Part shown: in pieces, positions 1 through 64,000 of the stretch
How the letters are laid out: every line of letters starts with the position of its first letter
How positions within the stretch are numbered: the stretch's first letter is position 1
Assembly: GCF_002982115.1 (NCBI RefSeq)
Contig: NZ_CP019980.1
Span: 1,000,001 to 1,064,000, forward strand
Length of the DNA: 64,000 nt
Direction: 5' to 3'
Origin: Lysinibacillus sphaericus
Lineage (GTDB): Bacteria; Bacillota; Bacilli; Bacillales_A; Planococcaceae
The notes under the pieces: generated by a model
Seen by the model: the letters and a program-made list of their open reading frames with translations, nothing else
Database searches by the model: none
What the model was told of the DNA's origin: nothing
Translations under genes and position numbers: made by a program

Positions 1-312
1 GAACGCTGGGAACTAACCTCACGGGATGAAGAGGATATCAATCTCGATAATGGGGTATCCAATTTTATTAAAACGATTGTGGAAAGTCTTGAAAGTTATA
101 CAGTATTCAAACATGTAACGACGGATCACCAGTCTTTCATTACTATCCAAACGACAATAGATAGTTCTGAGAAAGACGCGGAAAAATTAGCGCTGGAGAT
201 GGAAGAGACAGTTTATGAAATAATTAATTTTCAAAACCGAAATGAGCAATCTCAGAAGCGTACATATGACATTAAAATAGTGAGTGCTCAGGGAAAAGTA
301 TTAAATCGATAA
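1..312 (+). CDS. Hypothetical protein, 3' part only (starts before the window)
   Basis: The reading frame is open from the first base to a TAA at 310-312, so this is the C-terminal ~103 residues of a gene that begins upstream. A GTG at 79 exists but has no ribosome binding site and the frame is open well before it. The visible part is hydrophilic and acidic, with no membrane segment or signal, and ends in a mixed helix/strand pattern (…YDIKIVSAQGKVLNR). I do not recognise the family. It is followed by a terminator-like hairpin flanked by short repeats. Confidence 0.6.
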   Translation, partial: ERWELTSRDEEDINLDNGVSNFIKTIVESLESYTVFKHVTTDHQSFITIQTTIDSSEKDAEKLALEMEETVYEIINFQNRNEQSQKRTYDIKIVSAQGKVLNR

Positions 313-329
313 ATGGTGAAATTGTGTGG

Positions 330-408
330 GTGACAGGCACTAAAAAAAGCCGTAACATGCGCTAAGTGCGACATGTTGCGGCTTAAATTGTATGAGTGAC
401 AGGCACTA
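330..408. repeat. Hairpin flanked by two direct copies of GTGACAGGCACTA
   Basis: GTGACAGGCACTA occurs at 330-342 and again at 396-408. Between them lies an imperfect inverted repeat (347-362 with 366-384) that can act as a bidirectional terminator between two convergent genes. The second copy contains the stop codon of the neighbouring minus-strand dehydrogenase. The 13-mer belongs to a short repeat family also seen near 2.89, 19.08, 26.37 and 28.23-28.38 kb. Confidence 0.7.
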
Positions 409-1305
409 GCTTTTTAGGAAATCGGGTTTAGCGAAGCTTGGGTTAGGGTATTGGTAGAAGCCTTCACCTGTAGCTCGTCCTAATTTACCTTTATCGATAT
501 ACTCTGTTTTCAATAGGTTAGCTAATTTTTTCATGTTTTCATCCCCTGTAGCGGCAGCTTTTGCTTCTACAATGTTATGGGCTGTATTAATACCTACAAC
601 GTCTAAAATAGCAAATGGTCCAAGAGGAGCGCCAGTACCAATCATCCATGTTTTATCAATTGTTTCAGGGTCAGCTACTTCTTTCACTAATAGCATTTCT
701 GCTGCATCTAAAAATGGCACTAGTAAAGAGTTTAAAATATAGCCAGGCTGTTCTTTATATAAAGGTAGTGGTACCATGCCGATTGCACGTGCAAATTCCA
801 CCACTTCATCAAATACTTTCATATCTGTACCTGGGTGTTTCATAATTTCAGCAGTATTGTTTACCCAAATAGTATTAGCAAAATGTAATGCTAAAAATTT
901 CTCTGGACGCCCTGTTGCTTCTGCAAATTGGCTAGGTAATAAAGTCGATGAGTTCGTAGCAAAAATTGTTTTTGCGGGTGCAACTTTACCAAGGTTTGTG
1001 TAGAATTCAGTTTTAATTTTTACAACTTCAGGAATAGCTTCGATAACTAAATCAGCATTTGCTACAGCATCTGCTAAATCACTATTAAATGATAGACGAG
1101 CGTAAGCAGCATCCACTTCTTCCTGTGTGGCACCTAAATCGTGCTGGTACAATGGTTTTAACTTTGTAATACGCTCTTGCGCATTTTTTAAAGCTTCGTC
1201 ATTAATATCGTATACAGTAACGTTAAATCCTTTAAAAGCAGACTGATAAGCAATCTGGCTTCCTAAAACTCCGCTTCCTGCTACAGTAATATTTTGATAA
1301 TTCAT
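406..1305 (-). CDS. 3-hydroxyacyl-CoA dehydrogenase family protein
   Basis: 299 aa. The N-terminus is a Rossmann NAD-binding fold with GSGVLG (about residues 10-15) and an acidic residue ending the second strand (VYDIN), followed by the family's catalytic His region (ALHFANT, ~140) and the paired Glu (TAEIM). The C-terminal helical 3HCDH domain carries the usual P-G-Y-I-L-N-S segment. The family oxidises 3-hydroxyacyl-CoA or related 3-hydroxy acids with NAD. The short single-domain form differs from the large FadN fusion at 22.7 kb. No other beta-oxidation gene is next to it, so the real substrate is open. The start at 1305 has a good AGGAGGAA site just upstream. The stop lies inside a dispersed 13-bp repeat. 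Confidence 0.85.
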   Translation of the reverse strand: MNYQNITVAGSGVLGSQIAYQSAFKGFNVTVYDINDEALKNAQERITKLKPLYQHDLGATQEEVDAAYARLSFNSDLADAVANADLVIEAIPEVVKIKTEFYTNLGKVAPAKTIFATNSSTLLPSQFAEATGRPEKFLALHFANTIWVNNTAEIMKHPGTDMKVFDEVVEFARAIGMVPLPLYKEQPGYILNSLLVPFLDAAEMLLVKEVADPETIDKTWMIGTGAPLGPFAILDVVGINTAHNIVEAKAAATGDENMKKLANLLKTEYIDKGKLGRATGEGFYQYPNPSFAKPDFLKS

Positions 1306-1782
1306 CTGACTTCCTCCTCTGATAATGTTACATCGATATAATAGTTTTGTTACAAAATGATTTCCTTGTTACACTCCCATAGTACTGCTTCCAACGAACT
1401 AAAATCAAATAATAAACTCAATTATTATAATGATATAAAAATATGTCTAATTACTATAAAAAATTATCTCTTTAAAGTATGTGCTGATGGGGAATAAAAA
1501 TAACGGCGCTACCATTTTTTTTTGATAGAGGTCTCTGATACTAGATGCGTACTGTACAAAGGTTAATATTATGAGTTGAAAGGACTATGCAAGATGAGTA
1601 GTTATCCCTTTTGTAAATAAATGTATTAATCAATTAGACCTATGTAACTAATTATTTAGACGGTGAATTTAGTTTTTGAAATATAGGACTTTATTATAAT
1701 TTTGAATAATTTACATATATTTATAGATTTGTTAACAGATGATTTAGTACACTAAATTTATGAATTGAAAGGGGAAAGAAAA
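1306..1782. other. 477-bp intergenic region between divergent genes
   Basis: AT-rich spacer between the minus-strand dehydrogenase and the plus-strand SLH gene. It should hold both promoters. I see no convincing -35/-10 pair, no RNA motif and no ORF with a ribosome binding site. Confidence 0.4.
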
Positions 1783-2841
1783 ATGAAGAAAACGATTTTA
1801 GCTGGAGCTTTAAGTATTGCTTGTTTTACAGGAGGTTTTGCTACACAAGCACAAGCTCAAGGCAATGACAATATTGCCAATATTATTCATCCAAATCAGG
1901 TTGTTGTAGCAACAAACCAAGCGCAGTCTATGTCTTATCAAGATATCTACAAAATGCTATTACTTTCAGAATTAGGTATTGACAATCCTGATAATATGAC
2001 TGTAGTAACAACTAAAAATAGCATTACTTTGAAAATTTCACTAAAGGCAGTAATGGATAGCTATTCAGATGGGTCAAACTTATATCCTGAGGGTGAAAAA
2101 GAGTTTAAAGAAAACTACGAAGAAATTAAAAAGCTATTTGGTGATGCTATGCAAATGCGCTTTATTCAATCTGGTAATAGTTACAAAGCTGAAGTTTATG
2201 CAGAAGGGAAATGGCAAACTGCAAGTAATAAAGATGTGAATGATTGGTTGACAGTATTAAACCGTGCAGATTTTGATCTTAAACCAGGTGGTTATTTTAC
2301 AGATGCAATTGGTCACTGGGCTGAAAACTATATCCAATTACTTTATCAAGCTGGAATAGTGACAGGTGTTACGGATACAACGTTTAATCCGAATGGTCAA
2401 GTAACACGTGGACAATTAGCTGCAATGATTTTCCGTGCTTCAGGACTAGATGTTAATGAAGATTATGAAGGTCCAGCTACATACAAAGATATGCAAGGCT
2501 TCTGGGGGGCAAAGGAAGTAGCGATTTTACAAGAGTATGGATTACTCGAAATTTTTGATGGTGAAAATTTTGAACCAAATAAACCGGCTACACGTGAGGA
2601 AATGGCTCATGTAACGGCAAGCTACTTGGAATCAGTGGAATTCGATGTAGAAAAGGCTAATAAAAATAATACTTTTACAGATAAAGGTGACATGCGTCAG
2701 GAAGCGGTAGCATCGATTGGCTTATTACAGCAATTAGGAATTATTGAAGGCGCAAATGGTAAGTTTAATCCAAAAGGCAATTTGACTCGTGCGCAATTTA
2801 CGAAAATCTTATCGCTTACACTGATGACAGTAAATAAATAG
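1783..2841 (+). CDS. Secreted S-layer-homology (SLH) domain protein
   Basis: 352 aa from the ATG at 1783, chosen because AAAGGGGAAAG lies just upstream; an in-frame TTG at 1765 would put that site inside the gene. A signal peptide is clear: KK, a hydrophobic stretch, then a likely cut after AQA (~residue 26). Residues ~30-165 form a region with no family I know. The C-terminal half has three SLH repeats (FTDAIGHWAENYIQ…, YKDMQGFWGAKEVA…, FTDKGDMRQEAVAS…), each ending in a conserved …F.P.…TR.Q segment. SLH domains bind pyruvylated secondary cell-wall polymer, so the protein is expected on the outer wall surface. The repeats at the C-terminus leave the N-terminal region as the functional part. 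A strong terminator follows. Confidence 0.88.
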   Translation: MKKTILAGALSIACFTGGFATQAQAQGNDNIANIIHPNQVVVATNQAQSMSYQDIYKMLLLSELGIDNPDNMTVVTTKNSITLKISLKAVMDSYSDGSNLYPEGEKEFKENYEEIKKLFGDAMQMRFIQSGNSYKAEVYAEGKWQTASNKDVNDWLTVLNRADFDLKPGGYFTDAIGHWAENYIQLLYQAGIVTGVTDTTFNPNGQVTRGQLAAMIFRASGLDVNEDYEGPATYKDMQGFWGAKEVAILQEYGLLEIFDGENFEPNKPATREEMAHVTASYLESVEFDVEKANKNNTFTDKGDMRQEAVASIGLLQQLGIIEGANGKFNPKGNLTRAQFTKILSLTLMTVNK

Positions 2842-2849
2842 TAAGAGTA

Positions 2850-2885
2850 AAAAACCACTTTGCTAAGGCAAAAGTGGTTTTTTTT
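2850..2885 (+). terminator. Rho-independent terminator after the SLH gene
   Basis: Stem AAAACCACTTT / AAAGTGGTTTT with loop of about ten bases, followed by a run of T. It lies directly downstream of the SLH stop codon. A degenerate short repeat (GTGCCAGTCACCGAAACAATT-like) follows at about 2888. Confidence 0.85.
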
Positions 2886-2918
2886 ACGTGCCAGTCACCG
2901 AAACAATTTTGACACAAT

Positions 2919-3614
2919 TCATCCTGCAAGTACGTGGAACATATAGCTTAAAAAATAGCCTAATAATATATAGGTGAGAAAGGCTTTACAAGTGACTGTT
3001 TGTACGTGGTGCAAAATAAACTCTGAAATACTAGCCGTACCGATTAATCCGATTGATAAGCCCATTAATATTCCTTGTGCTCTTATTGTTAAATCCCAAT
3101 ACTGACCAATTAAAATAAAAATGATAAAGAAAATGGAGAATCCGATGAAATAAATAAATAGCTTCCATAGCTTTTCACTTTGTGAGAGAAAAGCTGTTGT
3201 AAGTGCAAATCCTTCAGGAAGATGATGAAGAATAATGGAAGCTGTGATCGTTATACTTAATGCAGAGTTTCCTAGTAAATTACCTACTGTAAGACTGATT
3301 GGGATTGTATGAATGACCATTGCAATGGCGAGCAAGGAAACGGAGGGATTTTGATAATTAGTCGGGTGAAATAAACTACTAAGTAGTTGAAAAACTAAAT
3401 AGCCGATGAGAATGCCTAGTATGATGCCAAAAGACTTGTACATTTGAAATGAGGATGGAATGATGTCTAGTATAAGCAATCCCAATAAAAATCCGCCACA
3501 TAATAATGATAAGCCCTGGGTTGTATGTTGAAAAAGCTTAGAGAAAACCCAAGCAATTGTTCCTCCTATACTCACGCTGAAAAAAAGAAATCCTCCAAGT
3601 ATCATTGCACTCAA
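2919..3614 (-). CDS. ZIP-family metal transporter
   Basis: 231 aa, almost wholly hydrophobic, with about seven or eight membrane segments. It carries the ZIP signatures: a histidine-containing helix (VIHTIPISLTVG, ~100-112) and HHLPEG (~131-136) in the next, the pair that forms the metal site in this family. ZIP proteins bring divalent metals (Zn, Fe, Mn) into the cytoplasm. The His-rich loop of larger members is absent, as is common in bacterial forms. Translation probably begins at the TTG at 3614 behind a GGGGG site; the in-frame ATG at 3605 is too far from it. It lies 211 bp downstream of the MerR gene on the same strand. The metal cannot be read from sequence. Confidence 0.8.
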   Translation of the reverse strand: MSAMILGGFLFFSVSIGGTIAWVFSKLFQHTTQGLSLLCGGFLLGLLILDIIPSSFQMYKSFGIILGILIGYLVFQLLSSLFHPTNYQNPSVSLLAIAMVIHTIPISLTVGNLLGNSALSITITASIILHHLPEGFALTTAFLSQSEKLWKLFIYFIGFSIFFIIFILIGQYWDLTIRAQGILMGLSIGLIGTASISEFILHHVQTVTCKAFLTYILLGYFLSYMFHVLAG

Positions 3615-3825
3615 CTGCGAAATTCCCCCGCCCCATTATAATCTGAAGTCCGTTTTACAAAATATATGCAATTCAAGGGTTTATATGAGGATACGCTGTT
3701 AAAAATATACAATCTCACTATCTATGTAGAGCAGGAAAACATTAATTAGCAAATAAAAAGTTACAGCTCATACAAATGAAAAGGAGCAGTATCAAGCTTC
3801 CCTTCCATCTGTAGACCGTATAGGG

Positions 3826-4734
3826 TTATTGGAAGACTTCTTCAATCGTTTGAGCAATTTTAATAAAATGTAAGTCTTTATCTTTTGTATATTCGATTGC
3901 GCCAGCTCCACCTAAATAAAATTGTATAGATGGATACTTTGAAGCAAAATCCTCTAATTGCTGTAAGAGAGCAGGGTGCATTTCAAAAGGCATAGTTGTT
4001 AGAGCGGACAATATAACAATTTGAGGCTGAAACTTCGAAACGAGCGATTCAATTGCCCCTAGTGCAGGTGAGCTCCCTATTAAAAATGACTTCCATCCAA
4101 GCAACATCGCTTGTAAAAGCAAAATATGGAGTGGGACTTCATGATATTCCCCTGGTAAACATGCCCCCATAATGAGCGGGGCGTTGTCTTTATATTGATA
4201 GTTGCGTCTAATCTGTACTAAATAATCTCGGATCACCATCGTGATAACAGCTTCCTGATATTCTGACCATTCCGCTTTTTCCCATCGCATACCTACTTCA
4301 TGTAACAAAGGAATAACTACAGTCGATAGAAATTTGGGTAAGCCAAGCGCATAATGAGCATCTTGAAGAATTCGGTTAATTTCAATTTCGTCACAATGCG
4401 CCCCTTTTTCTAGTAGAAGAAAAACATAATCGTTCATTTCGTGATGGATAGTTGGAACAGGAATTGGTTTAGAATCTGATTCTTGTTCTGGCTCCATTGT
4501 TTTGACAACTGTGGCCGCTTGTTTTATAGAATATCCTTGTTCGGATAGTTTTCGTACCTTTAGTAGTATTTGAATATCTTGTTCTGTGTAAACTCTATGA
4601 CCGTTGTCTAATCGTTTTGGTTCAACAAGTTGATAGCGTTCTTCCCATTTTCGAATGACTTGCTTAGAAAGACCCGTTACTTCAGAAACTTGTTTAATAT
4701 TATAATGCCATGTTGTTGAATTGACAGATGTCAT
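3826..4734 (-). CDS. MerR-family regulator with a B12-binding-type C-terminal domain
   Basis: 302 aa. Residues ~10-75 are a MerR winged helix (IKQVSEVTGLSKQVIRKWEERY; NGHRVYTEQDI). Residues ~100-180 form the helical cap of CarH/LitR-like proteins and ~185-300 a cobalamin-binding Rossmann fold. Key positions deviate. The W-X9-E-H cap motif is W151…E161-A162, so the upper His of CarH photoreceptors is missing. The D-x-H-x-x-G motif is E196-Y-H198-E-V-P201, keeping only the His. SxL (SAL) and GG are present. Family members bind adenosylcobalamin as a light sensor; this one may bind B12 weakly, bind something else, or not sense light. It is divergent from hemAT with 217 bp between them. Confidence 0.82.
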   Translation of the reverse strand: MTSVNSTTWHYNIKQVSEVTGLSKQVIRKWEERYQLVEPKRLDNGHRVYTEQDIQILLKVRKLSEQGYSIKQAATVVKTMEPEQESDSKPIPVPTIHHEMNDYVFLLLEKGAHCDEIEINRILQDAHYALGLPKFLSTVVIPLLHEVGMRWEKAEWSEYQEAVITMVIRDYLVQIRRNYQYKDNAPLIMGACLPGEYHEVPLHILLLQAMLLGWKSFLIGSSPALGAIESLVSKFQPQIVILSALTTMPFEMHPALLQQLEDFASKYPSIQFYLGGAGAIEYTKDKDLHFIKIAQTIEEVFQ

Positions 4735-4887
4735 TGTTCGTCAACCCTCTTTCCAGTTTGAAAAGTATCGAATTATCATAACAATTATACTGTAGATTTA
4801 TCAAGTGGAAAATTTAAACCTATAGCTCTATTTTAAACGATAAAACATAATTTGTATAATTTTTGTATAACTATTATATCTAATAGT

Positions 4888-4917
4888 TTGACAATATTTA
4901 ATTTTTCATGATATACA
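4888..4917 (+). promoter_or_regulatory. Likely sigma-A promoter of the hemAT gene
   Basis: TTGACA at 4888-4893 and TATACA at 4912-4917 with an 18-bp spacer, ending 34 bp before the start codon. I see no SigD-type (motility) promoter here, although B. subtilis hemAT belongs to the chemotaxis regulon. Confidence 0.5.
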
Positions 4918-4951
4918 GGTACTAAACAATTATGTGATTGAGGTGGAGAAT

Positions 4952-6259
4952 GTGGCGAAATGGTGGAAACGGAAGTTAGAAGCTTCTAAAGATGAATTAT
5001 TTAGGTTGGAAGATGGCTTTGAACCAGTTATTGAATTGTCTACTATGCCAGAGTTAGAAAAACAGATGGTATTAATAGGGCTTAAACGAGAAGATTTCTA
5101 CATAATAAAAGCATGTCAGCCATTTGTTCGCGACGGTATCGAAGAAGTAACGGCTGTATTTTACCAAAACATACTCGCAGTTCCATCGTTGCGTAAAATC
5201 ATTGAGGAGCGTACCCAAATCGATCGCTTGAAAAAAACATTAGGGAACTATTTAATTGCAATGTTTGATGGAGCTTTTAATGTAGAAGCAATTGAAAGAA
5301 AAAGAAAGCTAGCTCGCATGCATTTTAAAATTGGTCTAGAGCCAAAGTGGTATATGGGTACTTTTCAACATATCCAAGAAGCAATCATCAATTTGATTGT
5401 GAAAGAGATGACAGCACCTGCTCTTCGTGAGCAAATTATGTTAACCATTTCAAAATTAATTAATCTTGAAATGCAAATTGTGTTGGAAGAATACGAAAAG
5501 GAAAACGTTAAAATAAGAAATGATCAATACAATCACATTAAAAATGAGTTAAAACAAAAAATATCTTTAATCAGTCAAGATTTGGCTAATTTAACTGAAG
5601 AAACAAATTCGTCTATTGATGAAGTAGATGTGCAAACGACGATGATTGCACAAATAATTGAAAGAAATGTCGAGACTGTTCATCATATTAATCAAGATGC
5701 AGATGTTGGTAATCAACATGTCATGAAGTTGGAACAAGAGATGCGCCATATATATAACCGGACAGAAGAAATGGGCACATTAATCGGCAACTTAAAAGAG
5801 TCTTCGGATCGTATTATTGATATTGTTTTGCTCGTCAAAGCCATTGCAGATCAAACCAATTTGCTTGCCTTAAATGCCTCTATTGAAGCGGCAAGAGCAG
5901 GTGAACATGGTAAAGGATTCGCGGTAGTTGCTCAGGAGGTACGCAATTTAGCTGAACAGTCAAAACAATCTGTCGAGGAAATTACGAAGCTTGTTCAAAC
6001 ATCTACCTCTTTAACGATGCGTGCAGTTGAAATGATAGATCGTATTGAAGAAAGCGTGGCAGATGGTGTTGAGGCTGCTGTTGAAACACAATCGAAATTT
6101 CACGATATCCTCCAAGCTATTGTGGAAAATGAGCGATGTATTGTACAGGTAGAAACGGATGTAAAAAATTTAGAAAAGGTAATTAGCTCTATTGGGAACG
6201 AAACACGCACTGTTGCTAGCACAGCCGATAGTTTATATCAGACAGCCATGCATTTGTAA
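4952..6259 (+). CDS. hemAT: HemAT-like globin-coupled oxygen sensor / methyl-accepting transducer
   Basis: 435 aa from the GTG at 4952, chosen because AGGTGGAG lies 5 bp upstream. The N-terminal ~175 residues are a globin-coupled sensor domain; the proximal heme-ligand His is H124 ([14 protein letters not shown]), almost the position known in B. subtilis HemAT (H123). No transmembrane segment is present, so the sensor is soluble. The rest is a coiled-coil transducer with the conserved hairpin tip ([20 protein letters not shown], about residues 300-320) that contacts CheA/CheW. The known role is aerotaxis: O2 binding to heme changes CheA activity. No che or fli gene is in the window. A terminator follows. 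Confidence 0.9.
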
Positions 6260-6290
6260 TTAACACATATGCTGATAGATTTTCACTAAG

Positions 6291-6329
6291 ATAGAACGAT
6301 CTCCAACTGTAGATCATTCTATTTTTTTT
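6291..6329 (+). terminator. Rho-independent terminator after hemAT
   Basis: ATAGAACGATCT pairs with AGATCATTCTAT around an 8-base loop and is followed by seven or more T. Confidence 0.8.
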
Positions 6330-6492
6330 ATGTCCTTGAGTAGAAACGAGCAGTATCTGTTCATCATGGACTGTTTTAAAAGTAGCCACTACAGGTATAA
6401 AAGGGGAGAGCGTGTTTTTAAAGGAAACATGTATATCAATAATTAAAAGGCTATATAGTACCTTATATAGATAAAAATAAGGAGGGATGGCT

Positions 6493-7200
6493 ATGAAGTG
6501 GGTTGCACTGTTAAGCTATATAGCAATGATTATAATCAATGGTTTAGCAAGTACAATCGGTATTAATGGCAAAACAACAGCGGAAATATCCAATCAAATA
6601 GAGGTACTTTTCACACCAGCAGGTTATGTTTTTGCCATTTGGATTGTGATTTATATTGTTTTGGGAATATGGATTTTTATTCATTTCTTTTCGAAAACAG
6701 AAAATCAGGAGACCGCCATTATCAATCTTGTTACATTAACGTGTCTGTTTAATATTGCGTGGCTTTTATGTTGGCATTATGCATATTTCGTATTATCCAT
6801 TGTAATGATGGTAGGTCTCCTTATAAGCTTAATCTTGATATACAGTAGTTATCCAAAAGGGGATACTCGTTTTGCAGGAAGATTACCGTTCTCGATTTAT
6901 TTAGGCTGGATTAGTGTAGCCTTAATGGCGAATATTAGTTTTGTACTGAAGTATTATCAATGGAATGGCTTTGGTATCTCTGAAATATGGTGGACAAATT
7001 TATTGCTCTTTGTCGCTACATGTCTTGCTATTTATATACGCACTGTAGAAGTGGATGTTGTGTTTCCACTAGTTATTATTTGGGCTCTTATCGGCATTGC
7101 TGTCAAAAATGGAGTGGATGCAGGAAGTTTATTTTATATGCCTATACTGTATAGCGTAGTGCTCTTGATATGGATTTTTGTAGGAAAGCGGAAAGAGTAA
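6493..7200 (+). CDS. TspO/MBR-like (tryptophan-rich sensory) membrane protein
   Basis: 235 aa from the ATG at 6493, six bases after AAGGAGGG; an ATG at 6487 abuts that site and is too close. Seven or eight hydrophobic helices. The N-terminal pattern (N-G-L-A near residue 18, …EISN… then FTPAGYVFAIWIVIYI near 45-60) and many Trp residues in later helices fit the tryptophan-rich sensory/TspO-like group, which is longer than the five-helix TspO. TspO proteins bind porphyrins and related ligands; for this longer form the function is unknown. It is monocistronic, with a palindromic terminator-like repeat downstream. Confidence 0.65.
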   Translation: MKWVALLSYIAMIIINGLASTIGINGKTTAEISNQIEVLFTPAGYVFAIWIVIYIVLGIWIFIHFFSKTENQETAIINLVTLTCLFNIAWLLCWHYAYFVLSIVMMVGLLISLILIYSSYPKGDTRFAGRLPFSIYLGWISVALMANISFVLKYYQWNGFGISEIWWTNLLLFVATCLAIYIRTVEVDVVFPLVIIWALIGIAVKNGVDAGSLFYMPILYSVVLLIWIFVGKRKE

Positions 7201-7233
7201 CTAGTTGACGGTAACAGCCATCAACGACATAGC

Positions 7234-7274
7234 AAAAAGTGTTAGATTGATTGTAGTTAATCTAACACTTTTTC
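7234..7274 (+). terminator. Terminator-like palindrome, copy 1 of a dispersed repeat
   Basis: AAAAAGTGTTAGATTGA pairs with TTAATCTAACACTTTTT around a 6-base loop, followed by TTTTGTCCCAGTCT. The same palindrome recurs at 48177-48217 and, diverged, at 53161-53200. The GTCCCAGTCT tail matches the right end of the 323-bp repeat at 47918-48240, so this copy looks like a shortened relative of that element. It may terminate the gene before it. Confidence 0.75.
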
Positions 7275-7464
7275 GCTTTTGTCCCAGTCTCTTTCATTCA
7301 TTGGATTAAGGTCAAGGACCGTGCTAGTTGTTCTAATTTTGTTCTTATATGAATATAGTGGCTACTAAGTGCTGAAATAGGATGCGAAGTGTAACACTAG
7401 AAAATAAGCGTTTGGAAAGAACGTGATGCTTTGTTATTGAAGGCAAAAAGGAGTGACTACACAC

Positions 7465-9156
7465 GTGCTAGAGTATAGACTCGTGACAACGATTGACGAG
7501 CTTGAGTCGTATAAGGAAACTTGGACTAAGATACTTGAACGTGAAAAAAACGATAATCCATTCATAGAGTATGGTTGGGTGTCGACGTGGTGGTCGATAC
7601 TTGGGTGCGAAGAAAATGTGGAAATTTACGTAGTTGAGCATAGTGGAGAGCCCATTGCATTTTTTCCATTTGTTCATGCTATTCGATTTGGTGGCATTCA
7701 TCAATTTAGCTTTTTAGGACAAGGACTTGCTTCTTATATGGAGGTGATTTCCGAAAAAATTTGGAAAGAGCGAGTGGTGCAATATTTATTAAAAGAACTG
7801 ATAAACCAATATAAACGGGTTCTTTTCTTGTTCCATGGTTTGCTTGAAAGTAAGGATACTTCTCAGATTTTAGAAAAGTTTACTTTAGAACGACAATTGC
7901 CCCATTCAATTTTTCGTGTGGTCACACCTTATATAGATTTTAGAGCAATTGAATTACCGGATTTTTTAAAGAAGCATAAGCGTAAATTTAAAAGTATTCA
8001 TCGTCGAGAGAAACGATTAAAAGAATATGGTCAACTTACGTTTCAAAAAGTTGATGATGGAAATTTAGATAATATGTTTCAGTTGTTCGAAAGAAGATGG
8101 CAAAAGAAAGTAGATACGAGTGGATTTACAAAGGAGCGGACGCGGGCATTTATTGAACAGCTCGCAAAACAACAAGATGCAGCACTTGCATTAAAAGTTC
8201 ATCGGTTGCAATTTGAAAATATCTGGATTGGCTTTACAGTAGATATTTGCTGTCGAGGTAGAAATTTTTGTCACACAATGGGGCATGAGCCGGATTTCAA
8301 TATGTTCGGACCTGGACGATTGATCGAGAAGGAAAATATGCTGCAAGCACATAGTACAAACTTACAACTATACGATTTTGGCAGTGGCTACGAACCGTAT
8401 AAGTTTGAATGGTATACTCATTTAGATTTTACAAGAAAATTCATTATGAGTACGACAGGTATTAGGGAACGACTATTTCGAAATGCAATGGTGCTCCATG
8501 AAACGGTTTTAACAATAGTAAAAGCAAATCGTAGAATGGTTGAATGGAAACGTAATACATTAGGAGAAATGCGATACTGGTTGACAAAGGCAACTTTGCA
8601 CGAGTGGTTTTCAATGCTAAAATGTAGGGTTCTTAGTGGACGGGTATTTCATATTTATTATTTACAGACAAAACGAGGTCATAACAAATCGAACTTTCGT
8701 GAAATCTATATTCAATCCTTACTGGAACACGATAAGCGTTCCGAGCTCCTTATGCATTATTTTAAAGGCTATAAACTGTACGGACAAACCAATCAGGAAG
8801 TCGCTTATTTGCGACATGATCAATTGATTCGTGAAGAAGCAATTGGATTTATACAGGAGTTGCCACCGAATACTACATATATTAAAAATTATGAACTACC
8901 GAACCTCCAAATAATAGTCGGGGAAGTGCAACGGGAAGGGCGAGCAATTTGTACGTCTGCCAATTGGTTTGAATGGCGGAAACGTAAGAAGTTGTCAGCA
9001 TTGGGATTTCAAAAGGTAGAACGTGTATGGGTCAATCAATTTTTAAAATGGAAAAAAATATATCGTCAACAGGAAAAATGGGAAAAATATTTTTTGAAAC
9101 AAGGGCATAAATTAGAGCATATTTGGCATCTAGCCATACTTTCCTTACTTATATAA
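7465..9156 (+). CDS. Large GNAT/CelD (BioF2-like) acyltransferase-fold protein, paralog A
   Basis: 563 aa from the GTG at 7465, preceded by AAAAGGAG at good distance; the GTG at 7453 abuts it. Residues ~1-330 look like the BioF2/CelD-type GNAT domain, with the conserved NDNPFIEYGW (~28-38), a K/R-rich helix (KHKRKFKSIHRREKRLKEYG), and the late YDFGSGYEPYKFEW segment. A ~200-residue C-terminal part contains SANWFEWRKRKKLSALGF, matched in the paralog at 13017-14690. Relatives transfer acyl or aminoacyl groups during envelope or exopolysaccharide building; the substrate is unknown. No signal or membrane segment, so cytoplasmic. The start and layout match the paralog almost residue for residue. 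A terminator follows. Confidence 0.65.
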   Translation: MLEYRLVTTIDELESYKETWTKILEREKNDNPFIEYGWVSTWWSILGCEENVEIYVVEHSGEPIAFFPFVHAIRFGGIHQFSFLGQGLASYMEVISEKIWKERVVQYLLKELINQYKRVLFLFHGLLESKDTSQILEKFTLERQLPHSIFRVVTPYIDFRAIELPDFLKKHKRKFKSIHRREKRLKEYGQLTFQKVDDGNLDNMFQLFERRWQKKVDTSGFTKERTRAFIEQLAKQQDAALALKVHRLQFENIWIGFTVDICCRGRNFCHTMGHEPDFNMFGPGRLIEKENMLQAHSTNLQLYDFGSGYEPYKFEWYTHLDFTRKFIMSTTGIRERLFRNAMVLHETVLTIVKANRRMVEWKRNTLGEMRYWLTKATLHEWFSMLKCRVLSGRVFHIYYLQTKRGHNKSNFREIYIQSLLEHDKRSELLMHYFKGYKLYGQTNQEVAYLRHDQLIREEAIGFIQELPPNTTYIKNYELPNLQIIVGEVQREGRAICTSANWFEWRKRKKLSALGFQKVERVWVNQFLKWKKIYRQQEKWEKYFLKQGHKLEHIWHLAILSLLI

Positions 9157-9157
9157 C

Positions 9158-9197
9158 AAAAATCCTTAGCATCTTTTTATCGATGCTAAGGATTTTT
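9158..9197. terminator. Strong terminator between convergent genes
   Basis: AAAATCCTTAGCATC pairs with GATGCTAAGGATTTT around an 8-base loop, with T and A runs on the two sides, so it can serve both strands. Confidence 0.85.
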
Positions 9198-9279
9198 TAG
9201 CTTGTCTAATTTTAATTGTAACTGTCATGCTGTAATGCAGATGATATTTTGTTAACGTAGTGCATTAGCAAAAATCAAA

Positions 9280-9876
9280 TTAAAAGTGAATGCCAGGTTT
9301 GTCAATTAGCTTACAGCCTGTGCCGTATTTCGCTTTTAAGGCACCTTTAAAGTGTGTTTGTTCAAGCTCTGGGAATGTCTGCTTCCATAGTTCGAAGACA
9401 TTATGATTTGACGCTGTGCCGTCTTTTGTTAGGCGGACAATATGAAAACCGTATTCGTCATTACAACGAGCGAGTGGACGATTTTCTCGCACTGTCATAA
9501 TTCGCCCGCTTGCTGTTATTTCATAGAGTCCTTCATAGCCTGCAATTGCACGGCTTTCTTCATCTAAATTAGTTGTTTTAATAACTGCCTTGTCAACAGG
9601 TTTTTGTTCTTTAGCAGGCGCTTCGGGCTCCTGTTCCTCTGGAAGTTGGTCAACGACAATAAAATCTTTATTGGAAGCTTTATCGCTCATTGTTGCCATT
9701 ACATTCATAATGGAGCCTACATAATGTAATGGTTTGTCGCTACCTTCTTCATAGACAAAAATATTATAGTCAGTTTTATTTACCTTTTTCATAATAATGT
9801 TTCCTGTCGTAATCGTAAAACCGATAAATTTGTTTTTATTTAGTGCTTGTAATGCTTGTTGCTTTGTTAAAGTCAT
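9280..9876 (-). CDS. NUMOD4-like domain protein without a nuclease domain
   Basis: 198 aa. Residues ~1-75 form a compact unknown domain. Residues ~78-100 are a Pro/Glu/Ala-rich linker (EEQEPEAPAKEQKP). Residues ~108-170 resemble a NUMOD4 module: a Gly-Tyr-Glu-Gly-Leu-Tyr-Glu-Ile run followed by ASGRIMTV, then a second strand-rich half (DEYGFHIVRL) and a helical end (VFELWKQTF). NUMOD4 is usually found in HNH homing endonucleases as a DNA-contacting part, but no H-N-H motif follows here. It may be a DNA-binding adaptor, or only share the fold. Start at 9876 has a purine-rich site (AGGAG) just before it. The promoter side faces the XRE operon. Confidence 0.5.
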   Translation of the reverse strand: MTLTKQQALQALNKNKFIGFTITTGNIIMKKVNKTDYNIFVYEEGSDKPLHYVGSIMNVMATMSDKASNKDFIVVDQLPEEQEPEAPAKEQKPVDKAVIKTTNLDEESRAIAGYEGLYEITASGRIMTVRENRPLARCNDEYGFHIVRLTKDGTASNHNVFELWKQTFPELEQTHFKGALKAKYGTGCKLIDKPGIHF

Positions 9877-10009
9877 TATTAATTCTCCTAAAAAAATGTT
9901 TTTTCTATTTTACCATAAAATTAGTAGTGCTGTTTTCTAATGCTTGTTGCAATTGCCCATAGGAAAGAAAAATGCGAGAATGCAGTTTAGAAAATTTAAG
10001 AAAAAATAT

Positions 10010-10069
10010 GTAAAGGGTGCTTTACAAAATAAAAAAAGTAAAGTACACTTTACGTAAAGTTAGCTTTAC
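10010..10069. promoter_or_regulatory. Three palindromic operator-like sites, GTAAAG-N4-CTTTAC
   Basis: Three perfect 6-4-6 palindromes lie just before a small XRE repressor: GTAAAG-GGTG-CTTTAC at 10010-10025, GTAAAG-TACA-CTTTAC at 10038-10053 and GTAAAG-TTAG-CTTTAC at 10054-10069. The last two abut and the last ends 16 bp before the start codon. The arrangement is what an autoregulating HTH dimer would bind. The sites lie in the shared upstream region of the divergent NUMOD4-like gene. Confidence 0.8.
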
Positions 10070-10085
10070 ATAGGGGTGGTGAAAA

Positions 10086-10292
10086 ATGGAACAGCGCATA
10101 AAAGAGCTGAGGGCTTCCTTTGGTTGGACACAGGAACAACTATCCGAAAAACTAGGTGTTTCGAGACAAACGATTATTTCGATAGAGAATGGTCGTTATA
10201 ATCCGTCTTTAGAACTGGCGTATAAGATTGCAAAATCATTTCAACTAAGTATTGAAGAAGTATTTATTTTTGAGGAAGGTAGTGATGAATGA
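10086..10292 (+). CDS. Small XRE/Cro-type helix-turn-helix repressor
   Basis: 68 aa, nearly all HTH_3 domain: IKELRASFGWTQEQLSEKLG then VSRQTIISIENGRYNPSLEL as the recognition part, ending in an acidic tail (IEEVFIFEEGSDE). This is the common short regulator that sits before a membrane protein gene in Bacillales. GGGGTGGTG precedes the ATG. It overlaps the next gene by four bases (ATGA), so the two are likely translated together. The three palindromes upstream are likely its own operators. Confidence 0.85.
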   Translation: MEQRIKELRASFGWTQEQLSEKLGVSRQTIISIENGRYNPSLELAYKIAKSFQLSIEEVFIFEEGSDE

Positions 10293-10594
10293 TGACTTTG
10301 GAACAAATGCTAGGTTTACTTGGTATCGTATTAGGACTTTCAGGCGGTGTTTTTGGACTTTGGTGGGGACGTAGAATGGCTGCACGTAAAAATGGGCTAG
10401 ATGAAAGATATGAAAAAATTACAGTTCATTCACTGGCAACTGGCTGGAAAATAACGATTATCTCCATTTATCTGCTACTCCTTTTAGTGATTCTTGGTAC
10501 GCAGTTTTCTACTGCCCAAGTATTAGGGATTCTGTTATTCATTCATATGGCAGGATGGGCATTTTCAACATTGTATTATAATTTAAAGTTTTAG
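10289..10594 (+). CDS. Small membrane protein paired with the XRE repressor
   Basis: 101 aa with three hydrophobic segments (about 5-25, 50-70 and 77-95) and a basic loop (GRRMAARKNGLDERYEK) between the first two. No family recognised with certainty. Its start overlaps the repressor stop. In similar pairs the membrane partner is co-transcribed and may respond to envelope or signalling cues, but that is inference. OsmC follows 22 bp downstream and may be in the same transcript. Confidence 0.65.
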   Translation: MMTLEQMLGLLGIVLGLSGGVFGLWWGRRMAARKNGLDERYEKITVHSLATGWKITIISIYLLLLLVILGTQFSTAQVLGILLFIHMAGWAFSTLYYNLKF

Positions 10595-10616
10595 AGTTGA
10601 AGGGGGCAAATTTAAT

Positions 10617-11087
10617 ATGCAACATAAGTTTAGTATGAATTTATCTTGGTCACAAGGAAGAAATGGTACAGGCAATTTATCAGCCACTCATTTGAAAACA
10701 CATGTATCTATTCCTCGGGAAATGAATGGGCCAGGAATAGGAACAAATCCGGATGAGATGTTATTGGGTGCTTCCGCAACGTGTTATTTAATCACATTTG
10801 CCGCTTTACTTGAAAATTCTAAAATTCCTGTCGTGACATTATCAATGGAGGCAGAAGGATTTGTCGACGTAACGGATGGTGTTTTTACATATGAAAAAAT
10901 TATCCACAAACCGAATGTCAAAGTAGCTCATCTAACGGAGCGTGAGGAAAGACGTATTAATCGATTAGCACATAAAGCAGAACAAACTTGTATGATTAGT
11001 AAAGCTTTAAAGGGAAATGTGCAAATTGAATGTCACCTTCAAATTGAACATACGACTGATGGTCAACCATCCACCTCAACGATTTAA
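10617..11087 (+). CDS. OsmC/Ohr-family protein (peroxiredoxin-like)
   Basis: 156 aa, full length for the family. The two conserved cysteines are present: one in the central helix (LGASATCYLITFAALL, C~59) and one in QTCMISKALKGNV (C~124). OsmC/Ohr proteins reduce organic hydroperoxides through this Cys pair in a dimer, with Arg and Glu helping. This sequence is nearer to the general OsmC group than to Ohr. GAAGGGGGC precedes the ATG. It follows the XRE/membrane pair by 22 bp and is closed by a strong terminator, so the three may form one unit under the palindromic operators. Confidence 0.82.
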   Translation: MQHKFSMNLSWSQGRNGTGNLSATHLKTHVSIPREMNGPGIGTNPDEMLLGASATCYLITFAALLENSKIPVVTLSMEAEGFVDVTDGVFTYEKIIHKPNVKVAHLTEREERRINRLAHKAEQTCMISKALKGNVQIECHLQIEHTTDGQPSTSTI

Positions 11088-11092
11088 TGTTG

Positions 11093-11133
11093 AAAGGAAT
11101 TATGCTAGAAGTTTTTCTAGCGTAATTCCTTTT
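11093..11133 (+). terminator. Rho-independent terminator after the OsmC gene
   Basis: AAAGGAATTATGCTAGAA pairs with TTCTAGCGTAATTCCTTT around a 4-base loop, followed by T-rich sequence. Confidence 0.85.
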
Positions 11134-11232
11134 GTCATTTTTACATAGTATTTACTTGGACTGAAATAGTTCTATAAATGGGCGAAATGAATATATAAAG
11201 TTAAGCACTAAAAAAATGAAAAGGATGATGTA

Positions 11233-11868
11233 TTGCACGTACAGACAGCCGAGACACTCACATTTTACGGTCAGTATGGAAAACGAATTTTTGATATAGT
11301 AGGGGCACTTATTTTATTGTTTTTAACAATCCCTCTTATGATAGCTATTTTCCTCCTATTACTTATTACTACTGGACGCCCCATCTTTTTCAAACAAATT
11401 CGAACGGGATATGATCATCAGCGTTTTATCATATGGAAATTAAGGACCATGTCCATACAGGCAACACCTGTCAATATGCCTGTGATATGTACAGATGGTA
11501 TACCAGATGATTACTATTTTAAAACTGACCAAGATACGCGCATTACAAAAATTGGAGCAGTTCTTCGTAAGTTAAGCATTGATGAAATTCCACAACTTCT
11601 CAACGTATTAAAAGGTGATATGAGTATTGTTGGGCCCAGGCCTGAAATTCCTGCAATTACAAATAGCTATAGCGCATTACAAGCACGTCGTTTAGAAGTA
11701 AAGCCAGGTTTAACAGGGCTTGCCCAAATTAACGGCCGCTCTAATATATCGCATGGACAAAAAATTTCCTATGACCTTCACTATGTGGACCATGTAACTT
11801 TTTGGATGGATGTAAAAATTGTTGTGAAAACACTTTTTGTCGTACTGGCCAGAACAGGTGCTTATTAA
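11233..11868 (+). CDS. Polyprenyl-phosphate sugar-1-phosphate transferase (initiating sugar transferase)
   Basis: 211 aa from a TTG at 11233 behind AAAAGGATG. One membrane helix (about 23-45), then the catalytic bacterial sugar transferase domain: KRIFDIVGALILL at the front, IWKLRTM (~75-81), then LRKLSIDEIPQLLNVLKGDMSIVGPRPE and KPGLTGLAQINGRS. It matches the catalytic half of WcaJ/EpsL-type enzymes without the large N-terminal region. Such enzymes load the first sugar phosphate onto undecaprenyl phosphate at the inner membrane face and so start repeat-unit synthesis. It heads a run of five same-strand genes; the next gene starts 19 bp later. The sugar is not readable from sequence. Confidence 0.88.
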   Translation: MHVQTAETLTFYGQYGKRIFDIVGALILLFLTIPLMIAIFLLLLITTGRPIFFKQIRTGYDHQRFIIWKLRTMSIQATPVNMPVICTDGIPDDYYFKTDQDTRITKIGAVLRKLSIDEIPQLLNVLKGDMSIVGPRPEIPAITNSYSALQARRLEVKPGLTGLAQINGRSNISHGQKISYDLHYVDHVTFWMDVKIVVKTLFVVLARTGAY

Positions 11869-11887
11869 AAGCAGGAGGTGGAGGATA

Positions 11888-13015
11888 CTGAAGATTGTTC
11901 AACTAATAACACGTATGGATAAAGTAGGTGGCGCTCAAAAACATGTCGAGGCGCTTGCCATAAAATTAAAGCAAGATGCTCATGAAGTGACGATTGTGAC
12001 GGGGAGTTATGATCCATCATTATGGCGCTTACAAGAGGCGCAAATTGAAGTCATTCGTATCCCAGCCATGCAGCGAGCAATACATCTGACAAAAGATATG
12101 CAAGCGCTGTGGCAATTACGAGCAGCTTTTAAAAAAATTCAGCCTGATATTATTGCAGCACATTCTTCTAAAGCAGGTGCCATTGGACGTGTTGCCGGTC
12201 GTCTCTTACGTATCCCAACAATTTTTACAGCGCATAGCTGGAGCTTTACAGAGGGTGTGCCGCCAAAAAAACAATTAATGTATCGTCAGCTTGAAAAAAC
12301 TGTTCAACCATTGACAACAAAAATTATTACCGTTTCTGATTATGATCACAAGTTGGCGCTAACGAAAGGAATTGCACCCGCTCATAAAATGCAGACAATT
12401 CACAATGGGATAGAACATTTAGAAAGCGTAATGGCACCAAATAGAGTACGGAATGAACAGCCTCAACTTGTTATGGTCGCTCGCTTTGAGATACCGAAAA
12501 GACAGGATCAATTGCTAGAAGCTTTGTTGGCGTTACGTGACATCCCTTGGCATCTTCAATTTATTGGAGATGGTTCTTTGCGACTGTCATTAGAAAATTA
12601 TGTGAAAGACAAAGGGTTATCAGAGAGAGTGACCTTTTTAGGCAATCAATTGGATGTCACAACATTACTTGCTGAAAGTCAAATCTTTGTATTGTTATCC
12701 GACTGGGAGGGCTTGCCTATTTCGATTATCGAAGCAATGAGGGCTGGGCTTCCCATTATTGCCACGAATGTTGGTGGAGTGAATGAGTTAGTGACTGATG
12801 GTGAAAATGGATTTTTAATTCCTCGTAACGATGAAAATCAGAGCCTATTAATAAGAAGGCTAAAACAGCTTTTAACAGATAAATCACTTTGTGAAAAAAT
12901 GGGCGATGCAAGCGAACGCCGTTTTTTACGTAACTTTACGTTTTCGCCTATGTATCAAAAGACGCTTGATATTTATGAACAAGCTATTTCAAAGTTTGCT
13001 AAGAAGGGTGATTAA
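11888..13015 (+). CDS. GT4-family glycosyltransferase
   Basis: About 375 aa. GT-B fold: an N-terminal KIVQLITRMDKVGGAQKHV strand-loop-helix, the donor-side VARFEIPKRQDQLLEAL (~195-210), and the E-x7-E type motif in SDWEGLPISIIEAMRAGLP (~283-301). It probably adds the next sugar to the lipid-linked unit. The start is unusual. AGGAGGTG at 11873-11880 is the only strong site; seven bases later the in-frame codon is CTG (11888). The first in-frame ATG (11915) would remove the first beta-strand, and upstream TTG/GTG codons would put the binding site inside the gene. I chose CTG. It ends one base before the next gene's start. Confidence 0.8.
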   Translation: MKIVQLITRMDKVGGAQKHVEALAIKLKQDAHEVTIVTGSYDPSLWRLQEAQIEVIRIPAMQRAIHLTKDMQALWQLRAAFKKIQPDIIAAHSSKAGAIGRVAGRLLRIPTIFTAHSWSFTEGVPPKKQLMYRQLEKTVQPLTTKIITVSDYDHKLALTKGIAPAHKMQTIHNGIEHLESVMAPNRVRNEQPQLVMVARFEIPKRQDQLLEALLALRDIPWHLQFIGDGSLRLSLENYVKDKGLSERVTFLGNQLDVTTLLAESQIFVLLSDWEGLPISIIEAMRAGLPIIATNVGGVNELVTDGENGFLIPRNDENQSLLIRRLKQLLTDKSLCEKMGDASERRFLRNFTFSPMYQKTLDIYEQAISKFAKKGD

Positions 13016-13016
13016 A

Positions 13017-14690
13017 TTGCAATTACTTCGCATTCGAACGGACGATGAACTTGTGCTTTATAAGGAGATATGGGATGACATTTTAGCGAATGAACAAAAT
13101 GATAATCCATTTATTGAATACGCATGGTTTTATAACTGGTGGATCACGATAGGAAGAAAAGAACGAGTGGAGCTATATGCTGTTCAAAAGAATGAGGAAA
13201 TTATAGCATTTTTGCCATTTACGGTAAAAATGCTTTGGGGAGTGCGCATATATGCCTTTACAGGTGAAAAAATAGCCCATTATACAGGAATCGTCGCAAG
13301 GAAAGAGTGGCAACTTTCTGCCATTACGTTCGTATTTGATGAACTTATGAAAAAGCACCGCCACGTATTATTTTCATTTCATGGATTACTAGAAAGTAAA
13401 GAATCATCAAAAGTAATCGAACAGTATTTTGTTGAAAAGCAATTACAACTTCGTATATTTCGAGATGTAACACCGTATCTCGCCTTTTGCGAAGTTGATT
13501 TCGATAACTACTTTAAGGAAAGGGAAAAAATGCATGATGTTGAACGTCGGAAAAATAAGCTGCGAACATTTGGCTATTTGCGCAAGAAATCGCCTGTGCA
13601 CGAAGACCTAAGAGCATTATTTCAGTTATACGATAGATGTTGGGTAAAAAAAATAGATACGAGTGGCTTTACAGAAGGAAAGAAAAAAGATTTCTTTGAA
13701 AGGCTTATGCTCCTGAAAGGAGAAGCAATGCAAGTCGAGGTAGATGCTCTTGCTTTTGACAATCAATGGCTCGCTTTTAATTACGGTATTTGTTGTCGGG
13801 GACGTTATGTAATGTATGCAAGCGGTTATGAGCCAAACTTTACAAGTTTTGGGGTAGACCATTTGCTGAATCAATCCACAATAAAACGTATTTTTACAGA
13901 AAACTACCTTTTGTATGATATGAGTGCTGGCTATGAGCCCTCTAAATTAGCGTGGCGTTCTGGTATTGATTTTACAAGGCGGCTAGCGGTCAGTAGTAAC
14001 ACGAAGCGTGCCAAGTTATTATTTAGACGATTAGTATGGAAGGAACGCATAAAGGAAATGTTGCGCAGTAATCAACGCGTTGTCAAATGGACACGTCATA
14101 CGCTTGGTCATTTACGCTATTTAGTAAAGTATGGGAAAGGGAAAGATTGGCTAGAATATGGACAACAATTCGTTGAAAAGTTTGTTCGTTTAAAGCGCGT
14201 GGAATTGTACGAGTTATCCCCAGCTGATCGGGTAATACCACAGCAACCAGTAGGAGAGTTATTTGAGGAAATGACGATTCAAGAGGCGATACAAATCGAT
14301 CAGGAAGAGCTTATTTCCTTATTGTCTAAGGGATATACCATCTATAAAGATTCCTTTGCTCAAACGAGTAAGCCTGCTTTTGCTTTTCATACGGAAACTT
14401 TACGTGTGGATGCATTGCAAATTGTTGAGCCGTTGCCAAAGCAAACCTATTTTTTAACTTATGATCTCTATAAAAATATCGACATTATCACAGCATATAT
14501 TCAAAAAGTAAAACCAGATAAAACACTGTGGATAACGGCAAGTTTTTGGCAATGGCGTAAGCGAAAACGTCTACAACAAATAGGCTATAAACGTATTTCT
14601 CGAATGAAGCATTTTAAATGTGCTCGTTATGAGCGCAATCATGTAGAAAATTACACAGAGAGTGGGGGCGATGTTCATTCTATCCATTAG
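13017..14690 (+). CDS. Large GNAT/CelD (BioF2-like) acyltransferase-fold protein, paralog B
   Basis: 557 aa from the TTG at 13017, behind AAGAAGGGTG; a GTG at 13008 is an alternative that overlaps the previous stop. It aligns along its length with the gene at 7465-9156: NDNPFIEYAW (~29-38), LFSFHGLLESKESS, VKKIDTSGFTEGKK, YDMSAGYEPSKLAW, and the C-terminal TASFWQWRKRKRLQQIGY. The front ~330 residues fit the CelD/BioF2-type GNAT domain; the C-terminal ~200 are a conserved region of unknown role. Its place between a glycosyltransferase and a FemAB-like gene suggests it modifies the polysaccharide unit, perhaps acylating an amino sugar. Cytoplasmic. It overlaps the next gene by 20 bp. Confidence 0.65.
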   Translation: MQLLRIRTDDELVLYKEIWDDILANEQNDNPFIEYAWFYNWWITIGRKERVELYAVQKNEEIIAFLPFTVKMLWGVRIYAFTGEKIAHYTGIVARKEWQLSAITFVFDELMKKHRHVLFSFHGLLESKESSKVIEQYFVEKQLQLRIFRDVTPYLAFCEVDFDNYFKEREKMHDVERRKNKLRTFGYLRKKSPVHEDLRALFQLYDRCWVKKIDTSGFTEGKKKDFFERLMLLKGEAMQVEVDALAFDNQWLAFNYGICCRGRYVMYASGYEPNFTSFGVDHLLNQSTIKRIFTENYLLYDMSAGYEPSKLAWRSGIDFTRRLAVSSNTKRAKLLFRRLVWKERIKEMLRSNQRVVKWTRHTLGHLRYLVKYGKGKDWLEYGQQFVEKFVRLKRVELYELSPADRVIPQQPVGELFEEMTIQEAIQIDQEELISLLSKGYTIYKDSFAQTSKPAFAFHTETLRVDALQIVEPLPKQTYFLTYDLYKNIDIITAYIQKVKPDKTLWITASFWQWRKRKRLQQIGYKRISRMKHFKCARYERNHVENYTESGGDVHSIH

Positions 14691-15417
14691 AAGTAAGCGA
14701 TGGAATATCGCGATGCAGCATATTTACTTTGCAGAAAAGCTAGCAAATACTAGAAAGCCGATGAAGTTAGTTTGTCACACACATTCACTTGTTCCAAGTC
14801 GTAAGTTGATTAAACGTGAAGCGGTTCATATTCGATTAACAGATCATGAGTACATGATGTTGAGTGCACTGTCGAAAAACACTCGAAAACTATTGCGTCG
14901 TGCACAAGAAGAGTCCTATCAAGTTTTCTTATATAAAGAACCTTCAGAGGATAATTTACGAGCATTTCAACAGTTTTATAATGAGTTTGCCAAAAGGAAA
15001 AAAATCGACCAAATAAATAAACTTCAAATGGAAGCGATTATGCTATTAAATCAACAACAGGCTTTGTTATTGTCAGAGGTGCGAAGTATTTGTGGACAAA
15101 CCTTATGCTATCGACTGGATATTGTCCATGCACAAAAAGCGATGTCCTATTATGTAGCGACTTGTCATGCTAGCGCATTACCTACACATTTAAAACGTCC
15201 TATGCGCTATGCGAATCGTTTCTTGTTATGGCACAATTTTATGTATTTAAAACAGCAAGGGTTCGTTCTATATGATATGGGTGAGCTAACAGATATCGAA
15301 ACGGTTCGTCAATTTAAATTGAGTTTCGGTGGACAAGTTGTAAACGTATATTCTGGTTACATCGCACATTCGAGAATAAGTGCGTTGTTATTGGGCGTGC
15401 AAAAGTGGAGAAAATAG
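14671..15417 (+). CDS. FemAB/GNAT-fold transferase-like protein
   Basis: 248 aa from the ATG at 14671, behind GAGAGTGGGGG; a GTG at 14662 sits in that site. The sequence has the GNAT/FemAB outline: a basic helix (SKNTRKLLRRAQEESY, ~72-87), a loop with EFAKRKKIDQIN, a central strand pair (CYRLDIV… MSYYVATCHAS), and a late YDMGELTD…VRQFKLSFGG segment like the DLGG…g.y.FK motif of FemAB-type proteins. It likely transfers an acyl or aminoacyl group. It overlaps the genes on both sides, which implies translational coupling with the deacetylase that follows. Confidence 0.6.
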   Translation: MFILSIRSKRWNIAMQHIYFAEKLANTRKPMKLVCHTHSLVPSRKLIKREAVHIRLTDHEYMMLSALSKNTRKLLRRAQEESYQVFLYKEPSEDNLRAFQQFYNEFAKRKKIDQINKLQMEAIMLLNQQQALLLSEVRSICGQTLCYRLDIVHAQKAMSYYVATCHASALPTHLKRPMRYANRFLLWHNFMYLKQQGFVLYDMGELTDIETVRQFKLSFGGQVVNVYSGYIAHSRISALLLGVQKWRK

Positions 15418-16403
15418 CAAGCAAAGTAAATCATGGAGGTTTTGTTATTTCCTTGGACTTTGAGCTAAATTGGGGTGTCCATGATGTATTTAGGTATGGG
15501 CAATATAATAAAAACTTATATGGAGTACGTCAGGCCTTACCTAAAATCCTAATGCTGTTTAAGGAATATGAAATTCATGCAACATGGGCTACTGTTGGCT
15601 TATTATTTGCGGAGTCTAAGGGAGAAATGGCGCACTACTTGCGAGGCATTCCAGTGAAGTACGAGCAGATGAAGTATGCAGCACATTCACAACTTGCAAA
15701 AGTAGGTGAAAATGAGCAAGAAGATCTTTTACACTTTGGCAAATCGTTAATAGAACAAATTATTCAAACACCTTATCAGGAAATTGGTAGTCATACGTTT
15801 TCGCATTATTATTGTTTAGAGAGTGGACAAATTGAATCGGATTTCGAATCGGATTTACAAGCGATGGCCATGATTTGTGAAGGATATATTGCACCGATGA
15901 AGTCGATTGTTTTTCCACGTAATCAGGTAAACGACAACTATTTTACTGCGTGTCAGCAAGCAGGCTATGTTTGCTATAGAGGAAATGAACGGCATGATTT
16001 ATACAATCCGAAAAAGTTCACCCAAAAAAATCGACTATCATTAGGCGCAATGAAATGGCTGGATAGCTATGTTAATATTACGGGTAATCATATGGTCCGA
16101 TTAGAGGAAATGAAAGAGGATGCATTTATTAATGTTCGAGCAAGTGCATTTTTAAGGCCTTACAGTCGTATTTTACGTGCATTTGAGCATCGCAAGATAC
16201 AACGAATTAAAGAAGGGATGCTTGCTGCTGCTAAGGAAGGGGCTTTTTATCATTTGTGGTGGCATCCGCATAATTTTGGAAGACATATTGATAAAAATTT
16301 AGCGATGCTTGAGGAGCTTTTGCAATATTATCAAGAATTACAAAGAGACTATGATTTCCAAAGCTATTCCATGTATGAGGTAGCAATGCTATGTAAGCAA
16401 TAA
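15405..16403 (+). CDS. Polysaccharide deacetylase (NodB-type) family protein
   Basis: 332 aa from a GTG at 15405 inside the previous gene. The NodB elements are there: VISLDFELNWG with the acidic metal/base residues (~14-24), and EIGSHTFSHYYC with the two metal-binding His (~126-137). A late WWHPHNFG run provides a further active-site His. The family removes N-acetyl (or similar) groups from amino sugars using a metal. No signal or membrane helix is visible, so it should act in the cytoplasm on lipid-linked or nucleotide-linked sugar, unlike secreted PdaA types. It ends the sugar transferase operon; the terminator hairpin begins before its stop codon. Confidence 0.78.
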   Translation: MEKIASKVNHGGFVISLDFELNWGVHDVFRYGQYNKNLYGVRQALPKILMLFKEYEIHATWATVGLLFAESKGEMAHYLRGIPVKYEQMKYAAHSQLAKVGENEQEDLLHFGKSLIEQIIQTPYQEIGSHTFSHYYCLESGQIESDFESDLQAMAMICEGYIAPMKSIVFPRNQVNDNYFTACQQAGYVCYRGNERHDLYNPKKFTQKNRLSLGAMKWLDSYVNITGNHMVRLEEMKEDAFINVRASAFLRPYSRILRAFEHRKIQRIKEGMLAAAKEGAFYHLWWHPHNFGRHIDKNLAMLEELLQYYQELQRDYDFQSYSMYEVAMLCKQ

Positions 16404-16433
16404 CATTTCTGTATAGAGTGTTATTGCTTTTTT
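16395..16433 (+). terminator. Terminator overlapping the stop codon of the deacetylase gene
   Basis: AAGCAATAACA pairs with TGTTATTGCTT around a 13-base loop, followed by T. The left arm covers the last codons and the TAA (16401-16403). Confidence 0.8.
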
Positions 16434-16755
16434 GTCTTGCTTCGAAATTTAGTTGCTACTCTAAGCGAGCAATGAAACGTGCGCTAAAAATTAACTCGCT
16501 GGATGTTATAGATTTGGCAAGGGACTATTCGCAGTTCCGAACATAAGGATTCATTTTGTGCTCAAGCTTAATGGATGATAGGTTTTATAGAAATTTTAAG
16601 AGAATAAGAGGGAATTGCGCAGGGCGTGACGAAGATGTAAGTACCTTACTATAGGGCTGCTTTAGAATAATAAGCGTGTTCACAATTTTAGTGAGATCAT
16701 AGTAATAAGTTCACTTAACGGATGAGGGTTATACATAGACAAAGGGGAGTTAGGG
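16434..16755. other. 322-bp intergenic region upstream of hutI
   Basis: No ORF with a ribosome binding site, no RNA motif and no clear HutP-type hairpin were seen. The hutI promoter should lie here; I cannot place it with confidence. Confidence 0.35.
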
Positions 16756-18027
16756 ATGAAGGACAAGCAACAAAAGCCAATTTGGATTCAAAATATTTCT
16801 CAATTAGTAACACTTGCAAGTGACAAGAAAGGTCCGCGAGTACGAGAAGCAATGCGAGAGCTTGCTATTATTGAAGGAGGAAGTGTTTGGCTGGAAGATG
16901 GTGTGATTCAAGATCTTGGTACAACACGAGAAATGATATTAAAATATTTACCCCGTGCAGAGGAAGCGGAGATTGTCGATGCTACAGGGAAAATTGTCAC
17001 GCCCGGTTTGATTGATCCTCATACCCATGTTGTTTTTGGCGGTAGTCGTGAACATGAATTTGAGATGCGTTTAGAAGGCGCGAGCTATATGGACATTATG
17101 AATGCTGGGGGAGGCATCCATGCAACAACTCGAAAAATGCGCTCGTTGACAGAAGAACATATTTTCAATCAGACGACGAGACGCTTGGACTTATTTTTAC
17201 AACATGGTGTTACGACGTTAGAAAGTAAAAGTGGCTATGGCTTAGACTTAGAAAACGAGTTAAAACAATTACGGGTTATGCAACGATTGCAAAATAAGCA
17301 TCCGATGGACATTGTGCCGACCTTTATGGGCGCACATGCAGTACCAGAAGAATATCGAGAAAACCCAGAGCACTTTGTTAACTTAGTGATTGATGAGATG
17401 ATTCCTGCGGTGGTGGAAGAAAAGCTTGCAAAATTTATTGATGTGTTTTGTGAAGTCGATGTCTTTACACCCGAACAAGCAGAACGTATTTTATTGGCTG
17501 GCAAGGCACAAGGGCTTATACCTAAAATACATGCCGATGAAATTGAAGAAAATCAAGGTGCGCATGTTGCGGCAAGAGTAGGTGCTATTTCTGCTGAGCA
17601 TTTATTAAAAGTGTCGGATGAAGGTATTGAAGCACTTGCTAAATCGGGCGTAATTGCATGCTTGTTACCAGCAACAGCATTGTATTTAGGTGAAAAACCA
17701 GCACGTGCCCGAGATATTATTGACGCAGGTGTACCTGTAGCGATTTCCACTGATTGTAATCCAGGCTCATCGCCAACGATTTCGCTACCACTTGTTATGA
17801 ACTTAGCATGCATCACAATGAAAATGACGCCGGCAGAAAGCTTATGTGCTGCTACCTATAATGCGGCTTGTGCATTGCAAATTGAAGATCGCGTAGGCTC
17901 TATTGAAATTGGAAAACAAGCTGATTTAGTGCTGTGGGATGTCCATAATCATCAAAAGTTACATTATATTTTTGGTGTAAATCATGTGAAAAAGGTTTGG
18001 AAAAAAGGTGTGAAGGTGGTAGGTTAA
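16756..18027 (+). CDS. hutI: Imidazolonepropionase
   Basis: 423 aa, usual length. Amidohydrolase fold: the metal motif TPGLIDPHTHVVFGG with H-x-H (~83-88), the substrate loop EHEFEMRLEGASYMDIMNAGGGI, HADEIEE with metal His (~256), AEHLLK (His ~280) and ISTDCNPGSSP with the metal/catalytic Asp (~330). It opens 4-imidazolone-5-propionate to N-formimidoyl-L-glutamate, the third step of histidine breakdown, in the cytoplasm. AAAGGGGAG precedes the ATG. hutG follows one base after its stop. The first two enzymes (hutH, hutU) and hutP are not in the window, so the pathway is split here. Confidence 0.95.
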   Translation: MKDKQQKPIWIQNISQLVTLASDKKGPRVREAMRELAIIEGGSVWLEDGVIQDLGTTREMILKYLPRAEEAEIVDATGKIVTPGLIDPHTHVVFGGSREHEFEMRLEGASYMDIMNAGGGIHATTRKMRSLTEEHIFNQTTRRLDLFLQHGVTTLESKSGYGLDLENELKQLRVMQRLQNKHPMDIVPTFMGAHAVPEEYRENPEHFVNLVIDEMIPAVVEEKLAKFIDVFCEVDVFTPEQAERILLAGKAQGLIPKIHADEIEENQGAHVAARVGAISAEHLLKVSDEGIEALAKSGVIACLLPATALYLGEKPARARDIIDAGVPVAISTDCNPGSSPTISLPLVMNLACITMKMTPAESLCAATYNAACALQIEDRVGSIEIGKQADLVLWDVHNHQKLHYIFGVNHVKKVWKKGVKVVG

Positions 18028-18028
18028 G

Positions 18029-19027
18029 ATGTTTACCCAACCTGAATGGCAATGGAAACAAGAAAACGGCTCAGGCATGCATCAGTGGATTAAGCAAAAG
18101 CAAAACCCACATGCAAATGATGTAGATATTATTGTTTATGGCGCCTTATTATCTTATGCGAACGATCCTATGAAAAAAGCACAGTATCCTACTGCTTTTC
18201 GGAAAGCGTGGTCGAGTTTTCAATCTTATAATTTAGATGAACAAGTAGATTTGCGTTCATTAGCAATTGTTGATATTGGAGACGTGACAATCGACTCGAC
18301 CAATCGCATGCTTTCGGAATCTGCTATTGAGGCAGCTGCTGAAAATTTAAGTATCGCTTATCAGAAAAGCTTCACTTGCCTGATTGGTGGCGACCATGCA
18401 ATCACGGCTTGTTCATTAAGGGGGATTAAAAATGCTTTTCCGAATGAGCGAATTGGCATTATTCAACTTGATACGCATCTAGATGCAAGAAATCAAGAAG
18501 ATATAGGTTTAGCAATGAATTCACCGATTCATCAACTAATCGCATCAGGCGTTGTAGAGGGAAAACATATGTATAACGTTGGCTTGCATGGCTTTTTTAA
18601 TTCACCAGAAATGATTTATTATGCTCGTGAGCAAGGAATTCATATGATTACGTTAAAGCAGATGCGACGTGACGGTATCCAATTGACCATCCGTGAAATG
18701 CTACGTCAGCTTATGTACGAGGTAGATAGGATTTATGTATCCGTTGATTTAGATGCATTGGATATTACGTTTGCCCCAGATGTACCTGCTGCTACACCGG
18801 GTGGATTAACGGCCTATGAATTATTTGATATTTTAAAGCTGATTGGTGAAAATGAAGGTGTACGGCATATTGACTTTATTTATCCTGATCCAAAACAAAA
18901 TGAACTTCGCTTAGAAACGGTGAAAACGGGGGTTACTGCATTTTTGCAATGGCTAACTGGCATTCAATTGGATCATCGCAATCGTATATCAAGGAAAGAA
19001 AAGGCAGGCTATGGAGCTACTCCATAG
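18029..19027 (+). CDS. hutG: Formimidoylglutamase (ureohydrolase family)
   Basis: 332 aa. The three manganese-binding signatures of arginase-type ureohydrolases are present: GGDHAIT (~125), DTHLDAR (~152) and SVDLDALD (~243). Coupling with hutI, one base apart, identifies it as HutG rather than agmatinase: it cleaves N-formimidoyl-glutamate to glutamate and formamide, the last step of the pathway. Start at the ATG at 18029 behind GGTGGTAGGTTAAG, overlapping the end of hutI's coding region only in its ribosome binding site. A terminator hairpin covers the stop codon. Confidence 0.88.
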   Translation: MFTQPEWQWKQENGSGMHQWIKQKQNPHANDVDIIVYGALLSYANDPMKKAQYPTAFRKAWSSFQSYNLDEQVDLRSLAIVDIGDVTIDSTNRMLSESAIEAAAENLSIAYQKSFTCLIGGDHAITACSLRGIKNAFPNERIGIIQLDTHLDARNQEDIGLAMNSPIHQLIASGVVEGKHMYNVGLHGFFNSPEMIYYAREQGIHMITLKQMRRDGIQLTIREMLRQLMYEVDRIYVSVDLDALDITFAPDVPAATPGGLTAYELFDILKLIGENEGVRHIDFIYPDPKQNELRLETVKTGVTAFLQWLTGIQLDHRNRISRKEKAGYGATP

Positions 19028-19035
19028 TCTGTTTT
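19005..19035 (+). terminator. Terminator overlapping the hutG stop codon
   Basis: CAGGCTATGGAG pairs with CTCCATAGTCTG (one G-U) around a 3-base loop, then TTTT. The TAG stop (19025-19027) lies in the right arm. Confidence 0.75.
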
Positions 19036-19066
19036 GCTACGGTGGAAGCTTCCCACAGGCACATCT

Positions 19067-19089
19067 AAATTGTTTGGGTGCCTGACACC
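19067..19089 (-). repeat. Short dispersed repeat, minus orientation
   Basis: Read on the minus strand it is GGTGTCAGGCACCC followed by AAACAATTT, almost identical to the copy at 28356-28377. It lies just before the exonuclease gene, next to a TATAAT at 19099-19104 that may be that gene's -10. Confidence 0.75.
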
Positions 19090-19134
19090 TTAAACTGTTA
19101 TAATAGAATAATAGATAAGAGAGGATTTTTTATT

Positions 19135-20022
19135 ATGACTACAAAACCAAAATTACTCATTGTTGATGGTATGGCGTTATTATTTCGTTCTTTTTTTGCA
19201 TCAGCAGCAATGGGGCATTTTATTCGATTAAAGGACGGCACGCCAACGAATGGTGCGCAAGGATTTGTGCGCCATGTGTTGACGGCACAATCTATTATGC
19301 AACCAACGCATTTAGCTGTTTGCTGGGATATGGGGGCACAAACATTCCGCAATGAATTATATGATGGCTATAAAGCTAACCGTCCAGCACCGCCAGAGGA
19401 AATGCTTCCTCAATTTGATATGGCTAAAAATTTAGCTCAACATATCGGATGGCAAAATTTTGGCGTTGTCGGTATGGAGGCGGATGATGTAATCGGCTCG
19501 ATGATTACGAAGTGGCAGGATGAAGCTGATATTACGGTTATTAGTGGGGATAAGGATTTATTACAATTGCTCACACCGACAACGCAAATTGCTTTTACAA
19601 AAAAAGGTTACACTGAATATGATCTTTATACACATACACGCTTTAAAGAAGAATATGGTATAGAGCCAATTCAATTTGCACAAGTAAAAGCGTTTATGGG
19701 TGATACGAGTGATGGCTACCCAGGAGTTAAAGGAATTGGACCTAAGCAGGCACTGACACTTATTCAAATGTATGGCTCGATTGAAAATGTGATTGCTTCC
19801 TTAGAGGACTTAAAGCCTGGTCAGCGTACCAAAATTAAAGACAATCTGGATATGCTGAAGTTATCACATGAACTTGCAACGATACAAACGAATGTACCGA
19901 TTGAAGCCGATTTTGCTCATTTAGCAGTACCAAACTATGAGCACCAGACGATTAATGCAATAGAGGAACGTGGCTTTACACTTATTGCGAAGCAAGCACG
20001 TTCATTGTATGCCCTTAGTTAG
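19135..20022 (+). CDS. 5'-3' exonuclease / flap endonuclease (Pol I N-domain type)
   Basis: 295 aa from the ATG at 19135 behind AGAGAGGA; the frame is open earlier but without a binding site. It matches the stand-alone PIN/FEN domain (YpcP of B. subtilis): LLIVDGMALLFRSFF (~6-20) with the first metal Asp, CWDMGAQTFRNELYDGYKANR, GMEADDVIGSM and ISGDKDLLQLL with acidic metal ligands, then MGDTSDGYPGVKGIGPKQAL, the helix-hairpin-helix DNA-contact part. Such enzymes remove RNA primers and 5' flaps during lagging-strand and repair synthesis. It overlaps the convergent C39-like gene by 8 bp. Confidence 0.9.
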   Translation: MTTKPKLLIVDGMALLFRSFFASAAMGHFIRLKDGTPTNGAQGFVRHVLTAQSIMQPTHLAVCWDMGAQTFRNELYDGYKANRPAPPEEMLPQFDMAKNLAQHIGWQNFGVVGMEADDVIGSMITKWQDEADITVISGDKDLLQLLTPTTQIAFTKKGYTEYDLYTHTRFKEEYGIEPIQFAQVKAFMGDTSDGYPGVKGIGPKQALTLIQMYGSIENVIASLEDLKPGQRTKIKDNLDMLKLSHELATIQTNVPIEADFAHLAVPNYEHQTINAIEERGFTLIAKQARSLYALS

Positions 20023-20521
20023 GTGCTATTTTAACGAAGCGTAATACGTTTTTATTTTGTTGAAATGAAGCACTACGGATTTGACTGGCGCGATTGTTTC
20101 CTCCGTTATCGTGGAAAATTAACAATAGCTTACCATCTTGTACTTCGTAGCCAATAAGTGGTACCCAATGGTAGGCAAAGGTCGATTTTTTATCAAACCA
20201 TCTTAGGCTAAAATAACGGTCAAAGCGCATTGCCACAGGGCGACCTGCGTCAATTTCTTGCAGCGCCTCTTTTAATGTGCAATCGCGTATATCCCATGTT
20301 GGTAACAGCTTTCGAAGGTTAGAAATTAAACGCCATTTAAACAAACCAACTTTGGTGCTACCTAGGATTTGGTAAAGGTCATTTACCGATGGAGCTAAAG
20401 GATCAAAGTACTTTAGGACGACATGGACTGTTGTCGGCCCACAGGCAGAGTTACGATAATGAGATGCAATAGATGCATCGTATTGCGATTTTCCTTGTAA
20501 TGACAAATGCTGTTTCATCAA
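20015..20521 (-). CDS. C39-like cysteine peptidase-fold protein
   Basis: 168 aa. The papain-like C39 pattern is visible: catalytic Cys in SACGPTTVHVVLKYF (~27), His in FAYHWVPLIGYE (~118) and a following FHDNGG (~137) that supplies the Asp/Asn. No signal peptide and no ABC transporter attached, so it is one of the small intracellular or unassigned C39_2 proteins. Substrate unknown. AGGGAGATA precedes the ATG. Its 3' end overlaps the exonuclease gene, and its upstream side once faced the terminator now split by an IS3 element. Confidence 0.65.
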   Translation of the reverse strand: MMKQHLSLQGKSQYDASIASHYRNSACGPTTVHVVLKYFDPLAPSVNDLYQILGSTKVGLFKWRLISNLRKLLPTWDIRDCTLKEALQEIDAGRPVAMRFDRYFSLRWFDKKSTFAYHWVPLIGYEVQDGKLLLIFHDNGGNNRASQIRSASFQQNKNVLRFVKIAPN

Positions 20522-20595
20522 TATCTCCCTTCCAAAAAACGCTTTATAATCTACGTGTTTTTAATAAGGTGTTTGCTTTCGATTGATATAGAAGA

Positions 20596-20608
20596 AAAAA
20601 TAGTATGC
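20596..20608. terminator. Left arm of a terminator split by the IS3 element
   Basis: AAAAATAGTATGC here is a perfect 13-bp inverted partner of GCATACTATTTTT at 21912-21924 on the far side of the IS. With the IS and one copy of its GGA target repeat removed, the arms would close around a loop of about 13 bases and make a strong hairpin with A and T tails. It would have ended the thioredoxin-like transcript coming from the right. Confidence 0.7.
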
Positions 20609-20655
20609 CAAGGGAGGGACTGACCCCGATATATAAGACAGTAATCAAAAAAGCA

Positions 20656-21504
20656 TTACCCAACCAGTTGTCGGTATTGAACCGGCGACTGGTTGTTTAG
20701 TTTCGTTTGAATTCGGTTATTGTTATAATAGTTTATATAGTCTTTGACAGTTTGTTCTACGATGGCCGTCGTAGTACTGTTCAAATTGTCTAAGTAGAAT
20801 GTTTCAGACTTTAACACAGAATGAAACGATTCGATTGGGGCATTATCAGCGGGCGTACCTTTACGGGACATGCTCATGGTAATGCCTTTTGCTTTTACGG
20901 CCTGTTGATAATCATACGATGTGTATACCGCCCCTTGGTCACTGTGCAACGTACACCCTTCGGGCAAATGATGAAGTTGAGCTAATGTATCCAGCACAAA
21001 ATCAGTATCTTGGCAGTCTCCAATCGAATAGGCAATAATTTCACCATTATATAAATCTTGAATACTTGAAAGATACAACTGTTTTTGACCAAATGGCAAG
21101 TAAGTAATATCAGTTACGAGCTTCTGTAACGGTGCGGTGGCTTCAAAATCGCGATTTAATAAATTTGCTGCGATTGCATAAGGTTGTCCTGTTCGTTTCC
21201 GTTTTTTCACTTTCACGCGACATTGCCAACCATATTTTTGCATGATACGTTGAACCACTTTATGATTGACGCACATTTCTTGACGTAAGAGTGCTGTAAT
21301 TTTTCTGTAGCCATAGCGAAATTTATTTGCTCGACAGAGTTCACCGATACGTCTCTCTATTGCTTGACGAGACCTTGCATCGGTTGATGCCTGTTTCCAA
21401 CGATAGTAGGTAGATCGTGCAATCCCAAAGTGTTTACAAATGTCCTTTACAGACATCATGCTTCTTAGTGACGCAACTAACTGTACTGCTACTTCTCCAA
21501 CCAC
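20656..21504 (-). CDS. IS3-family transposase OrfB (DDE integrase domain)
   Basis: 282 aa. A HTH_21 region (KFRYGYRKITALLRQEM, ~57-73) precedes the rve integrase core with D-D-E residues: LVTDITYLPFG (D~140), LHSDQGAVYTSYDY (D~200) and NAPIESFHSVLKSE (E~237). It is the catalytic part of the transposase. It lies in the -1 frame relative to orfA and is probably made as an OrfAB fusion by frameshifting at the A-AAA-AAG heptamer at 21525-21531; its own GTG at 21504 could also start it. Confidence 0.92.
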   Translation of the reverse strand: MVGEVAVQLVASLRSMMSVKDICKHFGIARSTYYRWKQASTDARSRQAIERRIGELCRANKFRYGYRKITALLRQEMCVNHKVVQRIMQKYGWQCRVKVKKRKRTGQPYAIAANLLNRDFEATAPLQKLVTDITYLPFGQKQLYLSSIQDLYNGEIIAYSIGDCQDTDFVLDTLAQLHHLPEGCTLHSDQGAVYTSYDYQQAVKAKGITMSMSRKGTPADNAPIESFHSVLKSETFYLDNLNSTTTAIVEQTVKDYINYYNNNRIQTKLNNQSPVQYRQLVG

Positions 21505-21806
21505 TTCCTCTCCAACTCTGCGTACTTTTTTAGCACCTCAATTTGTTGCTTTAAATAACGGTTTTCCAATGCTAATTTCGTTTGTTCATTGTCCGGTTCA
21601 GGACCCTTATTAAAGATATATTGTTTGCCTACAGGTTGTTTCAAACGATTGACTTCACCATTTCTATACCAACGCACCCATGTTTCGACCTGTGTTTTAT
21701 GGCGTATATTTAATTCCAATAGAATCTGTTTGACAGGTACACCCGCTAATCGCATCTTAATCGCTTTCATTTTTACTTCATAGGGATAACTCACTCTTGT
21801 TCCCAT
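21489..21806 (-). CDS. IS3-family transposase OrfA (HTH and leucine zipper)
   Basis: 105 aa. Helix-turn-helix at the front (VKMKAIKMRLAGVPVKQILLELNI), then a coiled coil (LALENRYLKQQIEVLKKYAELERKW). It binds the IS ends and, fused to OrfB by -1 frameshifting, forms the transposase. The codons CTA AAA AAG near its 3' end supply the slippery heptamer A-AAA-AAG, and the -1 frame after it runs straight into OrfB. AGGTGTTTTTTCT precedes the ATG. Confidence 0.92.
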   Translation of the reverse strand: MGTRVSYPYEVKMKAIKMRLAGVPVKQILLELNIRHKTQVETWVRWYRNGEVNRLKQPVGKQYIFNKGPEPDNEQTKLALENRYLKQQIEVLKKYAELERKWLEK

Positions 21807-21911
21807 AGAAAAAACACCTCCAAATTGAAATTTAAGTATCTATACCCGAATTTCAATCGAAGATGCTTTTTTTATTTGTCTATACCTATTGGGGTCAGTT
21901 CCGGATACCTA

Positions 21912-21924
21912 GCATACTATTTTT
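21912..21924 (-). terminator. Right arm of the IS-split terminator
   Basis: GCATACTATTTTT, the inverted partner of 20596-20608. It lies 17 bp downstream of the thioredoxin-like stop codon, which now lacks its complete hairpin. Confidence 0.7.
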
Positions 21925-21941
21925 ACGTTTGTTGCGATTTA

Positions 21942-22259
21942 TTATTGTTGAGCAGCTAAAAAATCCGTAACTTGTTGTGGTGTTTTAGCGTTCGCACTAT
22001 GTAAGTGGGCTAATTTTTCACCGTTTTGGAAAATTAATAAACTTGGAATACCCATTACATCGTATTTATCAGCGATTTCTGGCAGCTCGTCACGGTTAAG
22101 CTCATACCAATCAAATTGGTTGTATTCTTCAATAATTGGGTCGATGAACATATTCATACGTGTGCAATCTGGGCACCATCCAGCATAAAATTTTACAAGT
22201 ACTTTTTGTTCACCAGAAATAAGCTCATTAAATTGTTCTGCAGTTGTTATTGTTTTCAT
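21942..22259 (-). CDS. Thioredoxin-like protein
   Basis: 105 aa from the ATG at 22259 (MKTITTAEQF…), preceded by AGGAGAGTG; the open frame further upstream has no such site. Thioredoxin fold with active-site WCPDC (~27-31) in VKFYAGWCPDCTRMNMF and the cis-Pro in MGIPSLLIF (~75). The P-D pair between the cysteines differs from the G-P of classic thioredoxin and is typical of YtpP-like side-branch members. It should act as a cytoplasmic thiol-disulfide exchanger. Its natural terminator has been split by the IS3 insertion downstream. Confidence 0.85.
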   Translation of the reverse strand: MKTITTAEQFNELISGEQKVLVKFYAGWCPDCTRMNMFIDPIIEEYNQFDWYELNRDELPEIADKYDVMGIPSLLIFQNGEKLAHLHSANAKTPQQVTDFLAAQQ

Positions 22260-22719
22260 TAGTAAATCACTCTCCTTGCTTTCCATTTTACACATTTTCT
22301 CTTCAACCTGAAAGTTATCTGTTTGGGATATGTGGAAGCTACTTATTGTCTTATTTTCGCTCGTAAAAAACAAAAAAAGTTGTATATCGCAAAAATAATT
22401 ATAGAAAAAAGATTGCTAATTTAGACAAAATAATCTACACTAAAAACAGAAAAAGTAGTTTTATTTTCATTCAGTGGAAGACATTTCTCGTGATTGAAGA
22501 AAGTAAATTGAGTGAAAATAAGTCTCTGGCGATTGTCACAGATTTTGAGTAATGCTAGTGTGAAAACTTCGCATTCATGCTATACGACGTTTCGACTTCC
22601 GTTTTAACCAGTAGCAGTGTCAAAATTTATGCGCAAAAACGCCGAAGCACAATTTTGATTTTTTTTGACCAAAAAATGAATGGTCATTCATTCAATGGGA
22701 GAATAAGGGGGAATTGCTT
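22260..22719. other. 460-bp region between thioredoxin-like gene and fadN
   Basis: Divergent promoter region. It holds the FadR-type palindrome at 22677-22694 close to fadN. I found no ORF with a binding site and no known RNA motif. Confidence 0.4.
22677..22694. promoter_or_regulatory. FadR box upstream of fadN
   Basis: TGAATGGTCATTCATTCA matches the Bacillus FadR operator TGAATGANTANTCATTCA at all but two fixed positions. It lies 25 bp before the fadN GTG. FadR (TetR family, formerly YsiA) represses beta-oxidation genes until long-chain acyl-CoA binds. This predicts fatty-acid induction of fadN-fadA-fadE. FadR itself is not in the window. Confidence 0.8.
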
Positions 22720-25104
22720 GTGACTTACAACATTAAAAAAGCGGCTGTTCTAGGTTCTGGGGTAATGGGTTCTGGAATTGCAGCACATTTAGCAAACATC
22801 GGTATTCCAACATTATTATTAGACATTGCACCGAAGGAACTAACGAAAGAGGAGGAAGCAAAGGGGCTTACGTTAGCACATCCAGCTGTAAGAAACCGCT
22901 TTGTAAATGGGGCTCTTCAAAAGTTATTAAAGCAAAAACCAGCACCACTTACTTCTAAGAAAAATTTATCGCTTCTAACGGTGGGAAATTTTGAAGACGA
23001 TTTAGACAAACTGAAAGATGTCGATTGGATAATTGAAGTTGTTGTAGAAAATCTAGCGATTAAACAAAGCCTGTATGAAAAAATTGATGCTGTTCGTACG
23101 CCAGGTACAATAATCAGTTCTAATACATCGGGCATTAGCATTAATGCGATGGCTGAAGGACGTTCAGAAGATTTCCAACAACATTTTTTAGGGACACACT
23201 TCTTCAACCCTCCACGCTATTTAAAATTACTTGAAGTAATCCCGGCAACAACAACTGCACCAGACGTTGTTGACTTTATGAAAAAATTTGGTGAGGACAT
23301 TCTTGGGAAAGGTGTTGTCTTGGCTAAGGATACACCAAACTTTATTGCCAATCGCATCGGCACATACGGTCTGTTAATCACTTTACAGCAAATGATGCAA
23401 GGTGGTTATTCAGTCGGAGAGGTAGATTCAGTGACAGGGCCGCTCATTGGTCGCCCAAAATCAGCTACCTTCCGTACATTAGATGTTGTTGGCTTAGATA
23501 CATTTATTCATGTGGCAAAAAATGTATATGACCAAACGACAGGAGAGGAACAGCAAGTATTTGCAGTACCTGAGTTCCTACAAAGAATGGTTACGAACGG
23601 CTGGCTAGGTGCAAAGTCTGGTCAAGGTTTCTTCCAAAAGCAAGGAAAAGAAATTTTAGAAATTGACCCACATACTTTAGCTTATAGTCCAGCTAAAAAA
23701 TTACAAACACCTTCGATTGAAATGGCGAAACAAACGCGCGGACTAGCGAACAAAGTGAAGACATTAACATACGCAAAAGATCGTACAGGTGAGCTTTTAT
23801 GGGGAATTTTTGCACCTACACTAATTTACTCTGCGCAGTTACATGGTGAAATTGCTGATGATATCGTCGCAATAGATAATGCCATGAAGTGGGGATTCGG
23901 CTGGCAGCAAGGCCCATTTGAAATTTGGGATGCTATTGGTGTAACAGAATCTGTTGCGAAAATGGAAGCAGAAGGTCGAGAAGTTCCATTATTTGTGAAA
24001 GATATGTTAGCGCAGGGCTTTACTACATTCTATTCAGAAATAGATGGTGACGTAGCGTATTATAACGGCTCACAATACGTGAAAGTTCCAGTGAATGAGA
24101 AAGAAATTAACTTAAAGCGTTATAAGAAAAAACATGGTGTTATTAAGTCCAATAGCGGTGCTAGCTTAATAGATTTGGGTGACGGTATTGCGTTACTAGA
24201 GTTCCATTCCCAATCCAATGCCATTGGTTTAGATATTATTCAAATGATTAACTACGCGATAGACGAAGTAGAAGCAAATTATAAAGGCTTGGTAATCGGA
24301 AACCAAGGTAAAAACTTCTGTGTCGGAGCGAACTTAGGCATGATTTTAGTAGAAGCACAGGATGATAACATCTTCGAACTGGATTTTGTTATTAAAGCAT
24401 TCCAAGATGCTATGCAAAAAATAAAATATTCAAGAAAACCAGTTGTCGCTGCACCGTTCGCTATGACATTAGGTGGGGGCGCAGAAGTATGCTTACCTGC
24501 TGCACATATCCAAGCGACAATGGAAACTTATATGGGCTTAGTAGAAGTCGGTGTTGGCTTAATTCCTGGGGGTGGCGGTAACAAAGCACTCTACCAAAAA
24601 TTCTTAAAAGGCTTACCGCATGGTGTGGAAGTAGATTATCAACAAATTGCCAATAAAGTATTTGAAACAATTGCTATGGCGAAAGTATCAACTTCAGGTG
24701 AGGAAGCACGAGACAATAATTTCCTAAACTTTGCAGATGGTATTTCAGTCAATGCAGATCACCAAATTTATGATGCAAAGCAGGCTGCTTTGGCACTCTA
24801 TGAGGCAGGCTACCAACCACCGGTGCCAACAAAAGTTCCTGTTGTCGGTGCATCAGGCTATGGTACGTTACTAATCGGTGCTCAAGGGATGTTTGAATCA
24901 GGTTTCATCAGTGAACATGATTTAAAAATTGCCAAGAAGTTAGCGTATGTTATTGCAGGTGGAAAAGTACCATACGGCACATTAGTAGATGAACAATATC
25001 TATTAAACTTAGAACGTGAAGCATTCTTAAGTCTAGTAGCAGATCCACTATCGCAGCAAAGAATGCAACATATGTTGTTAAAGGGAAAACCACTTCGTAA
25101 CTAA
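22720..25104 (+). CDS. fadN: 3-hydroxyacyl-CoA dehydrogenase / enoyl-CoA hydratase fusion
   Basis: 794 aa from the GTG at 22720 behind AAGGGGGAA. Residues ~1-320 are the NAD-binding and first C-terminal dehydrogenase domains (VLGSGVMGSGIA; HFFNPPRYLKLLE with catalytic His), ~340-450 a second dehydrogenase C-terminal domain (WGFGWQQGPFEIWDAIG), and ~480-700 a crotonase fold (IGNQGKNFCVGANLGMIL; MTLGGGAEVCLPA) for hydration of enoyl-CoA. It carries out two steps of fatty acid beta-oxidation in the cytoplasm. B. subtilis FadN (789 aa) has the same order. First gene of the fad operon, with a FadR box just upstream; fadA starts 48 bp after it. Confidence 0.95.
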   Translation: MTYNIKKAAVLGSGVMGSGIAAHLANIGIPTLLLDIAPKELTKEEEAKGLTLAHPAVRNRFVNGALQKLLKQKPAPLTSKKNLSLLTVGNFEDDLDKLKDVDWIIEVVVENLAIKQSLYEKIDAVRTPGTIISSNTSGISINAMAEGRSEDFQQHFLGTHFFNPPRYLKLLEVIPATTTAPDVVDFMKKFGEDILGKGVVLAKDTPNFIANRIGTYGLLITLQQMMQGGYSVGEVDSVTGPLIGRPKSATFRTLDVVGLDTFIHVAKNVYDQTTGEEQQVFAVPEFLQRMVTNGWLGAKSGQGFFQKQGKEILEIDPHTLAYSPAKKLQTPSIEMAKQTRGLANKVKTLTYAKDRTGELLWGIFAPTLIYSAQLHGEIADDIVAIDNAMKWGFGWQQGPFEIWDAIGVTESVAKMEAEGREVPLFVKDMLAQGFTTFYSEIDGDVAYYNGSQYVKVPVNEKEINLKRYKKKHGVIKSNSGASLIDLGDGIALLEFHSQSNAIGLDIIQMINYAIDEVEANYKGLVIGNQGKNFCVGANLGMILVEAQDDNIFELDFVIKAFQDAMQKIKYSRKPVVAAPFAMTLGGGAEVCLPAAHIQATMETYMGLVEVGVGLIPGGGGNKALYQKFLKGLPHGVEVDYQQIANKVFETIAMAKVSTSGEEARDNNFLNFADGISVNADHQIYDAKQAALALYEAGYQPPVPTKVPVVGASGYGTLLIGAQGMFESGFISEHDLKIAKKLAYVIAGGKVPYGTLVDEQYLLNLEREAFLSLVADPLSQQRMQHMLLKGKPLRN

Positions 25105-25152
25105 TTAGATAGATGACTATATTTGCACATGAAACAAAGGGGGATTTAGACG

Positions 25153-26325
25153 ATGCGTGAAGCCGTTATTGTAGCAGGAGCACGAACTCCTATTGGAAAA
25201 GCGAAAAAAGGTTCATTAGCAACAGTAAGACCAGATGATTTTGGAGCAGCAGTTGTCAAAGAGACATTGAAAAGAGCGGGCTATGAAGGGCCTATTGATG
25301 ACTTAATTTTAGGGTGTGCAATGCCTGAAGCAGAGCAAGGCATGAATGTTGCACGTAGCATTGGTGCACTTGCAGGGCTACCGGATACGACACCTGCTTT
25401 GACTATTAATCGTTTTTGTTCATCGGGTTTACAGGCAATAGCGTATGCAGCTGAACGGATTATGCTTGGTCATTCAAAGGCAATTCTTGCTGGCGGTGTT
25501 GAGTCTATGAGTATGGTACCAATGGTAGGGAATACACCACGCTTAAATCCAACATTAGCAGAAACAGCCCCTCAATATTATATGGGGATGGGACATACAG
25601 CAGAGGAAGTCGCACGACAGTATAATGTTAGCCGTGAAGATCAAGATGCATTTGCGGTACGCTCGCATGTGCTTGCAGAAAAAGCAATTCAAGAAGGTAA
25701 ATTTAATGATGAAATCGTCCCAATTGAAGTAGAACAACATTATGTGGATGCTAATAATAAACTACAGGTGAAAAAATTTACTTTCAGTATGGATGAGGGG
25801 GTCCGCCCTGGCACATCTGTAGAAGGTTTAGCGAAACTTCGTCCTGCCTTTCATGTAAAAGGTAGTGTGACAGCAGGTAACGCTTCGCAAACTTCTGATG
25901 GTGCAGCAGCAGTTCTGGTGATGGATCGAGAGGAAGCTGAAAAGCAAGGGATGACACCAATGGCGAAGTTTTTAGGCTTTGCGGTAGGTGGTGTTCCTCC
26001 AGAAGTGATGGGAATCGGTCCAATCGTTGCAGTACCGAAAGCACTTGATATTGCCGGTTTATCTATAGAGGACATCGATTTGTGGGAAATTAACGAAGCA
26101 TTTGCTTCGCAGTCTTTACAAGTTGTACGTCATTTAGGCATCGACCAAGAGAAAGTGAATGTCAATGGTGGCGCAATTGCATTAGGACATCCACTTGGCG
26201 CAACCGGCGCAATTTTAACATTAAAACTTATTCATGAGCTGAAACGTCAAGGTAAAAAATATGGAGTTGTCACAATGTGTATCGGCGGCGGTATGGGCGC
26301 AGCTGGGGTATTTGAAATTCTATAA
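25153..26325 (+). CDS. fadA: Acetyl-CoA C-acyltransferase (3-ketoacyl-CoA thiolase)
   Basis: 390 aa, full length. Catalytic residues of thiolases are present: the nucleophilic Cys in [10 protein letters not shown] (~92), NEAFASQ, the His in [15 protein letters not shown] (~348) and the Cys in [11 protein letters not shown] (~378). It cleaves 3-ketoacyl-CoA with CoA, releasing acetyl-CoA at the end of each beta-oxidation round. AAGGGGGA precedes the ATG. Sits between fadN and fadE in the same order as B. subtilis yusL-yusK-yusJ. A short dispersed repeat lies in the 76-bp gap to fadE. Confidence 0.95.
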
Positions 26326-26367
26326 GTTGTGTAAAAATTAATTGTTTAAGAATTGCGAATTGTATGC

Positions 26368-26379
26368 GTGCCTGGCACC
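26368..26379 (+). repeat. Short dispersed repeat inside the fad operon
   Basis: GTGCCTGGCACC followed by GAAAAA, a palindromic member of the GGTGTCAGGCACT repeat group. It lies between the fadA stop and the fadE ribosome binding site without breaking either. Confidence 0.65.
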
Positions 26380-26401
26380 GAAAAATAAGGAGGAATTGGA
26401 C

Positions 26402-28186
26402 ATGACAGAAAAAACTACAGATATCATTAAAGGCGGCGGATTTATTATTGAGGATGTGGCGTTAGATCGCGTATTTACACCTGAAGATTTTACTGATGAG
26501 CAAAAAATGATCGCCAAAACAACGGAAGAGTACGTTGCGAATGAAGTATTACCTGTCGTTGAAAACTTAGAACATCATGAGTTCGAACATTCAGTACGTT
26601 TACTAAAAACCGCTGGTGAGCTAGGCCTATTAGCGGCGGATGTACCAGAAGAATATGAAGGTCTTGGTTTAGATAAAATTTCTTCAGCATTAATCGCAGA
26701 AAAAATGTCTGTAGCAGGTGGTTTCTCGATTACACATGGTGCGCATGTGGGGATTGGTTCATTACCGATTGTGCTTTTCGGGAATGAAGAGCAAAAGCAA
26801 AAGTATTTACCAAAGCTTGCTTCAGGTGAGTTAATTGCAGCTTATGCTTTAACAGAGCCAGGTTCAGGTTCCGATGCATTAGGTGCTAAAACGACTGCCA
26901 AGCTAAATGCTGCCGGTACTCATTATGTTTTAAATGGTGAAAAACAATGGATTACAAACGCTGGATTTGCTGACGTATTTGTTGTGTATGCAAAAATCGA
27001 TGGCGATAAATTCTCGGCATTTATCGTAGAACGTGCATATAACGGTGTTTCTGTTGGGCCAGAAGAAAAGAAAATGGGTATTAAATCTTCATCAACTCGT
27101 ACATTAGTGCTTGAAGATGCAGAAGTACCTGTTGAAAATCTGCTTGGTGAAGTAGGTCGAGGACACGTCATTGCCTTTAACATTTTAAATATCGGTCGCT
27201 ATAAATTAGGTGTCGGTACAATCGGTGGCTCAAAACGTGCATTAGAGCTAGCGATTCAATATACGAACCAACGTCAGCAATTTAAAACAAAGCTTTCTGA
27301 TTTCAACCTAACAAAAGAAAAGCTATCGACTATGGCGTCTCAATTATATGCGTCAGAATCATTAAATTATCGTACAGTGGGATTATTTGAAGATCGTCTA
27401 AGTCAATTGAGCCCTGAAGAACAAAAGCAAGGGAAAGTCATTGCCAATGCAATTGCAGAATATGCAATTGAATGTTCGATTGCGAAAGTGTTTGGGTCAG
27501 AAACATTGGATTATATTGCTGATGAAGCGGTGCAATTACATGGTGGCTATGGCTTTATGGCAGAATATGAGGTAGAGCGCATTTATCGCGACTCTCGAAT
27601 TAACCGCATTTTCGAAGGAACAAATGAAATTAACCGCATGATTGTGCCTGGCACATTTATGAAAAAAGCATTAAAAGGCGAATTGCCATTATTGCAAGTC
27701 GCACAAAATTTACAACAAGAATTGCTGATGATGATGCCAGAAGAAGTAGGTACAGAACCACTAGCACAAGAAAAATACCTTGTAAAAAATGCTAAGAAAA
27801 TCGCTGTGTTAGCAGCAGGTATGGCAGCACAACGCTACGGTGCGAAGCTTGACCAAGAGCAAGAAGTATTGGTAAATATCGCGAATATCGCAAACCAACT
27901 ATTTGCTATGGAGTCTGCTGTGTTACGTACAGAAAAAGCGATTGCACGTGAGGGTGCAGAAAAATCACAACAAAAATTACTTTACACGCAAATTTTCTGC
28001 CAAGAAGCATTTGCAGAAATTGAGAAAGAGGCAAAAGATACAATTCTTGCTTCAGCTGATGGAGATGCTGCACGGATGACATTGTCAGCGCTTCGCAAAC
28101 TGACTCGCAACAACCCTTATAACCTTATTGCTAAAAAACGTGAAGCTTCCGTTAAACTTATCGAAGCAGAAAAATTTATCGTATAA
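26402..28186 (+). CDS. fadE: Acyl-CoA dehydrogenase
   Basis: 594 aa from the ATG at 26402 behind AAGGAGGAA. The acyl-CoA dehydrogenase core is complete: N-terminal helices, the middle beta domain (AYALTEPGSGSDALGAKTTA; WITNAG), then the C-terminal helical domain with QLHGGYGFMAEYEVERIYRD and the RIFEGTNEINRM segment near residue 410. A ~170-residue C-terminal extension is normal for this Firmicutes branch (YusJ). It catalyses the first step, FAD-dependent oxidation of acyl-CoA to enoyl-CoA; electrons pass to ETF, whose genes are not here. Last gene of the fad operon, closed by a strong terminator. Confidence 0.94.
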   Translation: MTEKTTDIIKGGGFIIEDVALDRVFTPEDFTDEQKMIAKTTEEYVANEVLPVVENLEHHEFEHSVRLLKTAGELGLLAADVPEEYEGLGLDKISSALIAEKMSVAGGFSITHGAHVGIGSLPIVLFGNEEQKQKYLPKLASGELIAAYALTEPGSGSDALGAKTTAKLNAAGTHYVLNGEKQWITNAGFADVFVVYAKIDGDKFSAFIVERAYNGVSVGPEEKKMGIKSSSTRTLVLEDAEVPVENLLGEVGRGHVIAFNILNIGRYKLGVGTIGGSKRALELAIQYTNQRQQFKTKLSDFNLTKEKLSTMASQLYASESLNYRTVGLFEDRLSQLSPEEQKQGKVIANAIAEYAIECSIAKVFGSETLDYIADEAVQLHGGYGFMAEYEVERIYRDSRINRIFEGTNEINRMIVPGTFMKKALKGELPLLQVAQNLQQELLMMMPEEVGTEPLAQEKYLVKNAKKIAVLAAGMAAQRYGAKLDQEQEVLVNIANIANQLFAMESAVLRTEKAIAREGAEKSQQKLLYTQIFCQEAFAEIEKEAKDTILASADGDAARMTLSALRKLTRNNPYNLIAKKREASVKLIEAEKFIV

Positions 28187-28200
28187 TACTAGCTATGAAC

Positions 28201-28233
28201 AGACTGTAGATACCTTAATCTACAGTCTTTTTT
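28201..28233 (+). terminator. Rho-independent terminator of the fad operon
   Basis: AGACTGTAGAT pairs exactly with ATCTACAGTCT around a 6-base loop, followed by T. Confidence 0.88.
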
Positions 28234-28400
28234 GGTGCCAGGCACTCACACAATTTATAGCTTTGTCTTAAGACTCACTAAGTAAAATCCACGTAGACTC
28301 CTGCGGGAACGCATAGATTTAAGTGTCAGGCACTGAAACAATTCTGAATTCCACTGGTGTCAGGCACTCAAACAATTATAATTGTTTCATTTTGGCACAT
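28234..28400 (+). repeat. Cluster of three short dispersed repeats plus a CTCCTGCGGGAA fragment
   Basis: Three direct copies of a ~22-bp unit of form GGTGYCAGGCACT-N-AxACAATT start at 28234, 28322 and 28356. Between the first and second lies GACTCCTGCGGGAACGCA (28297-28314), which matches part of the 323-bp element at 48 kb. The cluster fills the gap between the fad terminator and the yusI-like gene. Confidence 0.75.
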
Positions 28401-28451
28401 ACTAGTTATGATGGTATACTACAGAAAATGATAGTAGAGGAGCCTACAAAT

Positions 28452-28805
28452 ATGATTCAATTTATCCATTATCCTAAATGTACAACTTGTAAAAAAGCAC
28501 AGAAGTGGTTAAACGACAATGGCGTTTCATACGAAGAGGTACACATCGTTGAACAAGCACCTACGAAAGAACAATTAAAGCAATATTGGCAAGAGAGCGG
28601 GTTGCCACTGAAGAAGTTTTTTAACACTTCTGGCATGAAATACCGTGAACTTGGATTGAAGGATAAATTGGCGGAAATGCCGGAAGATGAGCAACTTACA
28701 CTGCTTGCGTCAGATGGTATGCTAATTAAACGACCAATCGTGACAGATGGAAAAAAAGTAACGTTAGGTTTTAAAGAAACAGAATTTGAGCAAGCTTGGA
28801 AATAA
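28452..28805 (+). CDS. yusI: ArsC/Spx-family thioredoxin-fold protein (YusI-like)
   Basis: 117 aa from the ATG at 28452, behind AGAGGAG; earlier in-frame starts lack a site. The N-terminus has CTTCKKAQKWL with a C-x-x-C pair (~10-13), and the rest follows the ArsC/Spx fold, ending in KRPIVTDGKKVTLGFKETEFE. In arsenate reductases of this family the first Cys is the working residue with three Arg; those Arg are not all evident, so an arsenate reductase role is doubtful. Spx-like regulators bind RNA polymerase. The position just before gcvH equals yusI in B. subtilis, whose function is unknown to me. Confidence 0.82.
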   Translation: MIQFIHYPKCTTCKKAQKWLNDNGVSYEEVHIVEQAPTKEQLKQYWQESGLPLKKFFNTSGMKYRELGLKDKLAEMPEDEQLTLLASDGMLIKRPIVTDGKKVTLGFKETEFEQAWK

Positions 28806-28886
28806 CTGCTTTTATCCTTGTTTTTATGAAAGAAGTATGGCACACTGATAGTGAATATATTACATATTTATGGAGGGGTTTTTGGC

Positions 28887-29267
28887 ATGAGCACACCTAA
28901 AGACTTACGTTACTCTGAAGAACATGAATGGGTAAAATTAGAAGATGGTAAAGTACGTATCGGTATTTCTCACTTCGCACAATCAGAACTAGGAGATATC
29001 GTTTTCGTTGAGCTTCCACAAGTTGGCGACGAAATTAAAACAGATGATCCATTCGGAAGCGTAGAATCAGTAAAAACTGTTTCTGAACTTTACGCACCAA
29101 TTTCAGGTACTGTAGTTGAAGTAAATGCAGACTTAGAAGATAGCCCAGAATTCGTAAATGAATCACCATATGAAAAAGCATGGATGATCGTTGTAGAGCC
29201 TGCTGATGCATCAGAGATTGAAAACCTTATGACAGCTGAGCAATACGAAAAATTGATTGCAGAATAA
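28887..29267 (+). CDS. gcvH: Glycine cleavage system H protein
   Basis: 126 aa from the ATG at 28887 behind TGGAGGGG; the upstream open frame has no site. Lipoyl carrier fold with the lipoylated Lys at K63 in [14 protein letters not shown] and the C-terminal [11 protein letters not shown]. It shuttles the methylamine group among the P, T and L proteins of glycine cleavage, and in Bacillus is also the entry point for lipoyl relay to other complexes. The gcvT/gcvP genes are not here, as in B. subtilis, where gcvH (yusH) also stands apart. Closed by its own terminator. Confidence 0.97.
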
Positions 29268-29282
29268 ACAAGCCTGTAATAG

Positions 29283-29313
29283 AAAAACGTCGGCAAATTT
29301 ACCGGCGTTTTTT
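29283..29313 (+). terminator. Rho-independent terminator after gcvH
   Basis: CGTCGG pairs with CCGGCG, extended by A and T runs, around an 8-base loop; TTTTTTA follows. Confidence 0.8.
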
Positions 29314-29465
29314 ATTATATAATGCTACAATTTTTCGGCGCAATCTTAGGAATTGCTAGTGCCATGAATTAATGGAAACGCTAAAAAGTTGAGATGCAAT
29401 AGTATGAAATTCGGTTATTCAAATGTTATGCTGTAGTAGATAACTGTCTAAATGGGGGTGGCGTG

Positions 29466-29807
29466 ATGTTCGAAGGCAAATGTTTAATCGTGGAAGGCCG
29501 TTCGGATAAGCTTCAAATTGAACCTATTCTTAGTGAAGATGTTACAATCCTTTGTACAAATGGTACAATTGGTGTGCATCAATTAGAAGAATTACTCGAC
29601 CCATATGAGGGCTGTGAGCTCTATACATTTTTTGATGCGGATACATCAGGCGATAAACTACGTGCATTAATGGATAGACATTATCCAGAGGCCGAGCATT
29701 TACGGACAATGCCAACATATAAAGAAGTAGAAACAACACCGAGGAAAGTGCTAGCGACGATTTTATTGCGTGCTCATTTTTCAATCCATAATGAATATAT
29801 TTTGTAA
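29466..29807 (+). CDS. yusF: Toprim-domain protein (YusF-like)
   Basis: 113 aa from the ATG at 29466 behind GGGGGTGG. A single Toprim fold: LIVEGRSDKLQIEPIL (~6-21) holds the conserved Glu, and the later TFFDADTSGDKLRAL holds the D-x-D pair (~54-56). Stand-alone Toprim proteins of this size (also RnmV-like) act on RNA or DNA with Mg. The exact substrate of YusF is not known to me. Next gene begins 14 bp later; order gcvH, yusF, yusE resembles B. subtilis except that I see no yusG between them. Confidence 0.8.
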   Translation: MFEGKCLIVEGRSDKLQIEPILSEDVTILCTNGTIGVHQLEELLDPYEGCELYTFFDADTSGDKLRALMDRHYPEAEHLRTMPTYKEVETTPRKVLATILLRAHFSIHNEYIL

Positions 29808-29821
29808 GGTTGCGTGAAATC

Positions 29822-30133
29822 ATGGAAGAATGGTCAAAAGAGCAGTGGGAAACGGCTGTACAGTCTGGAGACAAAACTGCCTTTTATTTATATACACCGA
29901 TGTGCGGAACTTGTGCCGTTGCATCTAAAATGATGAATATCATTGAACAGTTACTGCCAGAGGTAAAAATAGGCAAGGCAAATATCAATTTTTTAGAACA
30001 AATAGCTTTTGATTTTCAAATTGAAAGTGTACCTTGTTTACTTGTTAGCGATGGAGGAGAGGTTATTGAAAAGATTTATGCCTTTCAATCCGTACCATTT
30101 TTATACGAATTGTTAAAAAAACCAATTGACTGA
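29822..30133 (+). CDS. yusE: Thioredoxin-like protein (YusE-like)
   Basis: 103 aa from the ATG at 29822; a TTG at 29810 is an alternative. Thioredoxin fold with FYLYTPMCGTCAVASKM, so the active-site pair is C-G-T-C (~29-32), and the cis-Pro loop ESVPCLLV (~75). The extra Cys right after the cis-Pro is unusual. Likely a cytoplasmic thiol reductant or a special-purpose relative. It follows the Toprim gene closely, probably in one transcript. Confidence 0.82.
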   Translation: MEEWSKEQWETAVQSGDKTAFYLYTPMCGTCAVASKMMNIIEQLLPEVKIGKANINFLEQIAFDFQIESVPCLLVSDGGEVIEKIYAFQSVPFLYELLKKPID

Positions 30134-30189
30134 ACTTTGCTAGCGTGGTAAAGTAACAAATATATTAAAAAACTATTAAATATATCGAA

Positions 30190-30294
30190 CTCTTATAAAG
30201 AGCGGCGGAGGGACGTGCCCTATGAAGCCCGGCAACCATCACATTTGTGAAAAGGTGCCAAATCACCCAAAGATTTATCTTTGAAAGATGAGAG
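30190..30294 (+). ncRNA. SAM-I (S-box) riboswitch
   Basis: P1 is CTCTTAT (30190-30196) with ATGAGAG (30288-30294). The conserved core follows the family: GGAGGGACGTGCCCTATGAAG, then CCCGGCAACC, then GGTGCCAAATCACC. The expression platform is the terminator at 30320-30353. Bound S-adenosylmethionine stabilises P1 and lets the terminator form, so the met transporter is made only when SAM is low. Confidence 0.97.
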
Positions 30295-30319
30295 AACGGT
30301 TTAGCGTATAAAGTACGTG

Positions 30320-30353
30320 ACCCCTTCTACTTGTCTTGAGAGAAGGGGTTTTC
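30320..30353 (+). terminator. SAM-controlled terminator before metN
   Basis: CCCCTTCT (30321-30328) pairs with AGAAGGGG (30341-30348), followed by TTTTCT. It ends 24 bp before the metN start codon. Confidence 0.88.
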
Positions 30354-30377
30354 TATATGAGAAAAGGAGTATTCGCT

Positions 30378-31406
30378 ATGATACAGCTTCAAAATATTAC
30401 GAAGAAATACAAAACCGCAAATGGCGAATTGATTGCTGTCAAAGATGTAAATCTTTCGATTAACAAAGGTGAAATTTTTGGCATTATCGGCTACAGTGGT
30501 GCTGGTAAAAGTACGATGATTCGTTTATTAAACGGTTTAGAAAAACCTACTACAGGTACAGTGAAGGTCAATAATCAAGAATTTTCATCTATTAAGGGGC
30601 AAAAGCTCCGTGATGCTAGACAAAAGGTAAGTATGATTTTCCAACATTTTAACTTACTTTGGTCCCGAACAGTGGCAGAAAACATTGCTTTTCCACTAGA
30701 AATAGCAGGCGTTTCTAAGCGTGAGCGAGAAGCACGCGTGAAAGAACTAATTGCACTCGTTGGCTTAGAAGGTCGCGATAAAGCGTATCCTTCACAGCTA
30801 TCAGGTGGTCAAAAGCAACGGGTTGGTATAGCGCGAGCCCTTGCCAATAATCCAGAAGTTTTGTTATGTGACGAAGCTACATCTGCACTTGATCCAGAAA
30901 CTACAGATGCAATTCTCGATTTACTAGTTGATATTAATGAACGATTAGGCTTAACCATTGTGTTAATTACGCATGAAATGCATGTTATTCGCAAAATTTG
31001 TCATCGTGTGGCGGTGATGGAAGCTGGAGAAATTGTAGAGCGCGGTGAAGTATTGCAAGTGTTCCAAGCACCTCAAGCGGCAATTACAAAAAAATTCGTC
31101 TCTCAAATTACTGATACGAAGGAAACGCAGGAGACTGTTGCACAGCTTAGAGCGAATTATCCTACAGGGCAATTGGTCAAGCTTGTCTTTGTAGGAGAAA
31201 AAACAGAGCAGCCCGTAATATCGCATTTAGTGAAGCAGTTTGATGTAGAAATTAGTATTGTTCATGGTAATATCTCACAAACTAAAAACGGCGCATACGG
31301 CACACTTGTTGTGCAGATTGATGGCTCAGAGACAAATGTAGCAGCTGCATTAAATTATTTGAATACAGTTGAAGTACAAACGGAGGTGATTGCAGATGCT
31401 AACTAA
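30378..31406 (+). CDS. metN: Methionine ABC transporter ATP-binding protein
   Basis: 342 aa from the ATG at 30378 behind AAAAGGAG; earlier in-frame ATG codons sit before that site. ABC ATPase with Walker A GYSGAGKST (~39-47), signature LSGGQKQR (~142), Walker B VLLCDEATSALD (~161) and the switch His (LITHEMHV). The C-terminal ~100 residues form the NIL/ACT-like domain that senses methionine and inhibits transport in MetNI. Imports D/L-methionine with MetP and MetQ. Controlled by the SAM riboswitch; overlaps metP by 11 bp. Confidence 0.96.
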   Translation: MIQLQNITKKYKTANGELIAVKDVNLSINKGEIFGIIGYSGAGKSTMIRLLNGLEKPTTGTVKVNNQEFSSIKGQKLRDARQKVSMIFQHFNLLWSRTVAENIAFPLEIAGVSKREREARVKELIALVGLEGRDKAYPSQLSGGQKQRVGIARALANNPEVLLCDEATSALDPETTDAILDLLVDINERLGLTIVLITHEMHVIRKICHRVAVMEAGEIVERGEVLQVFQAPQAAITKKFVSQITDTKETQETVAQLRANYPTGQLVKLVFVGEKTEQPVISHLVKQFDVEISIVHGNISQTKNGAYGTLVVQIDGSETNVAAALNYLNTVEVQTEVIADAN

Positions 31407-32064
31407 TCTCTTTCCGAATGTCGACTGGGAAAAAATGTGGTCTGCCACATATGAAACACTTTATATGACCACTATCTCAACGGTCATCACGTTCATACTT
31501 GGTTTAGCCATTGGTATTATCCTCTTTTTAACGAGCCCGAACCAACTATGGGCAAATAAAATCGTAAACTTTTTAACGGGGTCAATCGTCAATATATTCC
31601 GTTCGATACCATTTATCGTGTTAATTATTTTACTAATACCGTTTACAAAGTTTTTACTTGGAACAATCCGTGGAGCAGATGCAGCTTTACCAGCACTTAT
31701 TATCGGTGCAGCACCATTCTATGCACGAATGGTATTAATTGCACTACGAGAAATTGATAAGGGCGTTATAGAAGCAGCGCGCTCAATGGGTGCAAAAACG
31801 TCCACGATTATATGGAAAGTACTAATTCCAGAATCATTACCAGCACTTATTTCTGGGATTACGGTAACGGCTGTTGCCCTTGTTGGCTATACAGCAATGG
31901 CTGGTATTATTGGTGCTGGCGGTCTAGGAAACTTAGCCTTTTTAGATGGCTTCCAACGTAATCGCCAAGATGTGACATTAATGGCAACTATTTTGATCTT
32001 AGTAGTCGTATTTATTATCCAATGGATTGGCGATATGATTACTTCGAAAACAGACAAACGTTAA
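31396..32064 (+). CDS. metP: Methionine ABC transporter permease
   Basis: 222 aa from the ATG at 31396 behind CGGAGGTG. Five or so membrane helices and the binding-protein-dependent permease EAA loop (EAARSMGAKTSTIIWKVLIPES, ~138-159) that docks with MetN. Same family as E. coli MetI. Start lies inside the end of metN, so the pair is translationally coupled. Confidence 0.95.
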   Translation: MLTNLFPNVDWEKMWSATYETLYMTTISTVITFILGLAIGIILFLTSPNQLWANKIVNFLTGSIVNIFRSIPFIVLIILLIPFTKFLLGTIRGADAALPALIIGAAPFYARMVLIALREIDKGVIEAARSMGAKTSTIIWKVLIPESLPALISGITVTAVALVGYTAMAGIIGAGGLGNLAFLDGFQRNRQDVTLMATILILVVVFIIQWIGDMITSKTDKR

Positions 32065-32131
32065 AAAGGTTATACCGGTTATTTACCGCTAACATATTAT
32101 TGTTTGAACAAAATAAAGGGAGTGTAGACAA

Positions 32132-32995
32132 ATGAAGAAGTTATTAGCAGGATTATTTTTATCAGTACTTGTACTAGCTTTAGCAGCTTGTGGTGCTGGT
32201 AACAAAGATGAAGCAGGTTCAACAACTGGAGATAAGGCAGACGACAGTGCAAAAACTGAAGAAAAAGTAACATTAAAAATAGGTGCTTCTAACACACCTC
32301 ACGCAGTTATTTTAGAAAAAGCAAAACCGATTTTAGCTAAAGAAGGCATTGACTTAGAAATCGAAACATACCAAGATTATGTATTACCAAACCAAGATTT
32401 AGATTCTGGAACAATTGATGCAAACTATTTCCAACATATCCCTTATTTAAATTTACAAATTAAAGATAATGACTATGATTTTGTAAATGCTGGCGGTGTA
32501 CACATCGAGCCAATCGGTATTTACTCTAAAAAATATAAATCTCTTGAAGACCTTCCTAAAGGTGCAACAATCTTATTATCTAATTCTGTTTCAGACCATG
32601 GTCGTATGCTGTCATTATTAGAAGCAAAAGGCTTAATTAAATTAAAAGATGGTATCGATAAAACTGCAGCTGAAATTAAAGATATTGTAGATAATCCGAA
32701 AGACTTTAAATTTGATGCGAATACTGCACCAGAACTACTTGTTCAAATGTTTGAAAACGAAGAAGGCGACGCAGTCCTTATCAACTCAAACTACGCAATC
32801 GATAATGGCTTAAACCCAATCAAAGATGCGATTGCTTTAGAAGATAAAGAATCTCCATATGTTAATATTATTGCAGTACGTGCTGGAGATGAAAATAAAC
32901 CAGAAATTAAAAAATTATTAGAAGTATTAACTTCTAAAGAAATCCAAGACTTCATTCTGGATGAATGGAAAGGCGCAGTAGTACCAGTTAAATAA
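32132..32995 (+). CDS. metQ: Methionine-binding lipoprotein
   Basis: 287 aa with a lipoprotein signal (LALAACGAG, lipidated Cys at ~20), then an NLPA/MetQ-type binding protein (LKIGASNTPHAVILEKAKPIL; DLDSGTIDANYFQHIPYL). Held on the outer membrane face by lipid, it hands methionine to MetN-MetP. Start behind AAAGGGAGTG. In B. subtilis metQ lies close to the suf operon; here about 21 kb of other genes separate them. Confidence 0.95.
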   Translation: MKKLLAGLFLSVLVLALAACGAGNKDEAGSTTGDKADDSAKTEEKVTLKIGASNTPHAVILEKAKPILAKEGIDLEIETYQDYVLPNQDLDSGTIDANYFQHIPYLNLQIKDNDYDFVNAGGVHIEPIGIYSKKYKSLEDLPKGATILLSNSVSDHGRMLSLLEAKGLIKLKDGIDKTAAEIKDIVDNPKDFKFDANTAPELLVQMFENEEGDAVLINSNYAIDNGLNPIKDAIALEDKESPYVNIIAVRAGDENKPEIKKLLEVLTSKEIQDFILDEWKGAVVPVK

Positions 32996-33006
32996 TATGA
33001 ACTTTT

Positions 33007-33047
33007 AAAAAGAGTATGTAAGTGAAAACTTACATACTCTTTTTTTA
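33007..33047 (+). terminator. Rho-independent terminator after metQ
   Basis: AAAAGAGTATGTAAGT pairs with ACTTACATACTCTTTT around a GAAA-type loop, followed by seven T. Confidence 0.92.
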
Positions 33048-33589
33048 TGTAAGGAAAATATCCGTCGTTCAAGGCAATGTCCAATCCGTCTTTTTCGAAC
33101 ATATTTGTGTAAATAACAATAGTAATAAAGTATTTATTATATTAAATGTGAATTATTAACATTGTTCAGTGTTACAATGTGACTTTTATTAATACAGTTA
33201 AAAAGAGGTGCGTGAAAAAGTGAACAGTTAGGAAAAGGCCATTTTATTTTAAGCAATCGGAGTGTGACGATATTTTTTCTTTTTTTGAAATAATGCCATC
33301 TTTGCATCTGGTTAATTATATTTAGAAAAATAGTGCATGTATTAATTTACCAAAAATGATATAATACTAAAGGATTATTATGAAGGTTTTTGGTGAAATC
33401 AACTTATTTAAAATAGTTATATATACATTCAATTAAAAATTGTTTAGAATTTGTTTAGTTGAAATTAGTACTATAGGTATGTTGGAAATGTGTACTTATT
33501 TTGTGGTGACAAGAGAATAAATTCCTTTTGCACAAAAAAGGATTTATTTGTATTTAATGTTTAAAATTAGGTAAAGGGGTAATTTGTTT
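33048..33589. other. 542-bp leader/promoter region of the exopolysaccharide locus
   Basis: AT-rich, no ORF with a binding site. Near its 3' end an inverted repeat (33516-33549: AATAAATTCCTTTT with AAAAGGATTTATT) lies about 40 bp before the first gene and could form a leader hairpin. I cannot assign a promoter with confidence and see no match to a known c-di-GMP or other riboswitch. Confidence 0.45.
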
Positions 33590-34915
33590 ATGGGGATTAA
33601 AATTGACTCACCAAAGTTAGCTTTATCGAAAAAAATCAAAACGAAACAGGCAAAAATTGGTGTAATCGGACTTGGCTATGTAGGATTACCACTCGCTATA
33701 GAAATGGTCAAAAAAGGGTTTCAAGTAATTGGTATTGATAAAAATAACGAAAAAATAGCTAAGCTAACAAATGGAGAAAGTTATATTGCTGATTTATCGG
33801 ATGCTGTTATCCAAGAGGTCTTAAAAGAAGAGAAGTTGGAAACGACTGCGGATTTTTCAAAGCTTGCAAGTGTAGATGTCATGATTATTTGTGTACCAAC
33901 TCCAACATCAGCAGATGGTACACCGAATATTTCTTACATTGAAGATGCGTCCAAATCAATCGCACAATATATTTCTGCCAATACACTAGTGATTCTTGAA
34001 AGTACGACGTACCCTGGAACGACTGAAGAAATCGTTCAACCAATTTTAGAAAAAAGTAATTATGTGATTGGGCAGGATATCTTTTTAACTTATTCCCCTG
34101 AGCGTGTTGATCCTGGAAATATTAATTTTACCGTTTCAAATACACCGAAAGTAGTCGGTGGTGTGACAGAAGCATGTTTAGAAATAGCAAAACTATTTTA
34201 TGAAACGATCATCAATACAAATGTTTTTCCTGTCTCTAACCCAAGGGTTGCAGAGATGGAGAAGTTACTGGAAAATACCTTTCGCCAAATCAATATCGCA
34301 CTTGTTAATGAGCTGAGCAAAATATGCTACAAAATGAATGTAGATATTTGGGAAGTAATCGAAGCTGCTTCGACAAAACCATATGGATTTATGCCGTTTA
34401 CACCTGGTCCAGGGGTAGGGGGGCATTGTATCCCTGTTGACCCTAAATATTTATTATGGGCAGGACAGCAACATGGTATTACGGCTTCATTAATTGAGGC
34501 GGCAGATAAAATTAATGATTCCATGCCGAGTTTTGTGGTTGAAAGACTGGAAAATTATCTTATTGACCAGAAGAAAGAGCTACGAGCTGGAAAGATTGTT
34601 GTTATTGGTGTCACGTATAAGCCAAATATTAATGATTTCCGTGAATCTCCTGCACTTCACGTCATCCAAGAATTATTGGAGAAGCAATATGATGTTATGG
34701 TTGTGGACCCATTTATCGAAACTTTTTCAGTCAACCAATACACACTTAATACTGTTGCATTATCAAAACAATTAATCGAAGAAGCAGAAGCTGTATTAAT
34801 TTTAACGAATCATGCAGAAATTGATTATGGATTGCTCGATCAATATGCTGCACTAATTTTTGATACACGGAATACCCATTTTTTATTTGCCAATAAAAAT
34901 TATCATAAATTGTAA
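33590..34915 (+). CDS. UDP-HexNAc 6-dehydrogenase (nucleotide-sugar dehydrogenase)
   Basis: 441 aa from the ATG at 33590 behind AAAGGGG; a TTG at 33584 is nearer and less likely. NAD fold with IGVIGLGYVGLPLAIEM (~24-40), SPERVDPG (~180), the central dimer helix, and GPGVGGHCIPVDPKYLL with the catalytic Cys (~277). These motifs fit the WbpA-type branch that oxidises UDP-GlcNAc (or UDP-ManNAc/GalNAc) to the uronic acid, more than UDP-glucose enzymes, but the substrate needs testing. As first gene of the locus it should supply a uronic-acid precursor to the synthases downstream. The next gene begins 16 bp later. Confidence 0.85.
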   Translation: MGIKIDSPKLALSKKIKTKQAKIGVIGLGYVGLPLAIEMVKKGFQVIGIDKNNEKIAKLTNGESYIADLSDAVIQEVLKEEKLETTADFSKLASVDVMIICVPTPTSADGTPNISYIEDASKSIAQYISANTLVILESTTYPGTTEEIVQPILEKSNYVIGQDIFLTYSPERVDPGNINFTVSNTPKVVGGVTEACLEIAKLFYETIINTNVFPVSNPRVAEMEKLLENTFRQINIALVNELSKICYKMNVDIWEVIEAASTKPYGFMPFTPGPGVGGHCIPVDPKYLLWAGQQHGITASLIEAADKINDSMPSFVVERLENYLIDQKKELRAGKIVVIGVTYKPNINDFRESPALHVIQELLEKQYDVMVVDPFIETFSVNQYTLNTVALSKQLIEEAEAVLILTNHAEIDYGLLDQYAALIFDTRNTHFLFANKNYHKL

Positions 34916-34931
34916 GGAGAACTGTGTGGAA

Positions 34932-36359
34932 ATGAAAAGACTAAAATTATGTAGTTTACTAGTCGCTTTGTTCATAGCAGGATGTCAATCCGAAACACAA
35001 AGTCAAGTTGCACCAGTAGATTCGTCGATTGAAATAAAAGAACATGATGGAACGATGAGCGATATTTTACATCATGCCAATATTCTTACCCCAAAAGTGG
35101 CTTTGACTTTTAATGGACTTGCAGATAATGAGACAATGCAAAAGCTTTTAAAGGTATTAGATCAAACGAACATCAAGGCAACGTTTTTTATTGAAGGTAT
35201 GCGTCTAGCACAAGAACCTGAATTGGTTAAGAACATATTGAGCAAAGGCCATGAAGTAGAAAACGGTACATTAACGTTCCCTGATATGGCAGATATAGAT
35301 TATGAAGAGACTTATAAAGAAATATATTTAACAAATCAAATTTTTGAAGAGCAATTAGGTTATACACCGAAGTATGTGAGAAGTCGTTCAGGGGACGCAA
35401 CAGACAATATGCGTTATGCGACAAATGCTCTTAATATGAAAGCTGTTGTAGAGGCATCTGTTAATCCGAAAGATCGTAATATGCAAAGTGCAGAGGAAAT
35501 GATGACGTATATTCGAAAGTATGTAGATAGTGGTTCAGTCATCCATTTAAATACGTATATTAATCCGGCCGTCATTGATGTTGTCCCGTTACTTGCACAG
35601 TTTGGCAAAGAAAAAGGCTTTACATTTTCTACGTTAACGGACGTATTTGAAAACGAATATTTGGTTAAATCATTAGAGGAAATTAAAGGCTACGATGCGA
35701 TAAAAATAAATCCAGCATACGAAAATGTCCAACCGCATGTCTATTATCGGAAAAATACAACAAAAAAAGAAATTGCTTTATCCTTTGATGACTGGGCAAG
35801 TGAGGAACGAACGAAGGAAATTTTAGATGTTTTGGATAAGTACAATATTCAATGTACATTTTTCTTAATCGGGAAGGGTGTTGAAAAAAACCCTCAATTA
35901 GCACGATTAATTGTAGATCGAGGACACGAAGTAGCGAGTCATTCTTATAATCATGTCGATGTAACAACGATGACACCAGAGGAGTTACAAGAAGACGTAT
36001 TGAAGGCACACCAAGCACTCACGTATGCCTTACAAGAATCACCGTTATTGTATTTTAGACCAAATCAAGGTGTTATTAATGAGGAGTCTGCTAAAATTAT
36101 TGCCGCTACTGGCGTTCAAACAATTGCCATGTACGATATTGCATCATTTGATTGGAACTTAGATTATACGGCACAAGATATTTATGATCGGGTTATGACT
36201 AGGGCAGCTCCAGGAAAGGTAGTGGTGATGCATATTTTAGACGGTACAAAAACAGTCGAAGCACTGCCATTAATTATTGAACAACTTCAAAAGCAAGGCT
36301 ATAGTTTTGCAAAAATGTCGACTTGGATTGAAGAAGATTCAAATAAGAAAGTGAATTGA
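34932..36359 (+). CDS. Lipoprotein with two NodB deacetylase domains, the first degenerate
   Basis: 475 aa from the ATG at 34932 (a GTG at 34926 is also possible; AAGGAGA precedes both). Lipobox LFIAGC, Cys ~19. Domain 1 (~50-235) has the fold, with KATFFIEG, but its TFDDG site reads TFNGLAD and the H-S-x3-H metal motif reads NGTLTF, so it should not bind metal. Domain 2 (~275-460) keeps SFDDWA, CTFFLIGKG, and ASHSYNHVDV with both His, so it looks active. Domain 1 may bind polymer. It probably deacetylates the nascent polysaccharide outside the membrane, like PgaB/IcaB. It ends three bases after the next gene's alternative TTG. Confidence 0.82.
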   Translation: MKRLKLCSLLVALFIAGCQSETQSQVAPVDSSIEIKEHDGTMSDILHHANILTPKVALTFNGLADNETMQKLLKVLDQTNIKATFFIEGMRLAQEPELVKNILSKGHEVENGTLTFPDMADIDYEETYKEIYLTNQIFEEQLGYTPKYVRSRSGDATDNMRYATNALNMKAVVEASVNPKDRNMQSAEEMMTYIRKYVDSGSVIHLNTYINPAVIDVVPLLAQFGKEKGFTFSTLTDVFENEYLVKSLEEIKGYDAIKINPAYENVQPHVYYRKNTTKKEIALSFDDWASEERTKEILDVLDKYNIQCTFFLIGKGVEKNPQLARLIVDRGHEVASHSYNHVDVTTMTPEELQEDVLKAHQALTYALQESPLLYFRPNQGVINEESAKIIAATGVQTIAMYDIASFDWNLDYTAQDIYDRVMTRAAPGKVVVMHILDGTKTVEALPLIIEQLQKQGYSFAKMSTWIEEDSNKKVN

Positions 36360-36364
36360 TAATC

Positions 36365-38233
36365 ATGAAAACGAAAAAAGAGATTTTAACAATGCCGCGC
36401 TCTGATCGACGTATCTTATCCAATATTCCTGACCCTGAAAATGTGCGGAGCCTCGTTAATCGTCGAGGGGCTTCGTACCAAACAGAAGGGGATATTGACC
36501 CTACAAATGTAAATGAAATTTATCGTTTACAGTTATTAAGTTTGCGTTATGAAACTGCATTTGAAGTGAACATTAAAAGAGCTAGACAAAAAAATCCTTA
36601 TCAATATTATGCTGAAGATATTTCGGTGACAGGTATCCTTGTTTATACGGATAGTGCAAATAGATTATTAGCTGATGAAATTGTTACGATGCAGTTCACA
36701 ATACCTGATGGAGCGATGCCTGAGGGTTATGAATCAAAAGTAAAGTTAAAAGCTAAAGTAGTCCGTCAATTTACAAAAGAGATAGATGGAAAAACGAGAT
36801 ACTACTATGCGTTTGAATTTTTGAATCCTTTAAATGAGTATTTAACGAAAAAACGTTGGGGACTTTCAATTTTTGTAGCGAGTTTATTTTTATTTATTGT
36901 TTCACTTATCGTTGTATTAATGCGTGCTGAAAGTGTCATCTATTTTAAGTTTAATAAGTTCTTATATTTATATAGTATAATCGCAGCAACATTTCTTCTA
37001 AGTAGATATTTGTTTGGTATTTTCTATAAGAATGTGCCAATCAATCCTCAATATGAACCTGGTGTTTCTATTATTATTCCAGTATTTAATGAAGAACAAT
37101 GGATTCATAGAACCATTTTAAGCTGTATAAATCAATATTACCCTGTGGATAAATTAGAAGTTATTGTCGTAGATGATTACTCTACAGATAGAACAGAGGA
37201 AGCCGCCAATAACATGATTGAGCTGATTCATAGGGAAGGTGGGCGTTTTAGAACAGAGGGACGTTTGAAATTTCATAAGCTACCTCAAAATGGGGGGAAG
37301 CGTGAAGCGTTAATAGCGGGAGTGCATTTGGCCAAACATGATTTAGTCGTTTTCGTCGATTCAGATAGCTTCTTAGAGCCTCACGCCATTCGGAATTTAG
37401 TACAACCTTTCCAAGATCCTAAAATGGGCGGTGTAGCAGGGAGAACAGAAGTAGAAAACAAGTTTACGAATGCTCTAACAAAACTACAAACGGTTCGATA
37501 TTATATAGCCTTTCGTATAATGAAAGCGGCTGAGTCTTGGTTTGACACCGTAACATGCTTATCGGGGCCACTTGCATGCTATCGTAAAGAGCTTATATTA
37601 AAAAATGAAACAGCATGGTTAAATCAAAAGTTTTTAGGGCAACCGGCAACATTTGGTGATGATCGTAGTATGACAAACTATATTTTAAAGACGCATCGCA
37701 CAGGCTATCAAGACAATGCAGTATGTTCTACGATTGTACCTTCAGATACAAAAGTCTTTTTGTCGCAACAAATGCGCTGGAAACGATCATGGTTACGAGA
37801 GTCGTTAAGAGCCTTTTTATTTATGTGGAAAAAAGAACCTTTTATGTTTTTGTTCTTTATTATTGGTTTAATTGTACCAATCGCAGCACCAATTGTCGTA
37901 GTTTACAATTTAATCTATGTGCCTATTATGCATGGGATATTTCCAACAACATTTTTAATGGGTCTATTGTTAATGGCAATGCTGATGAGCTTGGCTCACC
38001 TATTCTTTAGACGAAGTAAGTTGTGGATGTTTGGCTTTATATTTGTCCTTTTCTACGAATTTATTTTACTTTGGCAAATGCCTGTGGCGTGGGTGACATT
38101 TTGGAAATCAACTTGGGGTACAAGAGAAACACCTCAAGATGTATTGGCAAGGGAAAAGAAATTGGAAAAACAAAAGATTCGGAAATCCCGATTTTCAATG
38201 CTGAAAATAAGAAAAATGGGTGAGAAGGAATGA
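36365..38233 (+). CDS. PilZ domain fused to a hyaluronan-synthase/NodC-like GT2 polysaccharide synthase
   Basis: 622 aa. Residues ~55-160 form a PilZ domain with D-x-S-x-x-G (D85-I-S-V-T-G90) and a partial arginine motif, R72-A-R-Q-K76, in place of R-x3-R. Two membrane helices (~170-190, 200-220) follow. Then a processive GT2 domain: DD at ~270, DSD at 332-334, SGPLACYR, GDDR at 431-434 and QQMRW at 468-472, the set shared by HAS, NodC and cellulose synthase, and closest in wording to HAS. About four C-terminal helices form the channel. PilZ domains switch such enzymes on by binding c-di-GMP (BcsA, Alg44). Predicted to make and extrude a polymer across the membrane. It overlaps the next gene by ATGA. 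Confidence 0.82.
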   Translation: MKTKKEILTMPRSDRRILSNIPDPENVRSLVNRRGASYQTEGDIDPTNVNEIYRLQLLSLRYETAFEVNIKRARQKNPYQYYAEDISVTGILVYTDSANRLLADEIVTMQFTIPDGAMPEGYESKVKLKAKVVRQFTKEIDGKTRYYYAFEFLNPLNEYLTKKRWGLSIFVASLFLFIVSLIVVLMRAESVIYFKFNKFLYLYSIIAATFLLSRYLFGIFYKNVPINPQYEPGVSIIIPVFNEEQWIHRTILSCINQYYPVDKLEVIVVDDYSTDRTEEAANNMIELIHREGGRFRTEGRLKFHKLPQNGGKREALIAGVHLAKHDLVVFVDSDSFLEPHAIRNLVQPFQDPKMGGVAGRTEVENKFTNALTKLQTVRYYIAFRIMKAAESWFDTVTCLSGPLACYRKELILKNETAWLNQKFLGQPATFGDDRSMTNYILKTHRTGYQDNAVCSTIVPSDTKVFLSQQMRWKRSWLRESLRAFLFMWKKEPFMFLFFIIGLIVPIAAPIVVVYNLIYVPIMHGIFPTTFLMGLLLMAMLMSLAHLFFRRSKLWMFGFIFVLFYEFILLWQMPVAWVTFWKSTWGTRETPQDVLAREKKLEKQKIRKSRFSMLKIRKMGEKE

Positions 38234-39981
38234 GTGAAAAAAATGTTGTATTAAATCCAGCTAAAAAAAATCGCAGAAAATTACTTCGTTCTATTGCTCA
38301 ATTCGTTATCGTTGTATTTTTAGCGGTGATATTAATACGTGTCGTGTTCTTAACAGAAAAAAAAGAAGAGGAAACTGTTCCTCTAATTAATAAAGATGGT
38401 TTTATTGCATTATCCTACTTTGGCGTAAGTAGAAATGATTCTCCAAAATACGTGTCCAGAAAGAACTTGGAAAAACAGTTGGAGTTACTTGAAGGGCAAG
38501 GTTACAAAACGATTACCCAGCAAGATATATTAGATTTTTATGAAAAGAAAAAACCTCTACCAGAGAAAGCGTTGTTTTTATCATTTGAAGATGGACGCAC
38601 AGACTCAAGTATTTTCGCTCAAAACATTATGGAAGAGTTGAATTATAAAGCAACCATGTTTACGTATGCCAATAAGATGGATACGAGAGACAATAAATTT
38701 TTAAAACCTAAAGATTTATTACTGATGCAAAAAAGTGGGTTTTGGGAATTAGGTTCCAATGGATACCGTCTGACGTATATTAATATTTATAATGATCAAG
38801 GACAGTCATTAGGCATGATCGACGAGAATGATGTGCCAAATAAAACGACAATCGAATATTATAATCACTATTTAATGGACTTTATTCGCAATCAGTTTAT
38901 GATTCCGAGTGAAACGCGGAAAGAAATGGAGACGCGAATTAAAAAGGATTATAAATTAATGCACGATATTTATGAAGAAAAGTTAGATAAAGTGCCAAAG
39001 GCGTATGCCATTATGCATGCCAATGCACTTTACAATAATATGGACCCTTTAGTAGAGAGTATCAACGATACCGAAATTAAAAATACATTTCGTATGCATT
39101 TCAATTTAGAGCTAGGTGCCTATAATAACAAAGATGCAGATCTCTATAACTTAAGTCGATTACAAGTATCGCCATATTGGTCAACAAACCATGTGATGAT
39201 GAAAATCCGCCAAGCGAGTAAACAAAATGTAGCATTTGAAGTAGGGGATGCGCAACAAGCAAAAAAATGGTCCATTATTAATGGAGCCGCAGAATTTAAA
39301 AATAATGAAATCATTATAACGTCTGCACCATCCAGTGAAGGGCGCATTATTTTAAAGGATGCCTTGCCTAATCAATATAATGTCAATTTTGCTTTTAAAG
39401 GAAATGTAGTAGGGCAGCAATCTCTATATTTGAACTATGATGAAAAAAGCAATAGCTATATTCGCATTGCATTAATAGACAATGAGATCGTTGTATCAGA
39501 AAAATTGCCTGGAGCAAGTGTTGTTGAAAAGGAACGCTTGCAGTTAAATGATATTAAGTGGGATGAAGAACAATACGCATTTAATAAAGCAACTGTCTAT
39601 AACTATCAAGATACACAAAAAGGTTCGAGAATTGATGAAGATGAATATCCACGAAATTTAACACAAAAAAGAGTATTTAATATCGCTGTGAATAAAGATA
39701 AAATAGAGATAAATGTCGACGATGTATTATCGAAGACAATAAAGGTAAATCCAGTTATTAATGGGACTCAATTAGGAATCGGAGCAATGTATAGTAAAAA
39801 AGATACGACACACGAACAGTATGCAGATGATATTTACGATACATTGATCGATGATCTATTAATAACAGATGGAAACGAGACGACACTCTTTTCAAATCAA
39901 TATACGAATTTTGATAAAGTAAAGTATAAAACAACGACATTGTTTAATAACGTTGTAGACTTCTTTATTGAAACCTTCTAA
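38230..39981 (+). CDS. Membrane-anchored degenerate NodB-like protein with a beta-sandwich tail
   Basis: 583 aa. One membrane helix (~22-43, basic before it), so most of the chain is outside. Residues ~55-300 resemble a deacetylase fold (ALFLSFEDGRTDSS; YKATMFTYANKM), but the metal residues are altered: FEDG instead of FDDG, and GSNGYRLTY instead of GSHTx2H. Residues ~330-580 look like a lectin- or CBM-type beta sandwich (…SEGRIILKDAL…, …IGAMYSKKDTT…). It may guide or bind the polymer rather than hydrolyse it. Starts inside the synthase stop codon, so they are coupled. Confidence 0.65.
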   Translation: MSEKNVVLNPAKKNRRKLLRSIAQFVIVVFLAVILIRVVFLTEKKEEETVPLINKDGFIALSYFGVSRNDSPKYVSRKNLEKQLELLEGQGYKTITQQDILDFYEKKKPLPEKALFLSFEDGRTDSSIFAQNIMEELNYKATMFTYANKMDTRDNKFLKPKDLLLMQKSGFWELGSNGYRLTYINIYNDQGQSLGMIDENDVPNKTTIEYYNHYLMDFIRNQFMIPSETRKEMETRIKKDYKLMHDIYEEKLDKVPKAYAIMHANALYNNMDPLVESINDTEIKNTFRMHFNLELGAYNNKDADLYNLSRLQVSPYWSTNHVMMKIRQASKQNVAFEVGDAQQAKKWSIINGAAEFKNNEIIITSAPSSEGRIILKDALPNQYNVNFAFKGNVVGQQSLYLNYDEKSNSYIRIALIDNEIVVSEKLPGASVVEKERLQLNDIKWDEEQYAFNKATVYNYQDTQKGSRIDEDEYPRNLTQKRVFNIAVNKDKIEINVDDVLSKTIKVNPVINGTQLGIGAMYSKKDTTHEQYADDIYDTLIDDLLITDGNETTLFSNQYTNFDKVKYKTTTLFNNVVDFFIETF

Positions 39982-40003
39982 ACCGAGGGGAAGTTAGATT
40001 CAC

Positions 40004-41050
40004 GTGAGAAAATTTATTTGGTTTATCTGTATGGCACTACTAATTATCACAGCATGTAGTAATAGCAAAGAAGTTCCGGTTGAAGCAAAGGAAGAGCTAA
40101 AAAATAAAAATAAGTTGCAATTATCTATTTGGTTGCCCGAATGGCAAAAAAAATCAGCAATAGAAGACGTGAAAAATTCACAGCAGGGTTTACAGGATAT
40201 CCGTGTATTTGGCGCTTATTTCAACAGTAAAGATCAATTATTATTAACAGATAATGCGGTAGAGATGTTGCAACAAACACAGCAACAATTTCATGCCACA
40301 CATTTTGTGATGCTTACGTTAATCAATGACTATGTTACAGATAACGCCCCATCAGTTCAGAAGGATAGTAAGTTATTACATCGCCTGCTCCAAGATACTT
40401 CAACGAGGCAAAAGCATATCGATAATATATTGCAAATTGTTGAGCAATATCAGGTCAAGGGAATAGAAATTGATTATGAAAAGGTAGCGAAAGAGGATCT
40501 TCCGAAATATATACTTTTTTTAGAAGAGCTTTATCAACAGTTATCCAAAAAAAATATCACACTAAATGTTGTATTAGAACCGCGTTTTCCATTCGATATG
40601 AAATTGCCCGATGGCCCAAAGTATACTGTTATGGCGTACAATGTCCATGGTTATCATAGTGGACCTGGAGCAAAAGCAACATTCTCATTTTTAGATGACT
40701 TACTAAAAAAAATACAAAAGTCGAATCAAAACTTAGCCATTGCTTTTGCAACGGGTGGATTTAAATGGGCTGCACAAGGGAAAGCAGTTGCTTTAACAGA
40801 AATTGAGGCAGAACAACTTCTCGCCAAAATGAAAGTAAAGAAACAACGAGATCAAGCAAGCGGAGCTGCCTACTTCACTTATTCTGATGACAATAATGTA
40901 CGTCATGAGGTATGGTATGCGGATCAAGAGACACTTGAAAAATGGATTAGCTATGTCCAACAAAAAAGCTACCATGAGGTAGTATTATGGCGCGCTGGCG
41001 GTTTAAGTTCAGATACATTAAAGTGGATTGACAAGCAATCAATCAAATGA
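40004..41050 (+). CDS. GH18-like lipoprotein
   Basis: 348 aa from a GTG at 40004 behind GAGGGGAAG. Lipobox LIITAC, Cys ~18. The body has a TIM-barrel outline with the strand VKGIEIDYEKV (~147-157) at the place of the GH18 signature D-G-x-D-x-D-x-E: the last D and E are kept, the first positions are changed. Later elements (TVMAYNVHG, GAAYFTYSDD, VVLWRAGG) fit barrel strands of GH18/YaaH-like proteins. It may cleave or bind an amino-sugar polymer at the cell surface, a common helper role in synthase-dependent loci. Last gene before a 313-bp structured spacer. Confidence 0.65.
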   Translation: MRKFIWFICMALLIITACSNSKEVPVEAKEELKNKNKLQLSIWLPEWQKKSAIEDVKNSQQGLQDIRVFGAYFNSKDQLLLTDNAVEMLQQTQQQFHATHFVMLTLINDYVTDNAPSVQKDSKLLHRLLQDTSTRQKHIDNILQIVEQYQVKGIEIDYEKVAKEDLPKYILFLEELYQQLSKKNITLNVVLEPRFPFDMKLPDGPKYTVMAYNVHGYHSGPGAKATFSFLDDLLKKIQKSNQNLAIAFATGGFKWAAQGKAVALTEIEAEQLLAKMKVKKQRDQASGAAYFTYSDDNNVRHEVWYADQETLEKWISYVQQKSYHEVVLWRAGGLSSDTLKWIDKQSIK

Positions 41051-41112
41051 AGGAAGGATAGATAAGTCAATTAAACGTATTTTTTACTGTAGTTTGAAAT
41101 AGCGAAAAGCTA

Positions 41113-41118
41113 TATAAT
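41113..41118 (+). promoter_or_regulatory. TATAAT, possible -10 box for the second half of the locus
   Basis: A perfect TATAAT about 11 bp before the structured RNA segment. The matching -35 is not clear (a TTGAAA at 41094 is too close, TTTACT at 41084 too far), so this call is weak. Confidence 0.35.
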
Positions 41119-41128
41119 GATTAAATAT

Positions 41129-41244
41129 GACAAGCCCCACCATTTAACTTTTTGTGGGCGAGCATCGAGCATCTTCCATATGGCATGTGCCATATGGAGG
41201 GGGCTTGTCTGACTCGCTTTCCTATAAAAGTTTATTTGGTGGGG
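41129..41244 (+). ncRNA. Candidate structured leader RNA with mutually exclusive stems
   Basis: GACAAGCCCC (41129-41138) pairs perfectly with GGGGCTTGTC (41200-41209). Inside is a perfect 10-bp hairpin, CCATATGGCA/TGCCATATGG (41176-41197). The CCCC segment can instead pair as CCCCACCA (41135-41142) with TGGTGGGG (41237-41244), or as CCCAC with GTGGG (41154-41158). GCGAG (41158-41162) can also pair with CTCGC (41213-41217). Competing stems suggest a switch or an inverted-repeat DNA element. It matches no riboswitch class I can recall, including c-di-GMP-I and -II. It lies 120 bp before the degenerate GGDEF gene. Confidence 0.55.
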
Positions 41245-41363
41245 TTTACCTTGTTTATTAATAATTATGTACGGTTAGTACAAGGTTTATTTTTGTTCCT
41301 ATCGGGCACTAAACAAGTAAGGCTTTGAATTATTTCGAGGAGAGCTACAAGGAGGTAGGAATA

Positions 41364-42248
41364 ATGAATGAAGTAATTTTCGCAAAAGATATAATGCTAG
41401 AACAAGATGTTAAAAAATATTTTGAAATTATGCTTGAAAGTGCTATTCGTTCACATATGACGATTACCACAATTTTTTTAAAGTGTGTACAGAGTAGCTC
41501 TTCAGAAGTAAATCAAAGCAATGTAAATGCTCAAATTACTGATTTTTTAACGGAAAATATTCGGAAGACGGATTTACTCTTCCAATTGGCAGATGGAGAG
41601 CATTGGGGCATTATTTTTTTACAAAGTAGCGATGTTGAAGCGAATGCATTTTTAAAAAGAATCTTTTATTTACTAAAGAAAGATACAACGCTAGAAAGTC
41701 GCGTTGCCTTAAAAGCTTCTATAACAGAAATACGTAATAATCAGATTAACTTTGAAATACTAGTAGAAAAAAATAAAGCATTACTGGCTGATAGCAATCA
41801 ACAGCAATGGTGGATTGAACAGATAGAGGATTATCGTTTACAATCCATTGAACTTGTAAAAGTGAGTATTATTGAACAAAATGCTATTTTTAGAAAAGTG
41901 TTAGAAACGACTTTAAATTCCATGGATATCGCTAATTTTACTTTTGATGTCACAGCATATGAAGATGGTTATAGTTTTTTACAATCTAATACTTATCAAT
42001 CCGGGCATTTGCATTTAATTATTATGAATGATATTTTACCGCGCAATAATGGCTTAGAAATTTTACACAGCTTACGAACAATGCCGAACGAAAAGCGATT
42101 CCTCATTTACATGATGTCTGAACGTAACTCAGAGATCGCCGCACTCAATGCATATGAAGGTGGCGTAGATGAATTTATAGTTAAACCGTTTAACTTACGT
42201 TTATTAGAGGCAAAAATTAAACGAACTTTTGCGAGGTATTGGCAATGA
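41364..42248 (+). CDS. Degenerate GGDEF domain plus degenerate receiver domain protein
   Basis: 294 aa from the ATG at 41364 behind AAGGAGGTAGG. Residues ~10-140 follow the GGDEF fold: IRKTDLLFQLADGEHWGIIFLQ sits where R-x-D-x-x-R-x-GGDEF-x-I lies, with the signature reading ADGEHW. Residues ~165-290 are a receiver domain (VKVSIIEQNAIFRKVLETTL; VDEFIVKPFNLRLLEAKI) in which the phospho-acceptor position reads Asn in MNDILP, one before an Asp; the Lys-Pro pair is kept. Both domains therefore look unable to do normal chemistry. It may bind c-di-GMP or GTP, or act as a scaffold for the PilZ synthase or the second GT2. Overlaps the next gene by ATGA. Confidence 0.68.
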   Translation: MNEVIFAKDIMLEQDVKKYFEIMLESAIRSHMTITTIFLKCVQSSSSEVNQSNVNAQITDFLTENIRKTDLLFQLADGEHWGIIFLQSSDVEANAFLKRIFYLLKKDTTLESRVALKASITEIRNNQINFEILVEKNKALLADSNQQQWWIEQIEDYRLQSIELVKVSIIEQNAIFRKVLETTLNSMDIANFTFDVTAYEDGYSFLQSNTYQSGHLHLIIMNDILPRNNGLEILHSLRTMPNEKRFLIYMMSERNSEIAALNAYEGGVDEFIVKPFNLRLLEAKIKRTFARYWQ

Positions 42249-43291
42249 TAGACTTATCGCTTGATTTTCTTTTATCCGTAATAGCTATACTGTTCATCGT
42301 TCTGTGCGGCTTCATGATGTATATATTTTATCAACGTCAAAGTGAAGTGCGTTTTAAAAAATCGAGAGCTATCTATTTAAAAGACTACTCACAGCTTTGG
42401 TATGAATATCTTTTTAATAATGAAATTTTTTCAGTGGTGCTTATACCACGTGGCAAGCCGCAAGTTCAGGCAATCGAAATGATTTTTTCATCCTATTTAA
42501 AGAACATTACGAATGATGATATGAGATGGAAAATGAAGAATTTTTCCAATCAGTATTTAAAGACATTTTATGAAAATGATTTAATGAATAAACGTTGGAG
42601 CATTCGCATGAACGCATTATATCGTATCGCCGATTTGCAGCTCGATGAATTGCTCGATGCTTGTAAAAAATTAGAGACAACGAAATACTCTAAGGAAGAG
42701 TTTTTTCAATTGCTTAAAATATATTCTTTATTTCAGCCAGAATTATTTATTCAAAAAATAAAGGCCCCCAATGCAAATTACTCTGAAAGTGAATATAGAA
42801 GATTATTCGTTTTATTAGAGGAAGATATATTTATGCGATTTTTTGATGAGTTTACGAGCTGGTCAATGAGCATTCAATTTGCTGTAATCGATACGGCTGC
42901 GGCCAAAAAAAATATGCAATATATTGAGAAATTAGAGCAATTATTAACGAATGAAAATGATGAAATTAAAATACGCGCGCTAAAGGGCCTGTTTGAAATT
43001 GGTGTAATTGAAAATATCAATCCGTATATTCCTTTCGTAACGTCACATTTATGGGAAGTACGCTTAATGGTAGGGAAGATATTTAAATATGTCCCCTTGT
43101 CCTATTCTTATCCCTATTTAGAACAGCTTCTTCAAGATGAAAATTGGTGGGTTCGGTCTCAAGCTGCGAAGACGATTGCTGAAGATCGTGACGGATTAGA
43201 GAAATTAAAAGAGTTTATTTCATATTCTACTGATCATTATGCAGTGGAGATGGCACAAGAAACAATAATGAGAAAGCAGGGAACGAGATGA
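42245..43291 (+). CDS. Membrane-anchored HEAT-repeat protein
   Basis: 348 aa from the ATG at 42245, which overlaps the previous stop. One N-terminal membrane helix (~7-30) then a wholly helical cytoplasmic region. Repeat-like helix pairs are visible: WSIRMNALYRIADLQ (~115-130), DEIKIRALKGLFEIGV (~238-253), LWEVRLMVGKIFKYV (~267-281) and NWWVRSQAAKTIAED (~298-312), with the W-x-V-R pattern of HEAT repeats. HEAT solenoids bind proteins; tight coupling to the GGDEF-like gene before it and the GT2 after it suggests an adaptor between regulator and synthase. No enzyme motif. I do not recognise a named family. Confidence 0.7.
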   Translation: MIDLSLDFLLSVIAILFIVLCGFMMYIFYQRQSEVRFKKSRAIYLKDYSQLWYEYLFNNEIFSVVLIPRGKPQVQAIEMIFSSYLKNITNDDMRWKMKNFSNQYLKTFYENDLMNKRWSIRMNALYRIADLQLDELLDACKKLETTKYSKEEFFQLLKIYSLFQPELFIQKIKAPNANYSESEYRRLFVLLEEDIFMRFFDEFTSWSMSIQFAVIDTAAAKKNMQYIEKLEQLLTNENDEIKIRALKGLFEIGVIENINPYIPFVTSHLWEVRLMVGKIFKYVPLSYSYPYLEQLLQDENWWVRSQAAKTIAEDRDGLEKLKEFISYSTDHYAVEMAQETIMRKQGTR

Positions 43292-44709
43292 AAATTTTAC
43301 ATTACTCCATGTTGTTTTTTGGCGGCGTAATTGTATTTTATATGCTGTTTGTTATTGTTTCATATTGCACCATGTTAATTATCGCAATGCTTGATTTGCG
43401 TAAGCGATATCGTTTAGACCCTTCGGAGTATGATGATGCGCATATAGATGCCTTTTATTCCAAGCCTGTGTCCTTACTAGTTCCTGCCTATAACGAAGAG
43501 GTAGGGGTAGTAGATACCGTCTATTCATTGCTTAATTTACGTTATCCGCAAACAGAAATTATTATTATTAATGATGGTTCCACTGACAATACTCTACAAA
43601 CGGTCATTAAGCACTTTCAGATGAAACCTGTAAATAAAATTATAAAAACAAATATTCATACGAAGCAAGTTATCCAAATTTATGAATCAGAAATTTATAT
43701 GAATTGTATATTGGTAGATAAAGTGAATGGCGGCAAGGCTGATGCATTGAATGTTGGTATCAACGTATCACAATACCCGTATTTTTGTTCCATTGATGGG
43801 GATTCCATTTTAGATGAAAAAGCATTGCTTCGTGTAATGAAGCCGATTGTTTTATCTGATGGAGAAGTGATTGCAGCTGGGGGCAATATACGTATCGCCA
43901 ACGGAGCGAAAATGCAACTTGGCTCGATTTATGATATGCGATTACCTAGTAATTATTTAGTTATCATGCAAATAATTGAATATTTGCGAGCCTTTTTAAT
44001 GGGGCGAATTGCATTAAGTAAATTTAATCTTGTGTTGATTATTTCAGGTGCATTTAGTGTCTTTTCAAAAAAATGGGCTGTTGAAGCAGGCGGCTATTCG
44101 ACCAATATTATTGGTGAAGACATGGAGCTCGTTGTCAATATTCATCGACTTATTAAAGAGAAAAAAGAAAATAAACGAATTGAATTTGTGCCAGACCCTG
44201 TTTGTTGGACAGAAGCGCCGCATACATTAAGTGTTTTGCGAAATCAGCGCAGACGTTGGCACCAAGGGATGTTTGAAAGTCTTTGGAAACATAAGAAAAT
44301 GACGTTAAATCCACGATACGGTTTGATTGGTATGGTGTCGTTTCCGTATTTTTGGCTTGTGGAATGTTTAGGACCTGTTGTAGAACTAGGTGGCTATATC
44401 TATATTATTATCGCGTTTTTCTTAGGGCAAATTTATTATGAAATGGCGATTTTGTTATTATTGCTTTTTGTTATTTATGGTGTTATTTTTTCCGTTGCTT
44501 CCGTATTATTTGAGGCTTGGAGCATGAATACGTATCCAAGAAAGAGAGACTTGTTACGTATGATTACTTTAGCGTTTACTGAAATTTTTTGGTATCGCCC
44601 ACTTACACTACTATGGCGTTGTGAAGGATTAATTCGATTTGTACGTAGAAAGAGTGAATGGGGAAATATGAAGCGTGTCGGGATTGCTGAAAAGGAGAAA
44701 AGTGTATGA
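43288..44709 (+). CDS. Second processive-type GT2 glycosyltransferase
   Basis: 473 aa from an ATG overlapping the previous stop. One N-terminal helix (~8-32), then the GT2 domain: SLLVPAYNEE (~60-70), INDGSTDN (~93), DGD (~171), GED in IIGEDMEL (~275) and QRRRW (~320), followed by three or four C-terminal helices. The Q-x-x-R-W motif marks processive synthases of the cellulose synthase/PgaC kind. Unlike the first GT2 it lacks a PilZ domain; the GGDEF/HEAT proteins encoded just before it may take that role. It overlaps the next gene by ATGA. Confidence 0.85.
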   Translation: MKILHYSMLFFGGVIVFYMLFVIVSYCTMLIIAMLDLRKRYRLDPSEYDDAHIDAFYSKPVSLLVPAYNEEVGVVDTVYSLLNLRYPQTEIIIINDGSTDNTLQTVIKHFQMKPVNKIIKTNIHTKQVIQIYESEIYMNCILVDKVNGGKADALNVGINVSQYPYFCSIDGDSILDEKALLRVMKPIVLSDGEVIAAGGNIRIANGAKMQLGSIYDMRLPSNYLVIMQIIEYLRAFLMGRIALSKFNLVLIISGAFSVFSKKWAVEAGGYSTNIIGEDMELVVNIHRLIKEKKENKRIEFVPDPVCWTEAPHTLSVLRNQRRRWHQGMFESLWKHKKMTLNPRYGLIGMVSFPYFWLVECLGPVVELGGYIYIIIAFFLGQIYYEMAILLLLLFVIYGVIFSVASVLFEAWSMNTYPRKRDLLRMITLAFTEIFWYRPLTLLWRCEGLIRFVRRKSEWGNMKRVGIAEKEKSV

Positions 44710-47700
44710 AGCGAATATATATAGGAATTATCATTACATTAATGCTCATTATTACTCCGATTATTATTTGGTACTTGGATGATAATACCCCGCTTAACGT
44801 AGCTATTTTAGATAAAACAGTTCCAAATGAAACATATCGCGAACATCTCGGCGTGAATTGGTTTTTAAATCATTACAAGTATACGATGGACAATCAGCCT
44901 TATGATTTAGTGGACAGTTATTTCGGTACGCAACCAGATGACAAATTAAAAAGTGTAACGGAAAAAAAATTCCCAACAGACTACAGTAACTATGATGTGA
45001 TTTATTTAGCAGATACGTATGGTGTGTATAAAGATGATTTAGGACAAGAAAAAAGGCTAGGACAGCGCTCAGAAAAAATTGTCGGTGGTTTAGAGATGGA
45101 AGAATGGCAGTCCATTGTATCTCGACTAGCTAGTAATAAAAAAAGTATGTTAATAGCCGAGTACAATACATTTGCTTCGCCAACAACAGAAGCTGTTCGA
45201 AAAGAGCTTCAAGATTATTTGGGAATTTCATGGTCAGGATGGATTGGGCGTTATTTCGATGAGCTCGATTATCATAAAAATTTAGAAATACCACAATGGA
45301 TCGTAGATGAATACGGAGACGATTGGTCCTATAAAGGCGGAGGATTTATCGTATTTAATGAAATTACAGAAAAGCTCGTAGTATTAGAGTTGGACAAACA
45401 TATTAAAACGGCAGGGATTGAGCTTCAATTTACGGAAGCGGGTAAGCAATTTTTTAATACCTCTAGCAGTGCAAAATATGAGTATTGGTTTGATATTATT
45501 ACGCCGAAATATGCTGAAGATGCATTAGCCAACTATAAGTGGGATTTAACGAAAGAAGGGTCAAAGTTATTAGAAGACAATCATATTCCACAACAATTTG
45601 CAGCGATTGTCTCGCAGGATAAACGTTATACAACGAGCTATTATTTTGCAGGAGACTTCAATGATATGGGGCGTTTACCTACGCTATCTAAAGTCAAAGG
45701 TTTACCTACTCTTTATAAATATGCTGAGAAGTTTGCTGACAGCTCTTTTTATTGGTCTATTTACATACCAGTTATGCACAAAGTATTTGAGACATTTGAG
45801 AAAAAAGAAGTGCAAGAAACAAATCATGCAAACAAATTAAACTATAATGCACGTGTTCAAGGTGAAACGTTTGAAGTGTTACAAGATGGAAAATGGGAGC
45901 CGATAACATTCAAAGGTGTCAATATTGGTATGGGGAAACCAGGTGCATTTCCTGGGGAAGCAGCAATCACTGAAGAAGAGTATTATCGTTGGTTTAATCA
46001 AATTGCAGCTATGAATGCGAATACGATACGGGTATATACATTACACCCGCCAGGCTTCTATCGAGCGCTGGCAAAGTACAACGAAGAAAATCCTAATAAG
46101 CCACTATACGTTTTACATGGTGTTTGGATTAATGAAGAAGGCTTATCACAATCACTTGATGCTTATGATGCAACTACGTTAAAGGATTTTCAACATGAAA
46201 TGAAGCGCATGGTTGATGTTATTCACGGTAATATTTATGTGAAGACTGTAACGGGACATGCATCCGGCTTATACGATGTAGATGTTTCAAAATATGTAAT
46301 TGGTTGGGTGCTTGGGATTGAGTGGTATCCACATATGGTCGTCGGAACAAATGAAAAGCATGCTAATTTAGGGCAATATAATGGAACATATTTCGAAACG
46401 AAAAATGCGACACCTTTTGAGCATTGGCTTGCTGAGCAGATGGACATGATTACAGTTTATGAGAAAGAAAAATACAATTGGATGCGACCGATGAGTTTTA
46501 CCAACTGGGTAACAACAGATTTACTAGAGCATCCATCCGAACCATCAGAAGATGAAGATTTAGTAGGCGTTAACCCGAATGTCATCTTTACAAAAGGGGA
46601 AATGCAAACACCAGGACAATTTGCTTCATATCATGTCTATCCTTATTACCCAGATTTCTTTAATTTCGATAAAGATTATTTAAATTATGTAGATTTCCGT
46701 GGTCAAAAAAATAGTTATGCAGGCTATTTAAATGAATTGCATAAGGCGCATACAATGCCTGTACTTATCGCGGAATTCGGCATTCCAGCATCGCGTGGAA
46801 TGACACATGAAAATGTCTACGGTTGGAATCAGGGGCACATGTCTGAAAAGAAACAAGGTGAAACATTGCAGCATTTGTATGAAGATATCATGCATGAAGG
46901 CTTGCTTGGTGGGCTTGTATTTACATGGCAGGATGAGTGGTTTAAACGGACGTGGAATACAATGGATTACGACGACCCGAATCGTCGACCGTTTTGGTCC
47001 AATGCTCAAACCAATGAACAGCAATTCGGTCTAATGAGCTTTGATCGAAATAAAGTAAAAGTGGATGGAAAGCTAAATGATTGGGAAGAAGGTACACAAT
47101 TATATAAAACTTCGCCTTCTAGCTCGACTGATTTTGCTGTGGATTACGATGAAAAGTATGTGTATATGAAGTTGAAGAGTGATGAGATAAAAACAGCATC
47201 ACCACGTATTTTACTAGACGTAGTACCAGAGCAAGGCAATACATCTGCAACAACTATTAAAAATATAACATTTTCAAATGGTGTTGACTTTATTGTTGAG
47301 TTAAATAAAAATAGCGATTCGCGAGTTGTCATTGATGAATACTACGATTTCTATGATTATTTCTATGGACATCGATTAAGCATGATTCCTCCACGCATGA
47401 AAGCAGCGGTAAAAAATAGTGGCAAGTTTGCGCCGATTTATTATGTTTTAAATAAACAACTGTACTTACCAGAACAAAAAAAGACGACAGACTTTAGCTT
47501 TTATGAAACAGGTAAATTGCTACAAGGAAATGCAAATCCTGAAGCGTCTAACTATAATTCACTCGTTGACTACACATGGACAGATGATAATGTGATCGAG
47601 CTACGAATACCTTGGCTTCTGCTACAATCCAAAGATCCAAGTCAGCGAGAGTTTATGGGAGATTTATATGCAAATGGTGAAACAGCGTCAGTTAAAGTGG

Positions 47701-47888
47701 ATAATATTTTTGTTGGTGTAGTATTTGTCGATGAAGAAGGAAAGGTAGTCCAATCTTTACCGAAGTCTACGAATAATGTATTGCCAGCATTGGATTCATA
47801 TAGTTGGGATACTTGGCAACAACCGAAGTACAATGAACGCTTAAAACAATCTTATTATATTTTACAAAAAGTATTTAAGGACGATTAA
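44706..47888 (+). CDS. Large membrane-anchored glycoside hydrolase-like protein
   Basis: 1060 aa. One N-terminal membrane helix (~5-24), the rest outside. Residues ~30-220 resemble a glutamine-amidotransferase-like/ThuA-like alpha-beta domain (NVAILDKTVPNETYREHLGV; LADTYGVYK). Residues ~400-770 form a TIM barrel of GH2/GH5 type: FKGVNIGMGKPG, NTIRVYTLHPPGFYRAL, a likely acid/base Glu in VLGIEWYPH (~538), a likely nucleophile Glu in LIAEFGIPASRG (~690), and TWQDEWFKR. Residues ~780-1060 look like a DOMON/CBM9-type beta sandwich starting DGKLNDWEEG. It may trim or transglycosylate the polymer made by the GT2 just upstream. It ends the locus; a repeat element follows. Confidence 0.7.
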   Translation: MKRIYIGIIITLMLIITPIIIWYLDDNTPLNVAILDKTVPNETYREHLGVNWFLNHYKYTMDNQPYDLVDSYFGTQPDDKLKSVTEKKFPTDYSNYDVIYLADTYGVYKDDLGQEKRLGQRSEKIVGGLEMEEWQSIVSRLASNKKSMLIAEYNTFASPTTEAVRKELQDYLGISWSGWIGRYFDELDYHKNLEIPQWIVDEYGDDWSYKGGGFIVFNEITEKLVVLELDKHIKTAGIELQFTEAGKQFFNTSSSAKYEYWFDIITPKYAEDALANYKWDLTKEGSKLLEDNHIPQQFAAIVSQDKRYTTSYYFAGDFNDMGRLPTLSKVKGLPTLYKYAEKFADSSFYWSIYIPVMHKVFETFEKKEVQETNHANKLNYNARVQGETFEVLQDGKWEPITFKGVNIGMGKPGAFPGEAAITEEEYYRWFNQIAAMNANTIRVYTLHPPGFYRALAKYNEENPNKPLYVLHGVWINEEGLSQSLDAYDATTLKDFQHEMKRMVDVIHGNIYVKTVTGHASGLYDVDVSKYVIGWVLGIEWYPHMVVGTNEKHANLGQYNGTYFETKNATPFEHWLAEQMDMITVYEKEKYNWMRPMSFTNWVTTDLLEHPSEPSEDEDLVGVNPNVIFTKGEMQTPGQFASYHVYPYYPDFFNFDKDYLNYVDFRGQKNSYAGYLNELHKAHTMPVLIAEFGIPASRGMTHENVYGWNQGHMSEKKQGETLQHLYEDIMHEGLLGGLVFTWQDEWFKRTWNTMDYDDPNRRPFWSNAQTNEQQFGLMSFDRNKVKVDGKLNDWEEGTQLYKTSPSSSTDFAVDYDEKYVYMKLKSDEIKTASPRILLDVVPEQGNTSATTIKNITFSNGVDFIVELNKNSDSRVVIDEYYDFYDYFYGHRLSMIPPRMKAAVKNSGKFAPIYYVLNKQLYLPEQKKTTDFSFYETGKLLQGNANPEASNYNSLVDYTWTDDNVIELRIPWLLLQSKDPSQREFMGDLYANGETASVKVDNIFVGVVFVDEEGKVVQSLPKSTNNVLPALDSYSWDTWQQPKYNERLKQSYYILQKVFKDD

Positions 47889-47917
47889 CGCATACACTTG
47901 AAGCATTGGATAAACAG

Positions 47918-48240
47918 AAAAAGTGGCTGGGACATAACTAAAAAAAATAAGAAACAGACGAAAGATGTTCATAATTTTTTGCTGTATGTAGACCTTAGCT
48001 ATTCTTGCTTTTGCAATAAAAAAAATTAGAAGTGTTCACTAGTTGTTGGTAGCGAAGGCGGTGACTCCTGCGGGAACAGCACATAATGTTAGACGCAACA
48101 GACCGCGCGTAGCGAGGGTTGCGGCTTACGGTGTGCCCGCGGAAAGCACCGTCGTAGCGGACAACAACGGCAAAGCAAAAAAGTGTTAGATTGATGGCAG
48201 TCAATCTAACACTTTTTCTCTTTTGTCTCAGCCACTTTTT
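47918..48240. repeat. 323-bp composite repeat with 17-bp terminal inverted repeats
   Basis: Ends are AAAAAGTGGCTGGGACA (47918-47934) and TGTCTCAGCCACTTTTT (48224-48240), complementary at 16 of 17 positions. Inside are GTGACTCCTGCGGGAACAGC (about 48060), a GC-rich arm with GCGGAAAGC, and a perfect terminator-like palindrome (48177-48217). No ORF. Partial relatives lie at 7234-7290, 28297-28314 and 53161-53200. It behaves like a non-coding (MITE- or BIME-like) element and probably ends transcription of the exopolysaccharide locus. Confidence 0.75.
48177..48217. terminator. Terminator-like palindrome, copy 2 of the dispersed repeat
   Basis: AAAAAGTGTTAGATTGA pairs with TCAATCTAACACTTTTT around a 6-base loop, inside the 323-bp element. 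Both flanks carry A or T runs, so it can work on either strand; the convergent GltC-like gene ends nearby. Confidence 0.75.
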
Positions 48241-48293
48241 TTACTGTGAATGTTGTTGTCGCACCGTCGTCGGACGCATCTCAATTGTTTAGG

Positions 48294-49196
48294 TCATTGA
48301 AACTGTGAAAGTCGAGAATAGAAATTAGTTACGAACTCTAAAAATATTTTTTCAGATGGAGCGATTTCACGATTTATCGGTGAAATAATGCCAACAGTTC
48401 TTGGTATTGTAGGTGATTCAATGGGTACCTTAATCGTGAAGCGGGCAGCTGAATCATATAGGGAGCTTTCAGGAAGTAAGCTAACGCCAATTCCAGCTGC
48501 AACTAGACCTTTTAAGGCATCTAAGTCTTCACCTTCCGAGATTACATTCGGTAAAAAGCCAGCAGCACGACAAGCGTCCATTGCAACTTTATGCAATATA
48601 TAGCCGTCTGGAAATAGAACGAAAAGGTCATTACGTAAGTCTGCCAGTTGAATGCTTTCTCGTTTAGCTAATGGATGGTTTGCTGGCAATAAGGCTGCAA
48701 TATTTTCTGTAAATAGTATAGTTGATTGGATTGTCTCGTCCTTTGGGGGAAGCGGTCCTAAAAATGCTAAATTTAACTCACGGTTTTTAACAGCATCAAT
48801 TAAAAATCGATAGGAGCCCTGACGCAATTGGAATTGCAAATCTGGGTATTCGCGCTTAAAGGCTGAAATAACAGTCGGTAGCACATAGCTTGCTAGGCTT
48901 GTAGGGAAGCCTATCTTAATAGTACCTTTTGCAGGGTCTAAATATTCCTCTACCTGCTTCGCTGCAAAGTCTATGGCTTTTAAAGCAGTAATCGTATGTT
49001 CGAGAAAAGTTTTTCCAATCGGTGTTAATTTTACATTTCGACCGACGCGTTCAAAAAGTGGTGTGCCTAATTCGTCCTCTAAATTAGCAATTTGACGACT
49101 TATTGCTGACTGAGCAACATGAAGATGTTCAGCAGCTTCTGAAATATGTTCCCGTTCTGCAACCTCCACAAAATAACGTAATTGACGTAACTCCAC
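48294..49196 (-). CDS. gltC: LysR-family regulator, GltC-like
   Basis: 300 aa. Winged helix at the N-terminus (MELRQLRYFVEVAEREHISE; HLHVAQSAISRQIANLEDEL), then the two-lobe effector domain (IKIGFPTSLASYVLPTVISAF; EGEDLDALKGLVAAGIGVSLLPE). It is very like my recollection of B. subtilis GltC along its whole length. GltC activates glutamate synthase gltAB in response to the 2-oxoglutarate/glutamate ratio. Here gltAB is absent from the window and the divergent neighbour is a sensor kinase, so either the target is elsewhere or the role has shifted. Start preceded by AGGTGAATA. Confidence 0.82.
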   Translation of the reverse strand: MELRQLRYFVEVAEREHISEAAEHLHVAQSAISRQIANLEDELGTPLFERVGRNVKLTPIGKTFLEHTITALKAIDFAAKQVEEYLDPAKGTIKIGFPTSLASYVLPTVISAFKREYPDLQFQLRQGSYRFLIDAVKNRELNLAFLGPLPPKDETIQSTILFTENIAALLPANHPLAKRESIQLADLRNDLFVLFPDGYILHKVAMDACRAAGFLPNVISEGEDLDALKGLVAAGIGVSLLPESSLYDSAARFTIKVPIESPTIPRTVGIISPINREIAPSEKIFLEFVTNFYSRLSQFQ

Positions 49197-49443
49197 TGGA
49201 TATTCACCTCTATTAATCGAAAAATCCGATTGATTATACTTTAATTATATAATATTTAGTATATAAATAGTCTGAAAAAATAGCGTAGTGCGAAATAAAA
49301 ATATGATAAATTACAGAAAAGACAATTGAAATTGAAAGATTTAACACAATCTTTTAATGATTATATTAAAAAAGGGAAATTACACTTATTCTGTTAGTAA
49401 TTTGAGAGTTGGGTCTTGTAAGATGTATATGAGGTGGAAATTT

Positions 49444-52389
49444 ATGATAAAGAAAGGGATTAGCTGGATACTAATTCTACTGGCCATTACAATGTTAGCC
49501 GGTTTAACATTTAACGATCAAGATACGAGCAATACAGATCTGCAAGCAAAAGATGGCATATTAGATCTAACGGGTATTTCTAAAAATGAAAAAGTAGTTG
49601 CCTTGTCAGGTGAATGGAAGTTTGTTGGAAATGAATATGTAAAGCCAACCGATATTCTGCAAAATGCAAAGGTGGAAATTGTGCCGGGGCCTTGGAAAGA
49701 AAACGTCCAATATGGTACTTATCAGCTTCAAGTTACATTGCCTGCCCATTTCGATAAACTAGGCATCCGTGTAAGAAATATTTGGTCTGCACATCGCCTC
49801 TTTATCAACGGAGAAGAGTTTGCTTCTTACGGAACGCTTGGAACGCAAAAGGAAGGGGCAGTACCGAGTAATCCAGTGTATGAAATCTATTTTAAGCCTA
49901 AAACAAAATCACTGACCATTACATTGCAAGTAGCAGATTTCTATAATGCACGGCATGGCGTCATTTTTCCAATTGATCTTGGTGATGCAGAAACGATTGC
50001 TCACGATGTTGTAAAGGATGTTAATTTAGAGAAAACGACAATCATTATCTTATTTATTTTTTCGATTTTTCATTTTAGCTTGTACTTATTAAGGACGAAA
50101 GATCGAGCTTTTTTCTACAGTGCTCTGTACTTTTTTACATTGGCATTATTAGTATCTACAAGGGGTGAACGGACGCTTATTCGGGAGTACCCTGCCATCT
50201 CCTTCGAATGGTACTTTCGATTACAAGATTTTATTACGTATATCAATGCCGTTACGTTATTCTTTTTCTTTGTCTATACTGTTGAAACGCTAGTGAAGCG
50301 TCGAACAGCTATTACGTTGGCGATGCCGCTAATCTTATACGGAGTAGGAACGCTACTCTTTCCTGCAAGGTCATTATCATTTTTACAATATTTCTTCTTT
50401 GGATACATAAATGTTTTGGCTTTAATAATAATTGGGAGATTGGTCCACTTACTTATCACTAAAAGTACGAAAATACCTAGAAATGAACTAATGATTTTAA
50501 GTGCCTCGATGTTTTCACTACTTATCTTTTCGATAAGTGGCACAGTCGATCAGCTTTTTTTCTCTGGCAAAAATGTTCTTAATCGCGGTGGATTACTATT
50601 TTTTATTCTAGGTATGAACGTCTTTCTCGCAATGCGTCTTATTAATCGAACGACGGAAGCGGAAGTTTTTAGCGAAAGATTGGAAAAGGCTACAATAGGT
50701 AAAGATTCTTTTTTAGAAGTTACAACAAAAGAACTCGAACAACCTCTTTATCATGCACTGAACGTCACAAAATCATTATCAGCACATCGAACTTTAATAG
50801 AGCATCAATTACTTGAGCAACAACTTGAACGTTTACTATATTTAGTAAATGACTTAAAGGATTTTACAAGAATCCGTTTCCAAGATTTTCACATTGAAGT
50901 TCATCCGGTAAATGTGCAAATGATTTTTCAGCATGTCGTTAAAATGCATGAACGCACGATGGAAAAAGCAAATATCCGATTTTATACGCATGCAGATAGT
51001 CAATTGCTAATACAAGCAGATGAGCAAAGAATTAGTCAAATAGTTTATCGTGTGGTGGAAACAGCCATTGCTCACGCGGTCAATGGAGAAGTCGTTCTAA
51101 CAATTATGCATCTTGATGCAGATGTAAGAATAGTCGTTGAAGGAACTGGACCTGACGTTATCAAGCAAATCGCTGCAGACGAAACGGGCCAATCAATCGG
51201 AAAAGCAATAATTGAACAAATGGGTGGCAGCTATTCGGTAGATATTTTACATAATGGCATAAGGTTTTTAATCACATTGCCTTTTGGGGGATATGAGAAA
51301 AAACAACACAATAAAACCGATTATGTTCTGCCGTTACCCCTTCCAACACTAAATGATAATTTACCAAATTTATTGATTGTGGAGGATGATGTTATACATG
51401 CAGAAGTATTGCGAAGTTTGCTTCAGAATCATTACGCAATATCTTTAGCGCATAGTGCTGAAGAAGCGCTTTACACTATTCAGCATAAAAAACCGGATTA
51501 TTTATTAATCGACGAAGTGATGCCGGTGATGGATGGCTTAGTGTTAACCAAACAAATAAGAACTCAATATAGCTATATTGATTTACCGATTATCATGCTA
51601 GTAGCTAATGAATATCCTACGAATATTTCACTTGTACTTGAATCAGGCGCTAACGATTACATTCGAAAGCCTGCATCCAAGGAATCATTATTGGCACGAC
51701 TCTCTGCTATTTCTTTAACGAAAGAAGCGATGACGAATGCTATTGAGCATGAAATGAACTTTTTACAAGCGCAGATTAAGCCACACTTTTTATATAATGC
51801 ACTTAGTAGTATTATTTCCTTCTGTTATACAGATGGAGAACGTGCAGGCCATTTATTAACCATGTTGTCTACGTATTTACGATATATTTTTGATTCTGGA
51901 AAAGAAGGACATCGAGCAACGCTTGAAAAAGAACTAGAAATCATTCAGGCTTATGTTGAAGTTGAACAAGCTCGTTTTGGTAGTAGATTAAGCGTTGTAA
52001 TTGAAATTGATGAATCAATTGATACAGCAAAAGTTGAGGTGCCTAGCCTGCTTATACAGCCTCTTGTCGAAAATGCGATTCGTCATGGAATTTTTGAAAA
52101 AGAAGGAAATGGCTGTGTAATTGTGAAAATAGAAAAAGAAGAAAATTTCCTTGTAGTTCAAATTATCGACGATGGCGTTGGGATGACGGCAGAACAAGTA
52201 GCCGCTTTAACAATGGGGAAAAATATCAGTTCTAATGGAATTGGTTTTACGAACGTATTACGCCGTGTTAAAGAGTTACCAAAAGCTTCGCTCATGATTC
52301 AATCTAAATTGGATGAAGGAACTACAATGATTTTAAAACAACCTTTAAAGGAGCATGCCAATGTGGAAAATTATTATGGTAGAAGATGA
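49444..52389 (+). CDS. 7TM hybrid sensor kinase with an internal receiver and LytS-type kinase end
   Basis: 981 aa from the ATG at 49444 behind GAGGTGGAAA. Signal/anchor helix (~8-25); an extracellular jelly-roll 7TMR-DISM-like sensor (~45-185; GEWKFVGNEY, WKENVQYGTYQL); seven membrane helices (~195-410). A first kinase-like module (~425-640) has TKELEQPL where S-H-E-x-R-x-P-L would carry the His, and VVETAIAHA at the N-box, so it looks dead. A receiver (~643-760) keeps Asp in LLIDEVMP and Lys in IRKPAS. The final kinase has QAQIKPHFLYNAL (His ~782), LVENAIRHG and DDGVGMT, a LytS/YesM-type active site. It overlaps the response regulator gene. Confidence 0.85.
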   Translation: MIKKGISWILILLAITMLAGLTFNDQDTSNTDLQAKDGILDLTGISKNEKVVALSGEWKFVGNEYVKPTDILQNAKVEIVPGPWKENVQYGTYQLQVTLPAHFDKLGIRVRNIWSAHRLFINGEEFASYGTLGTQKEGAVPSNPVYEIYFKPKTKSLTITLQVADFYNARHGVIFPIDLGDAETIAHDVVKDVNLEKTTIIILFIFSIFHFSLYLLRTKDRAFFYSALYFFTLALLVSTRGERTLIREYPAISFEWYFRLQDFITYINAVTLFFFFVYTVETLVKRRTAITLAMPLILYGVGTLLFPARSLSFLQYFFFGYINVLALIIIGRLVHLLITKSTKIPRNELMILSASMFSLLIFSISGTVDQLFFSGKNVLNRGGLLFFILGMNVFLAMRLINRTTEAEVFSERLEKATIGKDSFLEVTTKELEQPLYHALNVTKSLSAHRTLIEHQLLEQQLERLLYLVNDLKDFTRIRFQDFHIEVHPVNVQMIFQHVVKMHERTMEKANIRFYTHADSQLLIQADEQRISQIVYRVVETAIAHAVNGEVVLTIMHLDADVRIVVEGTGPDVIKQIAADETGQSIGKAIIEQMGGSYSVDILHNGIRFLITLPFGGYEKKQHNKTDYVLPLPLPTLNDNLPNLLIVEDDVIHAEVLRSLLQNHYAISLAHSAEEALYTIQHKKPDYLLIDEVMPVMDGLVLTKQIRTQYSYIDLPIIMLVANEYPTNISLVLESGANDYIRKPASKESLLARLSAISLTKEAMTNAIEHEMNFLQAQIKPHFLYNALSSIISFCYTDGERAGHLLTMLSTYLRYIFDSGKEGHRATLEKELEIIQAYVEVEQARFGSRLSVVIEIDESIDTAKVEVPSLLIQPLVENAIRHGIFEKEGNGCVIVKIEKEENFLVVQIIDDGVGMTAEQVAALTMGKNISSNGIGFTNVLRRVKELPKASLMIQSKLDEGTTMILKQPLKEHANVENYYGRR

Positions 52390-53119
52390 AGAACCTATTC
52401 TAAACTTGCATAAGCGTTTACTGGAGAAGAGTGGTCTTTTTAAGGTTATTGCATCTTATACTTCGCCCATAGAAGCAGCTAAAGAGCTTTCAACAATTCA
52501 GGCAGATGCGATTCTGTTGGATATCGAAATGCCTAAAATAAATGGCTTAGAGCTTGCGTTAAAGCTAGTAGAGGAAGGAATTGATGTACCAATCATTTTT
52601 TCGACAGCTTATACGAAGTATGCAGTAGATGCTTTCCGCGTACAGGCGCTTGATTATGTCTTAAAACCGATGACACCGAATACGGTACTGCAATTAGATG
52701 AACGACTTGCAAAATATTATGGTCGTCAGAAACAACACAATATTGCCAAGCTTGAAGTTCGCCTTCGAGGTGAAGCAGGAACTCGTATGAACGGTCAAGC
52801 GATTAAATGGCGCACAAAGGTAACAGAAGAACTGTTTTACTATTTGCTGTTGAATGAAGGAGTAGTCGTTTCTAAATATCGTATTTTAGATGATATTTGG
52901 CCAAATCTTGATGAGCGAAAGGCACTAGCGAATCTTTATAATACGATTTATCGCTTGCGCCAGCTATTTAATGAATTAGAAGTGCCAATTCAAATTGAAC
53001 GTATCAATGATGGCTATGAGTTAAAAACAAATAATGCCGTTGTGGTGCAAATGCCTAATGAGCCTGATTCATTCCTTCTTGAATCAAAGGGCTATTTATG
53101 GGCTTATAAAATAAGCTGA
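52361..53119 (+). CDS. Response regulator with SARP/OmpR-like winged-helix output
   Basis: 252 aa from the ATG at 52361; AAAGGAG precedes it, and the ATG at 52355 is too close. Receiver (~1-120): VEDEEP acidic pair, phospho-Asp in ILLDIEMPKING (~54), FSTAYTKYAVDAF, and Lys in LKPMTP (~105). Residues ~140-235 look like a SARP/Trans_reg_C winged helix (WRTKVTEELFYYLLLNEGVVVSKYRILDDIWP; LANLYNTIYRLRQLF). It overlaps the kinase gene by 29 bp, so they form one two-component system. Targets unknown; being beside the exopolysaccharide locus is only circumstantial. Confidence 0.86.
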   Translation: MWKIIMVEDEEPILNLHKRLLEKSGLFKVIASYTSPIEAAKELSTIQADAILLDIEMPKINGLELALKLVEEGIDVPIIFSTAYTKYAVDAFRVQALDYVLKPMTPNTVLQLDERLAKYYGRQKQHNIAKLEVRLRGEAGTRMNGQAIKWRTKVTEELFYYLLLNEGVVVSKYRILDDIWPNLDERKALANLYNTIYRLRQLFNELEVPIQIERINDGYELKTNNAVVVQMPNEPDSFLLESKGYLWAYKIS

Positions 53120-53160
53120 ATTATATTTTTAAAAAATAGTAAAGAAGAGAGCTTAAGACA

Positions 53161-53200
53161 AAAGCGTTAGATTGACCTGCTAGCAATCTAACGCTTTTTT
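53161..53200 (+). terminator. Terminator-like palindrome, copy 3 (diverged)
   Basis: AAAGCGTTAGATTG pairs perfectly with CAATCTAACGCTTT around a 9-base loop, followed by T. The change from GTGTTAG to GCGTTAG is compensated on the other arm, so the stem is kept. It ends the two-component operon. Confidence 0.82.
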
Positions 53201-53719
53201 GCTATGTTGCTAATGTCCGTTACAACGGCTATGCGCATGCACTAAGAATGCACCCCGTTATATGCCACGCTTTGTTGCATCTTCATTTCTAAGTTGTTCC
53301 TACTATAGCTATGTCCTTTGCTACAACTCGTATGCTCTTTACATTGGTAAAATAATTGCAAAGGAAGGAATCACTAGGTTTTCCATTCATTGAACCTAGC
53401 TAAAAGTTACGAACAGGTTTATTCTTGTTTTTTATATTTACATACAAAGTTTTATGGAGACTTCTGCTGAAAGCAATTTAAATTTTCATCATACAGTAAA
53501 AAAGTGTAAATCTGCTTGACGTGTTTATTATGCTAGTACTCTATAATTTTATTTCTTGAAGTGATTCCATTCGAATGAAATAGGATATAGTATAGATAGG
53601 GTTGTTTGTGCGTATTTGTCACAAAACCGTTACAATTAACGCTCTATGCGAGGTTTCCACTATGTAGCTAGATGAAATCTATTCTCAATTAGAGATATTT
53701 CATTGAAAATAAACTTTGT

Positions 53720-53734
53720 TGATTCTCATTGTCA
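53720..53734. promoter_or_regulatory. Fur-box-like site 1 upstream of sufC
   Basis: TGATTCTCATTGTCA matches the 7-1-7 Fur consensus TGATAATNATTATCA at 11 of 14 fixed positions. It lies 178 bp before the sufC start. It suggests iron control of the operon, known in some bacteria, but not proven here. Confidence 0.45.
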
Positions 53735-53855
53735 GTTTCGATTTCCAATAATCTGAAAATGCTTACAAAGTCTTTATATTTCACGATTTCATCATTGAAA
53801 AGTGAAAGTGGTCAAAATGGTTTGCATAGAGAACGATTTTCAGTTAAGATTAGAA

Positions 53856-53870
53856 TGATAATAATTAAGG
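53856..53870. promoter_or_regulatory. Fur-box-like site 2 upstream of sufC
   Basis: TGATAATAATTAAGG matches the left half of the Fur consensus perfectly and the right half only partly. It lies 42 bp before the sufC start. Weak alone; noted because of site 1. Confidence 0.35.
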
Positions 53871-53911
53871 AATGGTTGCCCATTCATAGAACACATTATG
53901 GAGGTATTTTC

Positions 53912-54691
53912 ATGTCAACTTTAGTAATTAAAGATCTTCACGTTGAAATCGACGGGAAAGAGATTTTAAAAGGCGTAAACCTTACAATTAATACAAATGA
54001 AATCCATGCAATTATGGGACCAAACGGAACTGGTAAATCAACACTAGCTTCTGCAATTATGGGACACCCTAAATATGAAGTTACTTCTGGTACAGTTGAA
54101 CTTGATGGTGAAAACGTACTTGAAATGGAAGTTGATGAGCGTGCACAAGCAGGTTTATTCCTTGCGATGCAATACCCATCAGAAATCGCTGGTGTGACGA
54201 ACGCTGATTTCTTACGTTCAGCTATTAATGCACGTCGTGAAGAAGGCGACGAAATTTCACTAATGAAATTTATTCGTGAATTAGATAAAAATATGGAATT
54301 CCTTGAAATGCATGAAGACATGGCGCAACGTTATTTAAATGAAGGTTTCTCTGGCGGTGAGAAAAAACGTAACGAGATTCTTCAATTAATGATGATTAAA
54401 CCAACTTTTGCTATTTTAGATGAAATTGACTCTGGTCTTGATATTGATGCACTTAAAGTTGTGTCAAAAGGTATCAATGCAATGCGTGGCGAAGGCTTCG
54501 GATGCTTAATGATTACGCACTATCAACGTCTACTAAACTACATCACACCAGATCACGTACACGTAATGATGCAAGGTCGTGTTGTAAAATCAGGCGGCGA
54601 AGAATTAGCACAACGTTTAGAAGCAGAAGGTTACGATTGGATTAAAAAAGAACTAGGAATCGAAGAAGAAACAGAAGAACAAGAAGCATAA
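53912..54691 (+). CDS. sufC: Fe-S cluster assembly ATPase SufC
   Basis: 259 aa from the ATG at 53912 behind TGGAGG. ABC ATPase with Walker A GPNGTGKST (~36-44), the SufC-type signature FSGGEKKRNEI (~145) and Walker B FAILDEIDSGLD (~167-178). It powers the SufBCD scaffold that assembles clusters in the cytoplasm; it is not a transporter despite the family. First gene of sufCDSUB, sufD 18 bp downstream. Confidence 0.97.
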   Translation: MSTLVIKDLHVEIDGKEILKGVNLTINTNEIHAIMGPNGTGKSTLASAIMGHPKYEVTSGTVELDGENVLEMEVDERAQAGLFLAMQYPSEIAGVTNADFLRSAINARREEGDEISLMKFIRELDKNMEFLEMHEDMAQRYLNEGFSGGEKKRNEILQLMMIKPTFAILDEIDSGLDIDALKVVSKGINAMRGEGFGCLMITHYQRLLNYITPDHVHVMMQGRVVKSGGEELAQRLEAEGYDWIKKELGIEEETEEQEA

Positions 54692-54709
54692 GAAGGAGGA
54701 CGAACTAGC

Positions 54710-57664
<2,955 letters not shown>

Positions 57665-57688
57665 TAATTCGTGAACGGAGGAGAAATA

Positions 57689-59086
57689 ATGGCTAAAAAA
57701 ATGCCGGATATTGGCGATTACAAATACGGATTCCATGACAAGGACGTATCAATTTTCCGTTCAAAACGTGGTTTGACTGAAGAAATCGTCCGTGAAATTT
57801 CAAATATGAAGCAAGAGCCAGAGTGGATGCTTGAATACCGCTTAAAAGCGCTTGAAACTTTCTATACAAAACCGATGCCACAATGGGGTGGCGACCTTGG
57901 CGATTTAGATTTCGATGAGATTACGTACTACGTAAAACCATCTGAAGCTACGCAAAAATCTTGGGATGAAGTACCTGAAGAAATTAAAGCAACGTTTGAT
58001 AAATTAGGTATTCCTGAAGCAGAGCAAAAATATCTTGCTGGTGTATCAGCTCAGTACGAATCTGAGGTAGTATACCACAACATGAAACAAGATCTTGAAG
58101 ACCTTGGTATTGTGTTTAAAGATACTGATTCAGCTTTACGTGAAAACGAAGAGATTTTCAAAAAATATTGGGGCAAAGTAATCCCATACACTGATAACAA
58201 ATTTGCTGCATTAAATTCAGCAGTTTGGTCAGGTGGTTCATTTATCTACGTGCCACCAGGTGTAAAAGTGGAAACGCCTTTACAAGCATACTTCCGTATT
58301 AACTCTGAAAACATGGGGCAATTTGAGCGTACGTTAATTATCGTTGATGAAGGCGCACACGTGCATTATGTTGAAGGATGTACTGCTCCAGTTTATACTA
58401 CAAACTCTTTACACTCTGCAGTTGTAGAGATTATCGTCGAAAAAAATGCTTACTGCCGTTATACAACGATTCAAAACTGGGCAAATAATGTTTACAACTT
58501 AGTAACTAAACGTACAGTTGTTGAAGAAAACGGTACGATGGAATGGATTGACGGTAATATTGGTTCAAAATTAACGATGAAATACCCAGCTTGTATCCTA
58601 AAAGGTGAAGGCGCTCGTGGTATGACATTATCAATTGCATTAGCTGGTAAAGGACAACACCAACATGCTGGGGCAAAAATGATTCATATGGCACCGAATA
58701 CATCTTCTACAATCGTTTCTAAATCGATTGCCAAACAAGGTGGTAAAGTAACCTATATGGGTCAAGTTCGTTTCGGTCCTAAAGCAAGTGGTGCACGTGC
58801 TAACATTGAATGTGACACGTTAATCATGGATAATCAATCTACTTCGGATACAATTCCATACAACGAAATCTTAAATGATAATGTTTCTTTAGAACATGAA
58901 GCGAAAGTTTCAAAAGTGTCAGAAGAGCAACTATTCTACTTAATGTCTCGTGGTATTTCTGAAGAAGAAGCAACAGAAATGATCGTAATGGGCTTTATCG
59001 AACCATTTACGAAAGAATTACCAATGGAATACGCAGTAGAAATGAACCGTCTTATCAAGTTCGAGATGGAAGGTAGTATCGGGTAA
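57689..59086 (+). CDS. sufB: Fe-S cluster assembly protein SufB
   Basis: 465 aa from the ATG at 57689 behind ACGGAGGAG. SufB core: [29 protein letters not shown] with the conserved Cys, [28 protein letters not shown] and the end [22 protein letters not shown]. It is the scaffold subunit on which the cluster forms with SufC and SufD. Last gene of the operon; a terminator lies 110 bp downstream. Confidence 0.97.
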
Positions 59087-59196
59087 ACATCCGGTAAACC
59101 TTTCTACATCAGCGTTTCTGTATGGTATGTGTAAGGTGAAATGTGTGAAATACCTACAAATCATCTACAAATTATAAAATTATATGTTTTTTATAG

Positions 59197-59227
59197 AGAT
59201 CGAGTGCATTGCGCTCGATCTTTTTTA
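59197..59227 (+). terminator. Rho-independent terminator of the suf operon
   Basis: AGATCGAG pairs with CTCGATCT around a 9-base loop, followed by TTTTTT. Confidence 0.85.
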
Positions 59228-59816
59228 TTTATATATAATTAATTGTTGTATAGCGATTTATGACAATACAAGTCTTATCTTTAGCTTGGAAGATGCATCC
59301 GAGAAATAGAAAGCTACATTTATGCTGTAGTAGGATAGAGGGAAAAGAACATAGCGAGGTTTATGATGAATCTGTTACCTAGGTTGAATAGACCAACAAA
59401 TTAGATAAGACACTCGAGGGAAATGGATCGTAAAAGACTATAAAAATTATTATTACTATAACCGAATCCAAACAAAACTAAAAACAACCAGTAGCCGGTT
59501 CAATACCGACAACTGGTTGAGTGATGCTATTTTAATTGTTGTCCTATATACCAGGTTTAGTCCCATTTTATGCTATCGACCTTTTCTAAATTAATTACAA
59601 AACAATGGTTTGTGAACATTGTTTATGTGTTTTTTATATAAATTTTCTCCCAGAACTTGTTATACAAAAAATCTAAATATTTTAAGCGATCCTGCAGCCC
59701 TTGTTTAAGATATAATCGTATCATCGTAGGTCTGTATTTCCCTAACGCTACAAATCTAATTTATATTTAAGAGGGGCTGTCTCATCCTAATTTTATTTTA
59801 TTCTAATGAAGATCAT
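59228..59816. other. 589-bp intergenic stretch with an IS remnant
   Basis: Apart from the IS3 remnant at 59400-59564 and a GGGGCTGTCTCATCC motif near 59772 (similar in style to the ends of the 323-bp repeat), I see no gene or RNA motif. Confidence 0.4.
59400..59564 (+). pseudogene. Remnant of the IS3 orfB 3' end and inverted repeat
   Basis: Read on the plus strand, this matches the last ~30 codons of OrfB and the end of the element at 20616-21902: a recognisable …YYYYNRIQTKL… segment, then the CCGGTTCAATACCGACAACT stretch, then a decayed terminal repeat ending GTTTAGTCCC. Stop codons and indels are present and the rest of the IS is gone. It marks an old insertion of the same or a close relative. 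Confidence 0.8.
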
Positions 59817-60149
59817 TTATAGAGGATTACTATACATCCTGCCAGTAAATGTAGCTATATATTCCCCTTTAATATACTCATGTTTTACATATTTTAAAAC
59901 ACCCCTCATTACGCCGTAAACTTCATGATAATACTCATAGGGTACTTCCTTAGGAATTAATGAAGGTGTAGGAAAAGTCAAAGTGATTGTTTGAATATGA
60001 TCATAAACCCAAAATGGTGATACATCAGTTTGTGTTTCTTGTATCAAGGGTATAGTTGTTTCTCTTGCCTGAACAGTTGGATTAGAAAAAGGTAAAATAA
60101 ATGAAGCAACACCTACCATCAATAAACCTTTATTAAAAAAGTTATTCAT
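59817..60149 (-). CDS. Small secreted protein, member 1 of a related pair
   Basis: 110 aa from the ATG at 60149 behind AAAGGAGTG; an ATG three codons earlier lies in that site. Signal peptide with a likely cut after VQA (~residue 26). The mature part ends EYYHEVYGVMRGVL…YIATFTGRMYSNPL, which resembles the end of the upstream gene (…YYEEYIDGKWYHGKL…WRATFTGKINY). The Y-x-A-T-F-T/S-G ending occurs in various small exported Firmicutes proteins. Function unknown. Confidence 0.65.
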   Translation of the reverse strand: MNNFFNKGLLMVGVASFILPFSNPTVQARETTIPLIQETQTDVSPFWVYDHIQTITLTFPTPSLIPKEVPYEYYHEVYGVMRGVLKYVKHEYIKGEYIATFTGRMYSNPL

Positions 60150-60165
60150 ATATAACACTCCTTTT

Positions 60166-60537
60166 TTAATAATTAATTTTACCTGTGAAAGTTGCTCTCC
60201 AAGTATATTGAAGCTTTTCTACTTCTCCAGTTCTTTTTAGTTTGCCATGATACCATTTACCATCAATATACTCTTCGTAATAAATTGAATCTGGTACTGC
60301 AGCAGCAGAAGTATATTCTTTTTTTACAGTTTTAGTTATTGCAGTCCAAGGCCATCCATAAGTTGTAACCTCATCTTTATTTATTTGGTATATTTTACCG
60401 CTCGTATCACCAACCTTTTCTTTTGTATAATCTTCACTTACCTCATCTGTCGTCAATGCTTGTGGCTGAATAACAATTGAACCAAACGAAACAACCAAAA
60501 TCAAAGCTACTATGAAATAAATGATTTTTTTTTGCAC
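60166..60537 (-). CDS. Small secreted protein, member 2 of a related pair
   Basis: 123 aa. N-terminal signal or anchor (KKIIYFIVALILVVSFGSIV), then a polar region and the shared C-terminal motif: VPDSIYYEEYIDGKWYHGKL followed by WRATFTGK. It lies 16 bp upstream of member 1 on the same strand, so they likely share a transcript. No cysteine pair and no export machinery are nearby. Function unknown. Confidence 0.62.
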   Translation of the reverse strand: MQKKIIYFIVALILVVSFGSIVIQPQALTTDEVSEDYTKEKVGDTSGKIYQINKDEVTTYGWPWTAITKTVKKEYTSAAAVPDSIYYEEYIDGKWYHGKLKRTGEVEKLQYTWRATFTGKINY

Positions 60538-61189
60538 TTCCCTTGCCCCTTTCCTTTCATTTTTTAGAATGTTTGGTTAAAAATCGATTCTATTATATAA
60601 TAAAAATGAGAATATTGCAAAAATTAAAATATTAATGTCGAAAGCTATTAAAGATTTTCAACGTGATTGGTAATCATAGAACTACAATGTATGTTTATAT
60701 TAAAACAAATGTTATACGTCGTAGGAAAAGCACTTTTCTTTATGAGCATCCGACAGCTATACAAGTATTAGTAGCTATTGTTGAATCATTATAAAATGAT
60801 ACCGAAAACTGTGATATTATCAAATTAAGTTATCTAAAAGGGATGTATAGAAATACTTGTTATTCTAGCCCTTTTTGCCGGCTTGTTCACGAACACAGTT
60901 AATTGATGAAGTTGTATGGCAAGGGAATATGCATGTATTATATAGTAGAAAGCGGGATTAAATAGTTTTATATCCCTTCCAATTACGCTTCCTTTAGAAT
61001 GAATTATCAAACGTATTCGAGCGATTTCAATTGATTTATGGGTAAAGTGTATGAAAAGTTATAGTATAGTTGCTTGTTATGTTGTATTTCTTTCTATTCA
61101 ACTGTATATGATGGAAAGTTCCATAGACTAATTTTGAAAAATACATGCGACTAGAGCTATTTTAGCTTTAGTCGCTTTTTATTTGTATT
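60538..61189. other. 652-bp region before the IS200 element
   Basis: No ORF with a binding site. A terminator-like hairpin (GCGACTAGAGCTA with TAGCTTTAGTCGC, 61147-61176, then T-rich) stands with no gene before it on the plus strand, perhaps left over from a lost gene. Nothing else seen. Confidence 0.4.
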
Positions 61190-61925
61190 TTTTGAAAACC
61201 CCTTGCTATGCGAGGGGTTCTAAAGAGCTTCTAGCTATGGACAAGAAAAAATCCCCAGCCGTACAATAAATTCAGGTCTGGTCAACCGACTTCGTACGAA
61301 AGGGGATCCAAATGGATAATAAAAGTTTAGCACACACAACATGGAATTGTAAGTATCACATCGTCTTTGCGCCAAAATATAGAAGGCAGATTATTTATGG
61401 ACAAATTAAAGTAGATGTAGGTAGAATTCTTCGCCAGTTATGTGAAAGAAAAGGAGTAGAAATTATAGAAGCAACAGCCTGTCCTGATCATATTCATATG
61501 TTGGTAAGTATTCCACCAAAATTAAGTGTTTCATCGTTTGTGGGTTATTTGAAAGGGAAAAGTAGTTTAATGATATTCGACCGACATGCGAACCTGAAAT
61601 ACAAATATGGAAACAGGAAGTTTTGGTGTCGCGGATATTATGTAGATACAGTAGGAAGAAACAGAAAAATCATTCAGGAATATATAAAAAATCAATTACA
61701 AGAGGATATTCTTGAGGATCAAATGAGCATGAAAGAATTCATTGATCCATTTACAGGAGAAGAAATAAAAGCAAAAAAGCGAAAATGATAAAACCACTTT
61801 AGTGGTAGCGTGAAAACGGAGTGCGGTTGGCGGACCTTTCAGTGTGTCTTTAGACATGGGCCAGTACCCCAGCGTTTCACGCGTAGAGCAAACCACCAGT
61901 TAGACTGGTGGTTCTGATTTTTTGT
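61190..61925 (+). mobile_element. IS200-type insertion element (IS200/IS605 family, tnpA only)
   Basis: Left-end hairpin AACCCCTTGC/GCGAGGGGTT (61197-61219) and right-end hairpin AACCACCAGT/ACTGGTGGTT (61891-61913) frame one transposase gene. No tnpB. Ends are estimated because this family has no inverted repeats or target duplication. The ~100 bp between tnpA and the right hairpin is itself structured (GCGTGAAAACG near 61809 with CGTTTCACGC near 61873). Confidence 0.8.
61312..61788 (+). CDS. tnpA: IS200-type transposase TnpA (HUH/Y1)
   Basis: 158 aa. Y1 transposase with the His pair in DHIHMLVSIPP (~64) and the catalytic Tyr in the helix CRGYYVDTVGRN (~109). It acts as a dimer and moves single-stranded DNA by recognising the hairpin ends. 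AAAGGGGATC precedes the ATG. All key residues are present, so it may be active. Confidence 0.92.
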   Translation: MDNKSLAHTTWNCKYHIVFAPKYRRQIIYGQIKVDVGRILRQLCERKGVEIIEATACPDHIHMLVSIPPKLSVSSFVGYLKGKSSLMIFDRHANLKYKYGNRKFWCRGYYVDTVGRNRKIIQEYIKNQLQEDILEDQMSMKEFIDPFTGEEIKAKKRK

Positions 61926-61980
61926 AAGTATTTGCACTAGAAAGTGTATGCTATCATTAGGTACATAGGGAGGGAGTCTT

Positions 61981-62838
61981 ATGATTCGAATTGGGTTAAC
62001 AGGCTGGGGCGATCATCCTTCGTTATACAGTGGTGTGACTGCCTCAAAGGACAAATTATTTGATTATGCAGGTCATTTTTTAACAGTAGAAGTAGACACA
62101 TCATTTTATGCTATTCCATCAGTTGATAATGTACGGAAATGGTGTGAACTAACACCGCATTCATTCCGTTTTGTGATAAAGGCTTATCAAGGAATGACCG
62201 GTCATTTACGTGGGGAAATCCCCTTTGAATCCAAAAATGATATGTTTAACGCGTTTATTGAGTGTGCCAATGAATTTAAACGTCATGGAAAATTAGCGAT
62301 GGTACTCGCACAGTTTCCACCATGGTTTGATTGTCAGTCAAAAAATGTCCAATATTTATTGTATATTAGGCAACAATTAAAAGAGTTCGATGTGGCAATT
62401 GAATTTCGTAATCGCACGTGGTATGCAGACAAGCTTGTCCAGCAAACAATGGATTTCTTGCAGGAACATCAATTTATTCATACGATTTGTGATGAACCAC
62501 AAGCGGGTATTGGCTCTGTTCCCTTTTACCCTGAAGTAACGGCAAATAGGGCACTTGTACGCATTCATGGTCGTAATATTCATGGTTGGCGTAATACTGG
62601 CAATATGGAAAACTGGCGCAAAGTTCGGTTTCTATATGATTATAATAAAGAAGAATTGCAACAACTCGGCCAGCATATTCAAGCTATACAGCCAAAGGTA
62701 CAGGAGCTATTTGTGTTATTTAATAATAACTCAGGGTTGCATGCTGCGAAAAATGCAAAGGAGCTTCAGGAGCTATTAGCAATACGAGATGTTGGTTTAG
62801 CACCAAAACAATTAAATATATTTGAAGGAGAAATATAA
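61981..62838 (+). CDS. yunF: DUF72 family protein (YunF-like)
   Basis: 285 aa. DUF72 TIM-barrel pattern: IRIGLTGWGDHPSLY (~2-16), YAGHFLTVEVDTSFYAIPS, FRFVIKAYQGMTGH, VLAQFPPWFDC, VAIEFRNRTWY and VRIHGRN…W. Biochemical role unknown. AGGGAGGGAG precedes the ATG. Its TAA overlaps the ATG of the next gene by one base. Followed by TSUP and 5'-nucleotidase genes, the reverse of the B. subtilis yunD-yunE-yunF order. Confidence 0.88.
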   Translation: MIRIGLTGWGDHPSLYSGVTASKDKLFDYAGHFLTVEVDTSFYAIPSVDNVRKWCELTPHSFRFVIKAYQGMTGHLRGEIPFESKNDMFNAFIECANEFKRHGKLAMVLAQFPPWFDCQSKNVQYLLYIRQQLKEFDVAIEFRNRTWYADKLVQQTMDFLQEHQFIHTICDEPQAGIGSVPFYPEVTANRALVRIHGRNIHGWRNTGNMENWRKVRFLYDYNKEELQQLGQHIQAIQPKVQELFVLFNNNSGLHAAKNAKELQELLAIRDVGLAPKQLNIFEGEI

Positions 62839-63659
62839 TGGAGTTTATTCTTTTAGTTATCATTGCACTAGCATCTGGGCTAATCGGCTCTCTTGTTGGG
62901 CTAGGTGGAGGGATTATTTTAGTACCGGCTACTTTATTTGTTGGGTTAAATCTTGGGTTGCTTCCAGATATAACACCGCAAAAGGTGGTTGGGCTATCTG
63001 TTGTGATGATGATTTTCACCGGGCTAGCATCAACATTAAGCTACATGAAATCCAAAACGGTGGATTATAAAAGTGGTTTTATATTTTTTTTAGGTAGTGT
63101 TCCAGGAACAATGGTAGGTGCATGGGTAAATAAAGGATTGGATTTACCTTCATTTAATTTATATTTTGGGGTATTGTTAATTGTTATATCGATAATTTTA
63201 CTTGTACGCGATAAATTGAAACCTGTACAATGGTTTGTGAAAAATGGTACACAACACCAGTTTATCGATGCATCGGGACAAACATATGTTTACGGCTATC
63301 CGATTTGGTTTGCGTTGTTGTTCTGCTTTGCAGTTGGCTTTGCATCAGGATTATTTGGTATTGGTGGCGGCTCGATGGTTGTGCCTGCAATGATCATATT
63401 ATTTTTATTTCCACCACATGTGGCAGTGGCAACATCCATGTTTATGGTGTTCTTAACATCCATTGTGAACTCGGCAAGCCATATTTATTTAGGTCATGTA
63501 CCATGGCTTTATACGATTCCAGTTATTCCTGGGGCTTATATTGGAGCTAAGTTAGGAGCAGCACTCAATAAAAAAATTAAATCAGATACACTTGTCCTGG
63601 CACTTCGAATTATTTTATTATTATTAGGAATTCGTTCCATTATAGAGGGCTTATTGTAA
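62838..63659 (+). CDS. yunE: TSUP (TauE/SafE) family permease (YunE-like)
   Basis: 273 aa, eight or so membrane helices in two related halves, each starting with the family motif: LIGSLVGLGGGIILVPA (~14-30) and ASGLFGIGGGSMVVPA (~170-185). The family carries sulfite, organosulfur anions or similar. ATG overlaps the previous stop. In B. subtilis yunE is its counterpart; the substrate is not known to me. Confidence 0.87.
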   Translation: MEFILLVIIALASGLIGSLVGLGGGIILVPATLFVGLNLGLLPDITPQKVVGLSVVMMIFTGLASTLSYMKSKTVDYKSGFIFFLGSVPGTMVGAWVNKGLDLPSFNLYFGVLLIVISIILLVRDKLKPVQWFVKNGTQHQFIDASGQTYVYGYPIWFALLFCFAVGFASGLFGIGGGSMVVPAMIILFLFPPHVAVATSMFMVFLTSIVNSASHIYLGHVPWLYTIPVIPGAYIGAKLGAALNKKIKSDTLVLALRIILLLLGIRSIIEGLL

Positions 63660-63675
63660 AGAAGAGGTGGCTGGA

Positions 63676-64000
63676 ATGCTAGAAAAAATTCATATTTTTC
63701 ACACAAATGATTTGCATAGTCATTTTAAGTATTGGCCACGCATGCAAAACTATGTCAATGCGCAACGTGCTCAATATGCAGCTCTAGGGGAAACTAGCTT
63801 TTTAGTTGATGTTGGAGATCATCTAGATAGGTCAAATATTTATACAGATGCGACTATTGGTAAGGGAAATGTCCAATTATTAAACGATGCAGGTTATGAT
63901 GTTGTGACAATCGGTAACAATGAAGGCATTACACTGTCTCATGATGAGTTGTTTCATCTATATGATGACGCGCAATTTGAAGTCGTAGTGGCGAACGTTA
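63676..64000 (+). CDS. yunD: Metallophosphatase / 5'-nucleotidase-like protein (YunD-like), 5' part only
   Basis: The first 108 codons are in the window, from the ATG at 63676 behind AAGAGGTGG. It opens IHIFHTNDLHSHF, the metal motif D-x-H of the UshA-type metallophosphatases, followed by VDVGDHLDRSN (second Asp) and TIGNNEG (Asn), all phosphatase-family ligands. No signal peptide is visible, so it is likely cytoplasmic as in YunD. The gene continues past the window end. Confidence 0.85.
   Translation, partial: MLEKIHIFHTNDLHSHFKYWPRMQNYVNAQRAQYAALGETSFLVDVGDHLDRSNIYTDATIGKGNVQLLNDAGYDVVTIGNNEGITLSHDELFHLYDDAQFEVVVANV

Follow-up and report, generated by a model that had tools for sequence, protein, structure and literature searches.

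Two neighbouring exopolysaccharide modules in Lysinibacillus sphaericus, one with a PilZ-linked synthase of the HAS/NodC group

Known systems and layout of the locus

In the hasAB operon, the gene encoding the hyaluronan synthase (HAS) lies beside that of a dehydrogenase forming a UDP-uronate. NodBC (lipochitooligosaccharide) associates a GT2 with a NodB-type deacetylase, and Pga/Ica (PNAG) combines a GT2 with a PgaB-like CE4 and a GH. B. subtilis ydaJ-N and Listeria pssA-E, as presented in the available parts of PMC5422440 and PMC4125290, are GT2 operons including a degenerate GGDEF receptor that keeps its I-site (YdaK, PssE).

The window, i.e. the whole 64,000-nucleotide stretch analyzed here, carries nine ORFs between positions 33590 and 47888, all on the + strand. 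The original prediction saw in them a single locus for an exopolysaccharide, in which a deacetylase and parts of the second-messenger type accompany a UDP-HexNAc dehydrogenase. An ORF check established that all nine genes are real, with verified strand and coordinates, and the domain content supports this functional description: a nucleotide-sugar dehydrogenase, two NodB, a PilZ with a GT2, a GH18, a receiver, HEAT repeats and a second GT2 were retrieved, besides a weak Polysacc_deac_1 (Pfam) in gene 4. A purine-rich ribosome site precedes most of the nine gene starts, no clear one being seen before that of the PilZ-GT2. The predicted ATGA-type overlaps exist at four of the eight junctions (38230, 42245, 43288 and 44706, with the starts chosen here) but not at the others. 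These genes constitute two neighbouring exopolysaccharide modules, module A (33590-41050, genes 1-5) and module B (41364-47888, genes 6-9), whose gene content, conservation, motifs and modularity were observed directly. As far as compared, the layout differs from those of Pga/Ica and ydaJ-N (Pss likewise), and presumably from those of Pel and Bcs, as had been anticipated.

Genes of module A and their conservation

A search of genome contigs identified 364 relatives, the best 80 of which were used for locus counts. In 66 of these 80 loci, all five genes share one strand and lie no more than 5 kb from the GT2. The PilZ-GT2 is accompanied by the pseudo-CE4 in 80/80, by the NodB protein in 77/80, by the dehydrogenase in 76/80 and by the GH18 in 72/80; some contigs are short, and no dehydrogenase is called in four loci, no GH18 in eight and no NodB protein in three. 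The adjacency of dehydrogenase and PilZ-GT2, for which the original prediction had proposed a gene-neighbourhood search, is thus widespread among these best 80 of 364 relatives. Since the four partner genes did not belong to the query and all four recur together in 66/80 loci, the grouping exceeds chance. In the stretch around each locus, no further match to either GT2 profile was detected in 64/80 cases; in 10 of the other 16 loci, the additional match corresponds to module B. Module A recurs across many Bacillales genera, its synthase being 60-71% identical (best segments) from Lysinibacillus to Paenibacillus and Brevibacillus.

Like hasAB and class 1 HAS, module A has a processive GT2 adjoining a UDP-uronate-forming dehydrogenase. 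However, it encodes a UDP-HexNAc and not a UDP-glucose dehydrogenase, and adds an N-terminal PilZ, a deacetylase, a pseudo-CE4 and a GH18. It resembles NodBC by its NodB-type deacetylase adjoining a NodC-related GT2, to which it adds the dehydrogenase, the PilZ and the GH18. It also follows the GT2, PgaB-like CE4 and GH logic of Pga/Ica, gene 4 being nearest to the PgaB model, but this gene encodes a pseudo-CE4, the GH18 is a separate protein, a dehydrogenase is added and no PgaD/IcaD-like gene is found among the called genes of module A.

Gene 1 (33590..34915, +) encodes a UDP-HexNAc 6-dehydrogenase (WecC/Cap5O-like, GGHCIPVDP; TIGR03026, 1.1e-135, over cut-off). The nearest equivalog models all score below their cut-offs (UDP-ManNAc-DH 287-288 bits, TviB 238, UDP-Glc-DH 152-198), and the closest solved chain is Cap5O. 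The UDP-HexNAc signature GGHCI..DP is present in 77/77 dehydrogenase rows, from which the GGSCFPKD-type active site of UDP-glucose dehydrogenase (HasB) is absent. This motif rules out a UDP-glucose dehydrogenase and hence true hyaluronan; the operon dehydrogenase being of the UDP-HexNAc type, GlcA in the product, and thus a GlcNAc/GlcA-alternating chain, appears unlikely. The dehydrogenases of module A belong to two types (15 WecC-like, 61 TviB-like; none of the 8/76 included in the NCBIfam scan exceeds an equivalog cut-off) and occupy three positions within the locus, which suggests that module A requires UDP-HexNAc-uronate.

Gene 3 (36365..38233, +) encodes an N-terminal PilZ (PF07238) followed by a processive GT2 (PF00535) of the HAS/NodC group. 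Its best solved relatives are hyaluronan synthases, and its best NCBIfam model is NodC (8.7e-55, under cut-off), no HAS model being among the matches. At the HAS functional sites given in the available parts of PMC12987647 and PMC11750622, it carries K315, DSD (335-337), C401 and FGDDR (433-437), as well as QQxRW, S478, R481 and WGTR (587-590). All class 1 HAS motifs taken from the latter source (DxD, GDD, QxxRW and the gating-loop WGT[RS]) are therefore present, although Lys177, DxD and QxxRW are general to processive GT2s and not specific to HAS. The GT2 shares with class 1 HAS the GDDR, QQxRW and WGTR motifs and most acceptor-site residues, and differs from NodC (29-31% identity over the compared region) by GDD instead of GED and WGTR instead of WLSR. 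However, HAS1 and NodC are equally distant from it overall: among 98 columns separating them, it follows HAS1 at 19 and NodC at 18 (in the comparison against PgaC/IcaA, 28 v 14 of 73). A tree of 20 sequences, including nine of the module A sequences at hand, did not group module A with HAS1 alone. Arg256 of HAS is replaced by Lys in gene 3. The uracil-pocket site, His174 in CvHAS (H174A being essentially inactive according to the available part of PMC12987647) and Trp in HAS1, is occupied by Asn (N312), as in NodC. The column counts and this Asn speak against full membership of gene 3 in class 1 HAS.

The PilZ domain of gene 3 was compared in 79 loci and the window, L181 (split synthase) being absent from the alignment. 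The canonical RxxxR before strand 1 was found in register in 0/79 and RxxxxR in 49/79; off-register RxxxR strings occur in 5/80 rows. According to hhalign, the conserved Arg corresponds to the second Arg of the canonical PilZ of the same genome (probability 62). The [DN]xSxxG motif is kept in 79/80 rows and in 23/29 rows of the other set, where L034, L035, L041 and L042 have lost it and L040 and L062 carry ExSxxG; the 20-kb loci set comprises 29 loci, the broken copy L036 being absent from the PilZ-GT2 alignment. In four g17 loci, the second Arg of RxxxR and DxSxxG are gone too. A solved-structure search with the PilZ profile returned nothing of use. The predicted control by c-di-GMP thus keeps its PilZ domain and second motif, but its basis is weakened: as RxxxR lacks its initial Arg, such a control of module A appears possible but non-canonical.

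The three remaining proteins of module A are of deacetylase and GH18 types. Gene 2 (34932..36359, +) encodes the predicted tandem NodB (CE4) lipoprotein (PF01522, two stretches). The two domains were confirmed, but only the second is intact ([TS]FDD and HxxxH in 30/30 rows), the first being a conserved pseudoenzyme ([TS]FNG in the 28/28 rows of the motif alignment having this domain). Taken whole (two domains), the protein scores 267.7 bits with the PdaB sporulation model, for which the cut-off is 237.4 bits. Gene 4 (38230..39981, +) encodes a membrane-anchored pseudo-CE4 (SFEDG, GSNG), close to the PgaB model (2.7e-15, under cut-off) and to solved PgaB chains (9.6e-12), in which Glu replaces the base Asp and the motif His residues are absent; its C-terminal half is weakly lectin-like, with weak matches in few members. 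The degenerate NodB membrane protein of the original prediction is therefore a pseudo-CE4 conserved in 80/80 loci. As gene 4 is degenerate and gene 2 is a different CE4, module A has no intact PgaB/IcaB deacetylase, and a single NodB active site is left. Gene 5 (40004..41050, +) encodes a GH18 lipoprotein (PF00704, 3.9e-15) with the catalytic Glu (GIEIDYE, 23/23 rows), whose closest solved relatives are a cortical-lytic enzyme, YaaH and YdhD.

Candidate products of module A

Polymer chemistry, c-di-GMP binding and division of labour among the proteins are what we infer from these data. The model that we favour, tentatively and at somewhat less than even chance, assigns to module A a dual-substrate HexNAc/HexNAc-uronate polymer, and to module B a second HexNAc polymer under a c-di-GMP switch located in gene 6. 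The dehydrogenase of module A would convert UDP-HexNAc into UDP-HexNAc-uronate. Since the conserved core contains no second GT as judged with the two GT2 profiles, the PilZ-GT2 itself most likely uses this donor, probably together with UDP-GlcNAc, giving a HexNAc/HexNAcA polymer that would leave through the channel of the synthase. On the far side of the membrane, the intact NodB domain would strip some of the N-acetyl groups, the pseudo-CE4 protein would hold or guide the chain, and the GH18 lipoprotein would trim or release it. The PilZ domain would gate the synthase, probably by c-di-GMP bound in a non-canonical way. Both the uronic acid and the partial deacetylation of the polymer are thus predicted from gene content.

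Alternatively, module A could make a chitin- or PNAG-like GlcNAc homopolymer deacetylated by NodB, the dehydrogenase serving another glycan such as teichuronic acid. GlcNAc polymers are established substrates of the NodB and GH18 families, and gene 3, equally close to NodC and HAS1 overall, has NodC as its best NCBIfam model and the NodC-like Asn in the uracil pocket. This alternative is a serious possibility, but it fits poorly with a dehydrogenase of two types, at three positions, lying beside the synthase in 76/80 loci, and with a conserved core in which the GT2 profiles show no other GT. A more specific proposal, in which a PilZ-gated dual-substrate synthase built on the HAS mould makes an all-HexNAc hyaluronan analogue (alternating GlcNAc and HexNAc-uronate) throughout Bacillales, with the pseudo-deacetylase acting in export or in the control of chain length, and with c-di-GMP or another signal being read by a variant PilZ pocket (DRRG arm, RY, DxSxTG, MPEG), is rather unlikely in all its details.

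Module B, its relation to module A and biological meaning

Gene 6 (41364..42248, +) encodes a degenerate GGDEF (I-site RKTD) and a pseudo-receiver with Asn at the phosphoacceptor site (PF00072; alignments). Pfam detected no GGDEF in it, and hhalign aligned it in register but weakly (probability 6.8%) with three GGDEF domains of the same genome. However, the description as a degenerate GGDEF-receiver holds because, in an alignment of 13 homologues and four intact GGDEF-receivers, the latter (related proteins of 539-555 aa) carry GGE[EQ]F and the receiver Asp at the equivalent positions. The GGDEF is lost in 14/14 short sequences (the window, five from the 80 loci and eight from nine selected genomes), whereas the I-site RxxD, five residues before the broken GGDEF, is kept in 14/14. 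This I-site is a better candidate c-di-GMP receptor than the PilZ. Gene 7 (42245..43291, +; matches in 128/261 genomes of the order) encodes a HEAT-repeat protein (PF13646/PF02985) with an N-terminal membrane anchor recognized by eye, and gene 8 (43288..44709, +) a PgaC/IcaA-like processive GT2 (TIGR03937, 2.7e-38, 132 bits, under the cut-off of 422). Gene 9 (44706..47888, +) encodes a 1060-aa clan GH-A-like hydrolase in which E539 and E690 are invariant (20 rows). Alone, it had no match in Pfam; among its 20 homologues, weak matches were found to GH113 in three, GH5 in one, DUF4120 in two and MBG in one. Solved-structure searches gave none at E <= 1 for gene 9 and one chance-level chain for its family profile.

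Module B resembles ydaJ-N and pssA-E, as available in the above sources, by its GT2 and its degenerate GGDEF keeping an I-site. It is set apart from them by its HEAT protein, its pseudo-receiver and the 1060-aa hydrolase, and none of its four proteins was recognized as BcsB-like by Pfam. In the two-module model, the PgaC-like GT2 and its HEAT partner would build the second HexNAc polymer, c-di-GMP bound to the I-site of gene 6 would switch on this synthesis as in YdaK/PssE, and the large hydrolase would cut the product.

The original prediction of one nine-gene locus gave way to two separately inherited modules, according to genome distribution, gene order and the intergenic region. A non-coding gap of 313 bp (41051-41363) separates genes 5 and 6 and contains a strong 116-nt hairpin (41132..41247, no strand; -65.8 kcal/mol, z -8.6), of which two weak partial copies exist elsewhere in the genome; a single nine-gene operon is therefore unsupported and, given the separate occurrence in genomes, was rejected. 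No riboswitch was found near the locus, Rfam at gathering thresholds giving only a SAM riboswitch (30190-30294), and promoter and terminator scans showed no excess over shuffles (65 vs 68.3 and 9 vs 8.7). Among 261 genomes of the order, the hydrolase of module B is present in 124 and the synthase of module A in 45; 27 genomes have both, 18 only A and 97 only B (co-occurrence p = 0.07). The two genes are on the same strand in the window and lie within 12 kb of each other in 16 of the 27 genomes having both, as would be expected of one system making a single polymer with two synthases. However, module B lies upstream of A in 13 of these 16 genomes and downstream in only three (the arrangement of the window), and its hydrolase was found only in Lysinibacillus and Bhargavaea among the best 80 of 364 relatives; together with the many genomes having one module alone and the gap with its hairpin, this makes a single system improbable. 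Least probable of all is a role of module A in modifying cell-wall or spore-coat glycans: despite the PdaB-type gene 2, the cortical-lytic/YaaH-type GH18 and hosts that presumably belong mostly to spore-forming genera, the PilZ fusion speaks against it and, to our knowledge, cortex modification involves neither a processive synthase of the HAS/NodC group nor a UDP-uronate dehydrogenase.

Among the matches listed in the open-licence PMC literature, we found neither a published description of this operon nor a polymer product assigned to the module A locus. In the available part of PMC7284689, one sentence mentions hasA genes with hasC in Lysinibacillus mangiferihumi M-GX18, no operon, PilZ or HexNAc dehydrogenase being discussed there. 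As the synthase of this strain (locus L103) is 99-100% identical to that of the window, its hasA is possibly the same gene.

Overall, the product of module A may be an acidic sugar chain resembling hyaluronan. Because the synthase of this compact five-gene operon stays 60-71% identical across genera, its product would be a matrix polymer common to many genera that live in soil or in association with plants. In module B, the likely c-di-GMP switch is an I-site protein whose receiver is dead. If the dual-substrate reading is true, the polymer of module A would be a natural biopolymer akin to hyaluronan, and its synthase a new example of how a single GT2 active site deals with two donors.

Layout of the locus and recurrence of module A

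The nine same-strand genes of the original prediction are borne out as nine ORFs on one strand (33590 to 47888), in a genome of 4.68 Mb of which the window is a part. Pfam bears out the earlier labels of seven genes and, in gene 6, that of the receiver half; queried on its own, the 1060-aa protein is devoid of any Pfam match. The ATGA overlaps exist at four of the eight junctions (with the starts chosen here) but not at the remainder. This stretch had been read as a single locus. However, genes 6-9 (module B, 41364-47888: degenerate GGDEF/pseudo-receiver protein, HEAT protein, second GT2 and hydrolase) behave otherwise than genes 1-5 (module A, 33590-41050: dehydrogenase, NodB lipoprotein, PilZ-GT2 synthase, pseudo-CE4 and GH18 lipoprotein), and therefore we distinguish two modules. 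The 313-bp spacing between genes 5 and 6 contains a near-perfect hairpin of 116 nt without T-run (41132-41247; folding of a 131-nt stretch gave -65.8 kcal/mol and z = -8.6), with two weak partial matches at other places in the genome. Directly 3′ of module B, a dispersed repeat of about 330 bp (47915-48245), MITE-like in size, has 82 full and partial matches in the genome. On the other side of the locus, a SAM riboswitch (30190-30294) precedes genes (30336-32995) that read by eye as a methionine-type ABC transporter set. Likewise by eye, a large membrane-bound sensor histidine kinase that carries a receiver lies shortly 3′ of the locus, with a response regulator after it (49357-53119).

Genes 1-5 travel together both in 29 loci of 20 kb and in the best 80 of the 364 relatives obtained when one genome per species was scanned. 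Among the latter, 66 have the complete set on a single strand and no more than 5 kb from the synthase, whose partners are the pseudo-CE4 (80/80), NodB (77/80), GH18 (72/80) and dehydrogenase (76/80) proteins. Their hosts include Lysinibacillus, Metasolibacillus, Bhargavaea, Kurthia, Brevibacillus, Cohnella, Paenibacillus, Saccharibacillus and Bacillus-like genera. Across the class, 398 genomes chosen as a spread gave 29 matches (E ≤ 1e-60) in nine of 145 genera, 26 of them close and three much weaker (5.5e-62 to 1.1e-69). Three Metasolibacillus genomes (genus g10) carry two PilZ-GT2 copies each (loci L048/L049 in G064, L050 in G065, L051 in G066); of the second copies read, no dehydrogenase, NodB or GH18 gene was called in L049 and no GH18 gene in L050. 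In L036, L181, G163 and G005 the PilZ-GT2 gene is broken or split, its match being fragmented or interrupted by in-frame stops, so that some lineages may be losing module A by decay.

Separate inheritance of modules A and B

Of 261 genomes from the order, 124 have a match to the hydrolase, 128 to the HEAT protein and 45 to the PilZ-GT2, one of the last being broken. Hydrolase and PilZ-GT2 occur together in 27 genomes, which does not differ significantly from independence (Fisher p = 0.07), and lie within 12 kb of each other in 16 of these. In G049, which also has both, they are on different contigs, that of the PilZ-GT2 ending about 5 kb upstream. Module B is 3′ of module A in the window, G039 and G055, and 5′ of it in the 13 other linked genomes; within the best 80 of 364 loci, the hydrolase is found in Lysinibacillus and Bhargavaea only. 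Four Paenibacillus loci (L134, L138, L162 and L178) carry, without hydrolase, a gene 8-like GT2 (scores 328-342) that lies 6-7 kb away from the synthase, and an additional dehydrogenase match upstream; these may belong to a separate polymer set adjacent to module A.

The hydrolase carries E539 in GIEW and E690 in AEFG, both invariant across 20 rows; such motifs are typical of the acid/base and nucleophile of clan GH-A. This reading agrees with weak GH113 (n = 3) and GH5 (n = 1) matches among 20 homologues, which also gave DUF4120 (n = 2) and MBG (n = 1). The first ~370 residues form a separate protein in some genomes.

Synthase, dehydrogenase and extracellular proteins of module A

The best solved relatives of the PilZ-GT2 are hyaluronan synthases (HAS): its family profile matched HAS1 (8smm) at 8.1e-44 and the Chlorella virus enzyme (7sp7) at 1.1e-43, and the single sequence matched a HAS structure at 1.2e-36. 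Of the NCBIfam models, NodC scores best (8.7e-55), though below its cut-off. Functional sites were compared using those in excerpts of PMC12987647 and PMC11750622, with a correction for the chain numbering, which exceeds that of these papers by one. The window protein carries DxD, the acceptor-side Cys, Ser and Arg, GDD, QxxRW and the WGTR gating loop; Lys stands in place of HAS Arg256, and at the CvHAS His174 position, where HAS1 has Trp, the protein shares Asn with NodC. NodC has GED and WLSR, whereas HAS and the module A synthase have GDD and WGT. Because the latter agrees with HAS1 at 19 and NodC at 18 of 98 discriminating columns, and by 28 to 14 of 73 in the comparison with PgaC/IcaA, its family is a branch of its own within the HAS/NodC group. 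Unlike it, the module B GT2 is PgaC-like.

The GGHCI..DP signature that marks UDP-HexNAc dehydrogenases is present in the enzyme of the window and in every dehydrogenase called at the 80 loci. These enzymes fall into two types (31-37% identity between that of the window and the other): 15 are WecC/Cap5O-like (Lysinibacillus, Metasolibacillus, Bacillus ndiopicus) and 61 TviB-like by motif, and none of the eight scanned with NCBIfam passed an equivalog cut-off. The gene precedes NodB (n = 14), lies between NodB and GT2 (n = 52) or follows GT2 (n = 6), four being unplaced because NodB is unplaced. Since differing HexNAc dehydrogenases at differing positions adjoin the same synthase, these sequences suggest a shared need for UDP-HexNAc-uronate. 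Within the available stretch, 64 of the 80 loci showed no other match of either GT2 profile; the others have that of module B (n = 10) or another GT2 6-7 kb off (n = 6). One WecB-type epimerase is encoded at another place in the genome, and therefore UDP-ManNAc is probably available.

Of the two NodB domains of gene 2, the first is without the catalytic motif ([TS]FNG in all 28 rows having the domain) and the second has [TS]FDD and HxxxH in 30/30 rows. Gene 4, related to PgaB, is by its motifs a conserved pseudo-CE4: FEDG replaces FDDG and Asn the first motif His (28/28 rows), and in 40 rows D121, N177 and G178 are invariant and E120 is at 90% or more. Among 40 homologues, laminin-G (n = 4), 3-keto-disaccharide-hydrolase (n = 3) and concanavalin-type (n = 1) matches occur, each of them weak. 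The catalytic D.E of GH18 is intact in gene 5 (23/23 rows).

Possible second-messenger control and relation to known systems

The PilZ domain of gene 3 is above the Pfam cut-off, its match beginning at profile position 7 or 10, beyond the part of the profile in which RxxxR is situated. Among 79 named loci, in-register RxxxR occurs in none, RxxxxR in 49, and the last Arg and DRR arm in all; out-of-register RxxxR strings occur in 5/80 rows and [DN]xSxxG in 79/80. The second Arg of a canonical PilZ of the same genome (RREYVR, DISAGG) aligns with the conserved Arg. The other set, of 29 rows, shows loss of the last Arg in four and loss or change of DxSxxG in six. Both are lost in L034, L035, L041 and L042 (genus g17) and kept in L056 and L061 of the same genus. 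The former four loci nevertheless retain the synthase together with all four partners, and synthesis there may be constitutive. The genome has 19 GGDEF matches, and therefore c-di-GMP is very likely present.

In the gene 6 family, GGDEF is lost and RxxD occupies the I-site position in all 14 short sequences, including that of the window; the receiver phosphoacceptor position is Asn in 11, Ser in two and Asp in one. Because four intact GGDEF relatives also have RxxD, what counts is its retention after GGDEF loss. Precedents are YdaK, whose I-site residues R202 and D205 are needed, and PssE (excerpts of PMC5422440 and PMC4125290).

No description of the five-gene operon was found among the literature matches listed; a survey of synthase-dependent operons covers, in its excerpt, pel, pga/ica, cellulose and alginate (PMC7112194). 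For one copy, on a Paenibacillus plasmid, the RefSeq names are generic. In an excerpt of PMC7284689, one sentence reports hasA genes for L. mangiferihumi M-GX18 among others, possibly the PilZ-GT2 gene; the synthase of the window is 99-100% identical to its M-GX18 counterpart. What appears new is the combination of parts, within the known synthase-dependent exopolysaccharide systems.
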